Positions 1 through 43,115 of a stretch of DNA of 43,115 nucleotides are shown in pieces. Position numbers and translations under genes: made by a program. The notes below the pieces were generated by a model. It worked only from the letters and a program-made list of their open reading frames with translations. It ran no database searches and was not told where the DNA came from. Origin of the DNA: Streptacidiphilus pinicola (GTDB taxonomy: Bacteria; Actinomycetota; Actinomycetes; Streptomycetales; Streptomycetaceae). The stretch covers positions 1-43,115 of the forward strand of contig NZ_QKYN01000012.1 of the NCBI RefSeq assembly GCF_003258295.1, in the 5' to 3' direction. Each line of letters opens with the position of its first letter. Within the stretch, counting starts at the first letter, position 1.

Positions 1-145
1 CTCTGGGAGTCCCGTGTACCCACACGTCCGTGACGACGACTGGCCCGCCCGCGACGGCGAGGAGGGGCACCGGGAGCAACTGCTCCCGACGCACCAGGCT
101 GCGCAGCAGGGTCAGGCCGTCGTCGTCACGGACGTGTGGGTACAC
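1..145 (-). CDS. bldN: BldN-like ECF sigma factor, N-terminal fragment (cut by window edge)
   Basis: Forty-eight codons run leftward off the window from a GTG at 145 that is preceded by GGGAG. The first residues read VYPHVRDDDGLTLLRSLV, which resembles the start of the developmental sigma factor BldN as I remember it (YPHV..D..GL..LR). BldN directs RNA polymerase to genes for aerial hyphae, including chaplins and rodlins, and is made with an N-terminal pro-sequence; only part of that pro-sequence is here and none of the sigma domains. The HAD phosphatase gene lies upstream on the same strand. The last 13 or so codons fall in the left arm of a 40-bp inverted repeat and may not be genuine gene sequence. 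The call rests on a short match to memory plus the heme, rodlin and chaplin context. Confidence 0.55.
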   Translation of the reverse strand, partial: MYPHVRDDDGLTLLRSLVRREQLLPVPLLAVAGGPVVVTDVWVHGTPR

Positions 146-158
146 GGGACTCCCAGAG
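1..158. repeat. 40-bp perfect inverted repeat at window edge
   Basis: Bases 1-40 are the exact reverse complement of 119-158. The dyad is centred near 79.5, where a second small palindrome (71-78 against 81-88, CGGGAGCA/TGCTCCCG) sits. The 41-70 and 89-118 stretches pair only weakly. The right arm contains the proposed bldN start codon and ribosome-binding site, so the left arm is an inverted copy of a gene start inside the same gene. This could be a real hairpin or a snap-back artefact at a contig end. Confidence 0.9.
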
Positions 159-250
159 GCAGGACTGTGGCGTTCAGGGTGGGGACCGCTGCACGAGGAT
201 AACGCTTCGTGCAACAACAGCTACACCCAGTTGCCAAATTCACCGCTTCA

Positions 251-285
251 GTCACATCTGTTACCGCTGCGTGGCAGAATGTGAC
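251..285. promoter_or_regulatory. Inverted GTCAC/GTGAC element upstream of bldN
   Basis: The 342-bp gap between the HAD gene and the proposed bldN start holds no convincing gene. Within it GTCACATCTG (251-260) and CAGAATGTGAC (275-285) form an imperfect dyad. bldN is a known BldD target and BldD sites are inverted AGTGA/TCAC half-sites, so this is a candidate operator. Spacing and match to the BldD consensus are only partial. Nothing else was recognised in the gap. Confidence 0.3.
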
Positions 286-487
286 CGGCTGTCCCCCGAT
301 CAGTTGGCGGACGTCTGGTCGGAGTTGACCCGCGTCGGGCCGGGGCTGACCGGATTCCGGGGGCTTCCCGAGCGTGCGCGCGCAGAATCCCGCGCATACG
401 CGCGAGCAAGGACCGGTCAGAAGCGGTCAGTTGGCATGCCGGGCGCTCAGCCCGGAAAAAGCGCTGCTGCCGGGGTCGGCGGCGGGG

Positions 488-1354
488 TCAGCGGTGGCGG
501 TTGCGGTAGATCGCGACGGCCGCGGCGGTGCCGCCCGCGGCGGCGCCCAGTCCGGCGGCGGCGGGGATGCCGACCTTGGCCGCCTTGCGGCCGGTGCGGA
601 AGTCACGCACCCGCCAGCCGTTGCGCCGGGCGTGGCGGCGCAGTTCGGAGTCGGGGTTGATGACGTAGGGGTAGCCGACCAGCGAGAGCATCGGGATGTC
701 GTTGGCGGAGTCGCTGTAGGCCGCGCAGCGGGCCAGGTCCAGGTCCTCGCGGGCGGCGAGCGCCTTGACCGCCTCGGCCTTGGCCGGGCCGTGCAGCGGC
801 TCGCCGACCAGACGGCCGGTGTAGACGCCGTCGATGGTCTCGGCGACGGTGCCGAGCGCGCCGGTCATGCCGAGCCGGGCGGCGATGACCCGGGCCGCCT
901 CCTGCGGGGCGGCCGTCACCAGCCAGACCCGCTGGCCGGCCTCCAGGTGCATCTGCACCAGCGCGCGGGTGCCGGGCCAGATCTTCTCGGCCATGAACTC
1001 GTCGAAGACGTCCTCGCAGATCGCCTCCAGGTCCGCGGCGCGGTGGCCCTGGACGATGGAGAGGGCGCTCTCCTTGGCGTCGGCCATGTGCCCGGCGTTC
1101 TCGGCGCCGTGCAGCCGGAAGTAGGCCTGCTGCCAGGCGAAGCGGGCCAGCTCGCGGGTGGAGAAGAACTTGCGCTTGTAGAGGCCGCGGCCCAGGTAGA
1201 AGATCGCGGCGCCCTGCATGATCGTGTTGTCGCAGTCGAAGAACGCGCCTGCCGCAGGGTCGACCGAGGTGTCTTCCGTCGGTCGGTCCTGCGTGGCGGC
1301 CGCCTCCGCGGAGGCTTCGCCCGCGAGCCGCGTGGTGTTCCGCTGCCTGGCCAT
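488..1354 (-). CDS. HAD-superfamily (subfamily IB, SerB-like) phosphatase with C-terminal hydrophobic segment
   Basis: The 288-residue protein carries the HAD catalytic signature FFDCDNTI (about residues 38-45), whose first Asp is the nucleophile. It also has a hydrophobic beta-strand ending in VTAAPQE (motif II region) and a C-terminal YSDSANDIPML motif that supplies the Mg-binding acidic residues. This layout matches subfamily IB hydrolases annotated as phosphoserine-phosphatase-like; the substrate cannot be told. The end is rich in Ala and Gly (about 265-281) and then basic (YRNRHR), which looks like a weak membrane anchor. The first about 35 residues are low-complexity. The gene lies directly upstream of bldN on the same strand and is divergent from the glutaredoxin-like gene, with only 64 bp between starts. 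Confidence 0.85.
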   Translation of the reverse strand: MARQRNTTRLAGEASAEAAATQDRPTEDTSVDPAAGAFFDCDNTIMQGAAIFYLGRGLYKRKFFSTRELARFAWQQAYFRLHGAENAGHMADAKESALSIVQGHRAADLEAICEDVFDEFMAEKIWPGTRALVQMHLEAGQRVWLVTAAPQEAARVIAARLGMTGALGTVAETIDGVYTGRLVGEPLHGPAKAEAVKALAAREDLDLARCAAYSDSANDIPMLSLVGYPYVINPDSELRRHARRNGWRVRDFRTGRKAAKVGIPAAAGLGAAAGGTAAAVAIYRNRHR

Positions 1355-1418
1355 GCCGCGAGCATAGCCAGATACCGACCGGAAACTCGTATCGGCAGCG
1401 TGGAGGGGGAGTTAACTC

Positions 1419-1727
1419 ATGGCGGCCCGACCGGTCCACAATGGCGGCATGGCACCACTTCTTCCGCGCCGTAGCGCAAAGCAGCCCGCCGACCACGTGG
1501 TGACACTGATCGGCAAGCCCGACTGCCACCTGTGCGACGACGCTCGCGCGGTCGTCTCCGAGCTCGCCGAGGAGCTGGGCTTCGCGGTCGAGGAGCTGAA
1601 CATCAACGAGGACAAGGAGCTGTTCCGGCAGTACTGGGAGCAGATTCCCGTCACGCTCATCGACGGTAAGCAGCACGACTTCTGGAAGGTCGACCCGGTG
1701 CGGCTGCGCAAGGCGCTGGGCGCCTGA
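1419..1727 (+). CDS. Glutaredoxin-like thiol-disulfide protein
   Basis: A 102-residue thioredoxin-fold protein. The core reads VVTLIGKPDCHLCDDA, where CHLC is a CxxC redox pair, followed by a typical alternating alpha/beta pattern and the cis-Pro strand QIPVTLIDGKQH. This fits the glutaredoxin-like DUF836 group; a dithiol redox role is inferred and no partner is visible. The ATG at 1419 has a strong GGAGGGGGAG just upstream, so it is preferred over the in-frame ATG at 1449, which has no ribosome-binding site. The protein would then have a 10-residue extension compared with the shorter start. It is divergent from the HAD gene. Confidence 0.85.
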   Translation: MAARPVHNGGMAPLLPRRSAKQPADHVVTLIGKPDCHLCDDARAVVSELAEELGFAVEELNINEDKELFRQYWEQIPVTLIDGKQHDFWKVDPVRLRKALGA

Positions 1728-1760
1728 ACACGAGCGGTTCGCGCATAACGATTACGCCTC

Positions 1761-1803
1761 CAACGGGGTGGCTGCGGGAAGATATGTCCGATTCACCCCG
1801 TTG
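1761..1803. terminator. Hairpin after the glutaredoxin-like gene
   Basis: CAACGGGGTG (1761-1770) pairs perfectly with CACCCCGTTG (1794-1803) across a 23-nt loop, 34 bp after the stop codon. It has no U-tract. It could be a terminator or an operator for the exonuclease gene that follows. Confidence 0.4.
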
Positions 1804-1885
1804 TAATGGCTTAGCCATCCGCTGTTAGTGCGCTTACCATCAAGGGGTTTTGTGCCGTGGGGGGACGATCGAGAAGGAGCCCCCC

Positions 1886-2614
1886 GTGCAGCCCCCCGCC
1901 ACGCCGCCACCCGCTCGCGGGTTCGCCGTCGTGGACGTGGAGGCGAGCGGGCGCAGCCCCTGGCGCCACCGCATGGTCGAGGTCGGCGTGGTGCTGCTCG
2001 ACTATCCGCTGCTGCGCGTCGAGGGCGAGTTCAGCACCCTGATCGATCCCGGCGGCCCGGTCGGGCCGACCTCGGTGCACCGCATCACGCAGGATCACGT
2101 GCTGGGCGCCCCGGTCTTCCGTGAGATCGCCCCGCACCTGGCGGAGCTGCTGCGCGGCCGGGTCCTGGTCGGCCACCACGTCGCCTGCGACCTGGGCTTC
2201 CTGGCCCGGGAGTTCGCGCGGATCGGGGTGGCCGTGCCGGATGTGCCGACGCTGTGCACCATGGCGCTCACCGAGCGTGTCCTCGGCGGGCGGCTCGCCG
2301 GCCGCTCGCTCGGCGCCTGCACCGCCGCCTTCGGACTGCCCGACTTCCCCGCGCACACCGCCCTCGGCGACGCCCGCGCCACCGCGCGGCTGCTGCGCCG
2401 GTGTCTCGCCACTCCCGCCGGGGGCGTCGAGCCGGTGCGCGCCACGGTCGAGCAGGCGCAGCGCGCCCTCTGGCCGAAACTGCGCCGCCGGGCGGAGGTG
2501 CTGCGCACGCAGAATCGTTCCACTGCCCTGCTCTTCGATGCGTACGCCGTACCGTGCGCCGTACCGTACGTCGTTCCAGCGGTGGTTCCCGCGACCCGGG
2601 GGGAATGGGCGTGA
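1886..2614 (+). CDS. DnaQ-like (DEDDh) 3'-5' exonuclease
   Basis: The 242-residue protein has the three exonuclease motifs of the DEDDh family: ExoI DVEASG (two acidic residues), ExoII GHHVACDLGFL, and ExoIII HTALGDARATARLL with the catalytic His and Asp. HRITQDHV between ExoI and ExoII is also typical. It is similar in size to DNA polymerase III epsilon subunits, but no polymerase-binding tail is evident, so a general DNA or RNA 3'-5' exonuclease is the safe call. GTG at 1886 is chosen because AAGGAG lies 6 bp upstream; a TTG at 1850 would add 12 residues without a ribosome-binding site. The C-terminus has an odd AVP/VVP repeat encoded by iterated GCCGTACC. It is about 100 bp upstream of rex. 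Confidence 0.85.
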   Translation: MQPPATPPPARGFAVVDVEASGRSPWRHRMVEVGVVLLDYPLLRVEGEFSTLIDPGGPVGPTSVHRITQDHVLGAPVFREIAPHLAELLRGRVLVGHHVACDLGFLAREFARIGVAVPDVPTLCTMALTERVLGGRLAGRSLGACTAAFGLPDFPAHTALGDARATARLLRRCLATPAGGVEPVRATVEQAQRALWPKLRRRAEVLRTQNRSTALLFDAYAVPCAVPYVVPAVVPATRGEWA

Positions 2615-2652
2615 TGCGCATCACTCCTGGTGGACAAAACGGACACCATCTT

Positions 2653-2668
2653 TGTGCACGCGTTCACA
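2653..2668. promoter_or_regulatory. Rex operator (ROP box) in front of rex-hemACD
   Basis: TGTGCACGCGTTCACA matches the Rex operator TGTGAACNNNTTCACA with one mismatch, and the symmetric match extends to TTTGTG..CACAAA (2651-2670). It lies 48-63 bp before the rex start, next to a plausible promoter (TTGTGC at 2652-2657, TAGCCT at 2675-2680, 17-bp spacing). This suggests that Rex represses its own operon when NADH is low and releases it when NADH/NAD+ is high. Confidence 0.85.
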
Positions 2669-2715
2669 AAGACATAGCCTGGCGTTCGCAGCCCAGCTTC
2701 ACCCTCAGGAGCACC

Positions 2716-3510
2716 GTGGCAACTGGCCGATCCACTCAGCACAACCCCAACCCCGCCGGCGGCACCCGCCGCAGCCGGGGCCGGGGTATTCCCGATGCGA
2801 CGGTCGCCCGGCTGCCGCTGTACCTGCGCGCGCTCACCGCCCTGTCCGAGCGCTCGGTGCCCACCGTCTCCTCCGAGGAGCTCGCGGCCGCCGCCGGGGT
2901 CAACTCCGCCAAGCTGCGCAAGGACTTCTCCTACCTCGGCTCCTACGGGACCCGCGGCGTCGGCTACGACGTGGAGTACCTCGTCTACCAGATCTCCCGC
3001 GAGCTGGGCCTGACCCAGGACTGGCCCGTGGTCATCGTCGGTATCGGAAACCTGGGCCACGCCCTCGCCAACTACGGCGGCTTCGCCTCCCGCGGCTTCC
3101 GGGTCGCCGCCCTGCTCGACGCCGACCCGGCCATCACCGGCAACGTCGTCGCCGGCCTCCCGGTGCGCCACACCGACGAGATGGAGGAGATCGTCCGCGA
3201 CGAGCGGGTCTCCATCGGCGTGATCACCACCCCGCCCGGCGCCGCCCAGCAGGTCTGCGACCGGCTGGTCGCCGCGGGCGTCACCAGCATCCTCAACTTC
3301 GCGCCGACCGTGCTGAACGTGCCGGACGGGGTAGACGTCCGCAAGGTGGACCTCTCCATCGAGCTGCAGATCCTCGCCTTCCACGAGCAGCGCAAGGCCG
3401 GCGACGACCTCGCCGACGAGGACGGGGAGGTCCCTTCCGCCCCTGCGGCCGCAGTAGTCTCCGGACGGGGACCCGAGCAGGGCCACGGATACGAGGAGGC
3501 CGCGGGATGA
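2716..3510 (+). CDS. rex: Redox-sensing transcriptional repressor Rex
   Basis: A 264-residue protein. After about 28 basic, disordered residues comes a winged-helix DNA-binding domain (ATVARLPLYLRAL, SEELAAAAGVNSAKLRKDFS, SYGTRGVGYDV). A Rossmann NAD(H) domain follows, with the nucleotide loop VGIGNLGHALANY and the core ITTPPGAAQQVCDRL. Rex senses the NADH/NAD+ ratio and controls respiratory and heme genes. GTG at 2716 is chosen because AGGAG lies just upstream and the product matches family size; the open frame extends far upstream inside the exonuclease gene without support. A Rex operator precedes it. The stop overlaps the hemA ATG by 4 bp (ATGA), indicating translational coupling. The C-terminal about 45 residues are disordered. 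Confidence 0.96.
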   Translation: MATGRSTQHNPNPAGGTRRSRGRGIPDATVARLPLYLRALTALSERSVPTVSSEELAAAAGVNSAKLRKDFSYLGSYGTRGVGYDVEYLVYQISRELGLTQDWPVVIVGIGNLGHALANYGGFASRGFRVAALLDADPAITGNVVAGLPVRHTDEMEEIVRDERVSIGVITTPPGAAQQVCDRLVAAGVTSILNFAPTVLNVPDGVDVRKVDLSIELQILAFHEQRKAGDDLADEDGEVPSAPAAAVVSGRGPEQGHGYEEAAG

Positions 3511-4814
3511 GCCTGCTGGTCGTGGGACTGAGCCACCGCAGCGCGCCGGTCGGCCTGCTGGAGCGCGCCGCGCTGACGGGACATCAGCCGTCGCGGCTGC
3601 TGCACGCCGCCGCCGCGGCGACGCCGGTGGCCGAGGCCGCGCTGCTGAACACCTGCAACCGCATCGAGCTCTACGCCGACGTGGACAAGTTCCACGCGGG
3701 CGTCGCCGAGCTGTCCACGCTGCTCGCCGAGCACTCCGGCGTCAGCATGGAGGAGCTCACCGCGCACCTCTACGTGCACTACGAGGACCGCGCCGTGCAC
3801 CACCTCTTCTCGGTGGCCTGCGGCCTGGACTCGATGGTCGTCGGCGAGGGCCAGATCCTCGGCCAGCTGCGCGACGCGCTGCATCTGGCGCAGGACCAGC
3901 ACACCGCCGCGCGCGGGCTCAACGAGCTGTTCCAGCAGGCCCTGCGGGTCGGCAAGCGCGCCCACAGCGAGACCGCGATCGACAAGGCCGGGCAGACCCT
4001 GGTCACCTTCGGCCTGCAGCAGATCGCCGCCGTGGCCGGGCCGGTGGCCGAGCGCCGCGCGCTCGTCGTCGGCGCCGGCTCGATGAGCTCGCTGGCCGCG
4101 GCCACCCTCGCCCGCGAGGGCGTCGCCGAACTGGTGATCGCCAACCGCACGCAGAAGAAGGCGGAACGCCTCGCCGAGCAGCTCGGCGGCCGGGCCGTCC
4201 CCTTCGACCAGGTCGCCGGCGCGCTGGCCGAGGCGGACGTGGTCATCTCCTGTACCGGGGCGGCCGGCATCGTGCTCACCGCCGAGGACCTCGCGCTGGC
4301 CGCCGAGAAGCGCAGCGCCTTCGCCGGCCCGCTCTCCGTGCTCGACCTGGCCATGCCCCGCGACGTCGACCCGGCCGCGCACACCCTGCCCGGCGTCCAC
4401 CTGGTCGACCTGGAGACCCTCGCCACCGCCGCCCAGCACTCCGACTCCGGCGCCCTCGACGTCGACGCGGTGCGCCGCATCGTCGCTGAGGAGGTCGACG
4501 CCTTCGGCGCGGCCCAGCGCGCCGCGGCGATCACGCCCACCGTGGTCGCCCTGCGGGCGATGGCCACCGAGCTGGTCAACGCCGAGCTGGAGCGTCTCGA
4601 CGGACGCCTCCCCGAGCTGGACGCGCGCACCCGCGCGGAGATCCAGCAGACCGTCCGCCGCGTCGTGGACAAGCTGCTCCACCAGCCGACCGTCCGCGTC
4701 AAGCAGCTCGCCGGCGAGCCCGGCGGGGCCTCCTACGCGGAGGCGCTGCGCGAACTGTTCGACCTCGATCCCATGGCCGTTGAGGCCGTCAGCACCACCA
4801 GGATGATCTCATGA
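3507..4814 (+). CDS. hemA: Glutamyl-tRNA reductase
   Basis: The enzyme reduces glutamyl-tRNA(Glu) with NADPH to glutamate-1-semialdehyde, the first committed step of C5 tetrapyrrole synthesis. The 435-residue sequence has the start VVGLSHRSAPV, the catalytic-cysteine motif LLNTCNRIELYA (about residues 47-58) and the GEGQILGQ substrate region. A Rossmann NADPH segment ALVVGAGSMSSLAA with NRTQKKAERLA follows, then a helical dimerisation tail. GAGGAGG lies 7 bp before the ATG, inside the end of rex. The hemC ATG overlaps the stop by 4 bp. Expression should follow Rex and therefore cellular redox state. Confidence 0.97.
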   Translation: MSLLVVGLSHRSAPVGLLERAALTGHQPSRLLHAAAAATPVAEAALLNTCNRIELYADVDKFHAGVAELSTLLAEHSGVSMEELTAHLYVHYEDRAVHHLFSVACGLDSMVVGEGQILGQLRDALHLAQDQHTAARGLNELFQQALRVGKRAHSETAIDKAGQTLVTFGLQQIAAVAGPVAERRALVVGAGSMSSLAAATLAREGVAELVIANRTQKKAERLAEQLGGRAVPFDQVAGALAEADVVISCTGAAGIVLTAEDLALAAEKRSAFAGPLSVLDLAMPRDVDPAAHTLPGVHLVDLETLATAAQHSDSGALDVDAVRRIVAEEVDAFGAAQRAAAITPTVVALRAMATELVNAELERLDGRLPELDARTRAEIQQTVRRVVDKLLHQPTVRVKQLAGEPGGASYAEALRELFDLDPMAVEAVSTTRMIS

Positions 4815-5821
4815 CGGGTCAGACGAGCACGACTTCGCCCCCCTCCCCAGAACCAGCACCACCACTTCGACTGGGCACCCGGCGCAGCGCGTTGGCCATG
4901 GCCCAGTCCGGCATGGTCGCCGAGGCGGTCGTCGCCGCCACCGGCCGCCAGGTGGAGCTCGTCGAGATCACCACCTACGGCGACACCTCCCGTGAGGCGC
5001 TCGCGCAGATCGGCGGCACCGGGGTCTTCGTCTCCGCGCTGCGCGACGCGCTGCTCGCCGGCACCATCGACTTCGCCGTGCACTCCCTCAAGGACCTGCC
5101 CACCGCCGCGCCCGAGGGCCTGGTGCTGGCCGCGGTCCCGGAGCGCGAGGACCCGCGCGACGCGCTCGTCGCCCGCGACGGACTGACGTTGGCCGAGCTG
5201 CTGGAGAAGGCGGACCCGCTGCACCCGGCCCGCATAGGCACCGGCTCTCCGCGCCGCACGGCCCAGCTCCACGCCTGGGCCCGCGCCGAGGGCCTGGCGA
5301 TCGAGACGGTCCCGATCCGCGGCAACGTCGACACCCGCATCGGTTACGTGCGCGACGGCCGCCTCGACGGCGTCATCCTCGCCGCCGCCGGTCTGAACCG
5401 CCTCGGCCGCCTCGCCGAGGCCACGGAGGTCATCGACACCTCGGTGATGCTCCCGGCCCCCGGCCAGGGCGCGCTCGCCATCGAGTGCGCCGCGGGCCGA
5501 CCCGAGCTGGCGGCAGCCCTGGCCGCCCTCGACGACGCGGCCACCCGGGCCGCCGTCACCGCCGAGCGCACGCTGCTGGCCGCGCTCGAGGCCGGCTGCT
5601 CCGCGCCGGTCGGCGCGCTGGCCGGGGCCAACCCCGCCGGCGTTCCTGGGAACGCCGACGACGAGCTCGAACTGCGGGCTGTCGTCGGCACCGTCGACGG
5701 TGAGACCGTCGTGCAGATGTCCGCCACCGGCCACGGTGCCCCCGACGAGCTGGGACGCGGCCTCGCCGCGCGCCTGCTCGCCGCCGGCGCTGCCGGTCTC
5801 ATGGGGGAGCGAGCCAAGTGA
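4811..5821 (+). CDS. hemC: Porphobilinogen deaminase (hydroxymethylbilane synthase)
   Basis: The enzyme condenses four porphobilinogen units into hydroxymethylbilane. The 336-residue protein has the signatures LGTRRSALAMAQ, FAVHSLKDLPT (catalytic Asp), GTGSPRRTAQL, IRGNVDTRI and AAGLNRLGR. The cysteine in EAGCSAPVGA should carry the dipyrromethane cofactor. After an about 17-residue Ser/Pro-rich leader the length fits the family. It overlaps hemA at its start and the hemD fusion gene at its stop by 4 bp each, so the four genes rex-hemA-hemC-hemD are probably translated as one coupled unit. Confidence 0.97.
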   Translation: MTGQTSTTSPPSPEPAPPLRLGTRRSALAMAQSGMVAEAVVAATGRQVELVEITTYGDTSREALAQIGGTGVFVSALRDALLAGTIDFAVHSLKDLPTAAPEGLVLAAVPEREDPRDALVARDGLTLAELLEKADPLHPARIGTGSPRRTAQLHAWARAEGLAIETVPIRGNVDTRIGYVRDGRLDGVILAAAGLNRLGRLAEATEVIDTSVMLPAPGQGALAIECAAGRPELAAALAALDDAATRAAVTAERTLLAALEAGCSAPVGALAGANPAGVPGNADDELELRAVVGTVDGETVVQMSATGHGAPDELGRGLAARLLAAGAAGLMGERAK

Positions 5822-7500
5822 GCCCGACCGCCAGTCCCGACACCCCGCGTCGCCCCGTCGGCCAGGTCACCTTCCTCGGCGCCGGTCCCGGCGACCCCGG
5901 CCTGCTGACGCTGCGTGCCGTGGAGGTGCTCGCCTCGGCCGACGTGCTGGTGTCCGACCCGCTGACCGCCGCGGCCGTGCGCGCGCACTGCCCCGCGCAG
6001 GTCGAGGTGCACCCGGCCGCCGACGACGGTGACGCCTTCGTTCTCGACGAGGGCGGCGTGCTGGGCGGTGACGGCGGCGCCGCGGTCTCCCGCTTCTTCG
6101 GCGCGGTCCGCGGCGGCAAGCACGTCGTGCGCACCGTGGACGGCGACCCGGGCCTGGACGGCCGTGCCGCCGAGGAGATGCTGGCCTGCGCCCAGGCGCA
6201 CGTGCCCTTCCAGGTCGTGCCCGGCGTCGCCCAGTCCGTCGGTGTCCCCGCCTACGCCGGCGTCCCGCTGCGCGCGGGCGCGCAGGGCGCGGACGTCCGC
6301 TTCGTCGACGCGAACGGCCTGCTCCCGGAGTCGGCCTGGGCCGACCTCGGCGCCTGCGAGTCCACCCTGGTGGTCCGCACCGTCCTCGGCTCCGTCCCGT
6401 CGACGGCCTCCGCGCTGGTGAACCACGGCCGCAAGCCGGAGACCCCCGTCTCGGTCACCCTCGAGGGCACGACGACGCGGCAACGCACCTGGTGCGGCAC
6501 GCTCGGCACGATCGCGGCCGAGCTGAAGTCGGCCAAGGTGCTGCCGTCGCCGGTCTCGGCGCCGGTGAACCCGGCGAGCAACGTGATAGTGGTCGTCGGC
6601 GAGCAGGTCGAGCACCGGTCGTCGCTCTCCTGGTTCGAGACCAAGCCGCTGTTCGGCTGGAACGTCCTGGTGCCGCGCACCAAGGACCAGGCCGGCGCGC
6701 TCAGCGAGCAGCTGCGCGGCTACGGCGCGGTCCCGAGCGAGGTCCCGACGATCGCGGTCGAGCCGCCGCGCACCCCGCAGCAGATGGAACGCGCGATCAA
6801 GGGCCTGGTGACCGGCCGTTACGAGTGGATCGCGTTCACCTCGGTCAACGCGGTCAAGGCGGTGCGCGAGAAGTTCGAGGAGTACGGGCTGGACGCCCGT
6901 GCCTTCGCGGGCATCAAGGTCGCGGCGGTGGGCGAGACCACGGCCCAGGCCCTGGTCGACTTCGGCGTGAAGCCGGACCTGGTCCCGAGCGGCGAGCAGA
7001 GCGCCGCCGGACTGCTGGAGGACTGGCCGCCTTACGACCCGGTCTTCGACCCGATCGACCGGGTGCTGCTGCCGCGCGCCGACATCGCGACCGAGACGCT
7101 GGTCGCCGGTCTGGTCGAGCTCGGCTGGGAGGTCGACGACGTCACCGCGTACCGCACGGTGCGCGCGGCGCCGCCGCCGGCGGAGACCCGCGAGGCGATC
7201 AAGGGCGGCGGCTTCGACGCGGTGATCTTCACCTCGTCGTCCACGGTCCGGAACCTGGTGGGCATCGCGGGCAAGCCGCACAACGTCACCGTCATCGCCT
7301 GCATCGGTCCGGCGACGGCCAAGACGGCCGAGGAGCACGGCCTCCGCGTCGACGTCCTCGCCCCGGCCCCCTCCGTCCACGCCCTCGCCGAGGCCCTCGC
7401 CGAGTTCGGCGCGGCCCGCAGGGACGCTGCGCTGGAGGCCGGCGAGCCGGTGTACCGTCCGAGTGAGCGGCGACCCGGGTCACGTCGCAAGGCCCGATAG
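5818..7500 (+). CDS. hemD: Fusion: SUMT (CobA)-like domain plus uroporphyrinogen-III synthase
   Basis: A 560-residue two-domain protein. Residues about 15-260 look like uroporphyrinogen-III C-methyltransferase (FLGAGPGDPGLLTLRA, VVPGVAQSVGVPAYAGVPL). Residues about 275-530 look like uroporphyrinogen-III synthase (VLVPRTKDQAGALSEQL, AFTSVNAVKAV, VAAVGETTAQAL, IFTSSSTVRNL, CIGPATAKTAEEHGL). The fusion is common in streptomycetes. In the methyltransferase half the usual YDxLV is replaced by SDPLT and the RLKGGDPFVFGRG region by RTVDGDPGLDGRA, so methylation activity is doubtful while the synthase half looks intact. GTG at 5818 overlaps the hemC stop. The C-terminus is basic (PGSRRKAR). Confidence 0.93.
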   Translation: MSPTASPDTPRRPVGQVTFLGAGPGDPGLLTLRAVEVLASADVLVSDPLTAAAVRAHCPAQVEVHPAADDGDAFVLDEGGVLGGDGGAAVSRFFGAVRGGKHVVRTVDGDPGLDGRAAEEMLACAQAHVPFQVVPGVAQSVGVPAYAGVPLRAGAQGADVRFVDANGLLPESAWADLGACESTLVVRTVLGSVPSTASALVNHGRKPETPVSVTLEGTTTRQRTWCGTLGTIAAELKSAKVLPSPVSAPVNPASNVIVVVGEQVEHRSSLSWFETKPLFGWNVLVPRTKDQAGALSEQLRGYGAVPSEVPTIAVEPPRTPQQMERAIKGLVTGRYEWIAFTSVNAVKAVREKFEEYGLDARAFAGIKVAAVGETTAQALVDFGVKPDLVPSGEQSAAGLLEDWPPYDPVFDPIDRVLLPRADIATETLVAGLVELGWEVDDVTAYRTVRAAPPPAETREAIKGGGFDAVIFTSSSTVRNLVGIAGKPHNVTVIACIGPATAKTAEEHGLRVDVLAPAPSVHALAEALAEFGAARRDAALEAGEPVYRPSERRPGSRRKAR

Positions 7501-7587
7501 CCTTCAGGGGCGCGAGGAACTGCGCGAGGAACCGCCGGCGTGCGGATGGTGTTGCCACCCGAGGAATCGCAGAAGGAGCACGTAGTC

Positions 7588-8574
7588 ATGGGTATCGAGA
7601 GTCCGTACATCCGTCCTCGGCGACTCCGTGCCACCCCCGCCGTGCGTCGGCTGGTCGCGGAGACCCGGCTCCACCCCGCCGAGCTGATCATGCCGATGTT
7701 CGTGCGGGAGGGGATCGACGCCCCGAAGCCCATCACGTCCATGCCCGGCGTGGTCCAGCACACGCGGGACACCCTGAAGAAGGCCGCCAACGAGGCGGCT
7801 GCCGCCGGGGTCGGCGGCATCATGCTGTTCGGTGTCCCCGCCGTGCAGGACGCGATCGGTTCCGAGGGCACCAACCCCGACGGGATCCTGCAGCAGGCCA
7901 TCCGCGACGTCGTCGCGGAGGTCGGGGACCAGGTCGTGGTCATGTCGGACCTGTGCCTGGACGAGTACACCGACCACGGTCACTGCGGCGTCCTCGCCGC
8001 GGACGGCAGCGTGGACAACGACGCGACGCTGCTGCGCTACGCCGAGATGGCCCGGGTGCAGGCGGACGCGGGCGTCCACATGGTCGGGCCGTCCGGGATG
8101 ATGGACGGTCAGGTCGCGGTCGTGCGGCAGGCGCTGGACGAGGCGGGGCACCAGGACGTGTCGATCCTGGCCTACACGGCCAAGTACGCGTCGGCGTTCT
8201 TCGGCCCGTTCCGTGAGGCCGTCGGCTCCTCCCTCAAGGGGGACCGCAAGGCCTACCAGCAGGACCCGGCCAACGCCCGGGAGTCGCTGCGCGAGCTGGA
8301 GCTGGACGTCGCCGAGGGCGCCGACCTGGTGATGGTCAAGCCCGCCATGGCCTACCTGGACGTGGTGCGCGAGATCGCCGACCACAGCCCGGTGCCGGTC
8401 GCCGCCTACCAGGTGTCCGGCGAGTACGCGATGGTCGAGGCCGCCGCGGCCAACGGCTGGGTCGACCGGGACCGCATGATCATGGAGACCCTCACCTCGA
8501 TCCGCCGGGCCGGCGCCGAGCAGATCCTGACGTACTGGGGCACCGAGGTCGCCGGGTGGCTCCGCCAGGACTGA
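7588..8574 (+). CDS. hemB: Delta-aminolevulinic acid dehydratase (porphobilinogen synthase)
   Basis: The enzyme condenses two 5-aminolevulinate molecules to porphobilinogen, the substrate of HemC. The 328 residues contain the metal-site stretch [16 protein letters not shown] and the first active-site lysine region in [19 protein letters not shown]. The second, Schiff-base lysine is in [14 protein letters not shown] at 7588 follows AAGGAG by 9 bp and gives the family length; a GTG at 7540 would add 16 poorly conserved residues. It lies 87 bp after hemD and is followed by a strong terminator, so it probably closes the heme operon. Confidence 0.97.
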
Positions 8575-8580
8575 CAATCA

Positions 8581-8619
8581 CGTGAGGCCCCGGGAGTCGA
8601 AGACTCCCGGGGCCTCACG
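8581..8619. terminator. Strong terminator after hemB
   Basis: An 18-bp perfect stem (8581-8598 with 8602-8619) closes on a GAA loop, starting 7 bp after the hemB stop. It probably also serves the convergent rodlin-like gene. Confidence 0.9.
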
Positions 8620-8662
8620 CGTCGAACTTTGAGGGTCAGGGTGGTGCCGGTGTTGCCTCGGC

Positions 8663-9007
8663 TCAGCCGATCAGGTGGGAGACGCCGCCGTCGCCGGTGC
8701 CCTGGGTGGTCTCGCCGACGTTGCAGTACTGCTTGAGCTGCTGGCTGAGGACCGGGACCTCGACCGGGACCGCCACGCCGATGACCGCGACCGCGATGTT
8801 GTGAACCTCGGGCACGCAGATGTTCGGGTTGTCCAGGGTGTGGAAGTTCGGGCTGTCGTTGCCGTGCGTGGCGGTCATGTTGGTGCCGCCGTTGCCCTGA
8901 ATGCCGGTCGCCTGGCCGTCGCTGTCGCTGATGGCCGAGGCGGGGACAGCCGCCATGGCGAGTGCGGTCGCGGCCAGGCTCATCGCGCCGAGGGCCTTCT
9001 TGTACAT
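8663..9007 (-). CDS. Rodlin-like secreted surface protein 1
   Basis: A 114-residue protein with a signal peptide (MYKK..LAMAAVPASA) and a mature part starting ISDSDGQATGIQGNGG. It has the rodlin layout: a Gly/Asn-rich start, a DSPNFH turn, a Cys-containing NICVPE segment, a hydrophobic VIGVAVPVEVPVLS core and a second Cys in QYCNVGE, ending GGVSHLIG. Rodlins form the paired rodlet layer on aerial hyphae and spores with chaplins. ATG at 9007 follows AAAGGAA; a GTG at 9025 would add 6 residues before the signal peptide. It is 57% or so similar by eye to the next gene, and both lie on the same strand, unlike the divergent rdlA/rdlB pair of S. coelicolor. Confidence 0.75.
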   Translation of the reverse strand: MYKKALGAMSLAATALAMAAVPASAISDSDGQATGIQGNGGTNMTATHGNDSPNFHTLDNPNICVPEVHNIAVAVIGVAVPVEVPVLSQQLKQYCNVGETTQGTGDGGVSHLIG

Positions 9008-9082
9008 GGGAGAAGTTCCTTTCACTGACTGTGTGCTGGGGGAGGCGTGGGCCCGGACGGGCCCACGCGGGGAGGGGTTCGG

Positions 9083-9427
9083 CTAGCCGATCACGTGGGA
9101 GATGCCGTGGTCGCCCGAGCCCTGGACGGTCTCGCCGACGGAGCAGTACTGCTTGCTCTGGCCGCTCAGGGCCGGCACCTCGACCGGAACGGCCACGCCG
9201 AGCACGCCGACGCCGATGTTGTGGATCTCCGGCACGCAGATGTTCGGGTTGTCCAGGAAGTGGAAGTTGGGGCTGTCGTCACCCCAAGTCCCGGTCATGT
9301 TCGTACCGCCCGCGCCCTGGAGAGAGTTGGCGAGCCCGTCCGAGTCGCCGACGGCCATGGCAGGAGAGATGCTGCCCGCGATCGCGGCAACCGTGAGGCC
9401 GACACCGGCCAGAGACTTCTTGAGCAT
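9083..9427 (-). CDS. Rodlin-like secreted surface protein 2
   Basis: A 114-residue paralogue of the neighbouring protein and of exactly the same length. It has a signal peptide (MLKKSLAG..SPAMA) and then VGDSDGLANSLQGAGGTNM, DDSPNFHFLDNPNICVPEIH, a VLGVAVPVEVPALSG core and KQYCSVGETVQGSGDHGISHVIG. The two Cys positions are conserved between the paralogues. ATG at 9427 is chosen by alignment with MYKK of the paralogue and an upstream AAAGGCAC; a longer start at 9454 would break the signal peptide. A cell-surface role with chaplins is inferred. Expression is probably BldN-dependent as for known rodlins. Confidence 0.75.
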   Translation of the reverse strand: MLKKSLAGVGLTVAAIAGSISPAMAVGDSDGLANSLQGAGGTNMTGTWGDDSPNFHFLDNPNICVPEIHNIGVGVLGVAVPVEVPALSGQSKQYCSVGETVQGSGDHGISHVIG

Positions 9428-9573
9428 GCGCTGAAGTGCCTTTCTGAACACCAATCAACATGTCGTGCTGGCACACAAACCAACGAGCCGAGAGGACTCG
9501 GGGTTGCGACTCCGAACGAGGGAATCCGGTAATCAGCGTGCCGAGCGAGAACTCACTCACAAGGAGGAATTCC

Positions 9574-9654
9574 GTGGGCGCTGGAGGGAAATGTGAGCTC
9601 GCGCTGCGCCATACGGGTGTTTCTTCGGAAATTCCGAGCGGCAAAGGCTGTTGA
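9574..9654 (+). CDS. Possible 26-residue small ORF with a very strong ribosome-binding site
   Basis: AAGGAGG (9561-9567) is followed 6 bp later by GTG and an open frame reading VGAGGKCELALRHTGVSSE and on to SGKGC before TGA. It has two Cys residues and no obvious signal peptide. It sits between the divergent rodlin-like gene and the secreted-protein gene at 9707, so it could instead be leader RNA. No family is recognised. Confidence 0.3.
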   Translation: MGAGGKCELALRHTGVSSEIPSGKGC

Positions 9655-9706
9655 ATCGCCCTCAACCCATGCCAATGTCTCGGTCCAGAGCTTCAGGAGC
9701 GTCACG

Positions 9707-10384
9707 ATGAAAAAGTCCCTCCGCGGAACGGCCGCCGCCCTGGCGGCCTGCGCGGCGCCGGTCCTGGCCGCGGTGAGCGCGACCAGCGCCCAGGCGGAGC
9801 CGCTCTCGCCGCAGCAGCAGGAGGCGTTGGAACAGAGCGTCGGCCGGATGGACGTGCCCTTCGCCGTCCCGCTCGGCACGCTGGTGCAGCACGTGACCGG
9901 GCAGCACTCCGACAGCGGTCTCGCCGGCAGCGTGCCGGCCATGCCGCTCCAGCCGCCGGTGCAGGGCCGGGGCCAGCAGTCGCTGATCCCGGACCCGCTG
10001 CTGCCCGCCGTCAACTCCGCCGACCGGACGCCGGAGCTGGGGCTGACCGCCCCCATGCCCTCCGCTGACGGCAGCGTCCACGACGGCGGTGCCCGCCTGG
10101 CCGTCCCGGCCGCGCCGCTCAAGGCGGTCAGCGCGGCGCTCGGCGTCGGCCACCCGGTCACCTACCAGGGTCGCTCGCTGCCCTACGAGCCGCCGACGAG
10201 CGATCTCCCGTTCCCGCAGCTGGACCTCACCCGCCTGCAGCCGGAGATCACCCCGCCGCAGCTGCAGAGCGCGCCCGGCGGCCAGCTCTCGCTGAACCAG
10301 CGGACGCCCGACGGCAACCTGGCCAAGCCGGTCGAGGACGTCGTCGCCAGCGCCCAGAGCGCCCTGAACGCCGCGCGCGGATAG
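9707..10384 (+). CDS. Secreted protein of unknown function, Pro/Leu/Gln-rich
   Basis: A 225-residue protein with a clear Sec signal peptide (MKKSLRGTAAALAACAAPVL, cleavage near AQAEP). The mature part is rich in Pro, Leu and Gln with no catalytic motif (PLSPQQQEALEQSVGRM, PFAVPLGTLVQHVTG, LPFPQLDLTRLQPEITPPQL). It has no cysteine in the mature region. ATG at 9707 follows AGGAG by 7 bp; upstream in-frame starts lack support. It converges on another small secreted protein at 10515 across a terminator. The location between rodlins and chaplins suggests a cell-envelope or aerial-hypha role, but that is inference from position. Confidence 0.8.
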   Translation: MKKSLRGTAAALAACAAPVLAAVSATSAQAEPLSPQQQEALEQSVGRMDVPFAVPLGTLVQHVTGQHSDSGLAGSVPAMPLQPPVQGRGQQSLIPDPLLPAVNSADRTPELGLTAPMPSADGSVHDGGARLAVPAAPLKAVSAALGVGHPVTYQGRSLPYEPPTSDLPFPQLDLTRLQPEITPPQLQSAPGGQLSLNQRTPDGNLAKPVEDVVASAQSALNAARG

Positions 10385-10417
10385 TCCGCGCACCACCGGG
10401 GACGCGCACAGCAAGAA

Positions 10418-10462
10418 TCCGCCGGTCCTGCCGAAGGAGGAGTTCGAGGCAGGACCGGCGGA
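10418..10462. terminator. Bidirectional terminator
   Basis: A 15-bp perfect GC-rich stem (10418-10432 with 10448-10462) with a 15-nt loop lies between two convergent secreted-protein genes. Confidence 0.85.
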
Positions 10463-10514
10463 CGTCTGTGCGGCGCGCCGCTCAGTTAAGGGAGCACGTC
10501 AGTCAGGAAGCGCG

Positions 10515-10904
10515 TCAGCCGGGGAGCAGGCCGGCCGCGCCGCCCACCAGCGGCAGGCTGCCGAGGCCGCCGCCGTTGCTCAGCCCGGAGGTGACCGGCT
10601 GTGTCGAGACCGGCCCGCCCTGGTCGGGCTTGAGGGCCACGCCGTTGTTGAGCGGGTCGGCCGCGGAGTTGGCCAGCGGGTCGAGGCGGAAGTCCTTGGC
10701 GGGGCGCACCACGTCGGGCACGGCGCCGGTCAGTCCGGCGAGGGCGGGGCTGACCGCGAGCGGCTGCAGCGAGGCCTTGGGCTGTGCTCCGCTGTTCGTC
10801 GCGGAGGTCGTGGCCGCCTGGGCGGGGGAGGCGGCCATCAGGCCGGCCACGGAGAGAACGAGGGTGCCGAGGGCAGCTGCCGCTTTCGTGGGGGTTTTCT
10901 GCAT
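10515..10904 (-). CDS. Small secreted protein of unknown function, Gly/Leu/Pro-rich C-terminus
   Basis: A 129-residue protein with a signal peptide (MQKTPTKAAAALGTLVLSVA, cleavage near AQAAT). The mature part is of low complexity: Ala/Ser/Thr first, then LAVSPALAGLTGAVPDVVRP and a Gly/Leu-rich end GGGLGSLPLVGGAAGLLPG. There is no cysteine and no enzyme motif. The start at 10904 follows AGGAG; the longer frame from 10934 would add 10 residues before the signal peptide. It converges on the secreted-protein gene at 9707 and is followed by the chaplin run on the same strand. I do not recognise a family. Confidence 0.75.
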   Translation of the reverse strand: MQKTPTKAAAALGTLVLSVAGLMAASPAQAATTSATNSGAQPKASLQPLAVSPALAGLTGAVPDVVRPAKDFRLDPLANSAADPLNNGVALKPDQGGPVSTQPVTSGLSNGGGLGSLPLVGGAAGLLPG

Positions 10905-10939
10905 GGGGGTCTCCTGATCCGGTCGTGGGCGCACCGCGG

Positions 10940-10964
10940 CCCCCGCACAGACGAGGTGCGGGGG
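10940..10964. terminator. Hairpin downstream of chaplin 1
   Basis: CCCCCGCAC (10940-10948) pairs with GTGCGGGGG (10956-10964) across a 7-nt loop, about 40 bp after the stop of the chaplin gene at 11006 (minus strand). Confidence 0.6.
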
Positions 10965-11005
10965 ACGCGGCGGACCCGCCTTGCTGGGTGAGGGTCAGCA
11001 GGGCG

Positions 11006-11251
11006 TCAGCAGGGCGCGTTCTCGCAGCTGTTGCCGAACGCCGGGTTCAGCGCGCCGATCACGTTGACGGAGTTGCCGCACAGGTTGATCGGCACGTGGA
11101 CCGGGACCTGGAGCAGGTTGCCCGACAGGAAGCCGGGGGAGTTGGCGGCGACGCCGTCGGCCGTGGAGTCGGCCGAGGCGGCCCCGGCCGCGCCCAGCAA
11201 CAGGCCCACGGAGGCGACGGAGACGGTGCCGACGGTCTTGAGCTTGCGCAC
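11006..11251 (-). CDS. Short chaplin 1
   Basis: An 81-residue secreted protein: signal peptide (VRKLKTVGTVSVASVGLLLG, cleavage near ASADS), then one chaplin domain with NSPGFLSGNLLQVPVHVPIN, LCGNSVNVIGALNPAFGN and SCENAPC. The two canonical Cys residues are present, plus an extra Cys as the last residue. Short chaplins are secreted, assemble into amyloid-like fibres at air-water interfaces and coat aerial hyphae. The start is GTG at 11251, preceded by GGAG; the long upstream extension of the frame is unsupported. It belongs to a group of four same-strand chaplins with strong DNA similarity. Confidence 0.92.
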   Translation of the reverse strand: MRKLKTVGTVSVASVGLLLGAAGAASADSTADGVAANSPGFLSGNLLQVPVHVPINLCGNSVNVIGALNPAFGNSCENAPC

Positions 11252-11307
11252 GGTGGATCTCCAATCTCGAACGCTGGAACGCCAGGCTGTGGACGAGCCG
11301 ACGTGTC

Positions 11308-11547
11308 CTACTTGTTGACGCAGTGGTTGCCGAACGCCGGGTTCAGCAGCCCGATGACGTTGACGGAGTTGCCGCACAGGTTGATCGGGATGTGGACCGG
11401 GACCTGGATCAGGTTGCCGGACAGGAAGCCGGGGGAGTTGGCGGCGACGCCGTTGGCCGTGGCGTCGGCGGAGGCGATGCCCGCGCCGGTCAGGGAGAGG
11501 ACGGCAGCGGCGGCGCCGAGCGCGGCGGCCTTGAGGACCTTGCTCAT
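11308..11547 (-). CDS. Short chaplin 2
   Basis: A 79-residue protein: signal peptide MSKVLKAAALGAAAAVLSLT ending near ASADA, then a single chaplin domain (NSPGFLSGNLIQVPVHIPIN, LCGNSVNVIGLLNPAFGNHC, end VNK). Both domain cysteines are present, which in short chaplins form an intramolecular disulfide. ATG at 11547 follows AAGGA with good spacing. It is a tandem paralogue of the genes on either side and differs from chaplin 1 at only a few positions of the mature domain. Confidence 0.93.
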   Translation of the reverse strand: MSKVLKAAALGAAAAVLSLTGAGIASADATANGVAANSPGFLSGNLIQVPVHIPINLCGNSVNVIGLLNPAFGNHCVNK

Positions 11548-11678
11548 CTGAGAATCCTTCAGGTTTGTGTGATTGCCTGCGTGCCCGTCCGGAACGGAGG
11601 GCACACAGGACGAAACGAGCGCGGGGCCGCCGGGATACGAGGTCGATCGAACGACCACTCGGACAGCCGATCGAGGAA

Positions 11679-11707
11679 GGGCCCGGCCGCTGCTCGCGGC
11701 CGGGCCC
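11679..11707. terminator. Terminator downstream of chaplin 3
   Basis: A 12-bp perfect stem (11679-11690 with 11696-11707) with loop TGCTC lies 20 bp after the stop of the minus-strand chaplin at 11728. Confidence 0.8.
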
Positions 11708-11727
11708 CACACTGCGAGGGCGGAGGG

Positions 11728-11970
11728 TCAGCCCTCGTTCTCGCAGTGGTTGCCGAACGCCGGGTTCAGCAGGGCGATCACGTTGACCGTGTTGCCGCAG
11801 ACGTTGACCGGGACGTGGACCGGAACCTGGATCAGGTTGCCGGACAGGAAGCCCGGGGAGTTGGCGGCGACGCCGTGAGCGTCGCTGCTGGCGGCCGCGA
11901 CGCCACCACCGGCGGCCAGCAGGCCGGCCGCAGCGACGGTGACCATGAGGCCGCGCTTGGTGTTGAGCAT
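11728..11970 (-). CDS. Short chaplin 3
   Basis: An 80-residue protein: signal peptide starting MLNTKRGLMVTVAAAGLLAA, then a chaplin domain (NSPGFLSGNLIQVPVHVPVN, VCGNTVNVIALLNPAFGNHC, end ENEG). Both domain cysteines are conserved. The ATG at 11970 has AGGGGACA upstream. It is divergent from the plus-strand chaplin at 12256, with a 285-bp shared promoter region that contains a small GGCCGAA/TTCGGCC hairpin (12090-12106) but no other element I can name. A strong hairpin follows the gene. Confidence 0.93.
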   Translation of the reverse strand: MLNTKRGLMVTVAAAGLLAAGGGVAAASSDAHGVAANSPGFLSGNLIQVPVHVPVNVCGNTVNVIALLNPAFGNHCENEG

Positions 11971-12255
11971 GGGAAGTGTCCCCTCTCGTGGAACGAAGTT
12001 CTCGGGATGGGCGGTCAGGCGCCTGCATCCGGACTCTCCAACGACCTTTCGGCCACCAGGACATGGGTGGACTCCAGCTCCACCCGAATGGCCGAAGTGT
12101 TCGGCCGGATCCGTCGTCCGGGTGAATGTCGAAAATGGCCGGTGACGGCTGGGAACTGCCCTCGTTGGGCGTGGTGCCTGCGGTGTTTCGGTACCGCGGG
12201 TCCCGTTGCCCGTCGACACGGTGACGTGGTCCATCCGTGTGAGGAATTGAGAGTC

Positions 12256-12501
12256 ATGACGAACGTTCTGAAGGGCGCCCTGGTCGCCTCCGCCGCCGCC
12301 GGTGCCGTCGTCGCGGCCGGTGCCGGTGCCGCCTTCGCCAGCTCCCACGCCTGCGGCGACGCCTCGAACTCCCCGGGCGCGATCAGCGGCAACGAGCTGC
12401 AGCTGCCCATCCACATCCCGGTCAACGTGGTCGGCAACTCCGCGAACGTCATCGGTGTGCTGAACCCGGCCTTCGGCAACCACGCCGCCAACATCGGCTG
12501 A
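12256..12501 (+). CDS. Short chaplin 4, without the domain cysteine pair
   Basis: An 81-residue protein: signal peptide (MTNVLKGALVASAAAGAVVA..AFAS), then a divergent chaplin domain (NSPGAISGNELQLPIHIPVN, VVGNSANVIGVLNPAFGNHA, end ANIG). The two Cys residues that normally bracket the hairpin are Val and Ala here; the only mature Cys is near the start (SHACGDAS). This resembles ChpE, the known chaplin that lacks the Cys pair, so it may be the equivalent. ATG at 12256 follows GAGGAA. It is the only chaplin in the island on the plus strand and converges on chaplin 5. Confidence 0.9.
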   Translation: MTNVLKGALVASAAAGAVVAAGAGAAFASSHACGDASNSPGAISGNELQLPIHIPVNVVGNSANVIGVLNPAFGNHAANIG

Positions 12502-12536
12502 CGCAGCCCCCCTCGCGGCCCCGCCGCCGCACACGG

Positions 12537-12571
12537 ATCGGCCCTGCTCCATGCTCGGGAGCAGGGCCGAT
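12537..12571. terminator. Bidirectional terminator between chaplins 4 and 5
   Basis: A 14-bp perfect stem (12537-12550 with 12558-12571) with a 7-nt loop lies between two convergent genes. Confidence 0.88.
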
Positions 12572-12633
12572 GCGTATTATGGGGGGTGACGGCGCGTCAG
12601 GACGTGTGGTCGCCCCGGTGCGGTGGGTCGGTA

Positions 12634-12972
12634 TCAATCGCAGTCCTGGTCGTGGTCCTGGTCGGTCGCCATGTCGTCGTCGTGGTGGAACCACCAGTGG
12701 TGCCAGACGACGGTGTGGCCCTCGCCGACCTCCTCGCCGTTGGCGCAGTGGTTGCCGAAGGCCGGGTTGCCCAGACCGACGACGTTGACCGTGTTGCCGC
12801 AGACGTTCAGGTCGGCGTCGATCGGCACCTGGATCAGGTTGCCGGACAGGAATCCGGGCGAGTTCTCAGCCACGCCGTTGGCGGTGGCGTCCGCACTCGC
12901 CACACCGCAGGCGGAGAGAACCAGGCCGGCCGCGAGAACGCCGGCGGCTGCCAGCCGAGAGGGCATGCGCAT
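12634..12972 (-). CDS. Chaplin 5 with His/Trp/Asp-rich C-terminal extension
   Basis: A 112-residue protein. The signal peptide MRMPSRLAAAGVLAAGLVLS is followed by ACGVASADA; a chaplin domain comes next (NSPGFLSGNLIQVPIDADLN, VCGNTVNVVGLGNPAFGNHC). An unusual 34-residue tail follows, with VVWHHWWFHHDDD and a run of alternating Asp/Gln/His ending in DCD. Short chaplins normally stop within a few residues of the second Cys. The tail could bind metal or alter assembly; this is inference. LSAC|G also resembles a lipobox, so lipid anchoring is possible, although ASA is an alternative cleavage site. AAGGAG precedes the ATG at 12972; a second in-frame ATG lies at 12966. Confidence 0.85.
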   Translation of the reverse strand: MRMPSRLAAAGVLAAGLVLSACGVASADATANGVAENSPGFLSGNLIQVPIDADLNVCGNTVNVVGLGNPAFGNHCANGEEVGEGHTVVWHHWWFHHDDDMATDQDHDQDCD

Positions 12973-13179
12973 GCTTGCTCCTTGCTGTGGTCGGGGGCGC
13001 CGGACCGATGCTCGCGCCCCGGTCGCCCTTCGTGTTCACAGCTTCACTGTGCGCCGCCATTCCGGCCCGCCCGGTCTACGCCACGCCGAGTCGCCCGTCC
13101 GGACGCGTACGACCCGCTCCTGTCGGCCGGCCCCTACCCCGGGCGCGAGGGGGTGCCGGGCGGTGGCGATAATGCTGCT

Positions 13180-13686
13180 ATGCGTCACCGTTCCCGCGCC
13201 GCGATCGCGCTTCCCGTCCTGGCTCTGTCCGCCGCGCTCGCGCTGTCCGGCTGCTCCAGCGGCGGGGTGCAGCGGGAACTGCCGGGTACGGCGCAGTCCT
13301 CGTCCTCGGTCGGCCCGGAGGGCACCGACTTCTCGGTACAGGGGCGCAACGTGGACCTGAGGATCACCCAGGCGGCGGTCCGGCTCGGCACGACGGGCGG
13401 CGCGCAGCTGCAGATGGGCGTCGACAACGCCGGCCCGGTGACCGAGCACCTGGCGCTGGCCGCGGTCGAGGGCAAGGTGGCCACCCTGGACGGCACCGCG
13501 AACAACGCGAAGTCGACCGCGGGCGTGCTGATCGCCTCCGGCACGACCGCCTCCTTCGGCGCCGCCGACGGCCCGAAGATCGTGCTGACGAACGGTGCCG
13601 CCCTGAAGGTGGGCGGCACCGTCCCGGTGATGCTGCAGTTCGGCATCGCGGGGATGGTCAGGATCGACGTCCCGGTCCTGAACTAG
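13180..13686 (+). CDS. Secreted lipoprotein of unknown function
   Basis: A 168-residue protein with a lipoprotein signal: basic start MRHRSRA, hydrophobic core and lipobox ALSGC, followed by SSGG. The mature part looks like a small all-beta domain (FSVQGRNVDLRITQAAVRLG, QLQMGVDNAGPVTEHLALAA, VPVMLQFGIAGMVRIDVPVL). The overall pattern resembles PCu(A)C-type copper-chaperone folds, but the Met/His copper ligands of that family are not visible, so no function is assigned. ATG at 13180 puts the signal peptide at the very start; the ribosome-binding site is weak. It converges on the chitinase gene with 16 bp between stops. Confidence 0.75.
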   Translation: MRHRSRAAIALPVLALSAALALSGCSSGGVQRELPGTAQSSSSVGPEGTDFSVQGRNVDLRITQAAVRLGTTGGAQLQMGVDNAGPVTEHLALAAVEGKVATLDGTANNAKSTAGVLIASGTTASFGAADGPKIVLTNGAALKVGGTVPVMLQFGIAGMVRIDVPVLN

Positions 13687-13702
13687 GACCCCCGCAGCGG
13701 GA

Positions 13703-15442
13703 TCAGGCCAGGTTGAAGTCGTCCGCGTAGACGTTCCCCTGCCCGTACCAGCCGTGCACGTACACGGTGACCGCGCCGCTGCTGCCGGTGGTGAACGAGA
13801 CCGTCAGCTGGTTCCAGGCGCTGCCGGAGGACCAGGTGCTGGCGCTCGCGCCGCCGCTCACGCCGATGTACGCGTACGGGCCCTGGACCCAGGCCTGGAG
13901 CGTGTAGCTGTGGTTCGGCTGCAGCGTCACGGCCTGGTCGCACTCGCCCGTGGTCGAGGAGCTCGGCACCACCGCGAGCGCGTGGCTGCCGCTGTGGACC
14001 GGGGAGGAGACGACCGCGCTGCCGCTCTGGCAGGTCCACGGGCTCAGGCTGCCGCTCTCGAAGCCGCCGTTGACGAGGCTGCCGCTCCCGCCTCCGCCGC
14101 CGGAGCCGGTGACGGTCAGCGTGTAGGTGGCGCTGTGGCTGCCGGAGGCGGCGGTGCCGGTGACGGTGATCGGGTAGCTGCCGGCCGCGACGGAGGAGCC
14201 CACGGTCGCGGTGAGCGTGCTGGAGCCGCCCGCGGTGACCGAGGTCGGGCTGAGCGAGACGCTGACGCCGGACGGCGCGCCGCTCGCGCTCAGGCTGACG
14301 CTCTGCGCGCTGCCGGAGGTGACCGCCGTGGCGACCGAGGCCGTGGCCGAGGCGCCCGGTGCGACCGAGGCGGAGGAGGGGCTGACGCTCAGCGAGAAGT
14401 CGTTCTGGGTCTGCCCGCCGCCGCTGGTGAACGGCTCCATGGCGTGGCTGAAGTCCCAGGTGTTCTGGCTGATGCCGGAGCAGGTGTCGGAGCCGCCGGT
14501 GCCGGGGCAGCCGCCGTTGTCGCGCTCCAGCGCCCAGAAGGAGAGCTCGGCCAGGCCCTTGCCGGCAGCCCAGCTCTCCACGTTCTTCGCGTCGGCCACG
14601 GTGGTGGTCTCTGCGGCGCCGTAGTCGTCGATGCCCGGCATCATCGTGACGCCGACCATGTTCCACAGCTGCGCGGCGCTCTTGGACGGGTAGAGCTGGG
14701 CGAGTTGGCCCTCCAGGCCGGTGGCCGCGTTCTCCGCGTCGGTGCCCATCTCGTGGGTGGCGCCGTCGTAGTAGTCGAAGGTCATGATGTTGACCACGTC
14801 GACGCGGGCGTTGTTCTGCACCGCGTTCTGCAGCACGGCGAGCCCGCTGGAGGCCAGACCGCCGGTGGTGGTCGGCAGGGTGTAGGAGAACTGGACGGTG
14901 CGGCCGTTGCTCGCCGCCCAGGACTCCACCTGCGCGATCGCCTTGTTGCGGCGGTCGATGCCGGCGCTGTTGGTCAGCGAGTTGTCCTCGGTGTCCAGGT
15001 CGATCCGGGTGACGCCGTAGGTGGTGATGACGTTCTCGTAGGCCTGGGCGATGGAGTTGACGTTCGTGCAGCTGTCGGCGATCTCGGTGCCGCCGTGGTC
15101 GGCGCTGTAGCCGCCGAAGGACGGGACGACGTCGCCGCCGGCCGCCTGGATCGAGGCGATCGAGCTGCCGAAGGTCGAGGAGGCGATCGGCTGGCTGGTC
15201 GAGCCGTTCCAGTACGCGGTGCACGAGCCTGCGCTCGCCGCCTGGACGAAGGCCATGCTCAGGTACTTCGCGCCGGACTGGGACGAGAGCGTCGCCGGGT
15301 CGTCGGAGCTGTACGCCTCGAAGTAGGGCGAGAACACGTGCGCGGGCACGGGGGTGTTGGCGGCGTGTGCCGTGGGGGCGGCGACGGCGGCCAGACCGGC
15401 GCCCAGCAGGGCGGCGGTGAGCAGGGCACGGACTGATCTCAT
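13703..15442 (-). CDS. Secreted GH18 chitinase with Ig-like linker domain and C-terminal carbohydrate-binding domain
   Basis: A 579-residue protein. A signal peptide (MRSVRALLTAALLGAGLAAV..AHA) is followed by a GH18 TIM-barrel (about 30-345) with FGGYSADHGG, the catalytic strand TRIDLDTEDN (acidic D-x-D-x-E arrangement), VVNIMTFDYYDG and a tryptophan strand ELSFWALERDN. Residues about 355-450 form an Ig-like beta domain (SLSVSPSSASVAPGASATAS). A Gly/Ser linker leads to a jelly-roll carbohydrate-binding domain (LVNGGFESGSLSPWTC to DDFNLA). It probably degrades chitin outside the cell. ATG at 15442 starts the signal peptide and has GGGAG upstream. A DasR-type operator sits in its promoter, linking it to N-acetylglucosamine control. 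Confidence 0.92.
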   Translation of the reverse strand: MRSVRALLTAALLGAGLAAVAAPTAHAANTPVPAHVFSPYFEAYSSDDPATLSSQSGAKYLSMAFVQAASAGSCTAYWNGSTSQPIASSTFGSSIASIQAAGGDVVPSFGGYSADHGGTEIADSCTNVNSIAQAYENVITTYGVTRIDLDTEDNSLTNSAGIDRRNKAIAQVESWAASNGRTVQFSYTLPTTTGGLASSGLAVLQNAVQNNARVDVVNIMTFDYYDGATHEMGTDAENAATGLEGQLAQLYPSKSAAQLWNMVGVTMMPGIDDYGAAETTTVADAKNVESWAAGKGLAELSFWALERDNGGCPGTGGSDTCSGISQNTWDFSHAMEPFTSGGGQTQNDFSLSVSPSSASVAPGASATASVATAVTSGSAQSVSLSASGAPSGVSVSLSPTSVTAGGSSTLTATVGSSVAAGSYPITVTGTAASGSHSATYTLTVTGSGGGGGSGSLVNGGFESGSLSPWTCQSGSAVVSSPVHSGSHALAVVPSSSTTGECDQAVTLQPNHSYTLQAWVQGPYAYIGVSGGASASTWSSGSAWNQLTVSFTTGSSGAVTVYVHGWYGQGNVYADDFNLA

Positions 15443-15493
15443 GCAGGACTCCCGTGGGGTGGAGTGGTGCAGTGTCGTGTCGGAGCTCTGCCA

Positions 15494-15522
15494 ATGATTG
15501 GTCTGGACCATATAACTGTCAA
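15494..15522 (-). promoter_or_regulatory. Chitinase promoter containing a DasR-type (dre) operator
   Basis: Reading on the minus strand, a perfect -35 TTGACA (15522-15517) and AATCAT (15499-15494) are separated by 17 bp. Between them, and overlapping the -10, is the palindrome TGGTCTGGACCA (15499-15510), one step from the DasR element ACTGGTCTAGACCACT and the repeat known from streptomycete chitinase promoters. Confidence 0.85.
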
Positions 15523-15556
15523 GAGTCCTAACAGTTGGTGGCGATGCCGCGGCCGC

Positions 15557-15590
15557 TTGACCCTGACACAGTGGGAGACCCGTCACTGGA
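15557..15590 (+). promoter_or_regulatory. Candidate merR promoter/operator
   Basis: TTGACC (15557-15562) is followed by an imperfect dyad around CCCTGACACAGTGGGAG, 35 bp upstream of the merR start. MerR-family regulators usually bind such long-spacer promoters and autoregulate. No good -10 is visible. Confidence 0.35.
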
Positions 15591-15596
15591 GGGGTC

Positions 15597-16421
15597 ATGT
15601 TCACCATCGGAGACTTCGCCCGCCTGGGCCAGGTGTCGGTCCGCATGCTGCGGCACTACGACGCGCTCGGCCTGCTGCGCCCCGCCCACGTGGACCCGTG
15701 GACCGGCTACCGGTCCTACGAGGCCGCCCAGTTGTCCCGGCTCAACCGCATCATCGCGCTCAAGGACCTCGGCTTCAGCCTGCAGCAGGTCGGCGAGGTC
15801 CTGGACGCGAAGGTCGGGCCGGAGGAGCTGCGCGGCATGCTGCGGCTGCGGCGGGCCGAGCTGGCCGAGACGGTCGCCGCCGCGACGGCGCGCCTGGCCC
15901 AGGTCGAGACGAGGCTCCGGACCATCGAAAGCGAGGGGTCCATGCCCGCCGCCGAAGTCGTTCTCAAGTCCCTGCCCGCCGCCCGGGTCGCCGTCGCCAC
16001 CGGCCTGGCCGAGAGCTTCGACCCGCGCCACATCGGTCCTGTCATCGGCCCGCTCTACCAGGAGCTGCACGCCCGCCTCGGCACGCTCGGGGTGGCGGTG
16101 GCCGGACCCGACATCGCCTGGTACGAGCCCGAGGGCGACGGGGCGCTCGGTGAGGGGATCGTCGTCCACGCCGGGATCTCCGTCTCCGTCGCGCCCGGCA
16201 CGGTCCCCGGCCTCGAGGTCGTGGAGCTCCCGGCCGTCGACCGGGCGGCCACGATCGTCCACCACGGCTCGATGGACCGGGTGCTCGGCACGGTGCAGAC
16301 CCTGGCCCGCTGGATCGAGTCCTCCGGCCACACCGCCGACCGCCTCGGCCGCGAGCTCTACCTGAACTCCTGCGGCCCGCAGGAGGAGTGGGTGACCGAG
16401 ATCCAGTGGCCGCTCGGCTGA
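15597..16421 (+). CDS. MerR-family regulator with GyrI-like effector-binding domain
   Basis: A 274-residue protein. The N-terminal MerR winged helix reads MFTIGDFARLGQVSVRMLRH, with YDALGLLRPA and the Arg/Tyr pair of GYRSYEAAQ. A coiled-coil helix (about 80-118) leads to a C-terminal GyrI/BmrR-like ligand-binding domain with PAARVAVATG, DIAWYEPEGD and the ending EEWVTEIQWPLG. Such proteins sense bulky hydrophobic or cationic compounds and usually switch on an efflux gene next door, although no obvious target is co-oriented here. ATG at 15597 has GGAGGGG 5 bp upstream. It is divergent from the chitinase and convergent with the membrane protein at 16446. Confidence 0.92.
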   Translation: MFTIGDFARLGQVSVRMLRHYDALGLLRPAHVDPWTGYRSYEAAQLSRLNRIIALKDLGFSLQQVGEVLDAKVGPEELRGMLRLRRAELAETVAAATARLAQVETRLRTIESEGSMPAAEVVLKSLPAARVAVATGLAESFDPRHIGPVIGPLYQELHARLGTLGVAVAGPDIAWYEPEGDGALGEGIVVHAGISVSVAPGTVPGLEVVELPAVDRAATIVHHGSMDRVLGTVQTLARWIESSGHTADRLGRELYLNSCGPQEEWVTEIQWPLG

Positions 16422-16450
16422 GCGCGGCGGCGCCGCCCGCGACGCTCAGC
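16417..16450. terminator. Hairpin between convergent merR and LMF-like genes
   Basis: GCTGAGCG (16417-16424) pairs with CGCTCAGC (16443-16450), with a GC-rich inner palindrome. It overlaps both stop regions. Confidence 0.6.
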
Positions 16451-17849
16451 GCGACAGCGTGCGGTGGTAGCCGCCGACCACTTCCCGGTGCCACCACGCC
16501 CCCGTCGCCCGGTGCTCGGCACGGGTGGTGAAGCGGTAGCGGTACAGCGTCGCCCGCACGAACGCGGGCGGCGCGTCCGGGAACGGGTTGCCGTCGCGGC
16601 GCAGCAGCCGCAGCGTGTCCGGGTCGCCGGCCAGCAGCTTGCGCAACAGCGGCGTCAACCACCCGCGCGCGTAACCGGGGTTGAGCGCGGCGAACCACAT
16701 CAGCCAGTCCAGCCGCAGGTGGTACGGGGCGAACTGGCGCGGGCGCCGCCGCGGGTCGCCCGGCTTGCCCTTGAAGCCGTAGGCCAGCCAGGTGTGCCCG
16801 TCCGCGCTGCCCTCCAACTCCACCTCGTGCCGCAGCCGGGTCACGCTGCCGAACGCGCCGTAGGTGTTGACCAGGTGCAGGCTGTCGAAGGAGGCGTTCA
16901 TCAGCTGCCGCGAGGAGAGCAGGTTGCGCGCCGGGCGGTAGCTGAGCGCCAGCACCAGCGCCGCGTACGCGAGCGCCGCCGCCTGGAACCAGAGCGGCGT
17001 GGCCGGATAGGCGTGCCGGGTGCCACTGCTGACCGCGCTCAGCGCCAGGGTGACGGTCAGCCAGTTCAGCCAGGCGAAGTTGCCGGACAGGACCAGCCAC
17101 AGCTGGGTGACCACGATCAGCCCGGCCGCGACCGTCGCCCCCGGCTGCGGCAGGAACAGCGCGACGGGCGCGCCCAGCTGGACCATGTGGTTGGCCCCGG
17201 CCTCGACCCGGTGCAGCGGACGCGGCAGCCGGTGGAACCACCAGCTCAGCGGGCCCGGCATCGGCTGGGTCTCGTGGTGGTAGTACAGGCAGGTCAGCTC
17301 GCGCCAGCAGCGGTCCCCGCGCAGCTTGATCAGTCCCGCGCCGACCTCGACCCGGAACAGGATCCAGCGGATCAGTACCAGCGTCGTGACCGGCGGCGCG
17401 ACCTGCCCGTTGCCCAGGAACACCGCCAGCGCGCCGGTCTCCAGCAGCAGCGACTCCCAGCCGAAGGAGTACCAGGTCTGCCCGACGTTGACGATCGACA
17501 GGTACAGCGCCCAGAGCAGCGCCCACAGCGCCATCGCCGCGCCCAGCGGCACCGCGTCCGCCGCCCCCGAGACCAGCGCGGCCGCGAGCGCGCAGCCTGT
17601 CCACGCGACGGCGGCGAAGAGGCGGTCGGAGTAGCGCCAGTGGAACAGTGACGGGGCCTCCCGGAACCGCCGGTGGGCCAGGAACCGGGGGATCGGCGTC
17701 AGCCCGCGGGTGCCCAGCAGCGCCCGTCCCTGCCGCGCGGCGGCCAGGAAGCCGACCAGGTAGACGCCCGCCAGCGCGCGCTGGAACAGCAGCCGGCCCA
17801 GCCAGTCACCGGGCGCCTCCAACCACCGCATGGCTTCACCATGCACCAT
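16446..17849 (-). CDS. Lipase-maturation-factor-like integral membrane protein
   Basis: A 467-residue membrane protein with many hydrophobic segments. It has family features of lipase maturation factors (DUF1222): early FGWESLLLETGALAVFLG, the arginine-rich RWILFRVEVGAGLIKLRGD, CWRELTCLYYHHETQPMPGP, NTYGAFGSVTRLRHEVELEG and the C-terminal APYHLRLDWLMWFAALN. The vertebrate proteins help lipases fold in the ER; the role of bacterial members is unknown to me. The frame opens at 17849 (MVHGEAMRWL); the in-frame ATG at 17831 is an equally good start, as neither has a strong ribosome-binding site. It is divergent from the MFS gene at 17971. Confidence 0.85.
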   Translation of the reverse strand: MVHGEAMRWLEAPGDWLGRLLFQRALAGVYLVGFLAAARQGRALLGTRGLTPIPRFLAHRRFREAPSLFHWRYSDRLFAAVAWTGCALAAALVSGAADAVPLGAAMALWALLWALYLSIVNVGQTWYSFGWESLLLETGALAVFLGNGQVAPPVTTLVLIRWILFRVEVGAGLIKLRGDRCWRELTCLYYHHETQPMPGPLSWWFHRLPRPLHRVEAGANHMVQLGAPVALFLPQPGATVAAGLIVVTQLWLVLSGNFAWLNWLTVTLALSAVSSGTRHAYPATPLWFQAAALAYAALVLALSYRPARNLLSSRQLMNASFDSLHLVNTYGAFGSVTRLRHEVELEGSADGHTWLAYGFKGKPGDPRRRPRQFAPYHLRLDWLMWFAALNPGYARGWLTPLLRKLLAGDPDTLRLLRRDGNPFPDAPPAFVRATLYRYRFTTRAEHRATGAWWHREVVGGYHRTLSR

Positions 17850-17865
17850 CCGTTAGCCTGCTGCC

Positions 17866-17920
17866 ATGCATCTCTCCGGGCCGCACTAGACCGAGCGCCG
17901 ACGCCGCGTCAGTTGACGCG
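17866..17920 (+). promoter_or_regulatory. Possible leader peptide and hairpin before the MFS gene
   Basis: A complete mini-ORF (MHLSGPH, 17866-17889) is followed by the hairpin CGCGTCA-GT-TGACGCG (17905-17920) and a C-rich stretch, about 50 bp before the MFS ribosome-binding site. This layout is compatible with attenuation, but a seven-codon ORF can arise by chance and it has no strong ribosome-binding site. Confidence 0.25.
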
Positions 17921-17970
17921 TCGCGCCCCCGCTCCGTCCCTTCGTGCGCCTTTCTTCCTGGAGAGTTCCC

Positions 17971-19170
17971 ATGTCCCGCCCTGCCCGGGGCGGCGTGTCG
18001 CCGCGCGCCGTCCTCGCCCTGCCGCATGCCCGCGGTCTGTTCGCCGCCGGTGCGCTCGCCCGGCTTCCCTACGGCCTCCACCTGCTGCCGCTGCTGCTCG
18101 CGCTGCGCGCGGCCGGCGGTTCCTACGCCGTCGCCGGTCTCGCGGTCGGCGCGTACTCGCTGGTCGGCGCGGTGCTGGGGCCCGCCCGCGCCCGGCTGGT
18201 GGAACGCCGGCCCGCCGCGCTGCCCTGGCTGGCGGCCGGATTCGCCGGGCTGCTCGGCGCACTCGCCCTGCTGGCGGGCCTGCGCGCCGGACCGGTCACC
18301 GCCGTGCTCGCCCCGGTGGCGGGCCTGCTCGCGCCGCCGGTCGGGCCCCTGGTCCGGGTCCGTCTCGGCGGGCTCGCCCGCACCGACGCGGAGCGCCAGG
18401 CGACGCTCAGCCTGGACGCGGTGCTGGAGTCGACCGTCTTCGCGCTCGGCCCGGCGTTGGCCGGGGCAAGCCTGACGGTCCTGGCCGCACCGGTCGTGCT
18501 CGGGCTGTGCGCGGCCTGGTTCGCGCTCGGCTTCCTCGCCCTGGCCGCCGTCTTCCGCGGCCTGCCCGTCCCGCGCGCCGAGGGCGGCTGCCCGTCCCCC
18601 GCCGCGCCCTCCGCCACGTCCCGGGTGCCGCTGCGCTCGGCCGCGTTCTCGTCCGTGCTGCTCGCGGTGTTCTCGGTCGGGACGGCGGGCGCCCTGACGG
18701 CGCTGGCCGCCGTCGCGGCCTGGGGCGGAGGAGTCGCCGGAGCGCTGGACGCCCTGGTCTCCGTCGGCGGGGTGCTGGGCGGACTCGCCTACGGCCGGCG
18801 TTCCTGGCGGCGGCCGGCCCGGCACCGCCTGGTCTGGTCGACCGCGCTGGGCGCGGCCGGCCTGGTGCTGGCGGCGCTCTGCTTCTCCCCGGCGGGCGCC
18901 GCGGTCGGCTTCCTGCTGGTCGGCGCGGCCACCGACTGCGTGCTGATCACCGCGTACCTGCTGGTCGAGGAGGTGGTCCCGGCCGGTTCCCGCACCGAGG
19001 GCGGGGCCTGGGTGAACACCGCGATCAACCTCGGCTCCGCCGCCGGCTCGGCCCTGGGCGGCCTGCTGCTCGCCGCCCCGGCCGGTGCCCGCGGCGTCTT
19101 CGTCGCCGGTCCGCTGCTGCTGCTCGCGGTCCTGGTTCCGCTCACCCTGAGGCGTCCGTCCCGGGCGTGA
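17971..19170 (+). CDS. MFS transporter
   Basis: A 399-residue protein with about 12 hydrophobic segments, Ala/Leu/Gly/Val-rich, and a short cytoplasmic loop near 200-225 rich in Pro and Ser (GGCPSPAAPSATSR). It has the overall shape of a major-facilitator permease with a central loop between two six-helix halves; no specific substrate motif is recognised. ATG at 17971 has GGAGAG 5 bp upstream. It stands alone between the divergent LMF-like gene and a terminator, so nothing in the context identifies a substrate. Confidence 0.8.
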   Translation: MSRPARGGVSPRAVLALPHARGLFAAGALARLPYGLHLLPLLLALRAAGGSYAVAGLAVGAYSLVGAVLGPARARLVERRPAALPWLAAGFAGLLGALALLAGLRAGPVTAVLAPVAGLLAPPVGPLVRVRLGGLARTDAERQATLSLDAVLESTVFALGPALAGASLTVLAAPVVLGLCAAWFALGFLALAAVFRGLPVPRAEGGCPSPAAPSATSRVPLRSAAFSSVLLAVFSVGTAGALTALAAVAAWGGGVAGALDALVSVGGVLGGLAYGRRSWRRPARHRLVWSTALGAAGLVLAALCFSPAGAAVGFLLVGAATDCVLITAYLLVEEVVPAGSRTEGGAWVNTAINLGSAAGSALGGLLLAAPAGARGVFVAGPLLLLAVLVPLTLRRPSRA

Positions 19171-19595
19171 CGGGGCTCACCGCGTCCCCGCCCCCGCAGC
19201 CGCCCCCGGGTCGCGGGGGCGGGTGGTCCCCGCGGCTCAACAGAGCCGATGTGGGCGTATTCCTGCGGTTCCAAGCCTGATGAGCGGATTGCTCATGCTT
19301 TGTGTGGTTTGAACCACTTGGGACCAAAGTTCCTTGCTCCTGCGGCGACGGTCGTGTGAACGTGGAAATCGTTCAGCGGAACGCGGCAGCAACCCAGCGC
19401 CGTGAGAGGGCCCGGTCCAGGACCGGTGAGCCCGGCGGATCAGCCCCGCGAACACGCTCGACCGGAAGAGCCCGCAGCGCGTGTGTGCGCCGGGCGTGTC
19501 GAGAACAGCCAGCCAGTACCCCGAGCGGCTCCCTGCTGCCCGCCCGCCCTGTTCGCGGGCGGGAGCTTCCTGCCGCCCACGACCTCTGGAGTGAC
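19171..19595 (+). other. 425-bp gap: terminator plus long structured leader of the SLT gene
   Basis: No gene is supported here. The left end holds a terminator for the MFS gene (stem 19200-19208 with 19214-19222). The rest, about 300 nt ahead of the SLT-domain gene, is rich in potential stems: GTGGTT/AACCAC, GGTCC/GGACC, and CCCGCCCG with CGGGCGGG near 19550. Streptomycete cell-wall hydrolase genes often carry long regulatory leaders such as the c-di-AMP (ydaO) riboswitch; I could not match its conserved core here. Confidence 0.35.
19200..19222. terminator. Terminator after the MFS gene
   Basis: CCGCCCCCG (19200-19208) pairs with CGGGGGCGG (19214-19222) across a 5-nt loop, 30 bp after the stop. 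Confidence 0.75.
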
Positions 19596-20351
19596 ATGCG
19601 TCTCGGCCTGACCCGTACCCCTGCCCGCCTGACCACGGGCGTCCTGATGGCGTCCTGCGTCGCTGCTTCCGCCGTTCTCGTCGGCCAGCACGCGACGCCC
19701 GCCGAAGCAGCCACGAAGACGACCGCCGTGGCCGACCGAATACCGACCCAGCACGCCGTGCAGCTGGCCGAGAAGCTGGCCAAGACGACGCCGGCCCCTG
19801 CCGCCTCGGGCCAGGGTGCCGTGAAGGTGGCTGAGCAGCTGGCCAAGGCGACGCCGGCTCCGGCCGCGCCCGCCTCCGGCCAGGACGCCGCGAAGGTGGC
19901 CGAGCAGCTGGCCAAGGCGGCTCCGGCCGCGGCCAAGCCCGCGCCCGCCAAGCCCGCCGCCCCGGCCGCGAAGCCGGCGCCCGCGAAGCCCGCCCCGGCG
20001 AAGCCGGCGGCGAAGACCTACCCGAACAACCTCGACGGCTGGATCGCCGAGGCCCGTGACATCCTCGGCGCCCACGGCGACAAGGTGCCCTCCGCGGCCT
20101 CCATCCACGCCCGCGCCCTGACCGAGTCCTCCGGCAACCCGCACGCCGAGAACCACTGGGACGGCAACCAGGCCCTCTACGGCGGTACCTTCGGCCTGAT
20201 CCAGACGATCAAGCCGACCTTCGCCCAGTACTCCCTGCCGGGCCACAAGGACATCTTCAACCCGGTCGACAACATCATCGCGGGCGTCCGCTACGCCAAC
20301 GACCGCTACGGCTCCTTCGAGACCGTCGCCTACGGCAAGCAGGGCTACTGA
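19596..20351 (+). CDS. Secreted SLT-domain (transglycosylase-like) protein with Ala/Pro/Lys repeats
   Basis: A 251-residue protein. A signal peptide (ending near ATPAEAA) is followed by two to three degenerate copies of a VAEQLAKATPAPAA unit (about 50-110) and an AKPAPAKPA linker that would thread through the wall. Residues about 148-251 form a lysozyme-like SLT fold: DGWIAEARDILG, the catalytic-Glu motif ALTESSGNPHAEN, TFGLIQTIKPTF, and DNIIAGVRYANDRYGSFETV. It probably cleaves peptidoglycan glycan strands outside the cell. ATG at 19596 has TGGAG upstream and gives the signal peptide at once. A long untranslated leader precedes it. Confidence 0.88.
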   Translation: MRLGLTRTPARLTTGVLMASCVAASAVLVGQHATPAEAATKTTAVADRIPTQHAVQLAEKLAKTTPAPAASGQGAVKVAEQLAKATPAPAAPASGQDAAKVAEQLAKAAPAAAKPAPAKPAAPAAKPAPAKPAPAKPAAKTYPNNLDGWIAEARDILGAHGDKVPSAASIHARALTESSGNPHAENHWDGNQALYGGTFGLIQTIKPTFAQYSLPGHKDIFNPVDNIIAGVRYANDRYGSFETVAYGKQGY

Positions 20352-20508
20352 CAGCCCCGTTGCTCCCGTTCTGCCGGTCATTTCCGCCCCGCTCCACCCA
20401 ATCCCGATGACTGCCGGGCACATTCCCCCAAGTTGCCGAAAGAGCACCTGGTGAGCCGGTGCTCCGCAGGCGGAGGATCGTCGGCGGAGAAAGGGGTGGA
20501 AGGTGGTA

Positions 20509-21273
20509 ATGAAACCGAGCAACCCGTGGATCACCGGGCGCTACGCCGTGGGTGAGCCCACGGTGCGCCTGATCTGCGTGCCGCAGGCGGGGGCCGGCGC
20601 GGGCGCGTTCTCCGGCTGGCGCCGGCACGTGCCCGAGGGGGTGGAGCTCGCCCCGGTCGAACTGCCGGGCCGTGGCACCCGCGAACGGGAGCCGCACCCG
20701 GAGGACGTGACCGCCCTGGCCGAGGCGGTCTTCCAGGGTCTTCGGCCCGAACTCACCATGCCCTACGTCCTGTTCGGGCACAGCCTCGGCGGCCTGCTGG
20801 CCTACGAGGTGGCCCGCCGGGTCGAGGCGCAGGGCCTGCGGGAGCCGCTGGCCGTGCTGATCTCGGGCGCGCGCGCACCGCAGACGCCCTCGCTGCGGAC
20901 CATGTCGGACGTGGACGAGGACCGGCTGCTGGACTGGATCGCCGCCAACGGCGGTCTGCCGCAGGAGATCCTCAGCTATCCCAGCTTCGTCGCCGAGATC
21001 CTGCGGGCCGTCCGCACCGACCTGCGCTACGCCGAGCAGTACCTGGAGCCCGACCCGACGCGGCTGCGCAGCCCGCTGCACGTGTTCGCGGGCGCCGACG
21101 ACGCCATCACCCCGCCCGCCTACGTCCCGTTGTGGGAACGCTGCGCCGGCGGGGACTTCCGCGTCACCACGCTGCCCGGCGGCCACGCCTTTCCGCACAC
21201 GGATCCGGCTGCGCTGCTCCGCCACGTCCAGGACCTGCTGCCGCGGCCCGCGGTCGCGGCCGGGGTCGGATGA
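20509..21273 (+). CDS. Type II thioesterase (first of three)
   Basis: A 254-residue alpha/beta hydrolase of the GrsT/RifR type. It opens with LICVPQAGAGAGAFSGWRRH, has the nucleophile elbow LFGHSLGGLLAYE, and shows FAGADDAITPP (acid) and LPGGHAFPH (His). Type II thioesterases remove wrong or stalled acyl groups from carrier proteins, and some release PCP-bound intermediates. Three such genes occur here, which is more than one short NRPS needs for editing alone. ATG at 20509 follows GGAAGG; a GTG two codons upstream is possible. A GAGCACC/GGTGCTC hairpin (20442-20464) lies just before it. It marks the apparent left edge of the NRPS cluster. Confidence 0.9.
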   Translation: MKPSNPWITGRYAVGEPTVRLICVPQAGAGAGAFSGWRRHVPEGVELAPVELPGRGTREREPHPEDVTALAEAVFQGLRPELTMPYVLFGHSLGGLLAYEVARRVEAQGLREPLAVLISGARAPQTPSLRTMSDVDEDRLLDWIAANGGLPQEILSYPSFVAEILRAVRTDLRYAEQYLEPDPTRLRSPLHVFAGADDAITPPAYVPLWERCAGGDFRVTTLPGGHAFPHTDPAALLRHVQDLLPRPAVAAGVG

Positions 21274-21328
21274 GCGCAGGGCAACGCGCCGTCATCGCAG
21301 CGACCTTCGCACAGGAGGAGGGAGAACG

Positions 21329-21568
21329 GTGTTCAGCGTCGAGACGACGACCCACGGTGGCATGCACGAGGTCGTCAGGATCAACGAGTTGGCCGAGGGA
21401 GGGGTGGCCGACGCCACCAGCCTGAGCGAGTCCGTGCTGGCGGAGGTGAGGACCGCGGTCCGCGGTCACCTCGACCTCCTCGGGCACGAACGCGGCCCGG
21501 CGCTCACCGAGGTGGTGATGTCGGACGCGGGAACGAGCATCGTCAGCTGTCGCACCCGGAGCCTGTGA
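21329..21568 (+). CDS. Small protein of unknown function
   Basis: A 79-residue soluble acidic protein (MFSVETTTHGGMHEVVRINE, then an amphipathic stretch LSESVLAEVRTAVRGHLDLL and a beta-like end VVMSDAGTSIVSCRTRSL). It lacks a signal peptide, membrane segment or known motif and is not MbtH. The GTG start at 21329 follows AGGAGGAGGGAG, a strong ribosome-binding site, 55 bp after the thioesterase stop, so it is probably co-transcribed. A role as a pathway accessory is possible but unsupported. Confidence 0.6.
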   Translation: MFSVETTTHGGMHEVVRINELAEGGVADATSLSESVLAEVRTAVRGHLDLLGHERGPALTEVVMSDAGTSIVSCRTRSL

Positions 21569-21591
21569 CCAGCGGCTCCGCCGGCTTCCCG

Positions 21592-21627
21592 CGGTTACCG
21601 TCCGTTCCGGGAACGTGACGGTAACCG
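21592..21627. promoter_or_regulatory. 36-nt dyad followed by GGGAAC repeats
   Basis: CGGTTACCGTC (21592-21602) pairs with GACGGTAACCG (21617-21627), and the centre CGTTCC/GGGAACG also pairs, leaving one bulged base. GGGAAC recurs at 21609, 21631 and 21644. It could be a terminator for the small gene or an operator or stress-sigma site for the gene at 21696. No clear -10 is visible. Confidence 0.55.
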
Positions 21628-21695
21628 TTCGGGAACCGGCTCGGGGAACGTAGGACCCGTCGAAAGAAACGGCCTCCAACTCCCCAGGAGTCATC

Positions 21696-21932
21696 ATGCA
21701 GCGCACGCTGGTCAGCCTCTCCGGTCTCGTCGTCGCCGCCCTCGCCATCGGGCTCGGGGCGGGCGTGGTCAGCGGCGCCGAGGCCGACGGCCACACCGGT
21801 CACCGCGGGACGGCCCACGTGCAGCGCGCCGACGGCAAGAGCCCGACGGGCACCGGCCCCACCGCGGCCGCGACGACCCTGGCCGACGGCAAGAGCCCGA
21901 CGGGCACCGTCACCTCGGGGCCGACGGCGTGA
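21696..21932 (+). CDS. Small exported protein with two 9-residue repeats
   Basis: A 78-residue protein with a signal peptide or anchor (MQRTLVSLSGLVVAALAIGL..GVVSGAEA) and a short His/Thr/Gly-rich mature part containing ADGKSPTGT twice. The repeat is exact at DNA level over 27 bp (21828-21854 and 21882-21908). CAGGAG precedes the ATG. Its last 23 bp overlap the end of the convergent AfsR-like gene. A small repeat protein beside an AfsR homologue recalls AfsS, but AfsS is cytoplasmic and has different repeats, so this is not called an orthologue. Confidence 0.6.
   Translation: MQRTLVSLSGLVVAALAIGLGAGVVSGAEADGHTGHRGTAHVQRADGKSPTGTGPTAAATTLADGKSPTGTVTSGPTA
21828..21908 (+). repeat. 27-bp direct repeat inside the small exported protein gene
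   Basis: Bases 21828-21854 and 21882-21908 are identical and in frame, 54 bp apart, encoding two ADGKSPTGT units. Confidence 0.95.
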
Positions 21933-24900
21933 CCCGGTCCGCGGGCCGGCGGCGGCGTTCGGCCGGCACACCCAGCAACCCGAAGACCTCCTCGGCGGCG
22001 GCGGCGTGGATCCGCCGGGCGCCCTCGTCGCCCAGCCCGTCGGCGGCCGCGGCCATGCCGGCCAGCGCGTAGGCCTCCTCGATCCGGAAGCTCACCGTCG
22101 CGGCCACCTCGTAGGCCTGACTGTGCAGACGCAGTGCCTCCGCGTACTCCCCCTGACAGTGCAGCAGCCGCCCCAGGACGTTGAACGTCTTGGCCTGACG
22201 CAGCGGCGACAGGCTCTGCTCCACCTGCTCCCGCGCCCGGGCCGCGAAACCGTCGGCCAGCTCCCGGTCCCCCGAGCAGTGGGCGACCTCGGCCGACAGG
22301 GCCATCGCCAGTGCCATCAGCCCCGGTTCGTTCCGGTGCGCACACAGCTCACGCGCCTCGGCCAGACACTGTTCGGCCCCGACCAGGTCCCCCAGACCGA
22401 GCCGGGCGAGCGCCAGATCCGTCTGCGCGACCAGCGCGTTCTCGTGCCGGTCCAGACCGCCGACCAGGGCGACCGCGCGCATCGCCGCCTCCGCGGCCTC
22501 CTCGTAACGGCCCCACTGCTCGTACAGCGTGCTCAGCGCGGTCAGCGTGTCCGCCTCCGCACGGGGGCTCTCCAGCTCGCGTTCCAGCGCCACCGCCGCC
22601 TGCAGGTGTTCCAGCGCCTCGGCGAACTGCCCCAGCAGACTCTTGTACAGACCCAGCGTGCCCTGGCTGTGGGCCTCGGTGTGCCGGTCGTCGACCCGGC
22701 GGGCGAGCGCCAGGCTCTCGGAGGCGACCTCGATGCCCTCGTCGTAGCGGCCGAGCTGCCAGCAGGCGACACCCAGGTTGGCGAGGCTGACGCTCAGCAG
22801 TCCCGCGTCGCCCAGATGCCGTGCGGCCTGCACGGCCGTCCGGGTGAGCGCCGCGAACTCGTCCAGGTTCCCCTGGGCGTTGAGGTAGAAGGCGACGTTG
22901 CGGCTCAGGCAGACGGCGTGCCGGTGGTACCCGTCCGTCACCGCGCGGTCGACGACGATGGCGAGCGTCATGTGCTCCTTGGCGAACCAGGTCTGCGCGC
23001 CCTCGGCGCGGAACAGCGCCGGCTGTCGCAGCGGCGGCAGGTCCAGGCCGGTCGGCCGGCGGCTGCGGCCGGGGTAGAGCACCTCGCAGGCGGTCTCGCT
23101 GGCGGTGAGGTAGTACTCCAGCAGCCGTTTGGCGGCGGCCGCCCGCTCCTCGGCGGCCATCTCCTCGCACAGGCCGCGCGCGAAGCTGCGCACCAGGTCG
23201 TGGTACGAGTACCGGCCGACCTCCGGCTGCTGCAGCAGGTGCGCGTCGAGCAGGTGCTCCAGCTGGTCCTCGGTGTCGCGCACGTCCTCGGCCAGCACCG
23301 CCGCCGCCGAGTAGGCGTCGAACTCCCGGCCCGGGTGCAGTGACAGGGTGCGGAAGGCACGGCGGCACGACTCGGGCAGCACCTGGTAGGACAGCCGCAG
23401 GGTCGTCGCCACGCCGCGTTCGCCGGAGTTGAGCTCGTCGAGCTTGCGGTTCTCGTCGCGCAGCCGCTCGACGAGGTACTCGAGCGTCCAGGCGCGCCGG
23501 TTGCGCAGCCGGGCCGTCGCGATGCGCAGCGCCAGCGGCAGGTAGCCGCACAGGTGGGTCAGTTCCCTGGCGGCCTCCGGCTCGGCCTCGATCCGCTGCG
23601 GGCCCAGGAGTTGGGCGACCAGGCGGACGCTCTCCGAGGGTGCCAGCACATCGATGGAGATCCACTCGGCGCTGTCCAGCTCCACCAGCCGCGCCCGGCT
23701 GGTGATCAGGACCAGGCAGCCGGGGGTGGTCGGCAGCAGCCGGCTCACCAGGGCGGCGTCGGTGCCCGCGTTGTCGAGCAGCAGCAGGACCCGGCGGCCG
23801 GCCAGCACGGACTGCCACAGCAGGGTCTGGCCGACCACGTCGTCCGGGATCCGGTCCTGGGTCACGCCGAGCGCGCGCAGCAGCACCTCCAGCGCGGTGC
23901 CGATGTTGACCGGCCGCTCGTCCGGGGAGAAGCCGCGCAGGTCGAGGTAGAGCTGACCGTCCGGGTACTGGTCGGCGAGCAGATAGGCGGCGCGCACCGC
24001 GAGCGAGGTCTTGCCGGTGCCGCCCATCCCGTCGATCGCGACGATCCGGGTGCGCTGCTCGTCCGGCTGCGCCGCGGCCAGCAGGTGACGCAACTCCCTG
24101 TCGCGGCCCACGAAGTCGGCGAGGTCGAAGGGGAGCGTGCGGGGCGATCCCGCGGCCTTCGGATCCGTCGGGTCCTCGCCGGACGCGGTCGCGGTCGTCC
24201 GCGGCGCCGGGACCGGATCGGGAAGCGAGCCGGGACCGCGGGCGGACGCCGGGTCGGTATCGGGACGCGTCGGCCCCACGGGGCCCGGCGCGACGGCTGG
24301 CTTCGGTCCGGCCGGGACGGGGGCGTCCAGCTCCGGGCTCTCGACCAGGATCCTCTCGTACAGCTTGGCCACATGCGGGTCCGGGTCGATGCCGAGCTCC
24401 TCGGCCAGCTCCTCCCGCAGCCGCCCGTACTCGGCCAGCGCCTCGGCGCGGCGGCCGGAGCGGAACAGCGCCAGCATCAACTGGCCGCGCAGGTTCTCCT
24501 GGAGCGGGTGGCGCCCGGTGTACTCCCGCAGCTCCCCGATCAGCTCGGCGGACTCGCCGGCCGCCAACTGGAGCTCGAAGTACTGCTCCACGACCGCGAG
24601 ATGACGTTCCTCCATGGCACGGGCGGCGGCCTCGATCACGCCGCCGCCCCCGATGCCGAAGAGCACCGGTCCGCGCCGCAGTGCCATCGCGGAGCCGAGC
24701 AGGGCCGCGGCCTCCTCGCCGCGGCCCTGCTGGATCAGGCTTCTTGCCTGGCGGGTTCTCGTGTCGAACTCGGTGGCGTCCAGTGGGGTGTCGGCCGCGA
24801 TCGCGTAGCCGGGCCCGTCGGTGACCAGCACCCGGTTGCCGCCGGGGATCCGCCGCCGCAGGTCGGCGATCGCCTTGCGGACCTGGTGCGACGCCGTCGC

Positions 24901-25182
24901 GGGCGGCTCGTCCGGCCAGGCCGAGTCGACCAGCCGGGGCACCGTCAGCAATCGCCCCGGTTCCAACAGCAGGACGGCGAGAATACGGCGCGGGATCGGG
25001 CCGCCGAGTTCGATGCGCCGGTCGCCCGCCCAGGCCTCCAGCGGACCGAGAATGTTGAAGCGCAGTGCAGGAGGCGCCGACGGTACCGCCGATCTGTCAG
25101 CAGCTATGTCGGATATGCCACCCATGCCCATGTGCGCCCCCGCCCGAATGCCGAATCCTCCCCTGACCAGCCCCCGAATCAT
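21910..25182 (-). CDS. AfsR-like SARP regulator (DNA-binding, BTAD, NB-ARC ATPase, TPR)
   Basis: A protein of about 1090 residues. The OmpR-type winged helix begins LRFNILGPLEAWAGDRRIEL and includes SHQVRKAIADLRRRIP. The bacterial transcriptional activation domain follows (LIQQGRGEEAAALLG to LGIDPDPHVAKLYERIL). After a Pro-rich linker comes an NB-ARC/STAND ATPase with Walker A IDGMGGTGKTSLAVRA, Walker B RRVLLLLDNAG and sensor LVLITSR. TPR helices fill the C-terminal 350 residues. SARPs activate secondary-metabolite operons through direct repeats near the -35. The start is uncertain: ATG at 25182 is used, ATG at 25131 or 25125 and TTG at 25260 are alternatives. It is divergent from the XRE/NB-ARC gene and is the likely pathway activator. 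Confidence 0.9.
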   Translation of the reverse strand: MIRGLVRGGFGIRAGAHMGMGGISDIAADRSAVPSAPPALRFNILGPLEAWAGDRRIELGGPIPRRILAVLLLEPGRLLTVPRLVDSAWPDEPPATASHQVRKAIADLRRRIPGGNRVLVTDGPGYAIAADTPLDATEFDTRTRQARSLIQQGRGEEAAALLGSAMALRRGPVLFGIGGGGVIEAAARAMEERHLAVVEQYFELQLAAGESAELIGELREYTGRHPLQENLRGQLMLALFRSGRRAEALAEYGRLREELAEELGIDPDPHVAKLYERILVESPELDAPVPAGPKPAVAPGPVGPTRPDTDPASARGPGSLPDPVPAPRTTATASGEDPTDPKAAGSPRTLPFDLADFVGRDRELRHLLAAAQPDEQRTRIVAIDGMGGTGKTSLAVRAAYLLADQYPDGQLYLDLRGFSPDERPVNIGTALEVLLRALGVTQDRIPDDVVGQTLLWQSVLAGRRVLLLLDNAGTDAALVSRLLPTTPGCLVLITSRARLVELDSAEWISIDVLAPSESVRLVAQLLGPQRIEAEPEAARELTHLCGYLPLALRIATARLRNRRAWTLEYLVERLRDENRKLDELNSGERGVATTLRLSYQVLPESCRRAFRTLSLHPGREFDAYSAAAVLAEDVRDTEDQLEHLLDAHLLQQPEVGRYSYHDLVRSFARGLCEEMAAEERAAAAKRLLEYYLTASETACEVLYPGRSRRPTGLDLPPLRQPALFRAEGAQTWFAKEHMTLAIVVDRAVTDGYHRHAVCLSRNVAFYLNAQGNLDEFAALTRTAVQAARHLGDAGLLSVSLANLGVACWQLGRYDEGIEVASESLALARRVDDRHTEAHSQGTLGLYKSLLGQFAEALEHLQAAVALERELESPRAEADTLTALSTLYEQWGRYEEAAEAAMRAVALVGGLDRHENALVAQTDLALARLGLGDLVGAEQCLAEARELCAHRNEPGLMALAMALSAEVAHCSGDRELADGFAARAREQVEQSLSPLRQAKTFNVLGRLLHCQGEYAEALRLHSQAYEVAATVSFRIEEAYALAGMAAAADGLGDEGARRIHAAAAEEVFGLLGVPAERRRRPADRVTPSAPR

Positions 25183-25313
25183 AGGCCTTGTACCTGTCAC
25201 GCGGTACATCAACGGGAGCGGAACGGGAACCCGGGAACCCACACTCCCCTTGTCGGTCAACCTGGCTGAGCGCCGCGTTGCGCGGTGTCACCTGTCGCAA
25301 TGGAGGTGAACGA

Positions 25314-26564
25314 ATGAACGAGAACCTGTTGCTGCGGCTGCGACTCCAGAGCGGCATGACGCAGGAGGAGCTCTCCGAGCGCTCCGGAATCAGCGTCAGG
25401 ACCATCCGGAACTTCGAGCGCGGTCTGATCCAAAGGCCGCGCCGCAGCTCGGTGGACATGCTCCTGGACGTGCTGGATCCCGGACTGAAGGAGAAGCTGC
25501 GTTCCGCTCCCATGGACGATCTGGGCATGCCGGTGGGCATGGCCGCGGAGTGGCTCAAGCTGGTCGGGCCCGAGCCCGGCGCCTGGCGCGGCAGCCGCCC
25601 GCCGCGCTCGTCCCTGGTCGGCCGCGATCACGACGTCGAGCTGCTGGGACGGCTGGTGCTGGAGCAGCAGCTCGTCGTGATCACCGGCCCCGGCGGTGTG
25701 GGCAAGTCGCGTATCGCGCTGGCCGTCGCGGAGGCCGTGGCCACCCAGCTCCCGGACGGTGTCGCCGTCGTCGAGCTCGGCACCGTTCCGGGCGAGCGCG
25801 ACCTCGACCAGGACGCGGTCCTGGAGCTCGCCGAGCAGGCCGTGGCCGACCGACTGGGGGAGGAGACGGCGGCCGGCGGCCGCCACCGGATGCTCATGGT
25901 CCTCGACAACGCCGAGCACCTGCCGCAGGCCGGCGCGCGGCTGGTGGACCGGCTGCTGGGCCGCTTCCCCGGGATGCACGTGCTGATGACCGCCCGGCGC
26001 GCGCCGGAACTGGCCGGCGCGGTGCTGTGCGAGCTGGCGCCGCTGGCGCCGCCGGTCGCGGTCGAGCTGCTGCTGGACCGGCTGCGGAGCTGCTGCCCGG
26101 ATCTGGACCTGTCCGCGGAGGGGGAGCGGCTCACCACGCTCGTCGGCCTGCTGGACGGGCTGCCGCGCCTGATCGAGTTCGCCGCGCACCGCCTGCGCAT
26201 GGTGCCGCTGGAGTCACTGCTGACGGACGGTCAGGCCGTGCGCCTGCTCGGGTCCGGCGACGTGCGGACGCTGCCGCACCAGCGCACCCCCGAGGCCAGC
26301 CTGCGCTGGAGCCTCGCGCTGCTCGGCCCGCGCCACGAACGGCTGTTGACGCGGCTGGCCCGCGACGGCGGCGAGGCCGGTTTCCGGGTCGGCGAGCTGG
26401 AGGTCGACCCGGACGAGTTCTCCGAACTGGAGGCCGTCGGACTGCTCGCGGACCTCGCGGAGACCTCGCTGCTCCAGGTCGACCGGGGCGGCCGCTACCG
26501 GTACCGGATGCTCCGGCACGTGCGCGCCTTCCTGGACGACCCCGCGACGCTCGCGACCGCCTGA
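25314..26564 (+). CDS. XRE-type HTH regulator fused to an NB-ARC ATPase
   Basis: A 416-residue protein. The N-terminal helix-turn-helix reads LRLRLQSGMTQEELSERSGI and SVRTIRNFERG. From about 100 a STAND ATPase follows, with FxGR-like SSLVGRDHDVELL, Walker A ITGPGGVGKSRIAL, Walker B HRMLMVLDNAEHL, the MTARR sensor and a winged-helix end (MLRHVRAFLDDP). The usual C-terminal TPR or WD repeat sensor is missing, so the protein is short for this group. GGAGGTG sits 6 bp before ATG 25314. It is divergent from the AfsR-like gene, with promoters in the about 130-bp gap, and is probably a second cluster regulator. Confidence 0.87.
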   Translation: MNENLLLRLRLQSGMTQEELSERSGISVRTIRNFERGLIQRPRRSSVDMLLDVLDPGLKEKLRSAPMDDLGMPVGMAAEWLKLVGPEPGAWRGSRPPRSSLVGRDHDVELLGRLVLEQQLVVITGPGGVGKSRIALAVAEAVATQLPDGVAVVELGTVPGERDLDQDAVLELAEQAVADRLGEETAAGGRHRMLMVLDNAEHLPQAGARLVDRLLGRFPGMHVLMTARRAPELAGAVLCELAPLAPPVAVELLLDRLRSCCPDLDLSAEGERLTTLVGLLDGLPRLIEFAAHRLRMVPLESLLTDGQAVRLLGSGDVRTLPHQRTPEASLRWSLALLGPRHERLLTRLARDGGEAGFRVGELEVDPDEFSELEAVGLLADLAETSLLQVDRGGRYRYRMLRHVRAFLDDPATLATA

Positions 26565-26567
26565 GCC

Positions 26568-26629
26568 CGACACGGGAACGGCCCCGGCCCCTCGGACACC
26601 GGTCCGGGGCCGGGGCCGTTCCCGTGTCG
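26568..26629. terminator. Very strong bidirectional terminator
   Basis: A 24-bp perfect stem (26568-26591 with 26606-26629) with a 14-nt loop lies between the convergent XRE/NB-ARC and MFS exporter genes. Confidence 0.93.
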
Positions 26630-26634
26630 CGTGG

Positions 26635-27960
26635 TCACACGGCGACCGGCACCACCGACACGACCGGCGCGGCCGGCTCCTCGGTGAGCTCGACGAGCTC
26701 CTCCGCGGGCGTGGCGAGGACCCCGAGGGCGGGCGCGACCATCAGCGCCACCGTCATCGGCACCATCACGACCAGCAGCGCCAGCATCCCGCCCGGCACC
26801 CCGAACAGGGCCACGAACAGGCCGGCCAGCAGCGGGCCGCACCACTCGAGCGCGTAGGCGCCGAAGCGGTTCACCGCGGCGACGCGGCCCAGCAGCCGGT
26901 CCGGCACCAGCCGCATCACGTAGGTCATCAGCACGACGTTGACCGGCACCGTGGCCACCTGGGTCAGGCAGACCACCACGGCGATCTCCCACACCTGCGG
27001 CACCAGGGCGGTGACGGCCAGGCCGACGGTGAACACCGACACCGCGGCGCACAGCAGCGTCCGCGGCCGGAACCGGCGCACGATCGCCGGGGCGACCAGC
27101 GAGCCGACGAAGCCGCCGGCCACCGTCGTCGCACTGACCAGGCCGACCGCGGTGGCGCCGCCGCCCCGGTGTCCGACCAGCGCGATCAGCAGCAGCATGA
27201 AGGCCTGGGCCACCATGTTGAGCACCGAGGCCATCACCACGACGAAGCGCAGGAACGGCTGCCGGCGCACGAAGCGCAGGCCCGCCCCGACGTCCTGGAG
27301 CAGCGAGGTGCGCGGCGCGTCCGCGTCCCGGTCCGGACCCAGCGGGCGGCGGATGTTCAGTGCGCCCAGCGCGGCGAAGACGAAGGAGAGCGCGTCGGCG
27401 CCGAACGGCACCCAGCGGGCCAGGCCGAACAGCACCCCGCCCAGCGGCGCGCCCAGCAGCTGCGCCAGCATGTCCCGGCTCATGGCCTGGCCGTTGGCGG
27501 TGGCCAGCTGCTCCTTGGGGACGATCCGGGCCAGTGCCGGCGTGCTCGCGCCCAGCACGACGCCCGAGAGCAGGCCGCTCAGCAGCGAGGCCGCCACCAG
27601 CGGCGGCAGCGCGGGGTGGTGCCCGCGGGCGAGCACCGCCACCACGGCCAGCGCCGCCGCCTGGGCCAGCGGACCCACCGTCAGGATCGCGCGCCGGGAC
27701 ACCCGGTCGGCCAGCGCGCCGCCCCACAGGGCCGTCGCCACGACGCCCAGCAGGTTGGCGGAGCCGATCAGGCCGGCCTTGCCCACCGAGCCGGTGCTCG
27801 CGAGCACGAGCAGCGGAAAGGCGATCGTGGACACGCTCGTGCCCAGCGCCGAGAGGGTGTTGCCGGCCCACCAGCCCAGGTAGTCGCCGTTGTGCCACAG
27901 CGACCCCGGGGCCGGTTCCGCGACCCCCTCGCTCGCTGTGTCGCTCACTGATTCGGTCAC
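26635..27960 (-). CDS. MFS exporter (EntS/MFS_3-like)
   Basis: A 441-residue permease with about 12 membrane segments. After a polar leader it opens DYLGWWAGNTLSALGTSVST, has the loop 2-3 motif GGALADRVSRRAIL and RIVPKEQLATANGQAMSRD, which are typical of the MFS_3 group that includes the enterobactin exporter EntS and antibiotic resistance pumps. The start is GTG 27960 with AGGAGG 6 bp upstream; the longer frame to 28014 is unsupported. It is divergent from the P450-NRPS operon with 207 bp between starts, so a self-resistance or product-export role is likely. The C-terminus is Val/Glu/Pro-rich. Confidence 0.87.
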   Translation of the reverse strand: MTESVSDTASEGVAEPAPGSLWHNGDYLGWWAGNTLSALGTSVSTIAFPLLVLASTGSVGKAGLIGSANLLGVVATALWGGALADRVSRRAILTVGPLAQAAALAVVAVLARGHHPALPPLVAASLLSGLLSGVVLGASTPALARIVPKEQLATANGQAMSRDMLAQLLGAPLGGVLFGLARWVPFGADALSFVFAALGALNIRRPLGPDRDADAPRTSLLQDVGAGLRFVRRQPFLRFVVVMASVLNMVAQAFMLLLIALVGHRGGGATAVGLVSATTVAGGFVGSLVAPAIVRRFRPRTLLCAAVSVFTVGLAVTALVPQVWEIAVVVCLTQVATVPVNVVLMTYVMRLVPDRLLGRVAAVNRFGAYALEWCGPLLAGLFVALFGVPGGMLALLVVMVPMTVALMVAPALGVLATPAEELVELTEEPAAPVVSVVPVAV

Positions 27961-28167
27961 GGGATCCTCCTGACACGGGTGCGTGCGGTTGCGCCCACCA
28001 CCCTGGGGTCCCACCGGAGCCCCGGACCAGGCACGACCCGGCCGGGTGCCGGTCGTTGCGGCGGCATCGTTCTTGCCGGTGCCACTGCCTGGTGACGGAC
28101 CGTCGGGCGGGCTGGAATCTCCTCATCGCTCACAGCAGGGGAGCGCCGCCAAGCGGAGGTGAGAGGG

Positions 28168-29430
28168 ATGGTTGCCCAGGTGCTGGACCTCGGTGTCGAC
28201 CTGGCCGACCCGGAGACGTTCACGAGGGGCGACCTCGGGGCGTACTGGCGTCGACTGCGCCAGGAGGACCCGGTGCACTGGCACCCGGCCGCGCCGGACC
28301 GCCCGGGTTTCTGGGTGATCAGCCGGCACGCGGACCTGATGGCCGTCTACCGGGACGAGGCCCGGTTCACCTCCGAGCAGGGCAACGTCCTGGTGACGCT
28401 GCTCGCGGGCGGCGACGCGGCCGGCGGCAAGATGTGCGCCGTCACCGACGGCGCGCGCCACCGCGAGGTGCGCAACCTGCTGCTCAAGTCGTTCTCCCCG
28501 CGGGTGCTGGCGCCGATCGCCGAGCGGGTGCGGCACAACACGCTGCGCCGGGTTGCCCGCGCGGTGCTGCTGAGCGAGTGCGACTTCGCCGCCGAGGTCT
28601 CCGAGCACATTCCGATGACCACCATCTCCGACCTGCTCGGGGTGCCCGAGTCGGACCGGCCGTTCCTGGTCGACCGGGCCCAGCGCGCGCTCAGCTCGCA
28701 CACCGCGGGCCAGAGCGAGGAGGACGGCTGGAGCGCCCGCAGCGACATCCTGCTGTACTTCGCGGACCTCATGGAGGAGCGCCGCGGCCACGAGGCCGAC
28801 GACGTGATCAGCGTCCTGGCCAACGCCCGGATCAACGGCGTCCCGCTCAGCCGGGACGAGATCGTGCTCAACTGCTACAGCCTGATCCTGGGCGGCGACG
28901 AGACCAGCCGGCTCACCATGAACGACGTGGTGCACACGCTCGCCGGTGAGCGCGAGCAGTGGCGCCTGCTGCGCGAGGGCGCCGTCGGCCTGGACACCGC
29001 CTGCGAGGAGGCGCTGCGCTGGGCGACACCCGCCATGCACTTCGGCCGCCGGGCCCTGGTGGACGCGGAGTTGCACGGCCGGCTGATCCGGGCCGGGGAC
29101 ATCGTCACCGTCTGGCACTCCGCGGCCAACCGCGACGAGACCGTCTTCGCCGACCCCGACCGCTTCGACCTGGCCCGCACCCCCAACCGGCACGTCGCCT
29201 TCGGCTACGGCCCGCACTTCTGCCTCGGCGCGCACCTGGCGCGGGTGGAGATCACCGCACTGCTGGAGGCGCTGCGGCGGTTCACCAGCGAGATCGAGGT
29301 GGTGGGCGAACCCGCCAGGTTCCACTCGAACTTCCTGGCGGGGTTCAGCCGCCTCCCGGTCAGGTTCACCCGCGACAAGGCCCAGCTGTCGGCCTTCGCC
29401 GCCGAGCTGCGCGCCGACCGCGCCGCCTGA
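28168..29430 (+). CDS. Cytochrome P450 no. 1 (first gene of the NRPS operon)
   Basis: A 420-residue bacterial class P450. It has the oxygen-binding I-helix motif ILGGDETSRLTMND (Gly-Gly-Asp-Glu-Thr), the ExxR pair in EEALRWATPAMHFGRRA, and the heme loop FGYGPHFCLGAHLAR with Cys352 as the iron ligand. No ferredoxin or reductase gene is nearby, so it would use general redox partners. The layout next to an NRPS matches P450s that hydroxylate PCP-bound amino acids (NovI, P450sky type). ATG at 28168 has GGAGGT 7 bp upstream and begins the biosynthetic operon, 37 bp before the synthetase gene. Confidence 0.92.
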   Translation: MVAQVLDLGVDLADPETFTRGDLGAYWRRLRQEDPVHWHPAAPDRPGFWVISRHADLMAVYRDEARFTSEQGNVLVTLLAGGDAAGGKMCAVTDGARHREVRNLLLKSFSPRVLAPIAERVRHNTLRRVARAVLLSECDFAAEVSEHIPMTTISDLLGVPESDRPFLVDRAQRALSSHTAGQSEEDGWSARSDILLYFADLMEERRGHEADDVISVLANARINGVPLSRDEIVLNCYSLILGGDETSRLTMNDVVHTLAGEREQWRLLREGAVGLDTACEEALRWATPAMHFGRRALVDAELHGRLIRAGDIVTVWHSAANRDETVFADPDRFDLARTPNRHVAFGYGPHFCLGAHLARVEITALLEALRRFTSEIEVVGEPARFHSNFLAGFSRLPVRFTRDKAQLSAFAAELRADRAA

Positions 29431-29467
29431 CCGCCCCCTCGACAACGACGACCGGAGGAAGCCCGAA

Positions 29468-32400
29468 GTGAACGTCACCCGCGCCCAGGAGGGGATCCTC
29501 TCCGCCGAGGGACCGCTGGCCGGACAGGCCTCGCCGTTCCACGTGATGGTCAGCGCCCTGATCACCGGACCGCTGGACCGCGACCGGCTCCACGCCGCGC
29601 TGGACCGCGTCACGCGGCGGCACGCCGCCCTGCGCACCGTGTTCACCCGCGACGCCGCGACCGGCGAGCTGGGCAGCCGGGTGCTGACGGAGTGGCGGCC
29701 GACGGTCGTCGAGCAGGAGCTGCCCACGCTGCCGGCGGACGCCGACCCGGTGCGCGTGGTGCACCGGCTGCTGACCCCGACCGCCCCCGCGGTGCTGCGC
29801 CCCTACGAGGCGCCGCCGGTCCGCTTCGTGCTGAGCCTCGCCGGTCCCGGGCGCGCCGTGCTCACCCTGCTCGGCCACCACGTCGTGCTGGACGGCTGGA
29901 GCATCGGCCTGATCTTCGAGGACGTCGCCGCCGGATACGCGGGCGCCACCGACACCGACGAGGTGCCGGGGATGGAGCTGCTGGCCGAGGCCGAACGCAG
30001 CGACGCCGTCGCCGCCCTGACCGTGGAACGCGCCGCGATGCTCGCCGACTGGCCCACCGTCCTCGAACTGCCCTCCGACCTGGACCGGCCCGCGGTCCGC
30101 GACTGCGCCGGCGTCCGGCTGCCGTTCACGCTGACCGACGCCGCCCGCGAGGGCTGCGTCCGGCTGGCCGCCTCCCTGGGGGTGAGCCGCAACGCGGTGC
30201 TGATGGGTGCCTGGGTGCTGGCCGTGGCCCGGCGCACCGGCCGGGACCGGCTGCTGGTCGGCATCCCCACCGTGGGACGCCACTCCCGGGCCGCGATGCG
30301 CGTGGTCGGCGGCGCCACCGGACTCGGCCCCGTCGCCTGCTCCGTGCCGGAGGAGGGGACCGTCGCCGACTACGTGCGGGCCACCGCGAAGTCGCTCCAG
30401 GCGTCCCTGCGGTACGGACGGGTGCCGTTCGAGGACCTGGCGACCGCGCTGACCCGCGGCGGCGACCGGGCCCGCAACCCGCTGGCGCAGATCGCCTTCG
30501 GCGCCCACAGCGAACTGGTACCGACCGGCCTGCCCGCCGGCGAGGTCACCTTCGACCTGCACGTCGGTCACACCGGCGGCACCGCCTACGACGCGATGCT
30601 GCACGCCCTGGTCTGGGACGAGCGCCCCGGACTGGAACTCGAGTACGCCACCTCGGTGCTGACCGCCGGGGAGGCCGCCGACCTGGCCGCCTCCTTCGAG
30701 CAGGCGCTCGTCGAGATGGCCGCCGCACCGGACGGGCCGCTGGCCGCCGTCACCACGGTGACGCCCCGTCAGCGCCGTCGTCTGGACGCGCTGGAGCACG
30801 GCCCCGAGGCCGACGCCGAGGCGGGCCTGTGGCAGCTGATCGAGCAGGCCGCGGCCCGCACCCCCGACGCGCCCGCCGTGCGCGAGGGCGACGGCGCGGA
30901 CCAGACGCTGACGTACCGGCAGCTGCTGGAGGCGGCCGCCGTCCTGTCCGCCCGGCTCTCCGCCGCCGGGATCGGCGCGGGCGACCGGGTGGGCCTCGCG
31001 GTGCGCCGCTCGGCCGCGGAGATCGTCGCCATCGCCGCGGTGCTGCGGATCGGCGCCGCCTACGTGGGCCTGGACCCGGACAACCCCTCGGCGGCCACCG
31101 CCGCCGTCCTTACCGGCGCGCAGGCCACGGTGGTGCTCGGCGACGCCGACAGCCTGGCGGCACTGGGCCCCGCCGCGGCCGGACGGACCCTGCTCGACGT
31201 GCGGGCCGCCGGCGGGCCGGTCGGTGCGGTCCCCGAGCCGGCCCCGGCCGATCCGGACCGGATCGCCTACCTGGCCTTCACCTCCGGCACCACCGGCGCG
31301 CCCAAGGGCGCCATGATCCCCTGCCGCGGTGTGGTCCGGCTGGCCCGTGAGCCGCGCTTCCTGCGGCCCGGGGCGACCGACCGCTTCCTGCGCCTGGCCC
31401 CGCTCGCCTTCGACGCCTCCACCCTGGAGATCTTCGCCCCACTGCTGGCCGGTGGCACCGTCGAGGTCTTCACCGGACGCCACGTCACCGCCTCGGCGCT
31501 GGCCAAGTGCCTGGAGCAGCGCGGGGTGACCGGGCTGTGGCTCTCGGCCGGGCTGTTCCGCCTGGTGGCCGACTTCCGCCCGGAGGCCTTCCGCTCGGTG
31601 CGCCAGCTGCTGACCGGCGGCGACGTGGTCCCGCCCGCGCAGGTCGCCGCCGTGCTGCGGACCTGCCCCGGGCTGCGCGTCAGCAACGGCTACGGACCCA
31701 CCGAGAACACCACGTTCACCACGGTGCACCACGTCGACGACCCGGTCGGCGCCACCGCCTCCGCGCTGCCGATCGGCCGCCCGATCCAGGGCACCGGCGT
31801 CGTGGTGCTCGACCACGCGGGACGCCCGGTGCCACCCGGCGGCGTCGGCGAGCTCTACGCCTACGGCGCGGGACTCGCGGCCGGCTACACCCGGGCACCC
31901 GACGAGACCGCGCTCGTCTTCGGGGAGTTCGGCGGCGCGGCCGCCGGCTGCAGGCTCTACCGCACCGGAGACCTGGTGCGCTGGGACGCCGAGGGCAACC
32001 TGAGGTTCCTCGGGCGCCGCGACCGCCAGGTCAAGATCCGCGGCTTCCGCGTCGAGCCGGACCAGGTGACCGCGGTGCTCCGAGCCCATCCCGAGGTCCG
32101 CGACGCCGCCGTGGTGGTGGTGCCGCTCGGCAACGGCGACCACCAGCTGCTCGCCGCCGTCGTCGGCGCCCGTCCCGGCCTGCTGGACACCCTGCGCGCC
32201 CACGCCGCCGGGCGGTTGCCCGGCCACGCCGTGCCCGGCCTGTGGGTGGAGGTCGAGCAGTTCCCGGTCACCGCGAACGGGAAGCTCGACCACCAGCGAC
32301 TGCGCCTGCTCGCCGCCGAACCGGAGCCCGTCCCCGCGCCGGTCGCCGCACCGCCGCAGCCCGCCCCGCAGCAGCCCGTACCCGGGCAGGCCGGCGACGG

Positions 32401-32635
32401 ACTGGAGGCCGCGATCGCGGACGCCTGGGCCGAGGTCCTCGGCCACCGCGACTTCACCCCGGCCGACTGGTTCTTCGACGTGGGCGGCGACTCGCTGCTG
32501 CTGATCCGCGTCCACTCGATCCTCACCGAGGCCCTGCCCGACCACGAGGTCACCGTGGGCGACCTGTACGCCTGCAGCGCCATCGAGGACCTCGCCGCCA
32601 AGCTCCGGGCCGACGCCCGGCGCACCGCCGCCTGA
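29468..32635 (+). CDS. NRPS, single module C-A-PCP
   Basis: A 1055-residue synthetase. Condensation domain about 1-430 with an intact HHVVLDG (His137, His138). Adenylation domain about 455-945 with A3 FTSGTTGAPKG, A5 NGYGPTENTTF, A7/A8 YRTGDLVRWD and RQVKIRGFRVEP, and A10 NGKLD. Carrier domain about 970-1050 with Ser1009 in VGGDSLLL for phosphopantetheine. It has no epimerase, thioesterase or docking domain. Manual alignment to GrsA gives the specificity code D-A-L-W-L-G-G-T-F-K, two changes from the valine code DAFWIGGTFK, so a branched aliphatic residue is predicted. The GTG start has GGAGGAAG upstream. It sits between P450 no. 1 and the halogenase. Confidence 0.95.
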   Translation: MNVTRAQEGILSAEGPLAGQASPFHVMVSALITGPLDRDRLHAALDRVTRRHAALRTVFTRDAATGELGSRVLTEWRPTVVEQELPTLPADADPVRVVHRLLTPTAPAVLRPYEAPPVRFVLSLAGPGRAVLTLLGHHVVLDGWSIGLIFEDVAAGYAGATDTDEVPGMELLAEAERSDAVAALTVERAAMLADWPTVLELPSDLDRPAVRDCAGVRLPFTLTDAAREGCVRLAASLGVSRNAVLMGAWVLAVARRTGRDRLLVGIPTVGRHSRAAMRVVGGATGLGPVACSVPEEGTVADYVRATAKSLQASLRYGRVPFEDLATALTRGGDRARNPLAQIAFGAHSELVPTGLPAGEVTFDLHVGHTGGTAYDAMLHALVWDERPGLELEYATSVLTAGEAADLAASFEQALVEMAAAPDGPLAAVTTVTPRQRRRLDALEHGPEADAEAGLWQLIEQAAARTPDAPAVREGDGADQTLTYRQLLEAAAVLSARLSAAGIGAGDRVGLAVRRSAAEIVAIAAVLRIGAAYVGLDPDNPSAATAAVLTGAQATVVLGDADSLAALGPAAAGRTLLDVRAAGGPVGAVPEPAPADPDRIAYLAFTSGTTGAPKGAMIPCRGVVRLAREPRFLRPGATDRFLRLAPLAFDASTLEIFAPLLAGGTVEVFTGRHVTASALAKCLEQRGVTGLWLSAGLFRLVADFRPEAFRSVRQLLTGGDVVPPAQVAAVLRTCPGLRVSNGYGPTENTTFTTVHHVDDPVGATASALPIGRPIQGTGVVVLDHAGRPVPPGGVGELYAYGAGLAAGYTRAPDETALVFGEFGGAAAGCRLYRTGDLVRWDAEGNLRFLGRRDRQVKIRGFRVEPDQVTAVLRAHPEVRDAAVVVVPLGNGDHQLLAAVVGARPGLLDTLRAHAAGRLPGHAVPGLWVEVEQFPVTANGKLDHQRLRLLAAEPEPVPAPVAAPPQPAPQQPVPGQAGDGLEAAIADAWAEVLGHRDFTPADWFFDVGGDSLLLIRVHSILTEALPDHEVTVGDLYACSAIEDLAAKLRADARRTAA

Positions 32636-32686
32636 CCGACCTGAACCGAACCGACAGACCCGACCCGACCCGCAGAGAGGAAGCAC

Positions 32687-33634
32687 ATGTCCAGCAACGA
32701 GTTCTCGCTCAGCCCCGAGCAGATCGCCCAGTTCGAGCGCGACGGCTACATCGGCCCGTTCGACCTGTACGACCCGGCCGAGATGGAGCAGCACCTGCGG
32801 GCGCTGCGCCCCAAGCTGATCAGCACCAAGAAGTCGATCTACAGCGACGAGAAGCAGGCCTCGGCGATCTCCAACTACGACCGCCACTTCGACATCGACT
32901 TCCTGGCCTCCCACGTCACCCGCCCGGAGATCGTCGACCGCGTCTCCTCCCTCCTCGGCCCGGACACCCTGTGCTGGCGCTCCGAGTTCCTGGCCAAGTA
33001 CCCCGGCGACGAGGGCACCGACTGGCACCAGGCCGAGGACTTCTCCAGCCTCACCGACGAGCACACGCCGCAGATCCAGTGGCCGGCCGACTCCGACCGC
33101 CGCGGCACCATCACCGTCTGGACCGCGTTCACCGAGGCCAGCGTCGAGACCGGGGCGCTGCAGTTCATCCCCGGCACCCACAAGGAGATGAACTACGACG
33201 AGACCAAGGGCCTGAGCTACGACCCCGACGTCATCAACAACCTGGAGAAGCAGGGCACCAACCGCGGCTTCTTCGGCTACGACTACCGCCAGCTGCAGAA
33301 GGACCCGAACTGGGCCCCGGACGAGTCCAAGGCCATCTCCGCGGTCATGAAGCAGGGTCAGTTCATCATCTTCTGGTCCACGCTGATGCACGCCTCGCAC
33401 CCCAACACCAGCCAGGACCAGGCCCGCCTGGGCTACTCGGTGCGCTACCTGCCCACCGCCGCCCGGGTCTACCCGGGGCTCACCGAGCTGAACGAGTTCG
33501 GCTCGACCGTCAGCCTCGCCCGCTACGGGGCCGTCCTCACCTCCGGCGAGGACACCTTCCACCACAACACGTTCGTCCAGCAGACCGTGAACGGCTACGA
33601 GTTCCCGGTCCGTGAGATTCGGAGGTCCGCATGA
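32687..33634 (+). CDS. SyrB2-type nonheme Fe(II)/2-oxoglutarate halogenase
   Basis: A 315-residue protein very like the syringomycin halogenase SyrB2 throughout: GYIGPFDLYDPAEM, NYDRHFDIDFLASH, LCWRSEFLAKYPGDEGTDWH, WTAFTEASVETGALQFIPGT, RGFFGYDYRQLQ and QFIIFWSTLMHASHPN. The iron-binding motif is His114-Gln-Ala116, with distal His235 and Arg253 for 2-oxoglutarate. In hydroxylases the third position is Asp or Glu; Ala leaves room for chloride and is the hallmark of halogenases. SyrB2 relatives chlorinate unactivated carbons of amino acids bound to a carrier protein. Its stop overlaps the start of a discrete PCP (ATGA), the probable substrate carrier. AGAGGAAG precedes the ATG at 32687. Confidence 0.95.
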   Translation: MSSNEFSLSPEQIAQFERDGYIGPFDLYDPAEMEQHLRALRPKLISTKKSIYSDEKQASAISNYDRHFDIDFLASHVTRPEIVDRVSSLLGPDTLCWRSEFLAKYPGDEGTDWHQAEDFSSLTDEHTPQIQWPADSDRRGTITVWTAFTEASVETGALQFIPGTHKEMNYDETKGLSYDPDVINNLEKQGTNRGFFGYDYRQLQKDPNWAPDESKAISAVMKQGQFIIFWSTLMHASHPNTSQDQARLGYSVRYLPTAARVYPGLTELNEFGSTVSLARYGAVLTSGEDTFHHNTFVQQTVNGYEFPVREIRRSA

Positions 33635-33903
33635 CCGTGCAGACGACGGGGAGCCGTCCGGCGACCCAGCAGGAGATGGAGCAGTGGGTGGCCGACAGCT
33701 GGCGCGCCCTCGGACTGACCGTGGCGGGTCCGGCGACGGACTTCTTCTCCGTCGGCGGAACCTCGCTCGCCGCCGCGCGCTTCCTGGCCGGCGCGGAGGA
33801 GCTCTTCGGCGAGGACGTGCTCCCGCCCGAGGACTTCTTCGAGGGCAGCTCGGTCGAGGCGGTCGCCGCCCTGATCGTCCGCAACAGCTCCGGCGAGTCC
33901 TGA
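33631..33903 (+). CDS. Discrete peptidyl carrier protein no. 1
   Basis: A 90-residue carrier protein with the phosphopantetheine site FFSVGGTSLAAARF (Ser45) and a four-helix pattern (EQWVADSWRALG, FLAGAEELFGEDV, SVEAVAALIV). It overlaps the halogenase gene by 4 bp, so both are made together. In SyrB1/SyrB2 and related systems the halogenase acts on an aminoacyl carrier protein, which makes this the best candidate for the halogenation platform. No adenylation domain is fused, so it must be charged by the C-A-PCP protein or the stand-alone A protein, or by transfer. Confidence 0.93.
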   Translation: MTVQTTGSRPATQQEMEQWVADSWRALGLTVAGPATDFFSVGGTSLAAARFLAGAEELFGEDVLPPEDFFEGSSVEAVAALIVRNSSGES

Positions 33904-33961
33904 CCGGCTACGACACACACGAAGACACGCACGACGACACACACGAGAGGGAGGACGCCCG

Positions 33962-35134
33962 GTGGCCGTCCTGGAACGCACCTTCGACCCCGCCGGGCTC
34001 GCCGCCCCCGCGTCCGCGCCCGCGCTGCGCGCGCTGGGCGCACTGCTCCGCGAGGTGGGCTTCGACGAGCACGGCGCCGCCCGTGCCGTCGCGGCCCCCG
34101 CGCCCGACCTGCTGCTGAGCAACTCGGCGCGGTACGCCTTCTTCGCGGACCGTTCCCGCCCCGAGGGGCCGCACGCCGAGGTGGCGCTGCTCACCTCGCT
34201 CTTCGTGCTCAACCGCAGCCTCCCCGCCGACTGGCTGGGCGGCGCCCTGCGACCCGAACTGCTGGACCTGCTACGGGAACTGGAGCTGCTCGACGACGCG
34301 GGCGAGCTCGCCCGCGGCCGGGTCTCGCTGACCCCCTGGCAGGGCCGCTGGTTCCTCGCCGACCGGCTCTTCCACAGCCCCGCCCCGCAGCAACTGGTGG
34401 CCGCGACCGAGCGTGACCTGGTGATGCCGCCGCACGCGTCCAGCCTGCTGGTGCTCGACACGCTCCAGGCGCTGCGCGGCTCCGTGCTCGACGTCGGCTG
34501 CGGCACCGGTTTCCTGGCCCTCAACACCGGCGCCGGGACCGACCGCAGCGCCGGACTCGACCTCAACCCGCGCTGCGTCGCCTACGCCACGGCCAACGCC
34601 GTCCTGAACCGCCGCGACGAGGTGGCCTTCACCGCCGGCGACTTCGCCGACCACACGCTCACCCCCGACCGGCGCTTCGACCACCTGGTCTTCAACGCCC
34701 CCACCCTGCCCAGGATCGACGACGAGGAGGGCGACGGCGAGTTCGGCCAGTCCACCATGGAGTGGCTGCTGCACGCCGCGGTCGCCATGGCCCCCCGGGT
34801 GCTGCGTCCCGGTGGCGGCGCGCACATCCTCGGCATCGTCGAGGTGCCCGCGGACCGGGTCGACGCCGCCGAGACCGTGCGCGACTGGCTGGCCGGTGCC
34901 GACGTCACCGACGTGACCGTGACCGCCCACGACTCCCCGCTGCTGCAGGTGACCCGCCGTCAGCTGGAGCAGCGGCGGCTGCACGGCAACAGCCTCCTGG
35001 TCTACGGGGCCGGACAGGCCCGCCGGCTGCTGGACAGCCTGGCGCGGCGCGGCACCGCGGCCGTGGAGGTCGTGACCATCGGCTTCCGCACGCCGCTGCC
35101 GCCGCCCCAAGAACCGCCGACCGAGAGGCAGTGA
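33962..35134 (+). CDS. Class I SAM-dependent methyltransferase (HemK/RsmC-like fold)
   Basis: A 390-residue protein. An all-alpha N-terminal domain (about 1-155) is followed by a Rossmann methyltransferase with motif I VLDVGCGTGFLALNTG, motif II AGLDLNPRCVAYATANA, and a motif IV region HLVFNAPTLPRIDD. The last resembles the NPPY motif of N-methyltransferases but reads NAPT, so the target atom is unclear. The substrate is probably a cluster intermediate. The GTG start at 33962 follows GAGGGAGGA. It is 58 bp after the carrier protein and only 3 bp before the thioesterase, which implies co-translation. Confidence 0.85.
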   Translation: MAVLERTFDPAGLAAPASAPALRALGALLREVGFDEHGAARAVAAPAPDLLLSNSARYAFFADRSRPEGPHAEVALLTSLFVLNRSLPADWLGGALRPELLDLLRELELLDDAGELARGRVSLTPWQGRWFLADRLFHSPAPQQLVAATERDLVMPPHASSLLVLDTLQALRGSVLDVGCGTGFLALNTGAGTDRSAGLDLNPRCVAYATANAVLNRRDEVAFTAGDFADHTLTPDRRFDHLVFNAPTLPRIDDEEGDGEFGQSTMEWLLHAAVAMAPRVLRPGGGAHILGIVEVPADRVDAAETVRDWLAGADVTDVTVTAHDSPLLQVTRRQLEQRRLHGNSLLVYGAGQARRLLDSLARRGTAAVEVVTIGFRTPLPPPQEPPTERQ

Positions 35135-35137
35135 CCC

Positions 35138-35923
35138 GTGACGACCGATCCCGCCCCGCAGTGGCTCTTCCCGATGCGCAAGCAGCGGGGGGACGCGCCG
35201 CCCGCAGAGGCGCGGCTGCTCGTCCTCCCGTACGCCGCCGCCGGGGCCGCGTCGCTGCGGCCGCTGGTGGCCGGACTGCCGCCCGAGATCGAGGTGCTGG
35301 GAGTCTCCCTCCCCGGCCGGGAGCGCCGTTTCTCCGAGCCGCCGGTCACCGGCCACGACGAGATCGTCGCCGCCGTCACCCGCGAGCTGGCTGCCCGTGA
35401 ACCGCTGCCGACCTGGCTGTTCGGCCACAGCATGGGCGCCAGCCTGGCCCTGGCCTGCGCGCTCGCCGCGCCGGAGCTGTGCCATGGCGTGGTCACCAGC
35501 GCCCGCAAGCCCGGCGGCCTCGCCCTGGAGTCGCTGCGCGGCCTGGACGACGAGGCGATCGTCGGCTTCTTCGGCTCCGTCGGCAACACCGCGCCCAAGC
35601 TGCTGGAGGACCCCTTCTGGCGGGCCCGGCTGATCGAGCTCTTCCGTAGCGACATCGCCCTCGACGAGGAGGTGTCCACCGTGATCGAGGACGCCCCGCT
35701 GCACCTGCCGGTGCTCGCCCTCGGCGGCGCCGACGACCCGTACGTGCCGGCGGCCGAGCTCTCCGCCTGGGAGCGGCGCACCACCGGCGACTGCCGGGTG
35801 GTGGTCCTGCCGGGCGCCCACTTCTACCTGCTCGACCCGGCCAACCGGGAGGCCGTCCAGGACGCGCTGGTCGCCGCGCTGCACTCCGCCGTGCCCGCCG
35901 ACGCCGCCCTGCCGGTCCGCTGA
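35138..35923 (+). CDS. Type II thioesterase (second of three)
   Basis: A 261-residue alpha/beta hydrolase: RLLVLPYAAAGAASLRPLVA, nucleophile elbow LFGHSMGASLALA (Ser in GHSMG), GGADDPYVPAAE and PGAHFYL for the Asp/His part. The GrsT/RifR-type family edits or releases carrier-bound acyl groups. The start is GTG 35138, 3 bp after the methyltransferase stop. It lies in the same operon as the halogenase and discrete PCP; in related systems such a thioesterase frees the modified amino acid from its carrier, a plausible role here. Confidence 0.92.
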   Translation: MTTDPAPQWLFPMRKQRGDAPPAEARLLVLPYAAAGAASLRPLVAGLPPEIEVLGVSLPGRERRFSEPPVTGHDEIVAAVTRELAAREPLPTWLFGHSMGASLALACALAAPELCHGVVTSARKPGGLALESLRGLDDEAIVGFFGSVGNTAPKLLEDPFWRARLIELFRSDIALDEEVSTVIEDAPLHLPVLALGGADDPYVPAAELSAWERRTTGDCRVVVLPGAHFYLLDPANREAVQDALVAALHSAVPADAALPVR

Positions 35924-36070
35924 CCTGCCGGTCCGCCGACCGACCGGCAGCCCGTACCGCCGGGCGCCGCGGCCGAGTTGCCTGTTCGTTGCCTGGGAGC
36001 AGGGGGTGACGCGACAGCAGAATCGCCGAGGCGCACGAAGCCCGTCCACGACGAACCAAGGAGGCAGAAC

Positions 36071-37096
36071 GTGGTCGCAGCCCATCCGTCCGCTGACGGT
36101 GATGCCCTGCTCGACTGGAACGAGAGCCCGATCGGCCCGCCGCCGCTGGCCGTCAAGCGCGTCGTGGACGCGGCGGACCGCCTGCACCGCTACCCGCGCG
36201 GCCTGCTGGAGGAGGTGACCGCCCTCGCCGCCGCCCACCACGGCGTCGCCACCGACCAGGTGCTGCTGATGGCCGGCGTGGACGAGGCCATCGACATGAC
36301 CCTCTCGCTGGCCGACCGGGCCTTCGGCCTGGTGCCCGGCTTCGACGGCTACCCGGACCGCGCCGCCGCCAACGGCAAGGCCTTCCACCCGATCCCGCTC
36401 GACGCCGACTGGCAGCCGCGCGTCGGGGTACCGGCGGGTCTCGGCTCCGACGACATCGTCTACCTGGCCCAGCCCGGCAACCCCACCGGCAACCTGTTGT
36501 CACCCGCGTGGATCGACACGCTGCGGGAGACCGCGGGGTACGTCTTCGTCGACGAGACCTACCAGGAGTTCTCCTCCCAGCCGGGCATCCTCGCCCGCAC
36601 CGGCGGACCGCAGCCCGGACTGCTGGTCTACCGCAGCTTCTCCAAGGCCGCCGGCCTGGCCGGGATCCGCCTGGGCTGCCTGGTCGCCGAGGCGCGCGTG
36701 ATCGCCCGACTGGAGCCGCTGCGCCGCTTCATGCCGATCGACGCGGTCAGCCTGCACGCGGCGGCCGGCCTGCTGGAGGAGCCCGCGTTCATGACCCGGC
36801 TGGCGCACTACGTCCGCGAGGGCCGCGCCGAGCTGTGCGGGCTGCTGCGTGGCAGCGGCCTGTTCGCCGAGGTCCGCGAGTCGGAGACCAACTTCGTCCT
36901 GGCCCGCCCGGACGCCTCCGTGCACGCGGCGCTCGCCGCGGTGCTCGCCGAGGACGGGGTCAGGGTCCGCGACTGCTCCGGCGTCGGCCTGGCCGGCTGG
37001 CTCCGCATCAGCGTCGGCACCCCCGAGGACCACGACCGCCTCGGCCACAGCCTGGACCGGCTCGCCCGCTCGCACGCCGAGCGCGCGGCCGCCTGA
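36071..37096 (+). CDS. PLP-dependent aminotransferase (class I/II, HisC-like)
   Basis: A 341-residue fold-type I aminotransferase: LDWNESPIGPP at the start, HRYPRGLLEEV, the AQPGNPTGNLLSPAW loop, FVDETYQEFS with the cofactor Asp, and the Schiff-base lysine in YRSFSKAAGLAGIRLGC. It ends with LRISVGTPEDHDRL. The family interconverts amino acids and 2-oxo acids; it is not part of a histidine operon here. GTG at 36071 has AAGGAGG 6 bp upstream. The next gene is a likely 2-oxo-acid C-methyltransferase, so the pair could deaminate, beta-methylate and re-aminate an amino acid. A 147-bp gap precedes it and may hold an internal promoter. Confidence 0.9.
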   Translation: MVAAHPSADGDALLDWNESPIGPPPLAVKRVVDAADRLHRYPRGLLEEVTALAAAHHGVATDQVLLMAGVDEAIDMTLSLADRAFGLVPGFDGYPDRAAANGKAFHPIPLDADWQPRVGVPAGLGSDDIVYLAQPGNPTGNLLSPAWIDTLRETAGYVFVDETYQEFSSQPGILARTGGPQPGLLVYRSFSKAAGLAGIRLGCLVAEARVIARLEPLRRFMPIDAVSLHAAAGLLEEPAFMTRLAHYVREGRAELCGLLRGSGLFAEVRESETNFVLARPDASVHAALAAVLAEDGVRVRDCSGVGLAGWLRISVGTPEDHDRLGHSLDRLARSHAERAAA

Positions 37097-37177
37097 GACA
37101 GCACCCGCACCATGCACCGCCATCCCGACCACGCACGGCAATCCGCACGTATCCCACACCCGAGAGGTGAATCCGTC

Positions 37178-38224
37178 ATGGCCATTCTCACCGACGACCT
37201 CGAGCGCCGTCTGATCGACAACACCCAGCCCGTCCGCTTCTTCTTCCTGGCCCAGGCCCTGCATCACGCGATGCACGTCGGCCTGTTCGAGGCCCTGAAG
37301 AAGGAGCCGGGCGCCACCGCGGAGACGCTGGCCGAGCAGCTCGGCCTCGACGCCTACCGCACCGGCGGCCTCCTGCGCTACCTGCGCAACGAGGGCTACG
37401 CGGTGTTCGAGGACGGCGGCTGGACCATCAGCGGCAAGGCGCTGGAGGTGCTCCCGTTCGCCCCCTGGTACGAGATGATGGTCGGCGGCTACGCGCCCTC
37501 CATGGACCAGCTCGGCGACATCCTCGCGGATGGCACCCGCTACGCCACCCGCAACACCACCAAGGTCGGCGAGGGCAGCTGCGGCATCGGCGCGCACGAC
37601 GCGCTGCCGCTGGTCGAGCAGATCCTCGACCCGGCCGCGGTGAACCGTCCGGAGACCATCGTCGACCTCGGCTGCGGCGACGGCAGCTTCCTGATGGACC
37701 TGCTGGTGGCCCAGCCCGACCTGCGCGGTCTCGGTCTCGAGCCGAACGAGGGCTCCGTGGTGCTCGGCGAGCGCCGCCGCGCCGAGCTCGGCCTCGAGGG
37801 CCGGGTCGACCTGGTCCAGGGCGGCGCCGCCGACGCGCTCACCCTCGACCTGCCGGAGAACGGCCGCGGCATCTGCTTCATGACCGCGTTCGTGCTCCAG
37901 GAGGTGCTGCAGCAGGAGGGCGAGGAGTTCGTCGAGAACCTGCTCAAGCAGACCTTCGAGCGCTACCCCGAGGCCCGTTGGCTGGTCGTCGAGATGGACC
38001 ACCAGCCGCTCTCCCCGGTCATGGGCAGCCACGGCCTGGCCCAGACCTTCTACAACCCGTACTTCCTGATCCACCACATCACCGAGCAGCGGCTGCAGAC
38101 CCGCGGCTGGTGGGAGGAGCTCTTCGAGCGCCTCGGCCTGACCGTCGAGGCCTCCGCCAACCCCGACCCGCGCGCCGACTCCACCGGCCTGCAGTTCGGT
38201 GTCCTGCTCTCGAAGAAGGCCTGA
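37178..38224 (+). CDS. SAM methyltransferase resembling 2-oxo-acid C-methyltransferases (MrsA/MppJ-like)
   Basis: A 348-residue protein with an N-terminal helical/winged dimerisation domain (about 1-115: QALHHAMHVGLFEALKKEPG, GLLRYLRNEGYAVFEDGGW) and a Rossmann core with motif I IVDLGCGDGSFLMDLLV and LGLEPNEGSVVLGE. Stretches such as YATRNTTKVGEGSCGIGAHD, VVEMDHQPLSPVMGSHGLAQ, FYNPYFLIHH and DSTGLQFGVLLSKK resemble what I recall of 2-ketoarginine methyltransferase MrsA; phenylpyruvate methyltransferase MppJ is more distant. Those enzymes methylate the beta carbon of a 2-oxo acid and are paired with an aminotransferase, as here. The exact substrate is open. ATG at 37178 follows GAGGTGA; the frame to 37112 is unsupported. 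It is the last gene of the plus operon. Confidence 0.8.
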   Translation: MAILTDDLERRLIDNTQPVRFFFLAQALHHAMHVGLFEALKKEPGATAETLAEQLGLDAYRTGGLLRYLRNEGYAVFEDGGWTISGKALEVLPFAPWYEMMVGGYAPSMDQLGDILADGTRYATRNTTKVGEGSCGIGAHDALPLVEQILDPAAVNRPETIVDLGCGDGSFLMDLLVAQPDLRGLGLEPNEGSVVLGERRRAELGLEGRVDLVQGGAADALTLDLPENGRGICFMTAFVLQEVLQQEGEEFVENLLKQTFERYPEARWLVVEMDHQPLSPVMGSHGLAQTFYNPYFLIHHITEQRLQTRGWWEELFERLGLTVEASANPDPRADSTGLQFGVLLSKKA

Positions 38225-38243
38225 CCCGGCATCAGTCGCACCG

Positions 38244-38282
38244 GAAGGGGCGGCCGCTCGTCACACGAGCGGCCGCCCCTTC
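38244..38282. terminator. Terminator of the plus-strand biosynthetic operon
   Basis: An 18-bp perfect stem (38244-38261 with 38265-38282) closes on a CAC loop, 19 bp after the methyltransferase stop. Confidence 0.93.
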
Positions 38283-38313
38283 GGCGTGCCCCGACCCTGT
38301 CGGCGCACCGCAG

Positions 38314-38350
38314 GAGGCCCCCGCACCGCGTGCAGCGGTGCGGGGGCCTC
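38314..38350. terminator. Terminator of the minus-strand biosynthetic operon
   Basis: A 16-bp perfect stem (38314-38329 with 38335-38350) with a 5-nt loop lies 7 bp past the stop of the adenylation gene on the minus strand. It is back to back with the previous hairpin. Confidence 0.92.
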
Positions 38351-38357
38351 TGGTGGT

Positions 38358-40457
38358 TCAGCGCGCGGCGCGCGCCGTCGCGGCGAGCGCCTTGCGGTCG
38401 ACCTTGCCGTTGCGGGTGAGCGGGAAGCTCTCCACCACCGTCCACAGCGCGGGCACCATGTACGACGGCAATTGCCGCTCCAGCGCGAGCCGCAGCGCCA
38501 CCGGGTCGGCACCCGCCTCCGTCGCGGGGACGACCGCGGCGACCAGACGCTTGCTCGCGCTGTCCGCGCCGACGGCGAAGACCAGCGCGTCCTGCACGCC
38601 CGGCACCCGGGCGAGCACCGCCGCGATGGCGGCCGGCTCGACGCGGTAGCCGCGCAGCTTCACCTGGTCGTCCGCGCGGCCGAGGAACCGCAGCCGGCCG
38701 CGCCCGTCCAGCCGGACCAGGTCCCCGGTCCGGTAGAGCCGCTCCGGAACGTCCGGCGAGAAGCGGCCGAACCGCCGCGCCGTCTCCTCCGGATCGCCCA
38801 GGTAGCCGGTGGCCAGCCCGTCGCCGGAGGTGTACAACTCGCCCACGGCGCCGGGCGGCAGCAGTCGGCACCGGTCGTCGAGCACGTACACGCGGGTACC
38901 CGGCACGGGCACGCCGATGGGGAGCGGGCCGTCCACGTCCGCCGGGTCGGCGACCGAGTGGGTGGTGGTGAAGGTGGTGTTCTCGGTGGGTCCGTAGCCG
39001 TTGGTGACGACCAGGCCCGGGTGCTCCTCGAGCAGCCGGGCCACGTGCTGGTGCGGGACGACGTCGCCGCCGGAGAGCACCTGCCGCAGCCCGGCGAGCG
39101 AGCGCGGCGCGAACTCGGCGAGCAGCCGGAACAGTCCGGCGGTGAACCAGGCGACGGTGACGCCGCGTTCGACGAGGAAGTCGCCCAGCTCGGTCGGGGA
39201 GGGCAGCGGCTCGTCGTAGACCTCCAGGGTCGCGCCGGTGAGCAGCGCGCCCCACAGCTCCAGCGTGGAGGCGTCGAAGGCCAGCGGCGACAGCCGCAGC
39301 ACCCGGTCGCCCGGCCCGAGCCGGACGTAGTCGGCGCCGTGGACCAGCCGGACCACGCCGCGGTGCGGCACGCAGACGCCCTTGGGCTCCCCGGTGGAGC
39401 CGGAGGTGAAGGCCACGTAGGCGAGGCGGTCGCCCGCCCCGGACGGCAGCGCGGGCACCTCCTCGACGCACTCCTCCCAGCCCGGGACCCATACCGGAAC
39501 CGCCGGAACGCCCGCCGGGGCCTCGTCCCGCGGGCCGTGCAGCACGGCCGTGGGACGGCACTTGGCGACGATGCGGGCCAGGTGCGCGGCCGGCGCGCCG
39601 AGATCGACGCCGACGTAGGCGGCGCCGGCCAGGGCGATGCCCAGCACGGCCACCGCCTCCGCCACGGACCGGTCCAGTCCGACCAGCACGGTGTCGCCGG
39701 GCCGGACCCCGGCCTCGGCCAGCAGGCGGGCCTGGGCCGTCGCCGCCCGCTCCAGTTGACGGTAGGTCAGTTCGGTGTCGCCGTGGCGGACCGCGACGGT
39801 GTCCGGCAGCCGGTCGGCGACCTGCCGGAACAGCTGCTCCAGCGGGGCGTCGGGGAAGTGCCGGCCGGTGTCGTTGACCGCGGCCAGCCGTGCGCGCCGG
39901 TCCGCGGAGACGGCCCGGACGTCCTCCACCGGCCCCGAGGCGCCGGCCAGTTCGGCGGCGGCCGCGAGCAGGTCGGCGGCGAATCCGGTGAGCTCTGCCT
40001 CGGTCCAGACGCCCGCGCGGCAGGCCAGCGAGCCGGAGCGGTCCGTGCCGCGCCAGTCGGCGCGCAGCGCGACCTCGACGCCGTCCCCGGGCTCCGCGTC
40101 CGGACCGAAGGCGGCACGGGCCTCGCCCGCGTCGCCCGCAGCCTCAACGGCCGGGTCGCGCAGCAGGCGTTCGGTGGCGGCCAGCAGGTCGTCGGTGCCG
40201 CGCTCCTCCTGGATCTCGACGTCGAGGGTGCCCGTGCCGCAGCGCACCGGCACGATCCGGCACCCGGTCCAGCGGGTGAGCGTCACCGCGTACGCGGCGA
40301 GCAGCAGGGCGTCGGGCCCGACGCCGAGCTTGGCGCAGCGGGTGGCGATCTCCGCCCGCAGCCGCGCGTCCGGGTCCACCAAAGCCCTCAGGGCCGGGCC
40401 TCCCGAGGAGGCCTGGCCCTGAAGGTCGGTGGGGAAGTCCATACGGTCTTCCGCCAT
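38358..40457 (-). CDS. Stand-alone adenylation protein with a truncated condensation domain
   Basis: A 699-residue protein. Residues about 20-185 match only the C-terminal half of a condensation domain (GVGPDALLLAAYAVTLTRWT, then WTEAELTGFAADLLAAAAEL, RRARLAAVNDT); the half with HHxxxDG is absent, so it cannot condense. Residues about 190-690 are a full adenylation domain: A3 FTSGSTGEPKG, A5 NGYGPTENTTF, A7 YRTGDLVRLD, A8 DQVKLRGYRVEP and A10 NGKVDRKAL. The specificity code by manual alignment is D-A-L-W-L-G-G-T-F-K, identical to the C-A-PCP protein. It starts 3 bp after the discrete PCP stop and probably charges that PCP. It is the last gene of the minus operon. Confidence 0.92.
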   Translation of the reverse strand: MAEDRMDFPTDLQGQASSGGPALRALVDPDARLRAEIATRCAKLGVGPDALLLAAYAVTLTRWTGCRIVPVRCGTGTLDVEIQEERGTDDLLAATERLLRDPAVEAAGDAGEARAAFGPDAEPGDGVEVALRADWRGTDRSGSLACRAGVWTEAELTGFAADLLAAAAELAGASGPVEDVRAVSADRRARLAAVNDTGRHFPDAPLEQLFRQVADRLPDTVAVRHGDTELTYRQLERAATAQARLLAEAGVRPGDTVLVGLDRSVAEAVAVLGIALAGAAYVGVDLGAPAAHLARIVAKCRPTAVLHGPRDEAPAGVPAVPVWVPGWEECVEEVPALPSGAGDRLAYVAFTSGSTGEPKGVCVPHRGVVRLVHGADYVRLGPGDRVLRLSPLAFDASTLELWGALLTGATLEVYDEPLPSPTELGDFLVERGVTVAWFTAGLFRLLAEFAPRSLAGLRQVLSGGDVVPHQHVARLLEEHPGLVVTNGYGPTENTTFTTTHSVADPADVDGPLPIGVPVPGTRVYVLDDRCRLLPPGAVGELYTSGDGLATGYLGDPEETARRFGRFSPDVPERLYRTGDLVRLDGRGRLRFLGRADDQVKLRGYRVEPAAIAAVLARVPGVQDALVFAVGADSASKRLVAAVVPATEAGADPVALRLALERQLPSYMVPALWTVVESFPLTRNGKVDRKALAATARAAR

Positions 40458-40460
40458 GGT

Positions 40461-40721
40461 TCATCCCTCCAGCAACGCGGCCTGGCCGCGCACCGTGCCG
40501 GCCCGCAGCACGTCCATGGTGCGCACCGGCACGCCGGTGGCCTGGCGGATCCGCTCCACCAGGGCCACCAGCAGCAGCGAGTCGCCGCCGGCGTCGAAGA
40601 AGTTGGTGTCCTGCGGTACCGACTCGGTGTCGGCGGTCTCGAGGACCTCCGCCCACAACGAGCGGACCAGGGCGATCCGGTCGTCGGCGGTGGCGATGCC
40701 GGCCAGAAGGGGCTGCGTCAT
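40461..40721 (-). CDS. Discrete peptidyl carrier protein no. 2
   Basis: An 86-residue carrier protein with the phosphopantetheine motif FFDAGGDSLLLVALV (Ser48) and normal flanking helices (RIALVRSLWAEVLE, VERIRQATGVPV). Its ATG overlaps the P450 stop by 4 bp (ATGA) and it lies 3 bp before the adenylation gene. The P450-PCP-A arrangement is that of systems which load an amino acid on a dedicated carrier and hydroxylate it there (novobiocin, nikkomycin, skyllamycin precedents). Confidence 0.93.
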   Translation of the reverse strand: MTQPLLAGIATADDRIALVRSLWAEVLETADTESVPQDTNFFDAGGDSLLLVALVERIRQATGVPVRTMDVLRAGTVRGQAALLEG

Positions 40722-42004
40722 GATCGAACCTCCAGCGATGCGGGTGAGTGGGAACGGCGACGTGCGGTGATCGGGACGTGCTTGTAGCCCGAGGCGAAGT
40801 TGGAGATCAGCCGCTCCGGCCGGCCGGCCGGGCGGAAGTCGTGGTAGCGGGTGAAGAGTTCGTCGAAGAGCACGCCCAGCGTGGTGCGGGCGACGCTGTG
40901 GCCCACGCAGTAGTGCGGGCCGATGCCGAAGGCCAGGTGCTTGTTGGGGCGGCGGCGCAGGTCGAAGCGCTCCGGCTCGGCGAAGACCGACCCGTCCCGG
41001 TTGGCCCCGCCGAGCCAGACCACCACGGCGTCGCCCGCCGCGACGGGCGTGCCGCGCAGGACGGTGTCCCTGGTGGCGTAGCGCATCACGTGGTTGACCG
41101 GGGAGGCCCAGCGCAGCGCCTCGGCGTAGCCGGACTCGTTCAGCTCCGGGTGCGCCGCCCAGTCGGCGAGCACCTCGGAGCCGGCGAACTCGGCCAGCAC
41201 GAAGGTGGGTGCGTGGGGCGTGGTGACATTGGCGCCCAGCAGCAGGCTGTAGCAGTTGGAGATGACCTCGCCGGGCGACATCAGGCGGCCCTCGAAACGG
41301 GTCGACAGCAGGGCGCTCAGCAGGTCCGTGCCGAGGTGCTCGGAGCGGTGCGCTATCAGGTCCTGGAAGTAGCCGAACAGCTCCAGACGGGCCGTCATCA
41401 AGGTGGCGGCGCGGCCGCCGGGCTCCTGGAACTCCGGGTCGTCGGCGGCGATGCACATGGTGGTGGCCCGGGTGAGCCACTCCCAGTCGGTGCGCGGCAG
41501 TGCCATCATCGTGCCGGTGACCCACATCGGCATCGCCATCATCGCGCTGGCGAAGTCGAAGACCCCGCCGTCGCCCAGCGGTTCCAGCAGCTCCACCACG
41601 AGCGCGCGGATCTGCTCCCGCTCCTTGGCCACGGCCTTGCTGGTCAGCGCGCGCTTGAGCCGGGCCTGCCGGGCGGTGTGCAGCGGCGGGTCGGTGACGG
41701 CCAACTGCTGGCCGCCGGCCGGGTCGTCGGTGCCCAGCAGGTCCAGCAGGGTGCCGCGCTCGGAGGTGTAGGTGTCGGTGTCCCGCAGCACCAGGTCCGC
41801 CTCGCGGTAGTGCACCACGGACCAGAAGCCGCGGTCCGCGTCCACCTGCTGCCAGTGCAGGCCGTCGCGCTCGCGCAGCTCGCGCCAGAGCCGCGGCGCG
41901 TCGCCGTGGCTGTACAGCCGCGGATCGACCAGGTCGGGCCCGGCCGGGGCGAACGGGCACCGGCCGGCCGGCTCCCGGGTCGCGGGCGCCTCGGTGACGG
42001 TCAT
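40718..42004 (-). CDS. Cytochrome P450 no. 2 (coupled to PCP and adenylation genes)
   Basis: A 428-residue P450. The heme loop reads FGIGPHYCVGHSVAR with Cys366 as ligand, and EALRWASPVNHVMR holds the ExxR pair. The I-helix reads LLLGANVTTPHAP, so the usual acid before Thr is missing (GANVTT instead of AGxET/AGxDT); such changes are known in P450s that act on carrier-bound substrates or do unusual chemistry. ATG at 42004 has AAGGAGG upstream and overlaps the stop of the thioesterase gene, and its own stop overlaps the PCP start, so thioesterase, P450 and PCP are coupled. Beta-hydroxylation of a PCP-bound aliphatic amino acid is the leading guess. Confidence 0.92.
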   Translation of the reverse strand: MTVTEAPATREPAGRCPFAPAGPDLVDPRLYSHGDAPRLWRELRERDGLHWQQVDADRGFWSVVHYREADLVLRDTDTYTSERGTLLDLLGTDDPAGGQQLAVTDPPLHTARQARLKRALTSKAVAKEREQIRALVVELLEPLGDGGVFDFASAMMAMPMWVTGTMMALPRTDWEWLTRATTMCIAADDPEFQEPGGRAATLMTARLELFGYFQDLIAHRSEHLGTDLLSALLSTRFEGRLMSPGEVISNCYSLLLGANVTTPHAPTFVLAEFAGSEVLADWAAHPELNESGYAEALRWASPVNHVMRYATRDTVLRGTPVAAGDAVVVWLGGANRDGSVFAEPERFDLRRRPNKHLAFGIGPHYCVGHSVARTTLGVLFDELFTRYHDFRPAGRPERLISNFASGYKHVPITARRRSHSPASLEVRS

Positions 42005-42744
42005 CGCTCCCCGCCTCCTTCGAGTTCGTCGACGACGGTGCGCAGCAGGGTGGCCGCGCGCTCCGTCTCGGTCAGGTACATGTGGCTGCCCTCGACCTCG
42101 ACGCAGCGGAACCCCGCGGTCGTCTCGGCGGCCCACTGGGCCGCCTCGGCGGCGCTGACCAGCTGGTCGTCACGGCCGCGCAACGAAGTGACCGGCACGT
42201 CCAACAGCACGTCGTGGGCCGAGCGGTAGTCCTCGTGCATGGTGTTGTCGGCACGCAGGAACGGCATCATCACCTGGAGCAGCTCGGGGTGGTCCATGGC
42301 CGGGTGGCGGTAGCCGGCCACCCGGCGCAGGCCCTCCAGGAAGGCCTCGTCGTCGAGGTGGCTGACCCGCTCCACCTGCCGCAGCCGCGGCCCGGGGGCA
42401 CCGCTGACCAGCAGCCGGGCGACGGGGCGCCCCTTGGCGGTCAGCCGGCGGGTCAGCTCGTAGGAGAGCTCCGCGCCGAGGCTGTGGCCGAAGAGCGCCA
42501 CCCGCGAGGCGGCCTCGCCGAGGGCGTCGAGCTGGTCGAGCACCCAGGGCAGGGCGTCGTCCATGGCGGTGTCGACGTCGGTGTGCGGCGTCTCGAAGTA
42601 CCGCTCCTCACGTCCGGGGAGCTGCACGGGCAGCAGGGTCAGCCCCTGCGGCGTGAGCGTGCGCCACTTGCGGAAGAAGCCGGCGCCGGCGCCGGCGAAC
42701 GGCAGGCAGACCAGGGTGGTCGGGGTGGTCGGGGTGGTGGTCAC
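42001..42744 (-). CDS. Type II thioesterase (third of three)
   Basis: A 247-residue alpha/beta hydrolase: LVCLPFAGAGAGFFRKWRTL, nucleophile elbow LFGHSLGAELSYELTRRL (Ser in GHSLG), LRGRDDQLVSAAEAAQW and VEGSHMYL for the acid and His. It belongs to the GrsT-type family. The start is GTG 42744 within a run encoding TTTPTTPTT; AAGGG lies somewhat far upstream. The stop overlaps the P450 start by 4 bp. It is a good candidate for releasing the hydroxylated amino acid from PCP no. 2. Confidence 0.92.
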   Translation of the reverse strand: MTTTPTTPTTLVCLPFAGAGAGFFRKWRTLTPQGLTLLPVQLPGREERYFETPHTDVDTAMDDALPWVLDQLDALGEAASRVALFGHSLGAELSYELTRRLTAKGRPVARLLVSGAPGPRLRQVERVSHLDDEAFLEGLRRVAGYRHPAMDHPELLQVMMPFLRADNTMHEDYRSAHDVLLDVPVTSLRGRDDQLVSAAEAAQWAAETTAGFRCVEVEGSHMYLTETERAATLLRTVVDELEGGGER

Positions 42745-42760
42745 GGTGGTCGTCGTCCCT

Positions 42761-42967
42761 TCAGGCCGCGTGGCCGTGCTCGGCGGTCGGCGCCAGGCCG
42801 GACCAGCGGGCGAGCACCAGCTGCGGGTCGCCCTCGGCGAGGTCCCGCAGCAGCGCGGCGACCTGGTCCGCCCCGCGCACGCTGCAGACCCGTCGGCAGC
42901 GGTAGGTGATGAGCACGACGTTCTCCTCGGAGTGCCGTTGGTAACCGAAGTACGGTGGACGGTTCAT
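42761..42967 (-). CDS. Small protein of unknown function
   Basis: A 68-residue protein (MNRPPYFGYQRHSEENVVLI, CRRVCSVRGADQVAALLRDL, PQLVLARWSGLAP) with two cysteines in YRCRRVCS. It is in the position and size range where MbtH proteins occur, but none of the MbtH signature (NPFDD, SLWP, GW, W..MRP) is present. It lacks a signal peptide. The ATG at 42967 follows AGAAGGC. It is 16 bp upstream of the thioesterase start and in the same operon, so it is likely a pathway protein of unknown role. Confidence 0.6.
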   Translation of the reverse strand: MNRPPYFGYQRHSEENVVLITYRCRRVCSVRGADQVAALLRDLAEGDPQLVLARWSGLAPTAEHGHAA

Positions 42968-43022
42968 CGCTGACTGCCTTCTTTCGCCTGGGACCTGGAA
43001 GGGGGTGGGCGACGCGTGCCGC

Positions 43023-43115
43023 TCAGACGGTCTGGACCTCGCGCACGGGTGCGACGGCGGGCTCGGTTGTCGGCACCGACGTCGGGCCGGTGATCCGCAG
43101 GAACCTCAGCACCGG
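43023..43115 (-). CDS. C-terminal fragment of an unknown protein (cut by window edge)
   Basis: An open frame enters from the right edge and ends at TGA 43025-43023 with 30 codons visible: PVLRFLRITGPTSVPTTEPA and a VAPVREVQTV end. The Pro/Thr/Val-rich tail is not diagnostic. It lies 55 bp upstream of the small-protein gene on the same strand, so it probably belongs to the minus operon. The cluster therefore continues beyond this window. Confidence 0.5.
   Translation of the reverse strand, partial: PVLRFLRITGPTSVPTTEPAVAPVREVQTV

Follow-up and report, generated by a model that had tools for sequence, protein, structure and literature searches.

A predicted carrier-dependent aliphatic halogenase beside a discrete carrier protein in a truncated NRPS cluster of Streptacidiphilus pinicola

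The window described here, a stretch of 43,115 bp from Streptacidiphilus pinicola, is a complete contig (C22), and the gene cluster that it carries is therefore cut off at the right end (Table 1). The sequence-only reading that preceded this work had placed an NRPS cluster at this position, which is correct as far as it goes, the cluster being a partial one; it had also rightly listed two P450s, three thioesterases and an aminotransferase beside a methyltransferase, while leaving out a second methyltransferase (MTa). Ahead of the cluster, a set of tetrapyrrole genes at 2121-8574 (+; glutamyl-tRNA reductase, porphobilinogen deaminase, a methylase/HemD fusion and ALAD) forms a housekeeping flank, and two chaplin-domain genes (ChpA-C) at 11308-11712 (-) and 12634-12972 (-) encode ordinary streptomycete surface proteins. 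Related clusters were compared from two congeners, G004 (putatively Streptacidiphilus jeojiense) and G013 (putatively Streptacidiphilus sp. PB12-B1b), and from one other genome of the order, G045 (putatively Actinospica robiniae).

Table 1. Features of the cluster in the window, with the evidence on which each assignment rests.
Feature	Position	Strand	Evidence
TE1, type II thioesterase (GHSLG)	20503..21273	+	PF00975, 130.6 bits
SARP-type regulator (BTAD, NB-ARC, TPR)	21910..25260	-	Pfam
HTH-AAA regulator, start approximate	25311..26564	+	matches in G004, G013, G045
MFS exporter	26635..28014	-	PF07690, 127.2 bits; matches in G004, G013, G045
P450a, close to P450sky	28159..29430	+	564.5 bits to 4l0e
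NRPS module C-A-PCP; A code DALWLGGT	29468..32635	+	Pfam, motif reading
Fe(II)/2OG carrier-dependent halogenase	32687..33634	+	ATG, 315 aa; H114, A116, H235, R253
Discrete PCP, 90 aa, FFSVGGTSL, Ser45 codon at 33763	33631..33903	+	PF00550, 36 bits
MTa, PrmC-like class I methyltransferase	33962..35134	+	Pfam, NCBIfam
TE2, type II thioesterase with Ser (GHSMG)	35138..35923	+	Pfam, motif
AT, HisC-like aminotransferase (may in fact start near 36071)	35978..37096	+	TIGR01141, 193.3 bits (cut-off 276.55)
MTb, 2-ketoarginine-type alpha-keto-acid C-methyltransferase	37112..38224	+	TIGR04543, 363.6 bits (cut-off 425)
Stand-alone A domain, about 200 extra N-terminal residues, DALWLGGT	38358..40457	-	motif/alignment
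P450b, nearest P450sky	40718..42004	-	222 bits
TE3, type II thioesterase (GHSLG)	42001..42744	-	PF00975, 112.4 bits
Small conserved ORF, 68 aa, family not assigned	42761..42967	-	61% to G004
Frame truncated by the contig end (final 30 codons), at the place of the G004 antiporter	43023..43115	-	position relative to G004

Both congeners keep the gene order of the window except for MTa, which is absent from both and likewise has no match in the G045 cluster, and for the SARP gene, which is matched in G004 (78%) and G045 (57%) and was not found in the G013 stretch. MTa, which lies between the PCP and TE2, may be either an addition in the window strain or a loss in the relatives. Identities of TE1 are 79% to G004, 67% to G013 and 59% to G045, those of TE3 86% and 72% to the two congeners, and those of P450b 89% and 79%; G045, which holds most of the gene set in a rearranged order, offers just a 35% match to P450b, at the place of P450a, and no counterpart of P450b, TE3, the small ORF or the window-type stand-alone A domain. 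The small ORF sits between the antiporter and TE3 in G004, is matched in G013, and has no match among the NCBIfam models.

The halogenase gene is served by the ribosome-binding site AGAGGAAG, and its reading frame has a GC3 of 0.98. Its product scores 408.7 bits (E 1.2e-122) against the TIGR01762 'chlorinating enzyme' model, for which the cut-off is 226.3, a match far beyond chance, and the open reading frames of both the halogenase and the PCP are present as previously described. The iron-site residues named in the sequence-only reading can be read directly in the codons, with CACCAGGCC at 33026-33034 giving His114-Gln115-Ala116, CAC at 33389 giving His235 and CGC at 33443 giving Arg253. H114, Q115, H235 and R253 are invariant in a 32-row halogenase alignment, and A116 is conserved in at least 90% of its rows; the AlphaFold model made from this shallow alignment is weak (mean pLDDT 60.5). 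The claim that the protein follows SyrB2 closely stands in so far as SyrB2 scores 376 bits (E 1.7e-111), but the top solved relative is CytC3, with a slightly higher 390 bits (E 9.1e-116). The family score, the His-x-Ala motif with its distal His and Arg, and the carrier protein encoded alongside support the assignment of a carrier-dependent Fe/2OG halogenase beside a discrete PCP in an NRPS cluster.

That the protein is mainly a hydroxylase acting on a tethered residue is a reading that we consider highly improbable. The PhyH fold is common to hydroxylases (Pfam), residues near the iron site are altered in the clade to which the window protein belongs, and norvaline is described in the portion of PMC4019311 consulted as shifting SyrB2 toward hydroxylation; set against these are the Ala at the third facial position, the TIGR01762 score and the kinship with CytC3 and SyrB2. 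A hydroxylase instead of a halogenase is unlikely on the HQA motif and the TIGR01762 match. The same portion of PMC4019311 records that exchange of the SyrB2 Ala for Asp or Glu abolished halogenation and gave no hydroxylation.

The start of the PCP gene overlaps the halogenase stop codon as ATGA (junction GCATGACC), which bears out the ATGA coupling noted earlier. Halogenase and PCP occur together in G004 (92/85% identity), G013 (80/52%) and G045 (65/56%). Among eight further halogenase loci, each fetched with about 20 kb (19.9 kb), four (L074-L077, from Kitasatospora and Streptomyces, halogenases 65-67% identical) carry Hal, PCP, TE and A within 4 kb, a layout which argues that this cassette is a recurrent unit near such halogenases. 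At the other four no PCP match lies near the halogenase, with a threshold of E 1e-12 for L078 and L079 and of E 1e-10 for L022 and L023, which are more distant; L079, L022 and L023 equally lack a TE match nearby. Not every halogenase of the family, then, has a free PCP next to it. No A domain of the cassette type was observed next to the Hal, PCP and TE genes of the window, which is cut at the contig end; the stand-alone A domain lies 4.5 kb away, on the opposite strand, and is separated in sequence from the A domains of L074-L077 and G045.

The specificity codes of the A domains were read by motif and alignment rather than by a trained predictor. Both A domains of the window, of G004 and of G013 read DALWLGGT, which we take to be a Val-like code; elsewhere DAFFLGVT was read in L074-L076 and in the stand-alone A domain of G045, and DAFFLGVV in L077. 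In a tree of 13 A-domain rows, from which CytC1 was left out, the stand-alone A domains of the window, G004 and G013 group with the A domains of the C-A-PCP modules, apart from the cassette A domains and the locus L031; support for this split is 99/98 for the rest of the domain and 91/96 for the core, where the split is not starred. Mean identities of the window's stand-alone A domain (N-part/core/C-part) are 43.5/53.0/50.1% to module A domains and 38.9/41.7/42.9% to cassette A domains. A subdomain swap, in which part of a module A domain had been inserted into a cassette A domain, was considered and rejected, as the core and the rest of the domain group alike. Although the first A domain of L031 reads DALYLGGI, close to the code of the window, the tree places it on a long branch on the side of the cassette A domains. 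The DALWLGGT code shared by the two A domains of the window favours a Val-like substrate; from the earlier list of candidate substrates (Val, Ile, Leu, Abu or Thr), a Val-like chlorinated residue fits better than Abu or Thr.

A second departure from the relatives concerns the halogenase pocket. In a 70-row tree (quick method, SH-aLRT support, no bootstrap) the window halogenase falls into a 14-row clade, supported by an SH-aLRT of 100 and set off by a stem of 0.36, made up of the window, P0001-P0011, G004 and G013; as P0006 and G013 are identical, 13 sequences are distinct. A residue signature was taken from the best 120 of 1962 halogenase hits (E <= 1e-30), in which the eleven nearest sequences were set against the other 109. 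Position 102 is L in eight, V in one and F in two of the eleven nearest, and F in all 109 others; position 117 is E in ten and D in one, against D in 109 of 109; position 121 is S in nine and G in two, against N in 105 and S in four; and position 251 is S in nine and A in two, against A in 108 and V in one. By alignment these positions correspond to F104, D119, N123 and A252 of SyrB2, and 117 and 121 closely follow the HQA motif. CytC3 has Ala and His at the places of 117 and 121, so that these two sites vary anyway, and P0009 and P0011, although among the eleven nearest, retain F102 and A251. The pocket changes run parallel to the difference in A-domain code (DALWLGGT against DAFFLGVT/V). Relatives of MTb apparently pair three times with halogenases of the new clade (contigs of 17628, 35978 and 36207), and apparently also with an ordinary-pocket halogenase, P0062 (contig of 13249); judged from these contigs, MTb does not track the new pocket. 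One member of the clade on a long branch, P0010, carries Val at position 116 (HQV).

It is reasonable to expect, with good though not full confidence, that this SyrB2/CytC3-type halogenase performs carrier-bound chlorination on the adjacent discrete PCP, and the enzyme very probably replaces hydrogen by chlorine at an unreactive C-H position of an amino acid tethered to a protein. Whether the substrate is a Val-like aliphatic residue loaded by the stand-alone A domain is a question on which we judge the chances to be about evenly balanced. In this scheme the stand-alone A domain would load the amino acid onto Ser45 of the PCP, chloride would bind at the iron site opened by Ala116 to give a chloroferryl, and the latter would abstract hydrogen from an unactivated carbon of the PCP-bound substrate before chlorine rebound, the chemistry being taken over from the family. 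Excerpts of PMC8407142 and PMC4019311 describe the chloroferryl, hydrogen abstraction and chlorine rebound on PCP-bound substrates, and SyrB2, CytC3 and BarB are stated in the former to act on tethered substrates. The radical chlorination foreseen in the sequence-only reading is well supported by homology, while the enzyme class itself is common. Thereafter a type II thioesterase such as TE2 would release the chloro-aminoacyl group by hydrolysis, or the group would move on to the peptide assembly line, where the most likely acceptor would be the C-A-PCP module just upstream, and the chlorine would be retained in the product. Another possible target of the stand-alone A domain, in place of the free PCP, is NRPS2, a synthetase known from the related clusters and described below, whose C-T end has no A domain of its own.

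Retention of the chlorine is the step at which an alternative enters, namely that the halogenation is cryptic and chlorine is later lost through ring closure, elimination or an epoxide, leaving a final peptide without Cl. This would be compatible with PCP-bound chlorination and incompatible with a chlorinated product. Cryptic chlorination is established for LrgH of largimycin (sections of PMC9396626) and for CurA, CmaB, KtzD and JamE (sections of PMC8407142). Among the Pfam matches for the scanned ORFs of the window, whose cluster is itself cut off, there was no KtzA-like (acyl-CoA-dehydrogenase-like) or CmaC-like partner that would form a cyclopropane as in the kutzneride/coronamic acid type. 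We regard a cryptic role as unlikely.

The genes for PCP, TE2, AT and MTb are consecutive in the window (with MTa between), G004, G013 and G045, and TE2 carries Ser. An arrangement of this kind invites a further alternative, in which chlorination and the action of AT and MTb fall on one and the same residue, TE2 releasing it, AT forming the keto acid, MTb methylating C3 and AT restoring the amino group. MTb nonetheless scores 218 and 216 bits against the 2-ketoarginine methyltransferase structures 8rvc and 8r4z (the same protein twice), and at most 30 bits against all other PDB methyltransferases, and its Asp356 is kept in 96 of 97 relatives. A copy of TE2-AT-MTb is also present in S. fulvorobeus (L031), at a locus near a contig start where the 19.3 kb fetched gave neither a halogenase nor a PCP match, which argues that TE2-AT-MTb is a separable unit. 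In light of these observations we hold the one-residue route to be rather improbable. The kinship with 2-ketoarginine methyltransferases and the L031 copy likewise lowered the related idea that AT and MTb make a beta-methylated aliphatic substrate for the halogenase.

We therefore return to separate residues for the halogenase and for the AT/MTb pair. AT and MTb probably make 3-methylarginine for another position of the peptide, so that the pair reported earlier is present but probably serves an arginine-derived residue and not the chlorinated one. The score of MTb on the 2-ketoarginine methyltransferase equivalog model of NCBIfam lies below the cut-off (Table 1), and AT, at 39.5 bits, stays well under the cut-off of 350 for the model of beta-methylarginine aminotransferase; against 3p1t it scores 152.9 bits. 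The start of MTb is probably at 37178, giving 348 aa as in P0121. The solved structures 8rvc/8r4z are presumably MrsA, and 8ftr/8ftv presumably SgvM. A DSTGL stretch near the C-terminus of MTb aligns to the DSTGL of 8rvc/8r4z. SgvM F329 and T331 lie in a substrate-covering loop according to part of PMC10502145, whose main text does not contain the codes 8rvc/8r4z or 8ftr/8ftv, and we infer that this loop corresponds to the DSTGL stretch of MTb (D356). A search with MTb gave 10 loci, of which L030 and L031 match near full length and the other eight over 33-67 residues. In L031 the TE2-AT-MTb genes adjoin proteins that read, from sequence alone, as glutamate-mutase-like. The L031 relative of TE2 (6441-7250) has GHCMG, with Cys where the TE2 of the window has Ser; this Cys we assume to be as in the SyrC/CmaE acyltransferases.

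The remainder of the assembly line would lie beyond the contig end, where G004 and G013 add an antiporter, NRPS1, an Fe/2OG beta-hydroxylase, an SDR and NRPS2, the hydroxylase appearing to be of the arginine type. NRPS1 of G004 is a T-C-A-T-C-A-T-C-A-T protein of 3370 aa and NRPS2 a C-A-T-E-C-T protein of 2108 aa (E putative) whose last module is without an A domain, both from Pfam counts and motifs; in NRPS1 of G013 the first of these T motifs could not be located. Pfam scans in the relatives covered these two G004 NRPSs and NCBIfam scans two G045 genes, other genes being assigned by eye. The A domain of NRPS2 reads DVWHFSLV, presumably a Ser code, in G013 and G045, and deviates from it in G004. 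The beta-hydroxylase of G045 scores 327.9 bits against GntD (L-enduracididine beta-hydroxylase; cut-off 345) and 255.7 bits against VioC (cut-off 418.6), and its solved relatives include arginine beta-hydroxylases. For P450a, 4l0e stands well ahead of the next distinct sequence (303 bits), which indicates kinship with P450sky. The parts consulted of PMC4758615 equate 4L0E with Sky32/P450sky, which beta-hydroxylates three residues, and those of PMC5238595 count Sky32 among the aminoacyl-PCP hydroxylases.

G045 holds much the same gene set together with an ordinary halogenase pocket and a stand-alone A domain reading DAFFLGVT, which suggests that members of a single peptide family may differ in the residue that is chlorinated. 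In the C-A-PCP module of G045 (L021 18.5-19.9 kb, minus strand, into L029) the FD..S Asp and the YGPTE motif are lost (GFGSPQN) in an intact frame; the A domain of this module is probably dead and served in trans.

Several characterised systems resemble the locus in part. CytC1-CytC4 of Streptomyces (gamma,gamma-dichloroaminobutyrate) share the halogenase family and a carrier protein, and their gene set, as we understand it, has discrete A, PCP and TE as in the window; the window halogenase, in contrast, belongs to a multimodular NRPS cluster with P450s, methyltransferases and an aminotransferase, differs from CytC3 at residues 117 and 121, and is accompanied by a stand-alone A domain that reaches just 236 bits to CytC1. 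SyrB1/SyrB2/SyrC (4-chlorothreonine, syringomycin) likewise employ a 2-His halogenase on a PCP-bound amino acid, but the PCP of SyrB1 is fused to its A domain whereas that of the window is discrete, the A code of the window is not Thr-like, and TE1-TE3 all carry Ser, where the active-site residue of SyrC is reportedly Cys. The barbamide type, with two halogenases and Leu activation, does not apply, as the whole assembly (8.43 Mb, 281 contigs) has one halogenase match and the A code of the window is, we believe, unlike Leu codes. L074-L077 have the same four functions, but their A domains differ in code and tree position, and the 19.9 kb fetched gave no match to MTb, AT or P450a at E 1e-12. The skyllamycin cluster has in common P450sky itself, to which P450a is close (564 bits); to our knowledge it has no halogenase and a different NRPS layout. 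As the sequence-only reading maintained, we know of no match between the neighbours in the window and the syringomycin, barbamide, cytotrienin or kutzneride clusters. No open-PMC paper pointing to this cluster was found among titles and abstract starts, and neither 'halogen' nor 'chlorin' occurs in the main text of PMC7601586, a study of Streptacidiphilus genome mining.

The enzyme type and its mechanism are already known, while the surroundings of the active site and the likely loading partner appear changed relative to the relatives, and the substrate and product are probably new for the halogenase family. We put forward tentatively, as a proposal with an appreciable but less than even chance, that a Streptacidiphilus subclade has remodelled its pocket for an amino acid unused by characterised members, that its loading A domain, once of the cassette type, was exchanged for one related to the module A domain, and that the peptide would unite a chloro-aliphatic residue, 3-methylarginine and a beta-hydroxylated arginine-type residue. 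We are aware of no described natural product with this combination. Judged from the complete cluster, which can be seen in the relatives alone, the peptide would contain several unusual residues. Carrier-dependent halogenases place chlorine on unactivated carbons, a task that chemistry does poorly, and the parallel shift of the A code and four halogenase positions offers a testable case of substrate-scope change, for which G045 provides a natural control as the ordinary-pocket counterpart in a related cluster.

In partly overlapping genome samples, halogenase matches (E <= 1e-60) were found in 36 of 394 genomes of the family, and MTb relatives (E <= 1e-30) in five of these 394, three of them (the window's own genome, G004 and G013) at 74-100% and two at 41-45%. 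At E <= 1e-40, four of 392 Streptomyces genomes carry an MTb relative (one at 73%, three at 37%), as do four of 197 genomes of the order (G045 at 76%, three at 41-45%). The halogenase family is common, and the cluster of the window is rare.
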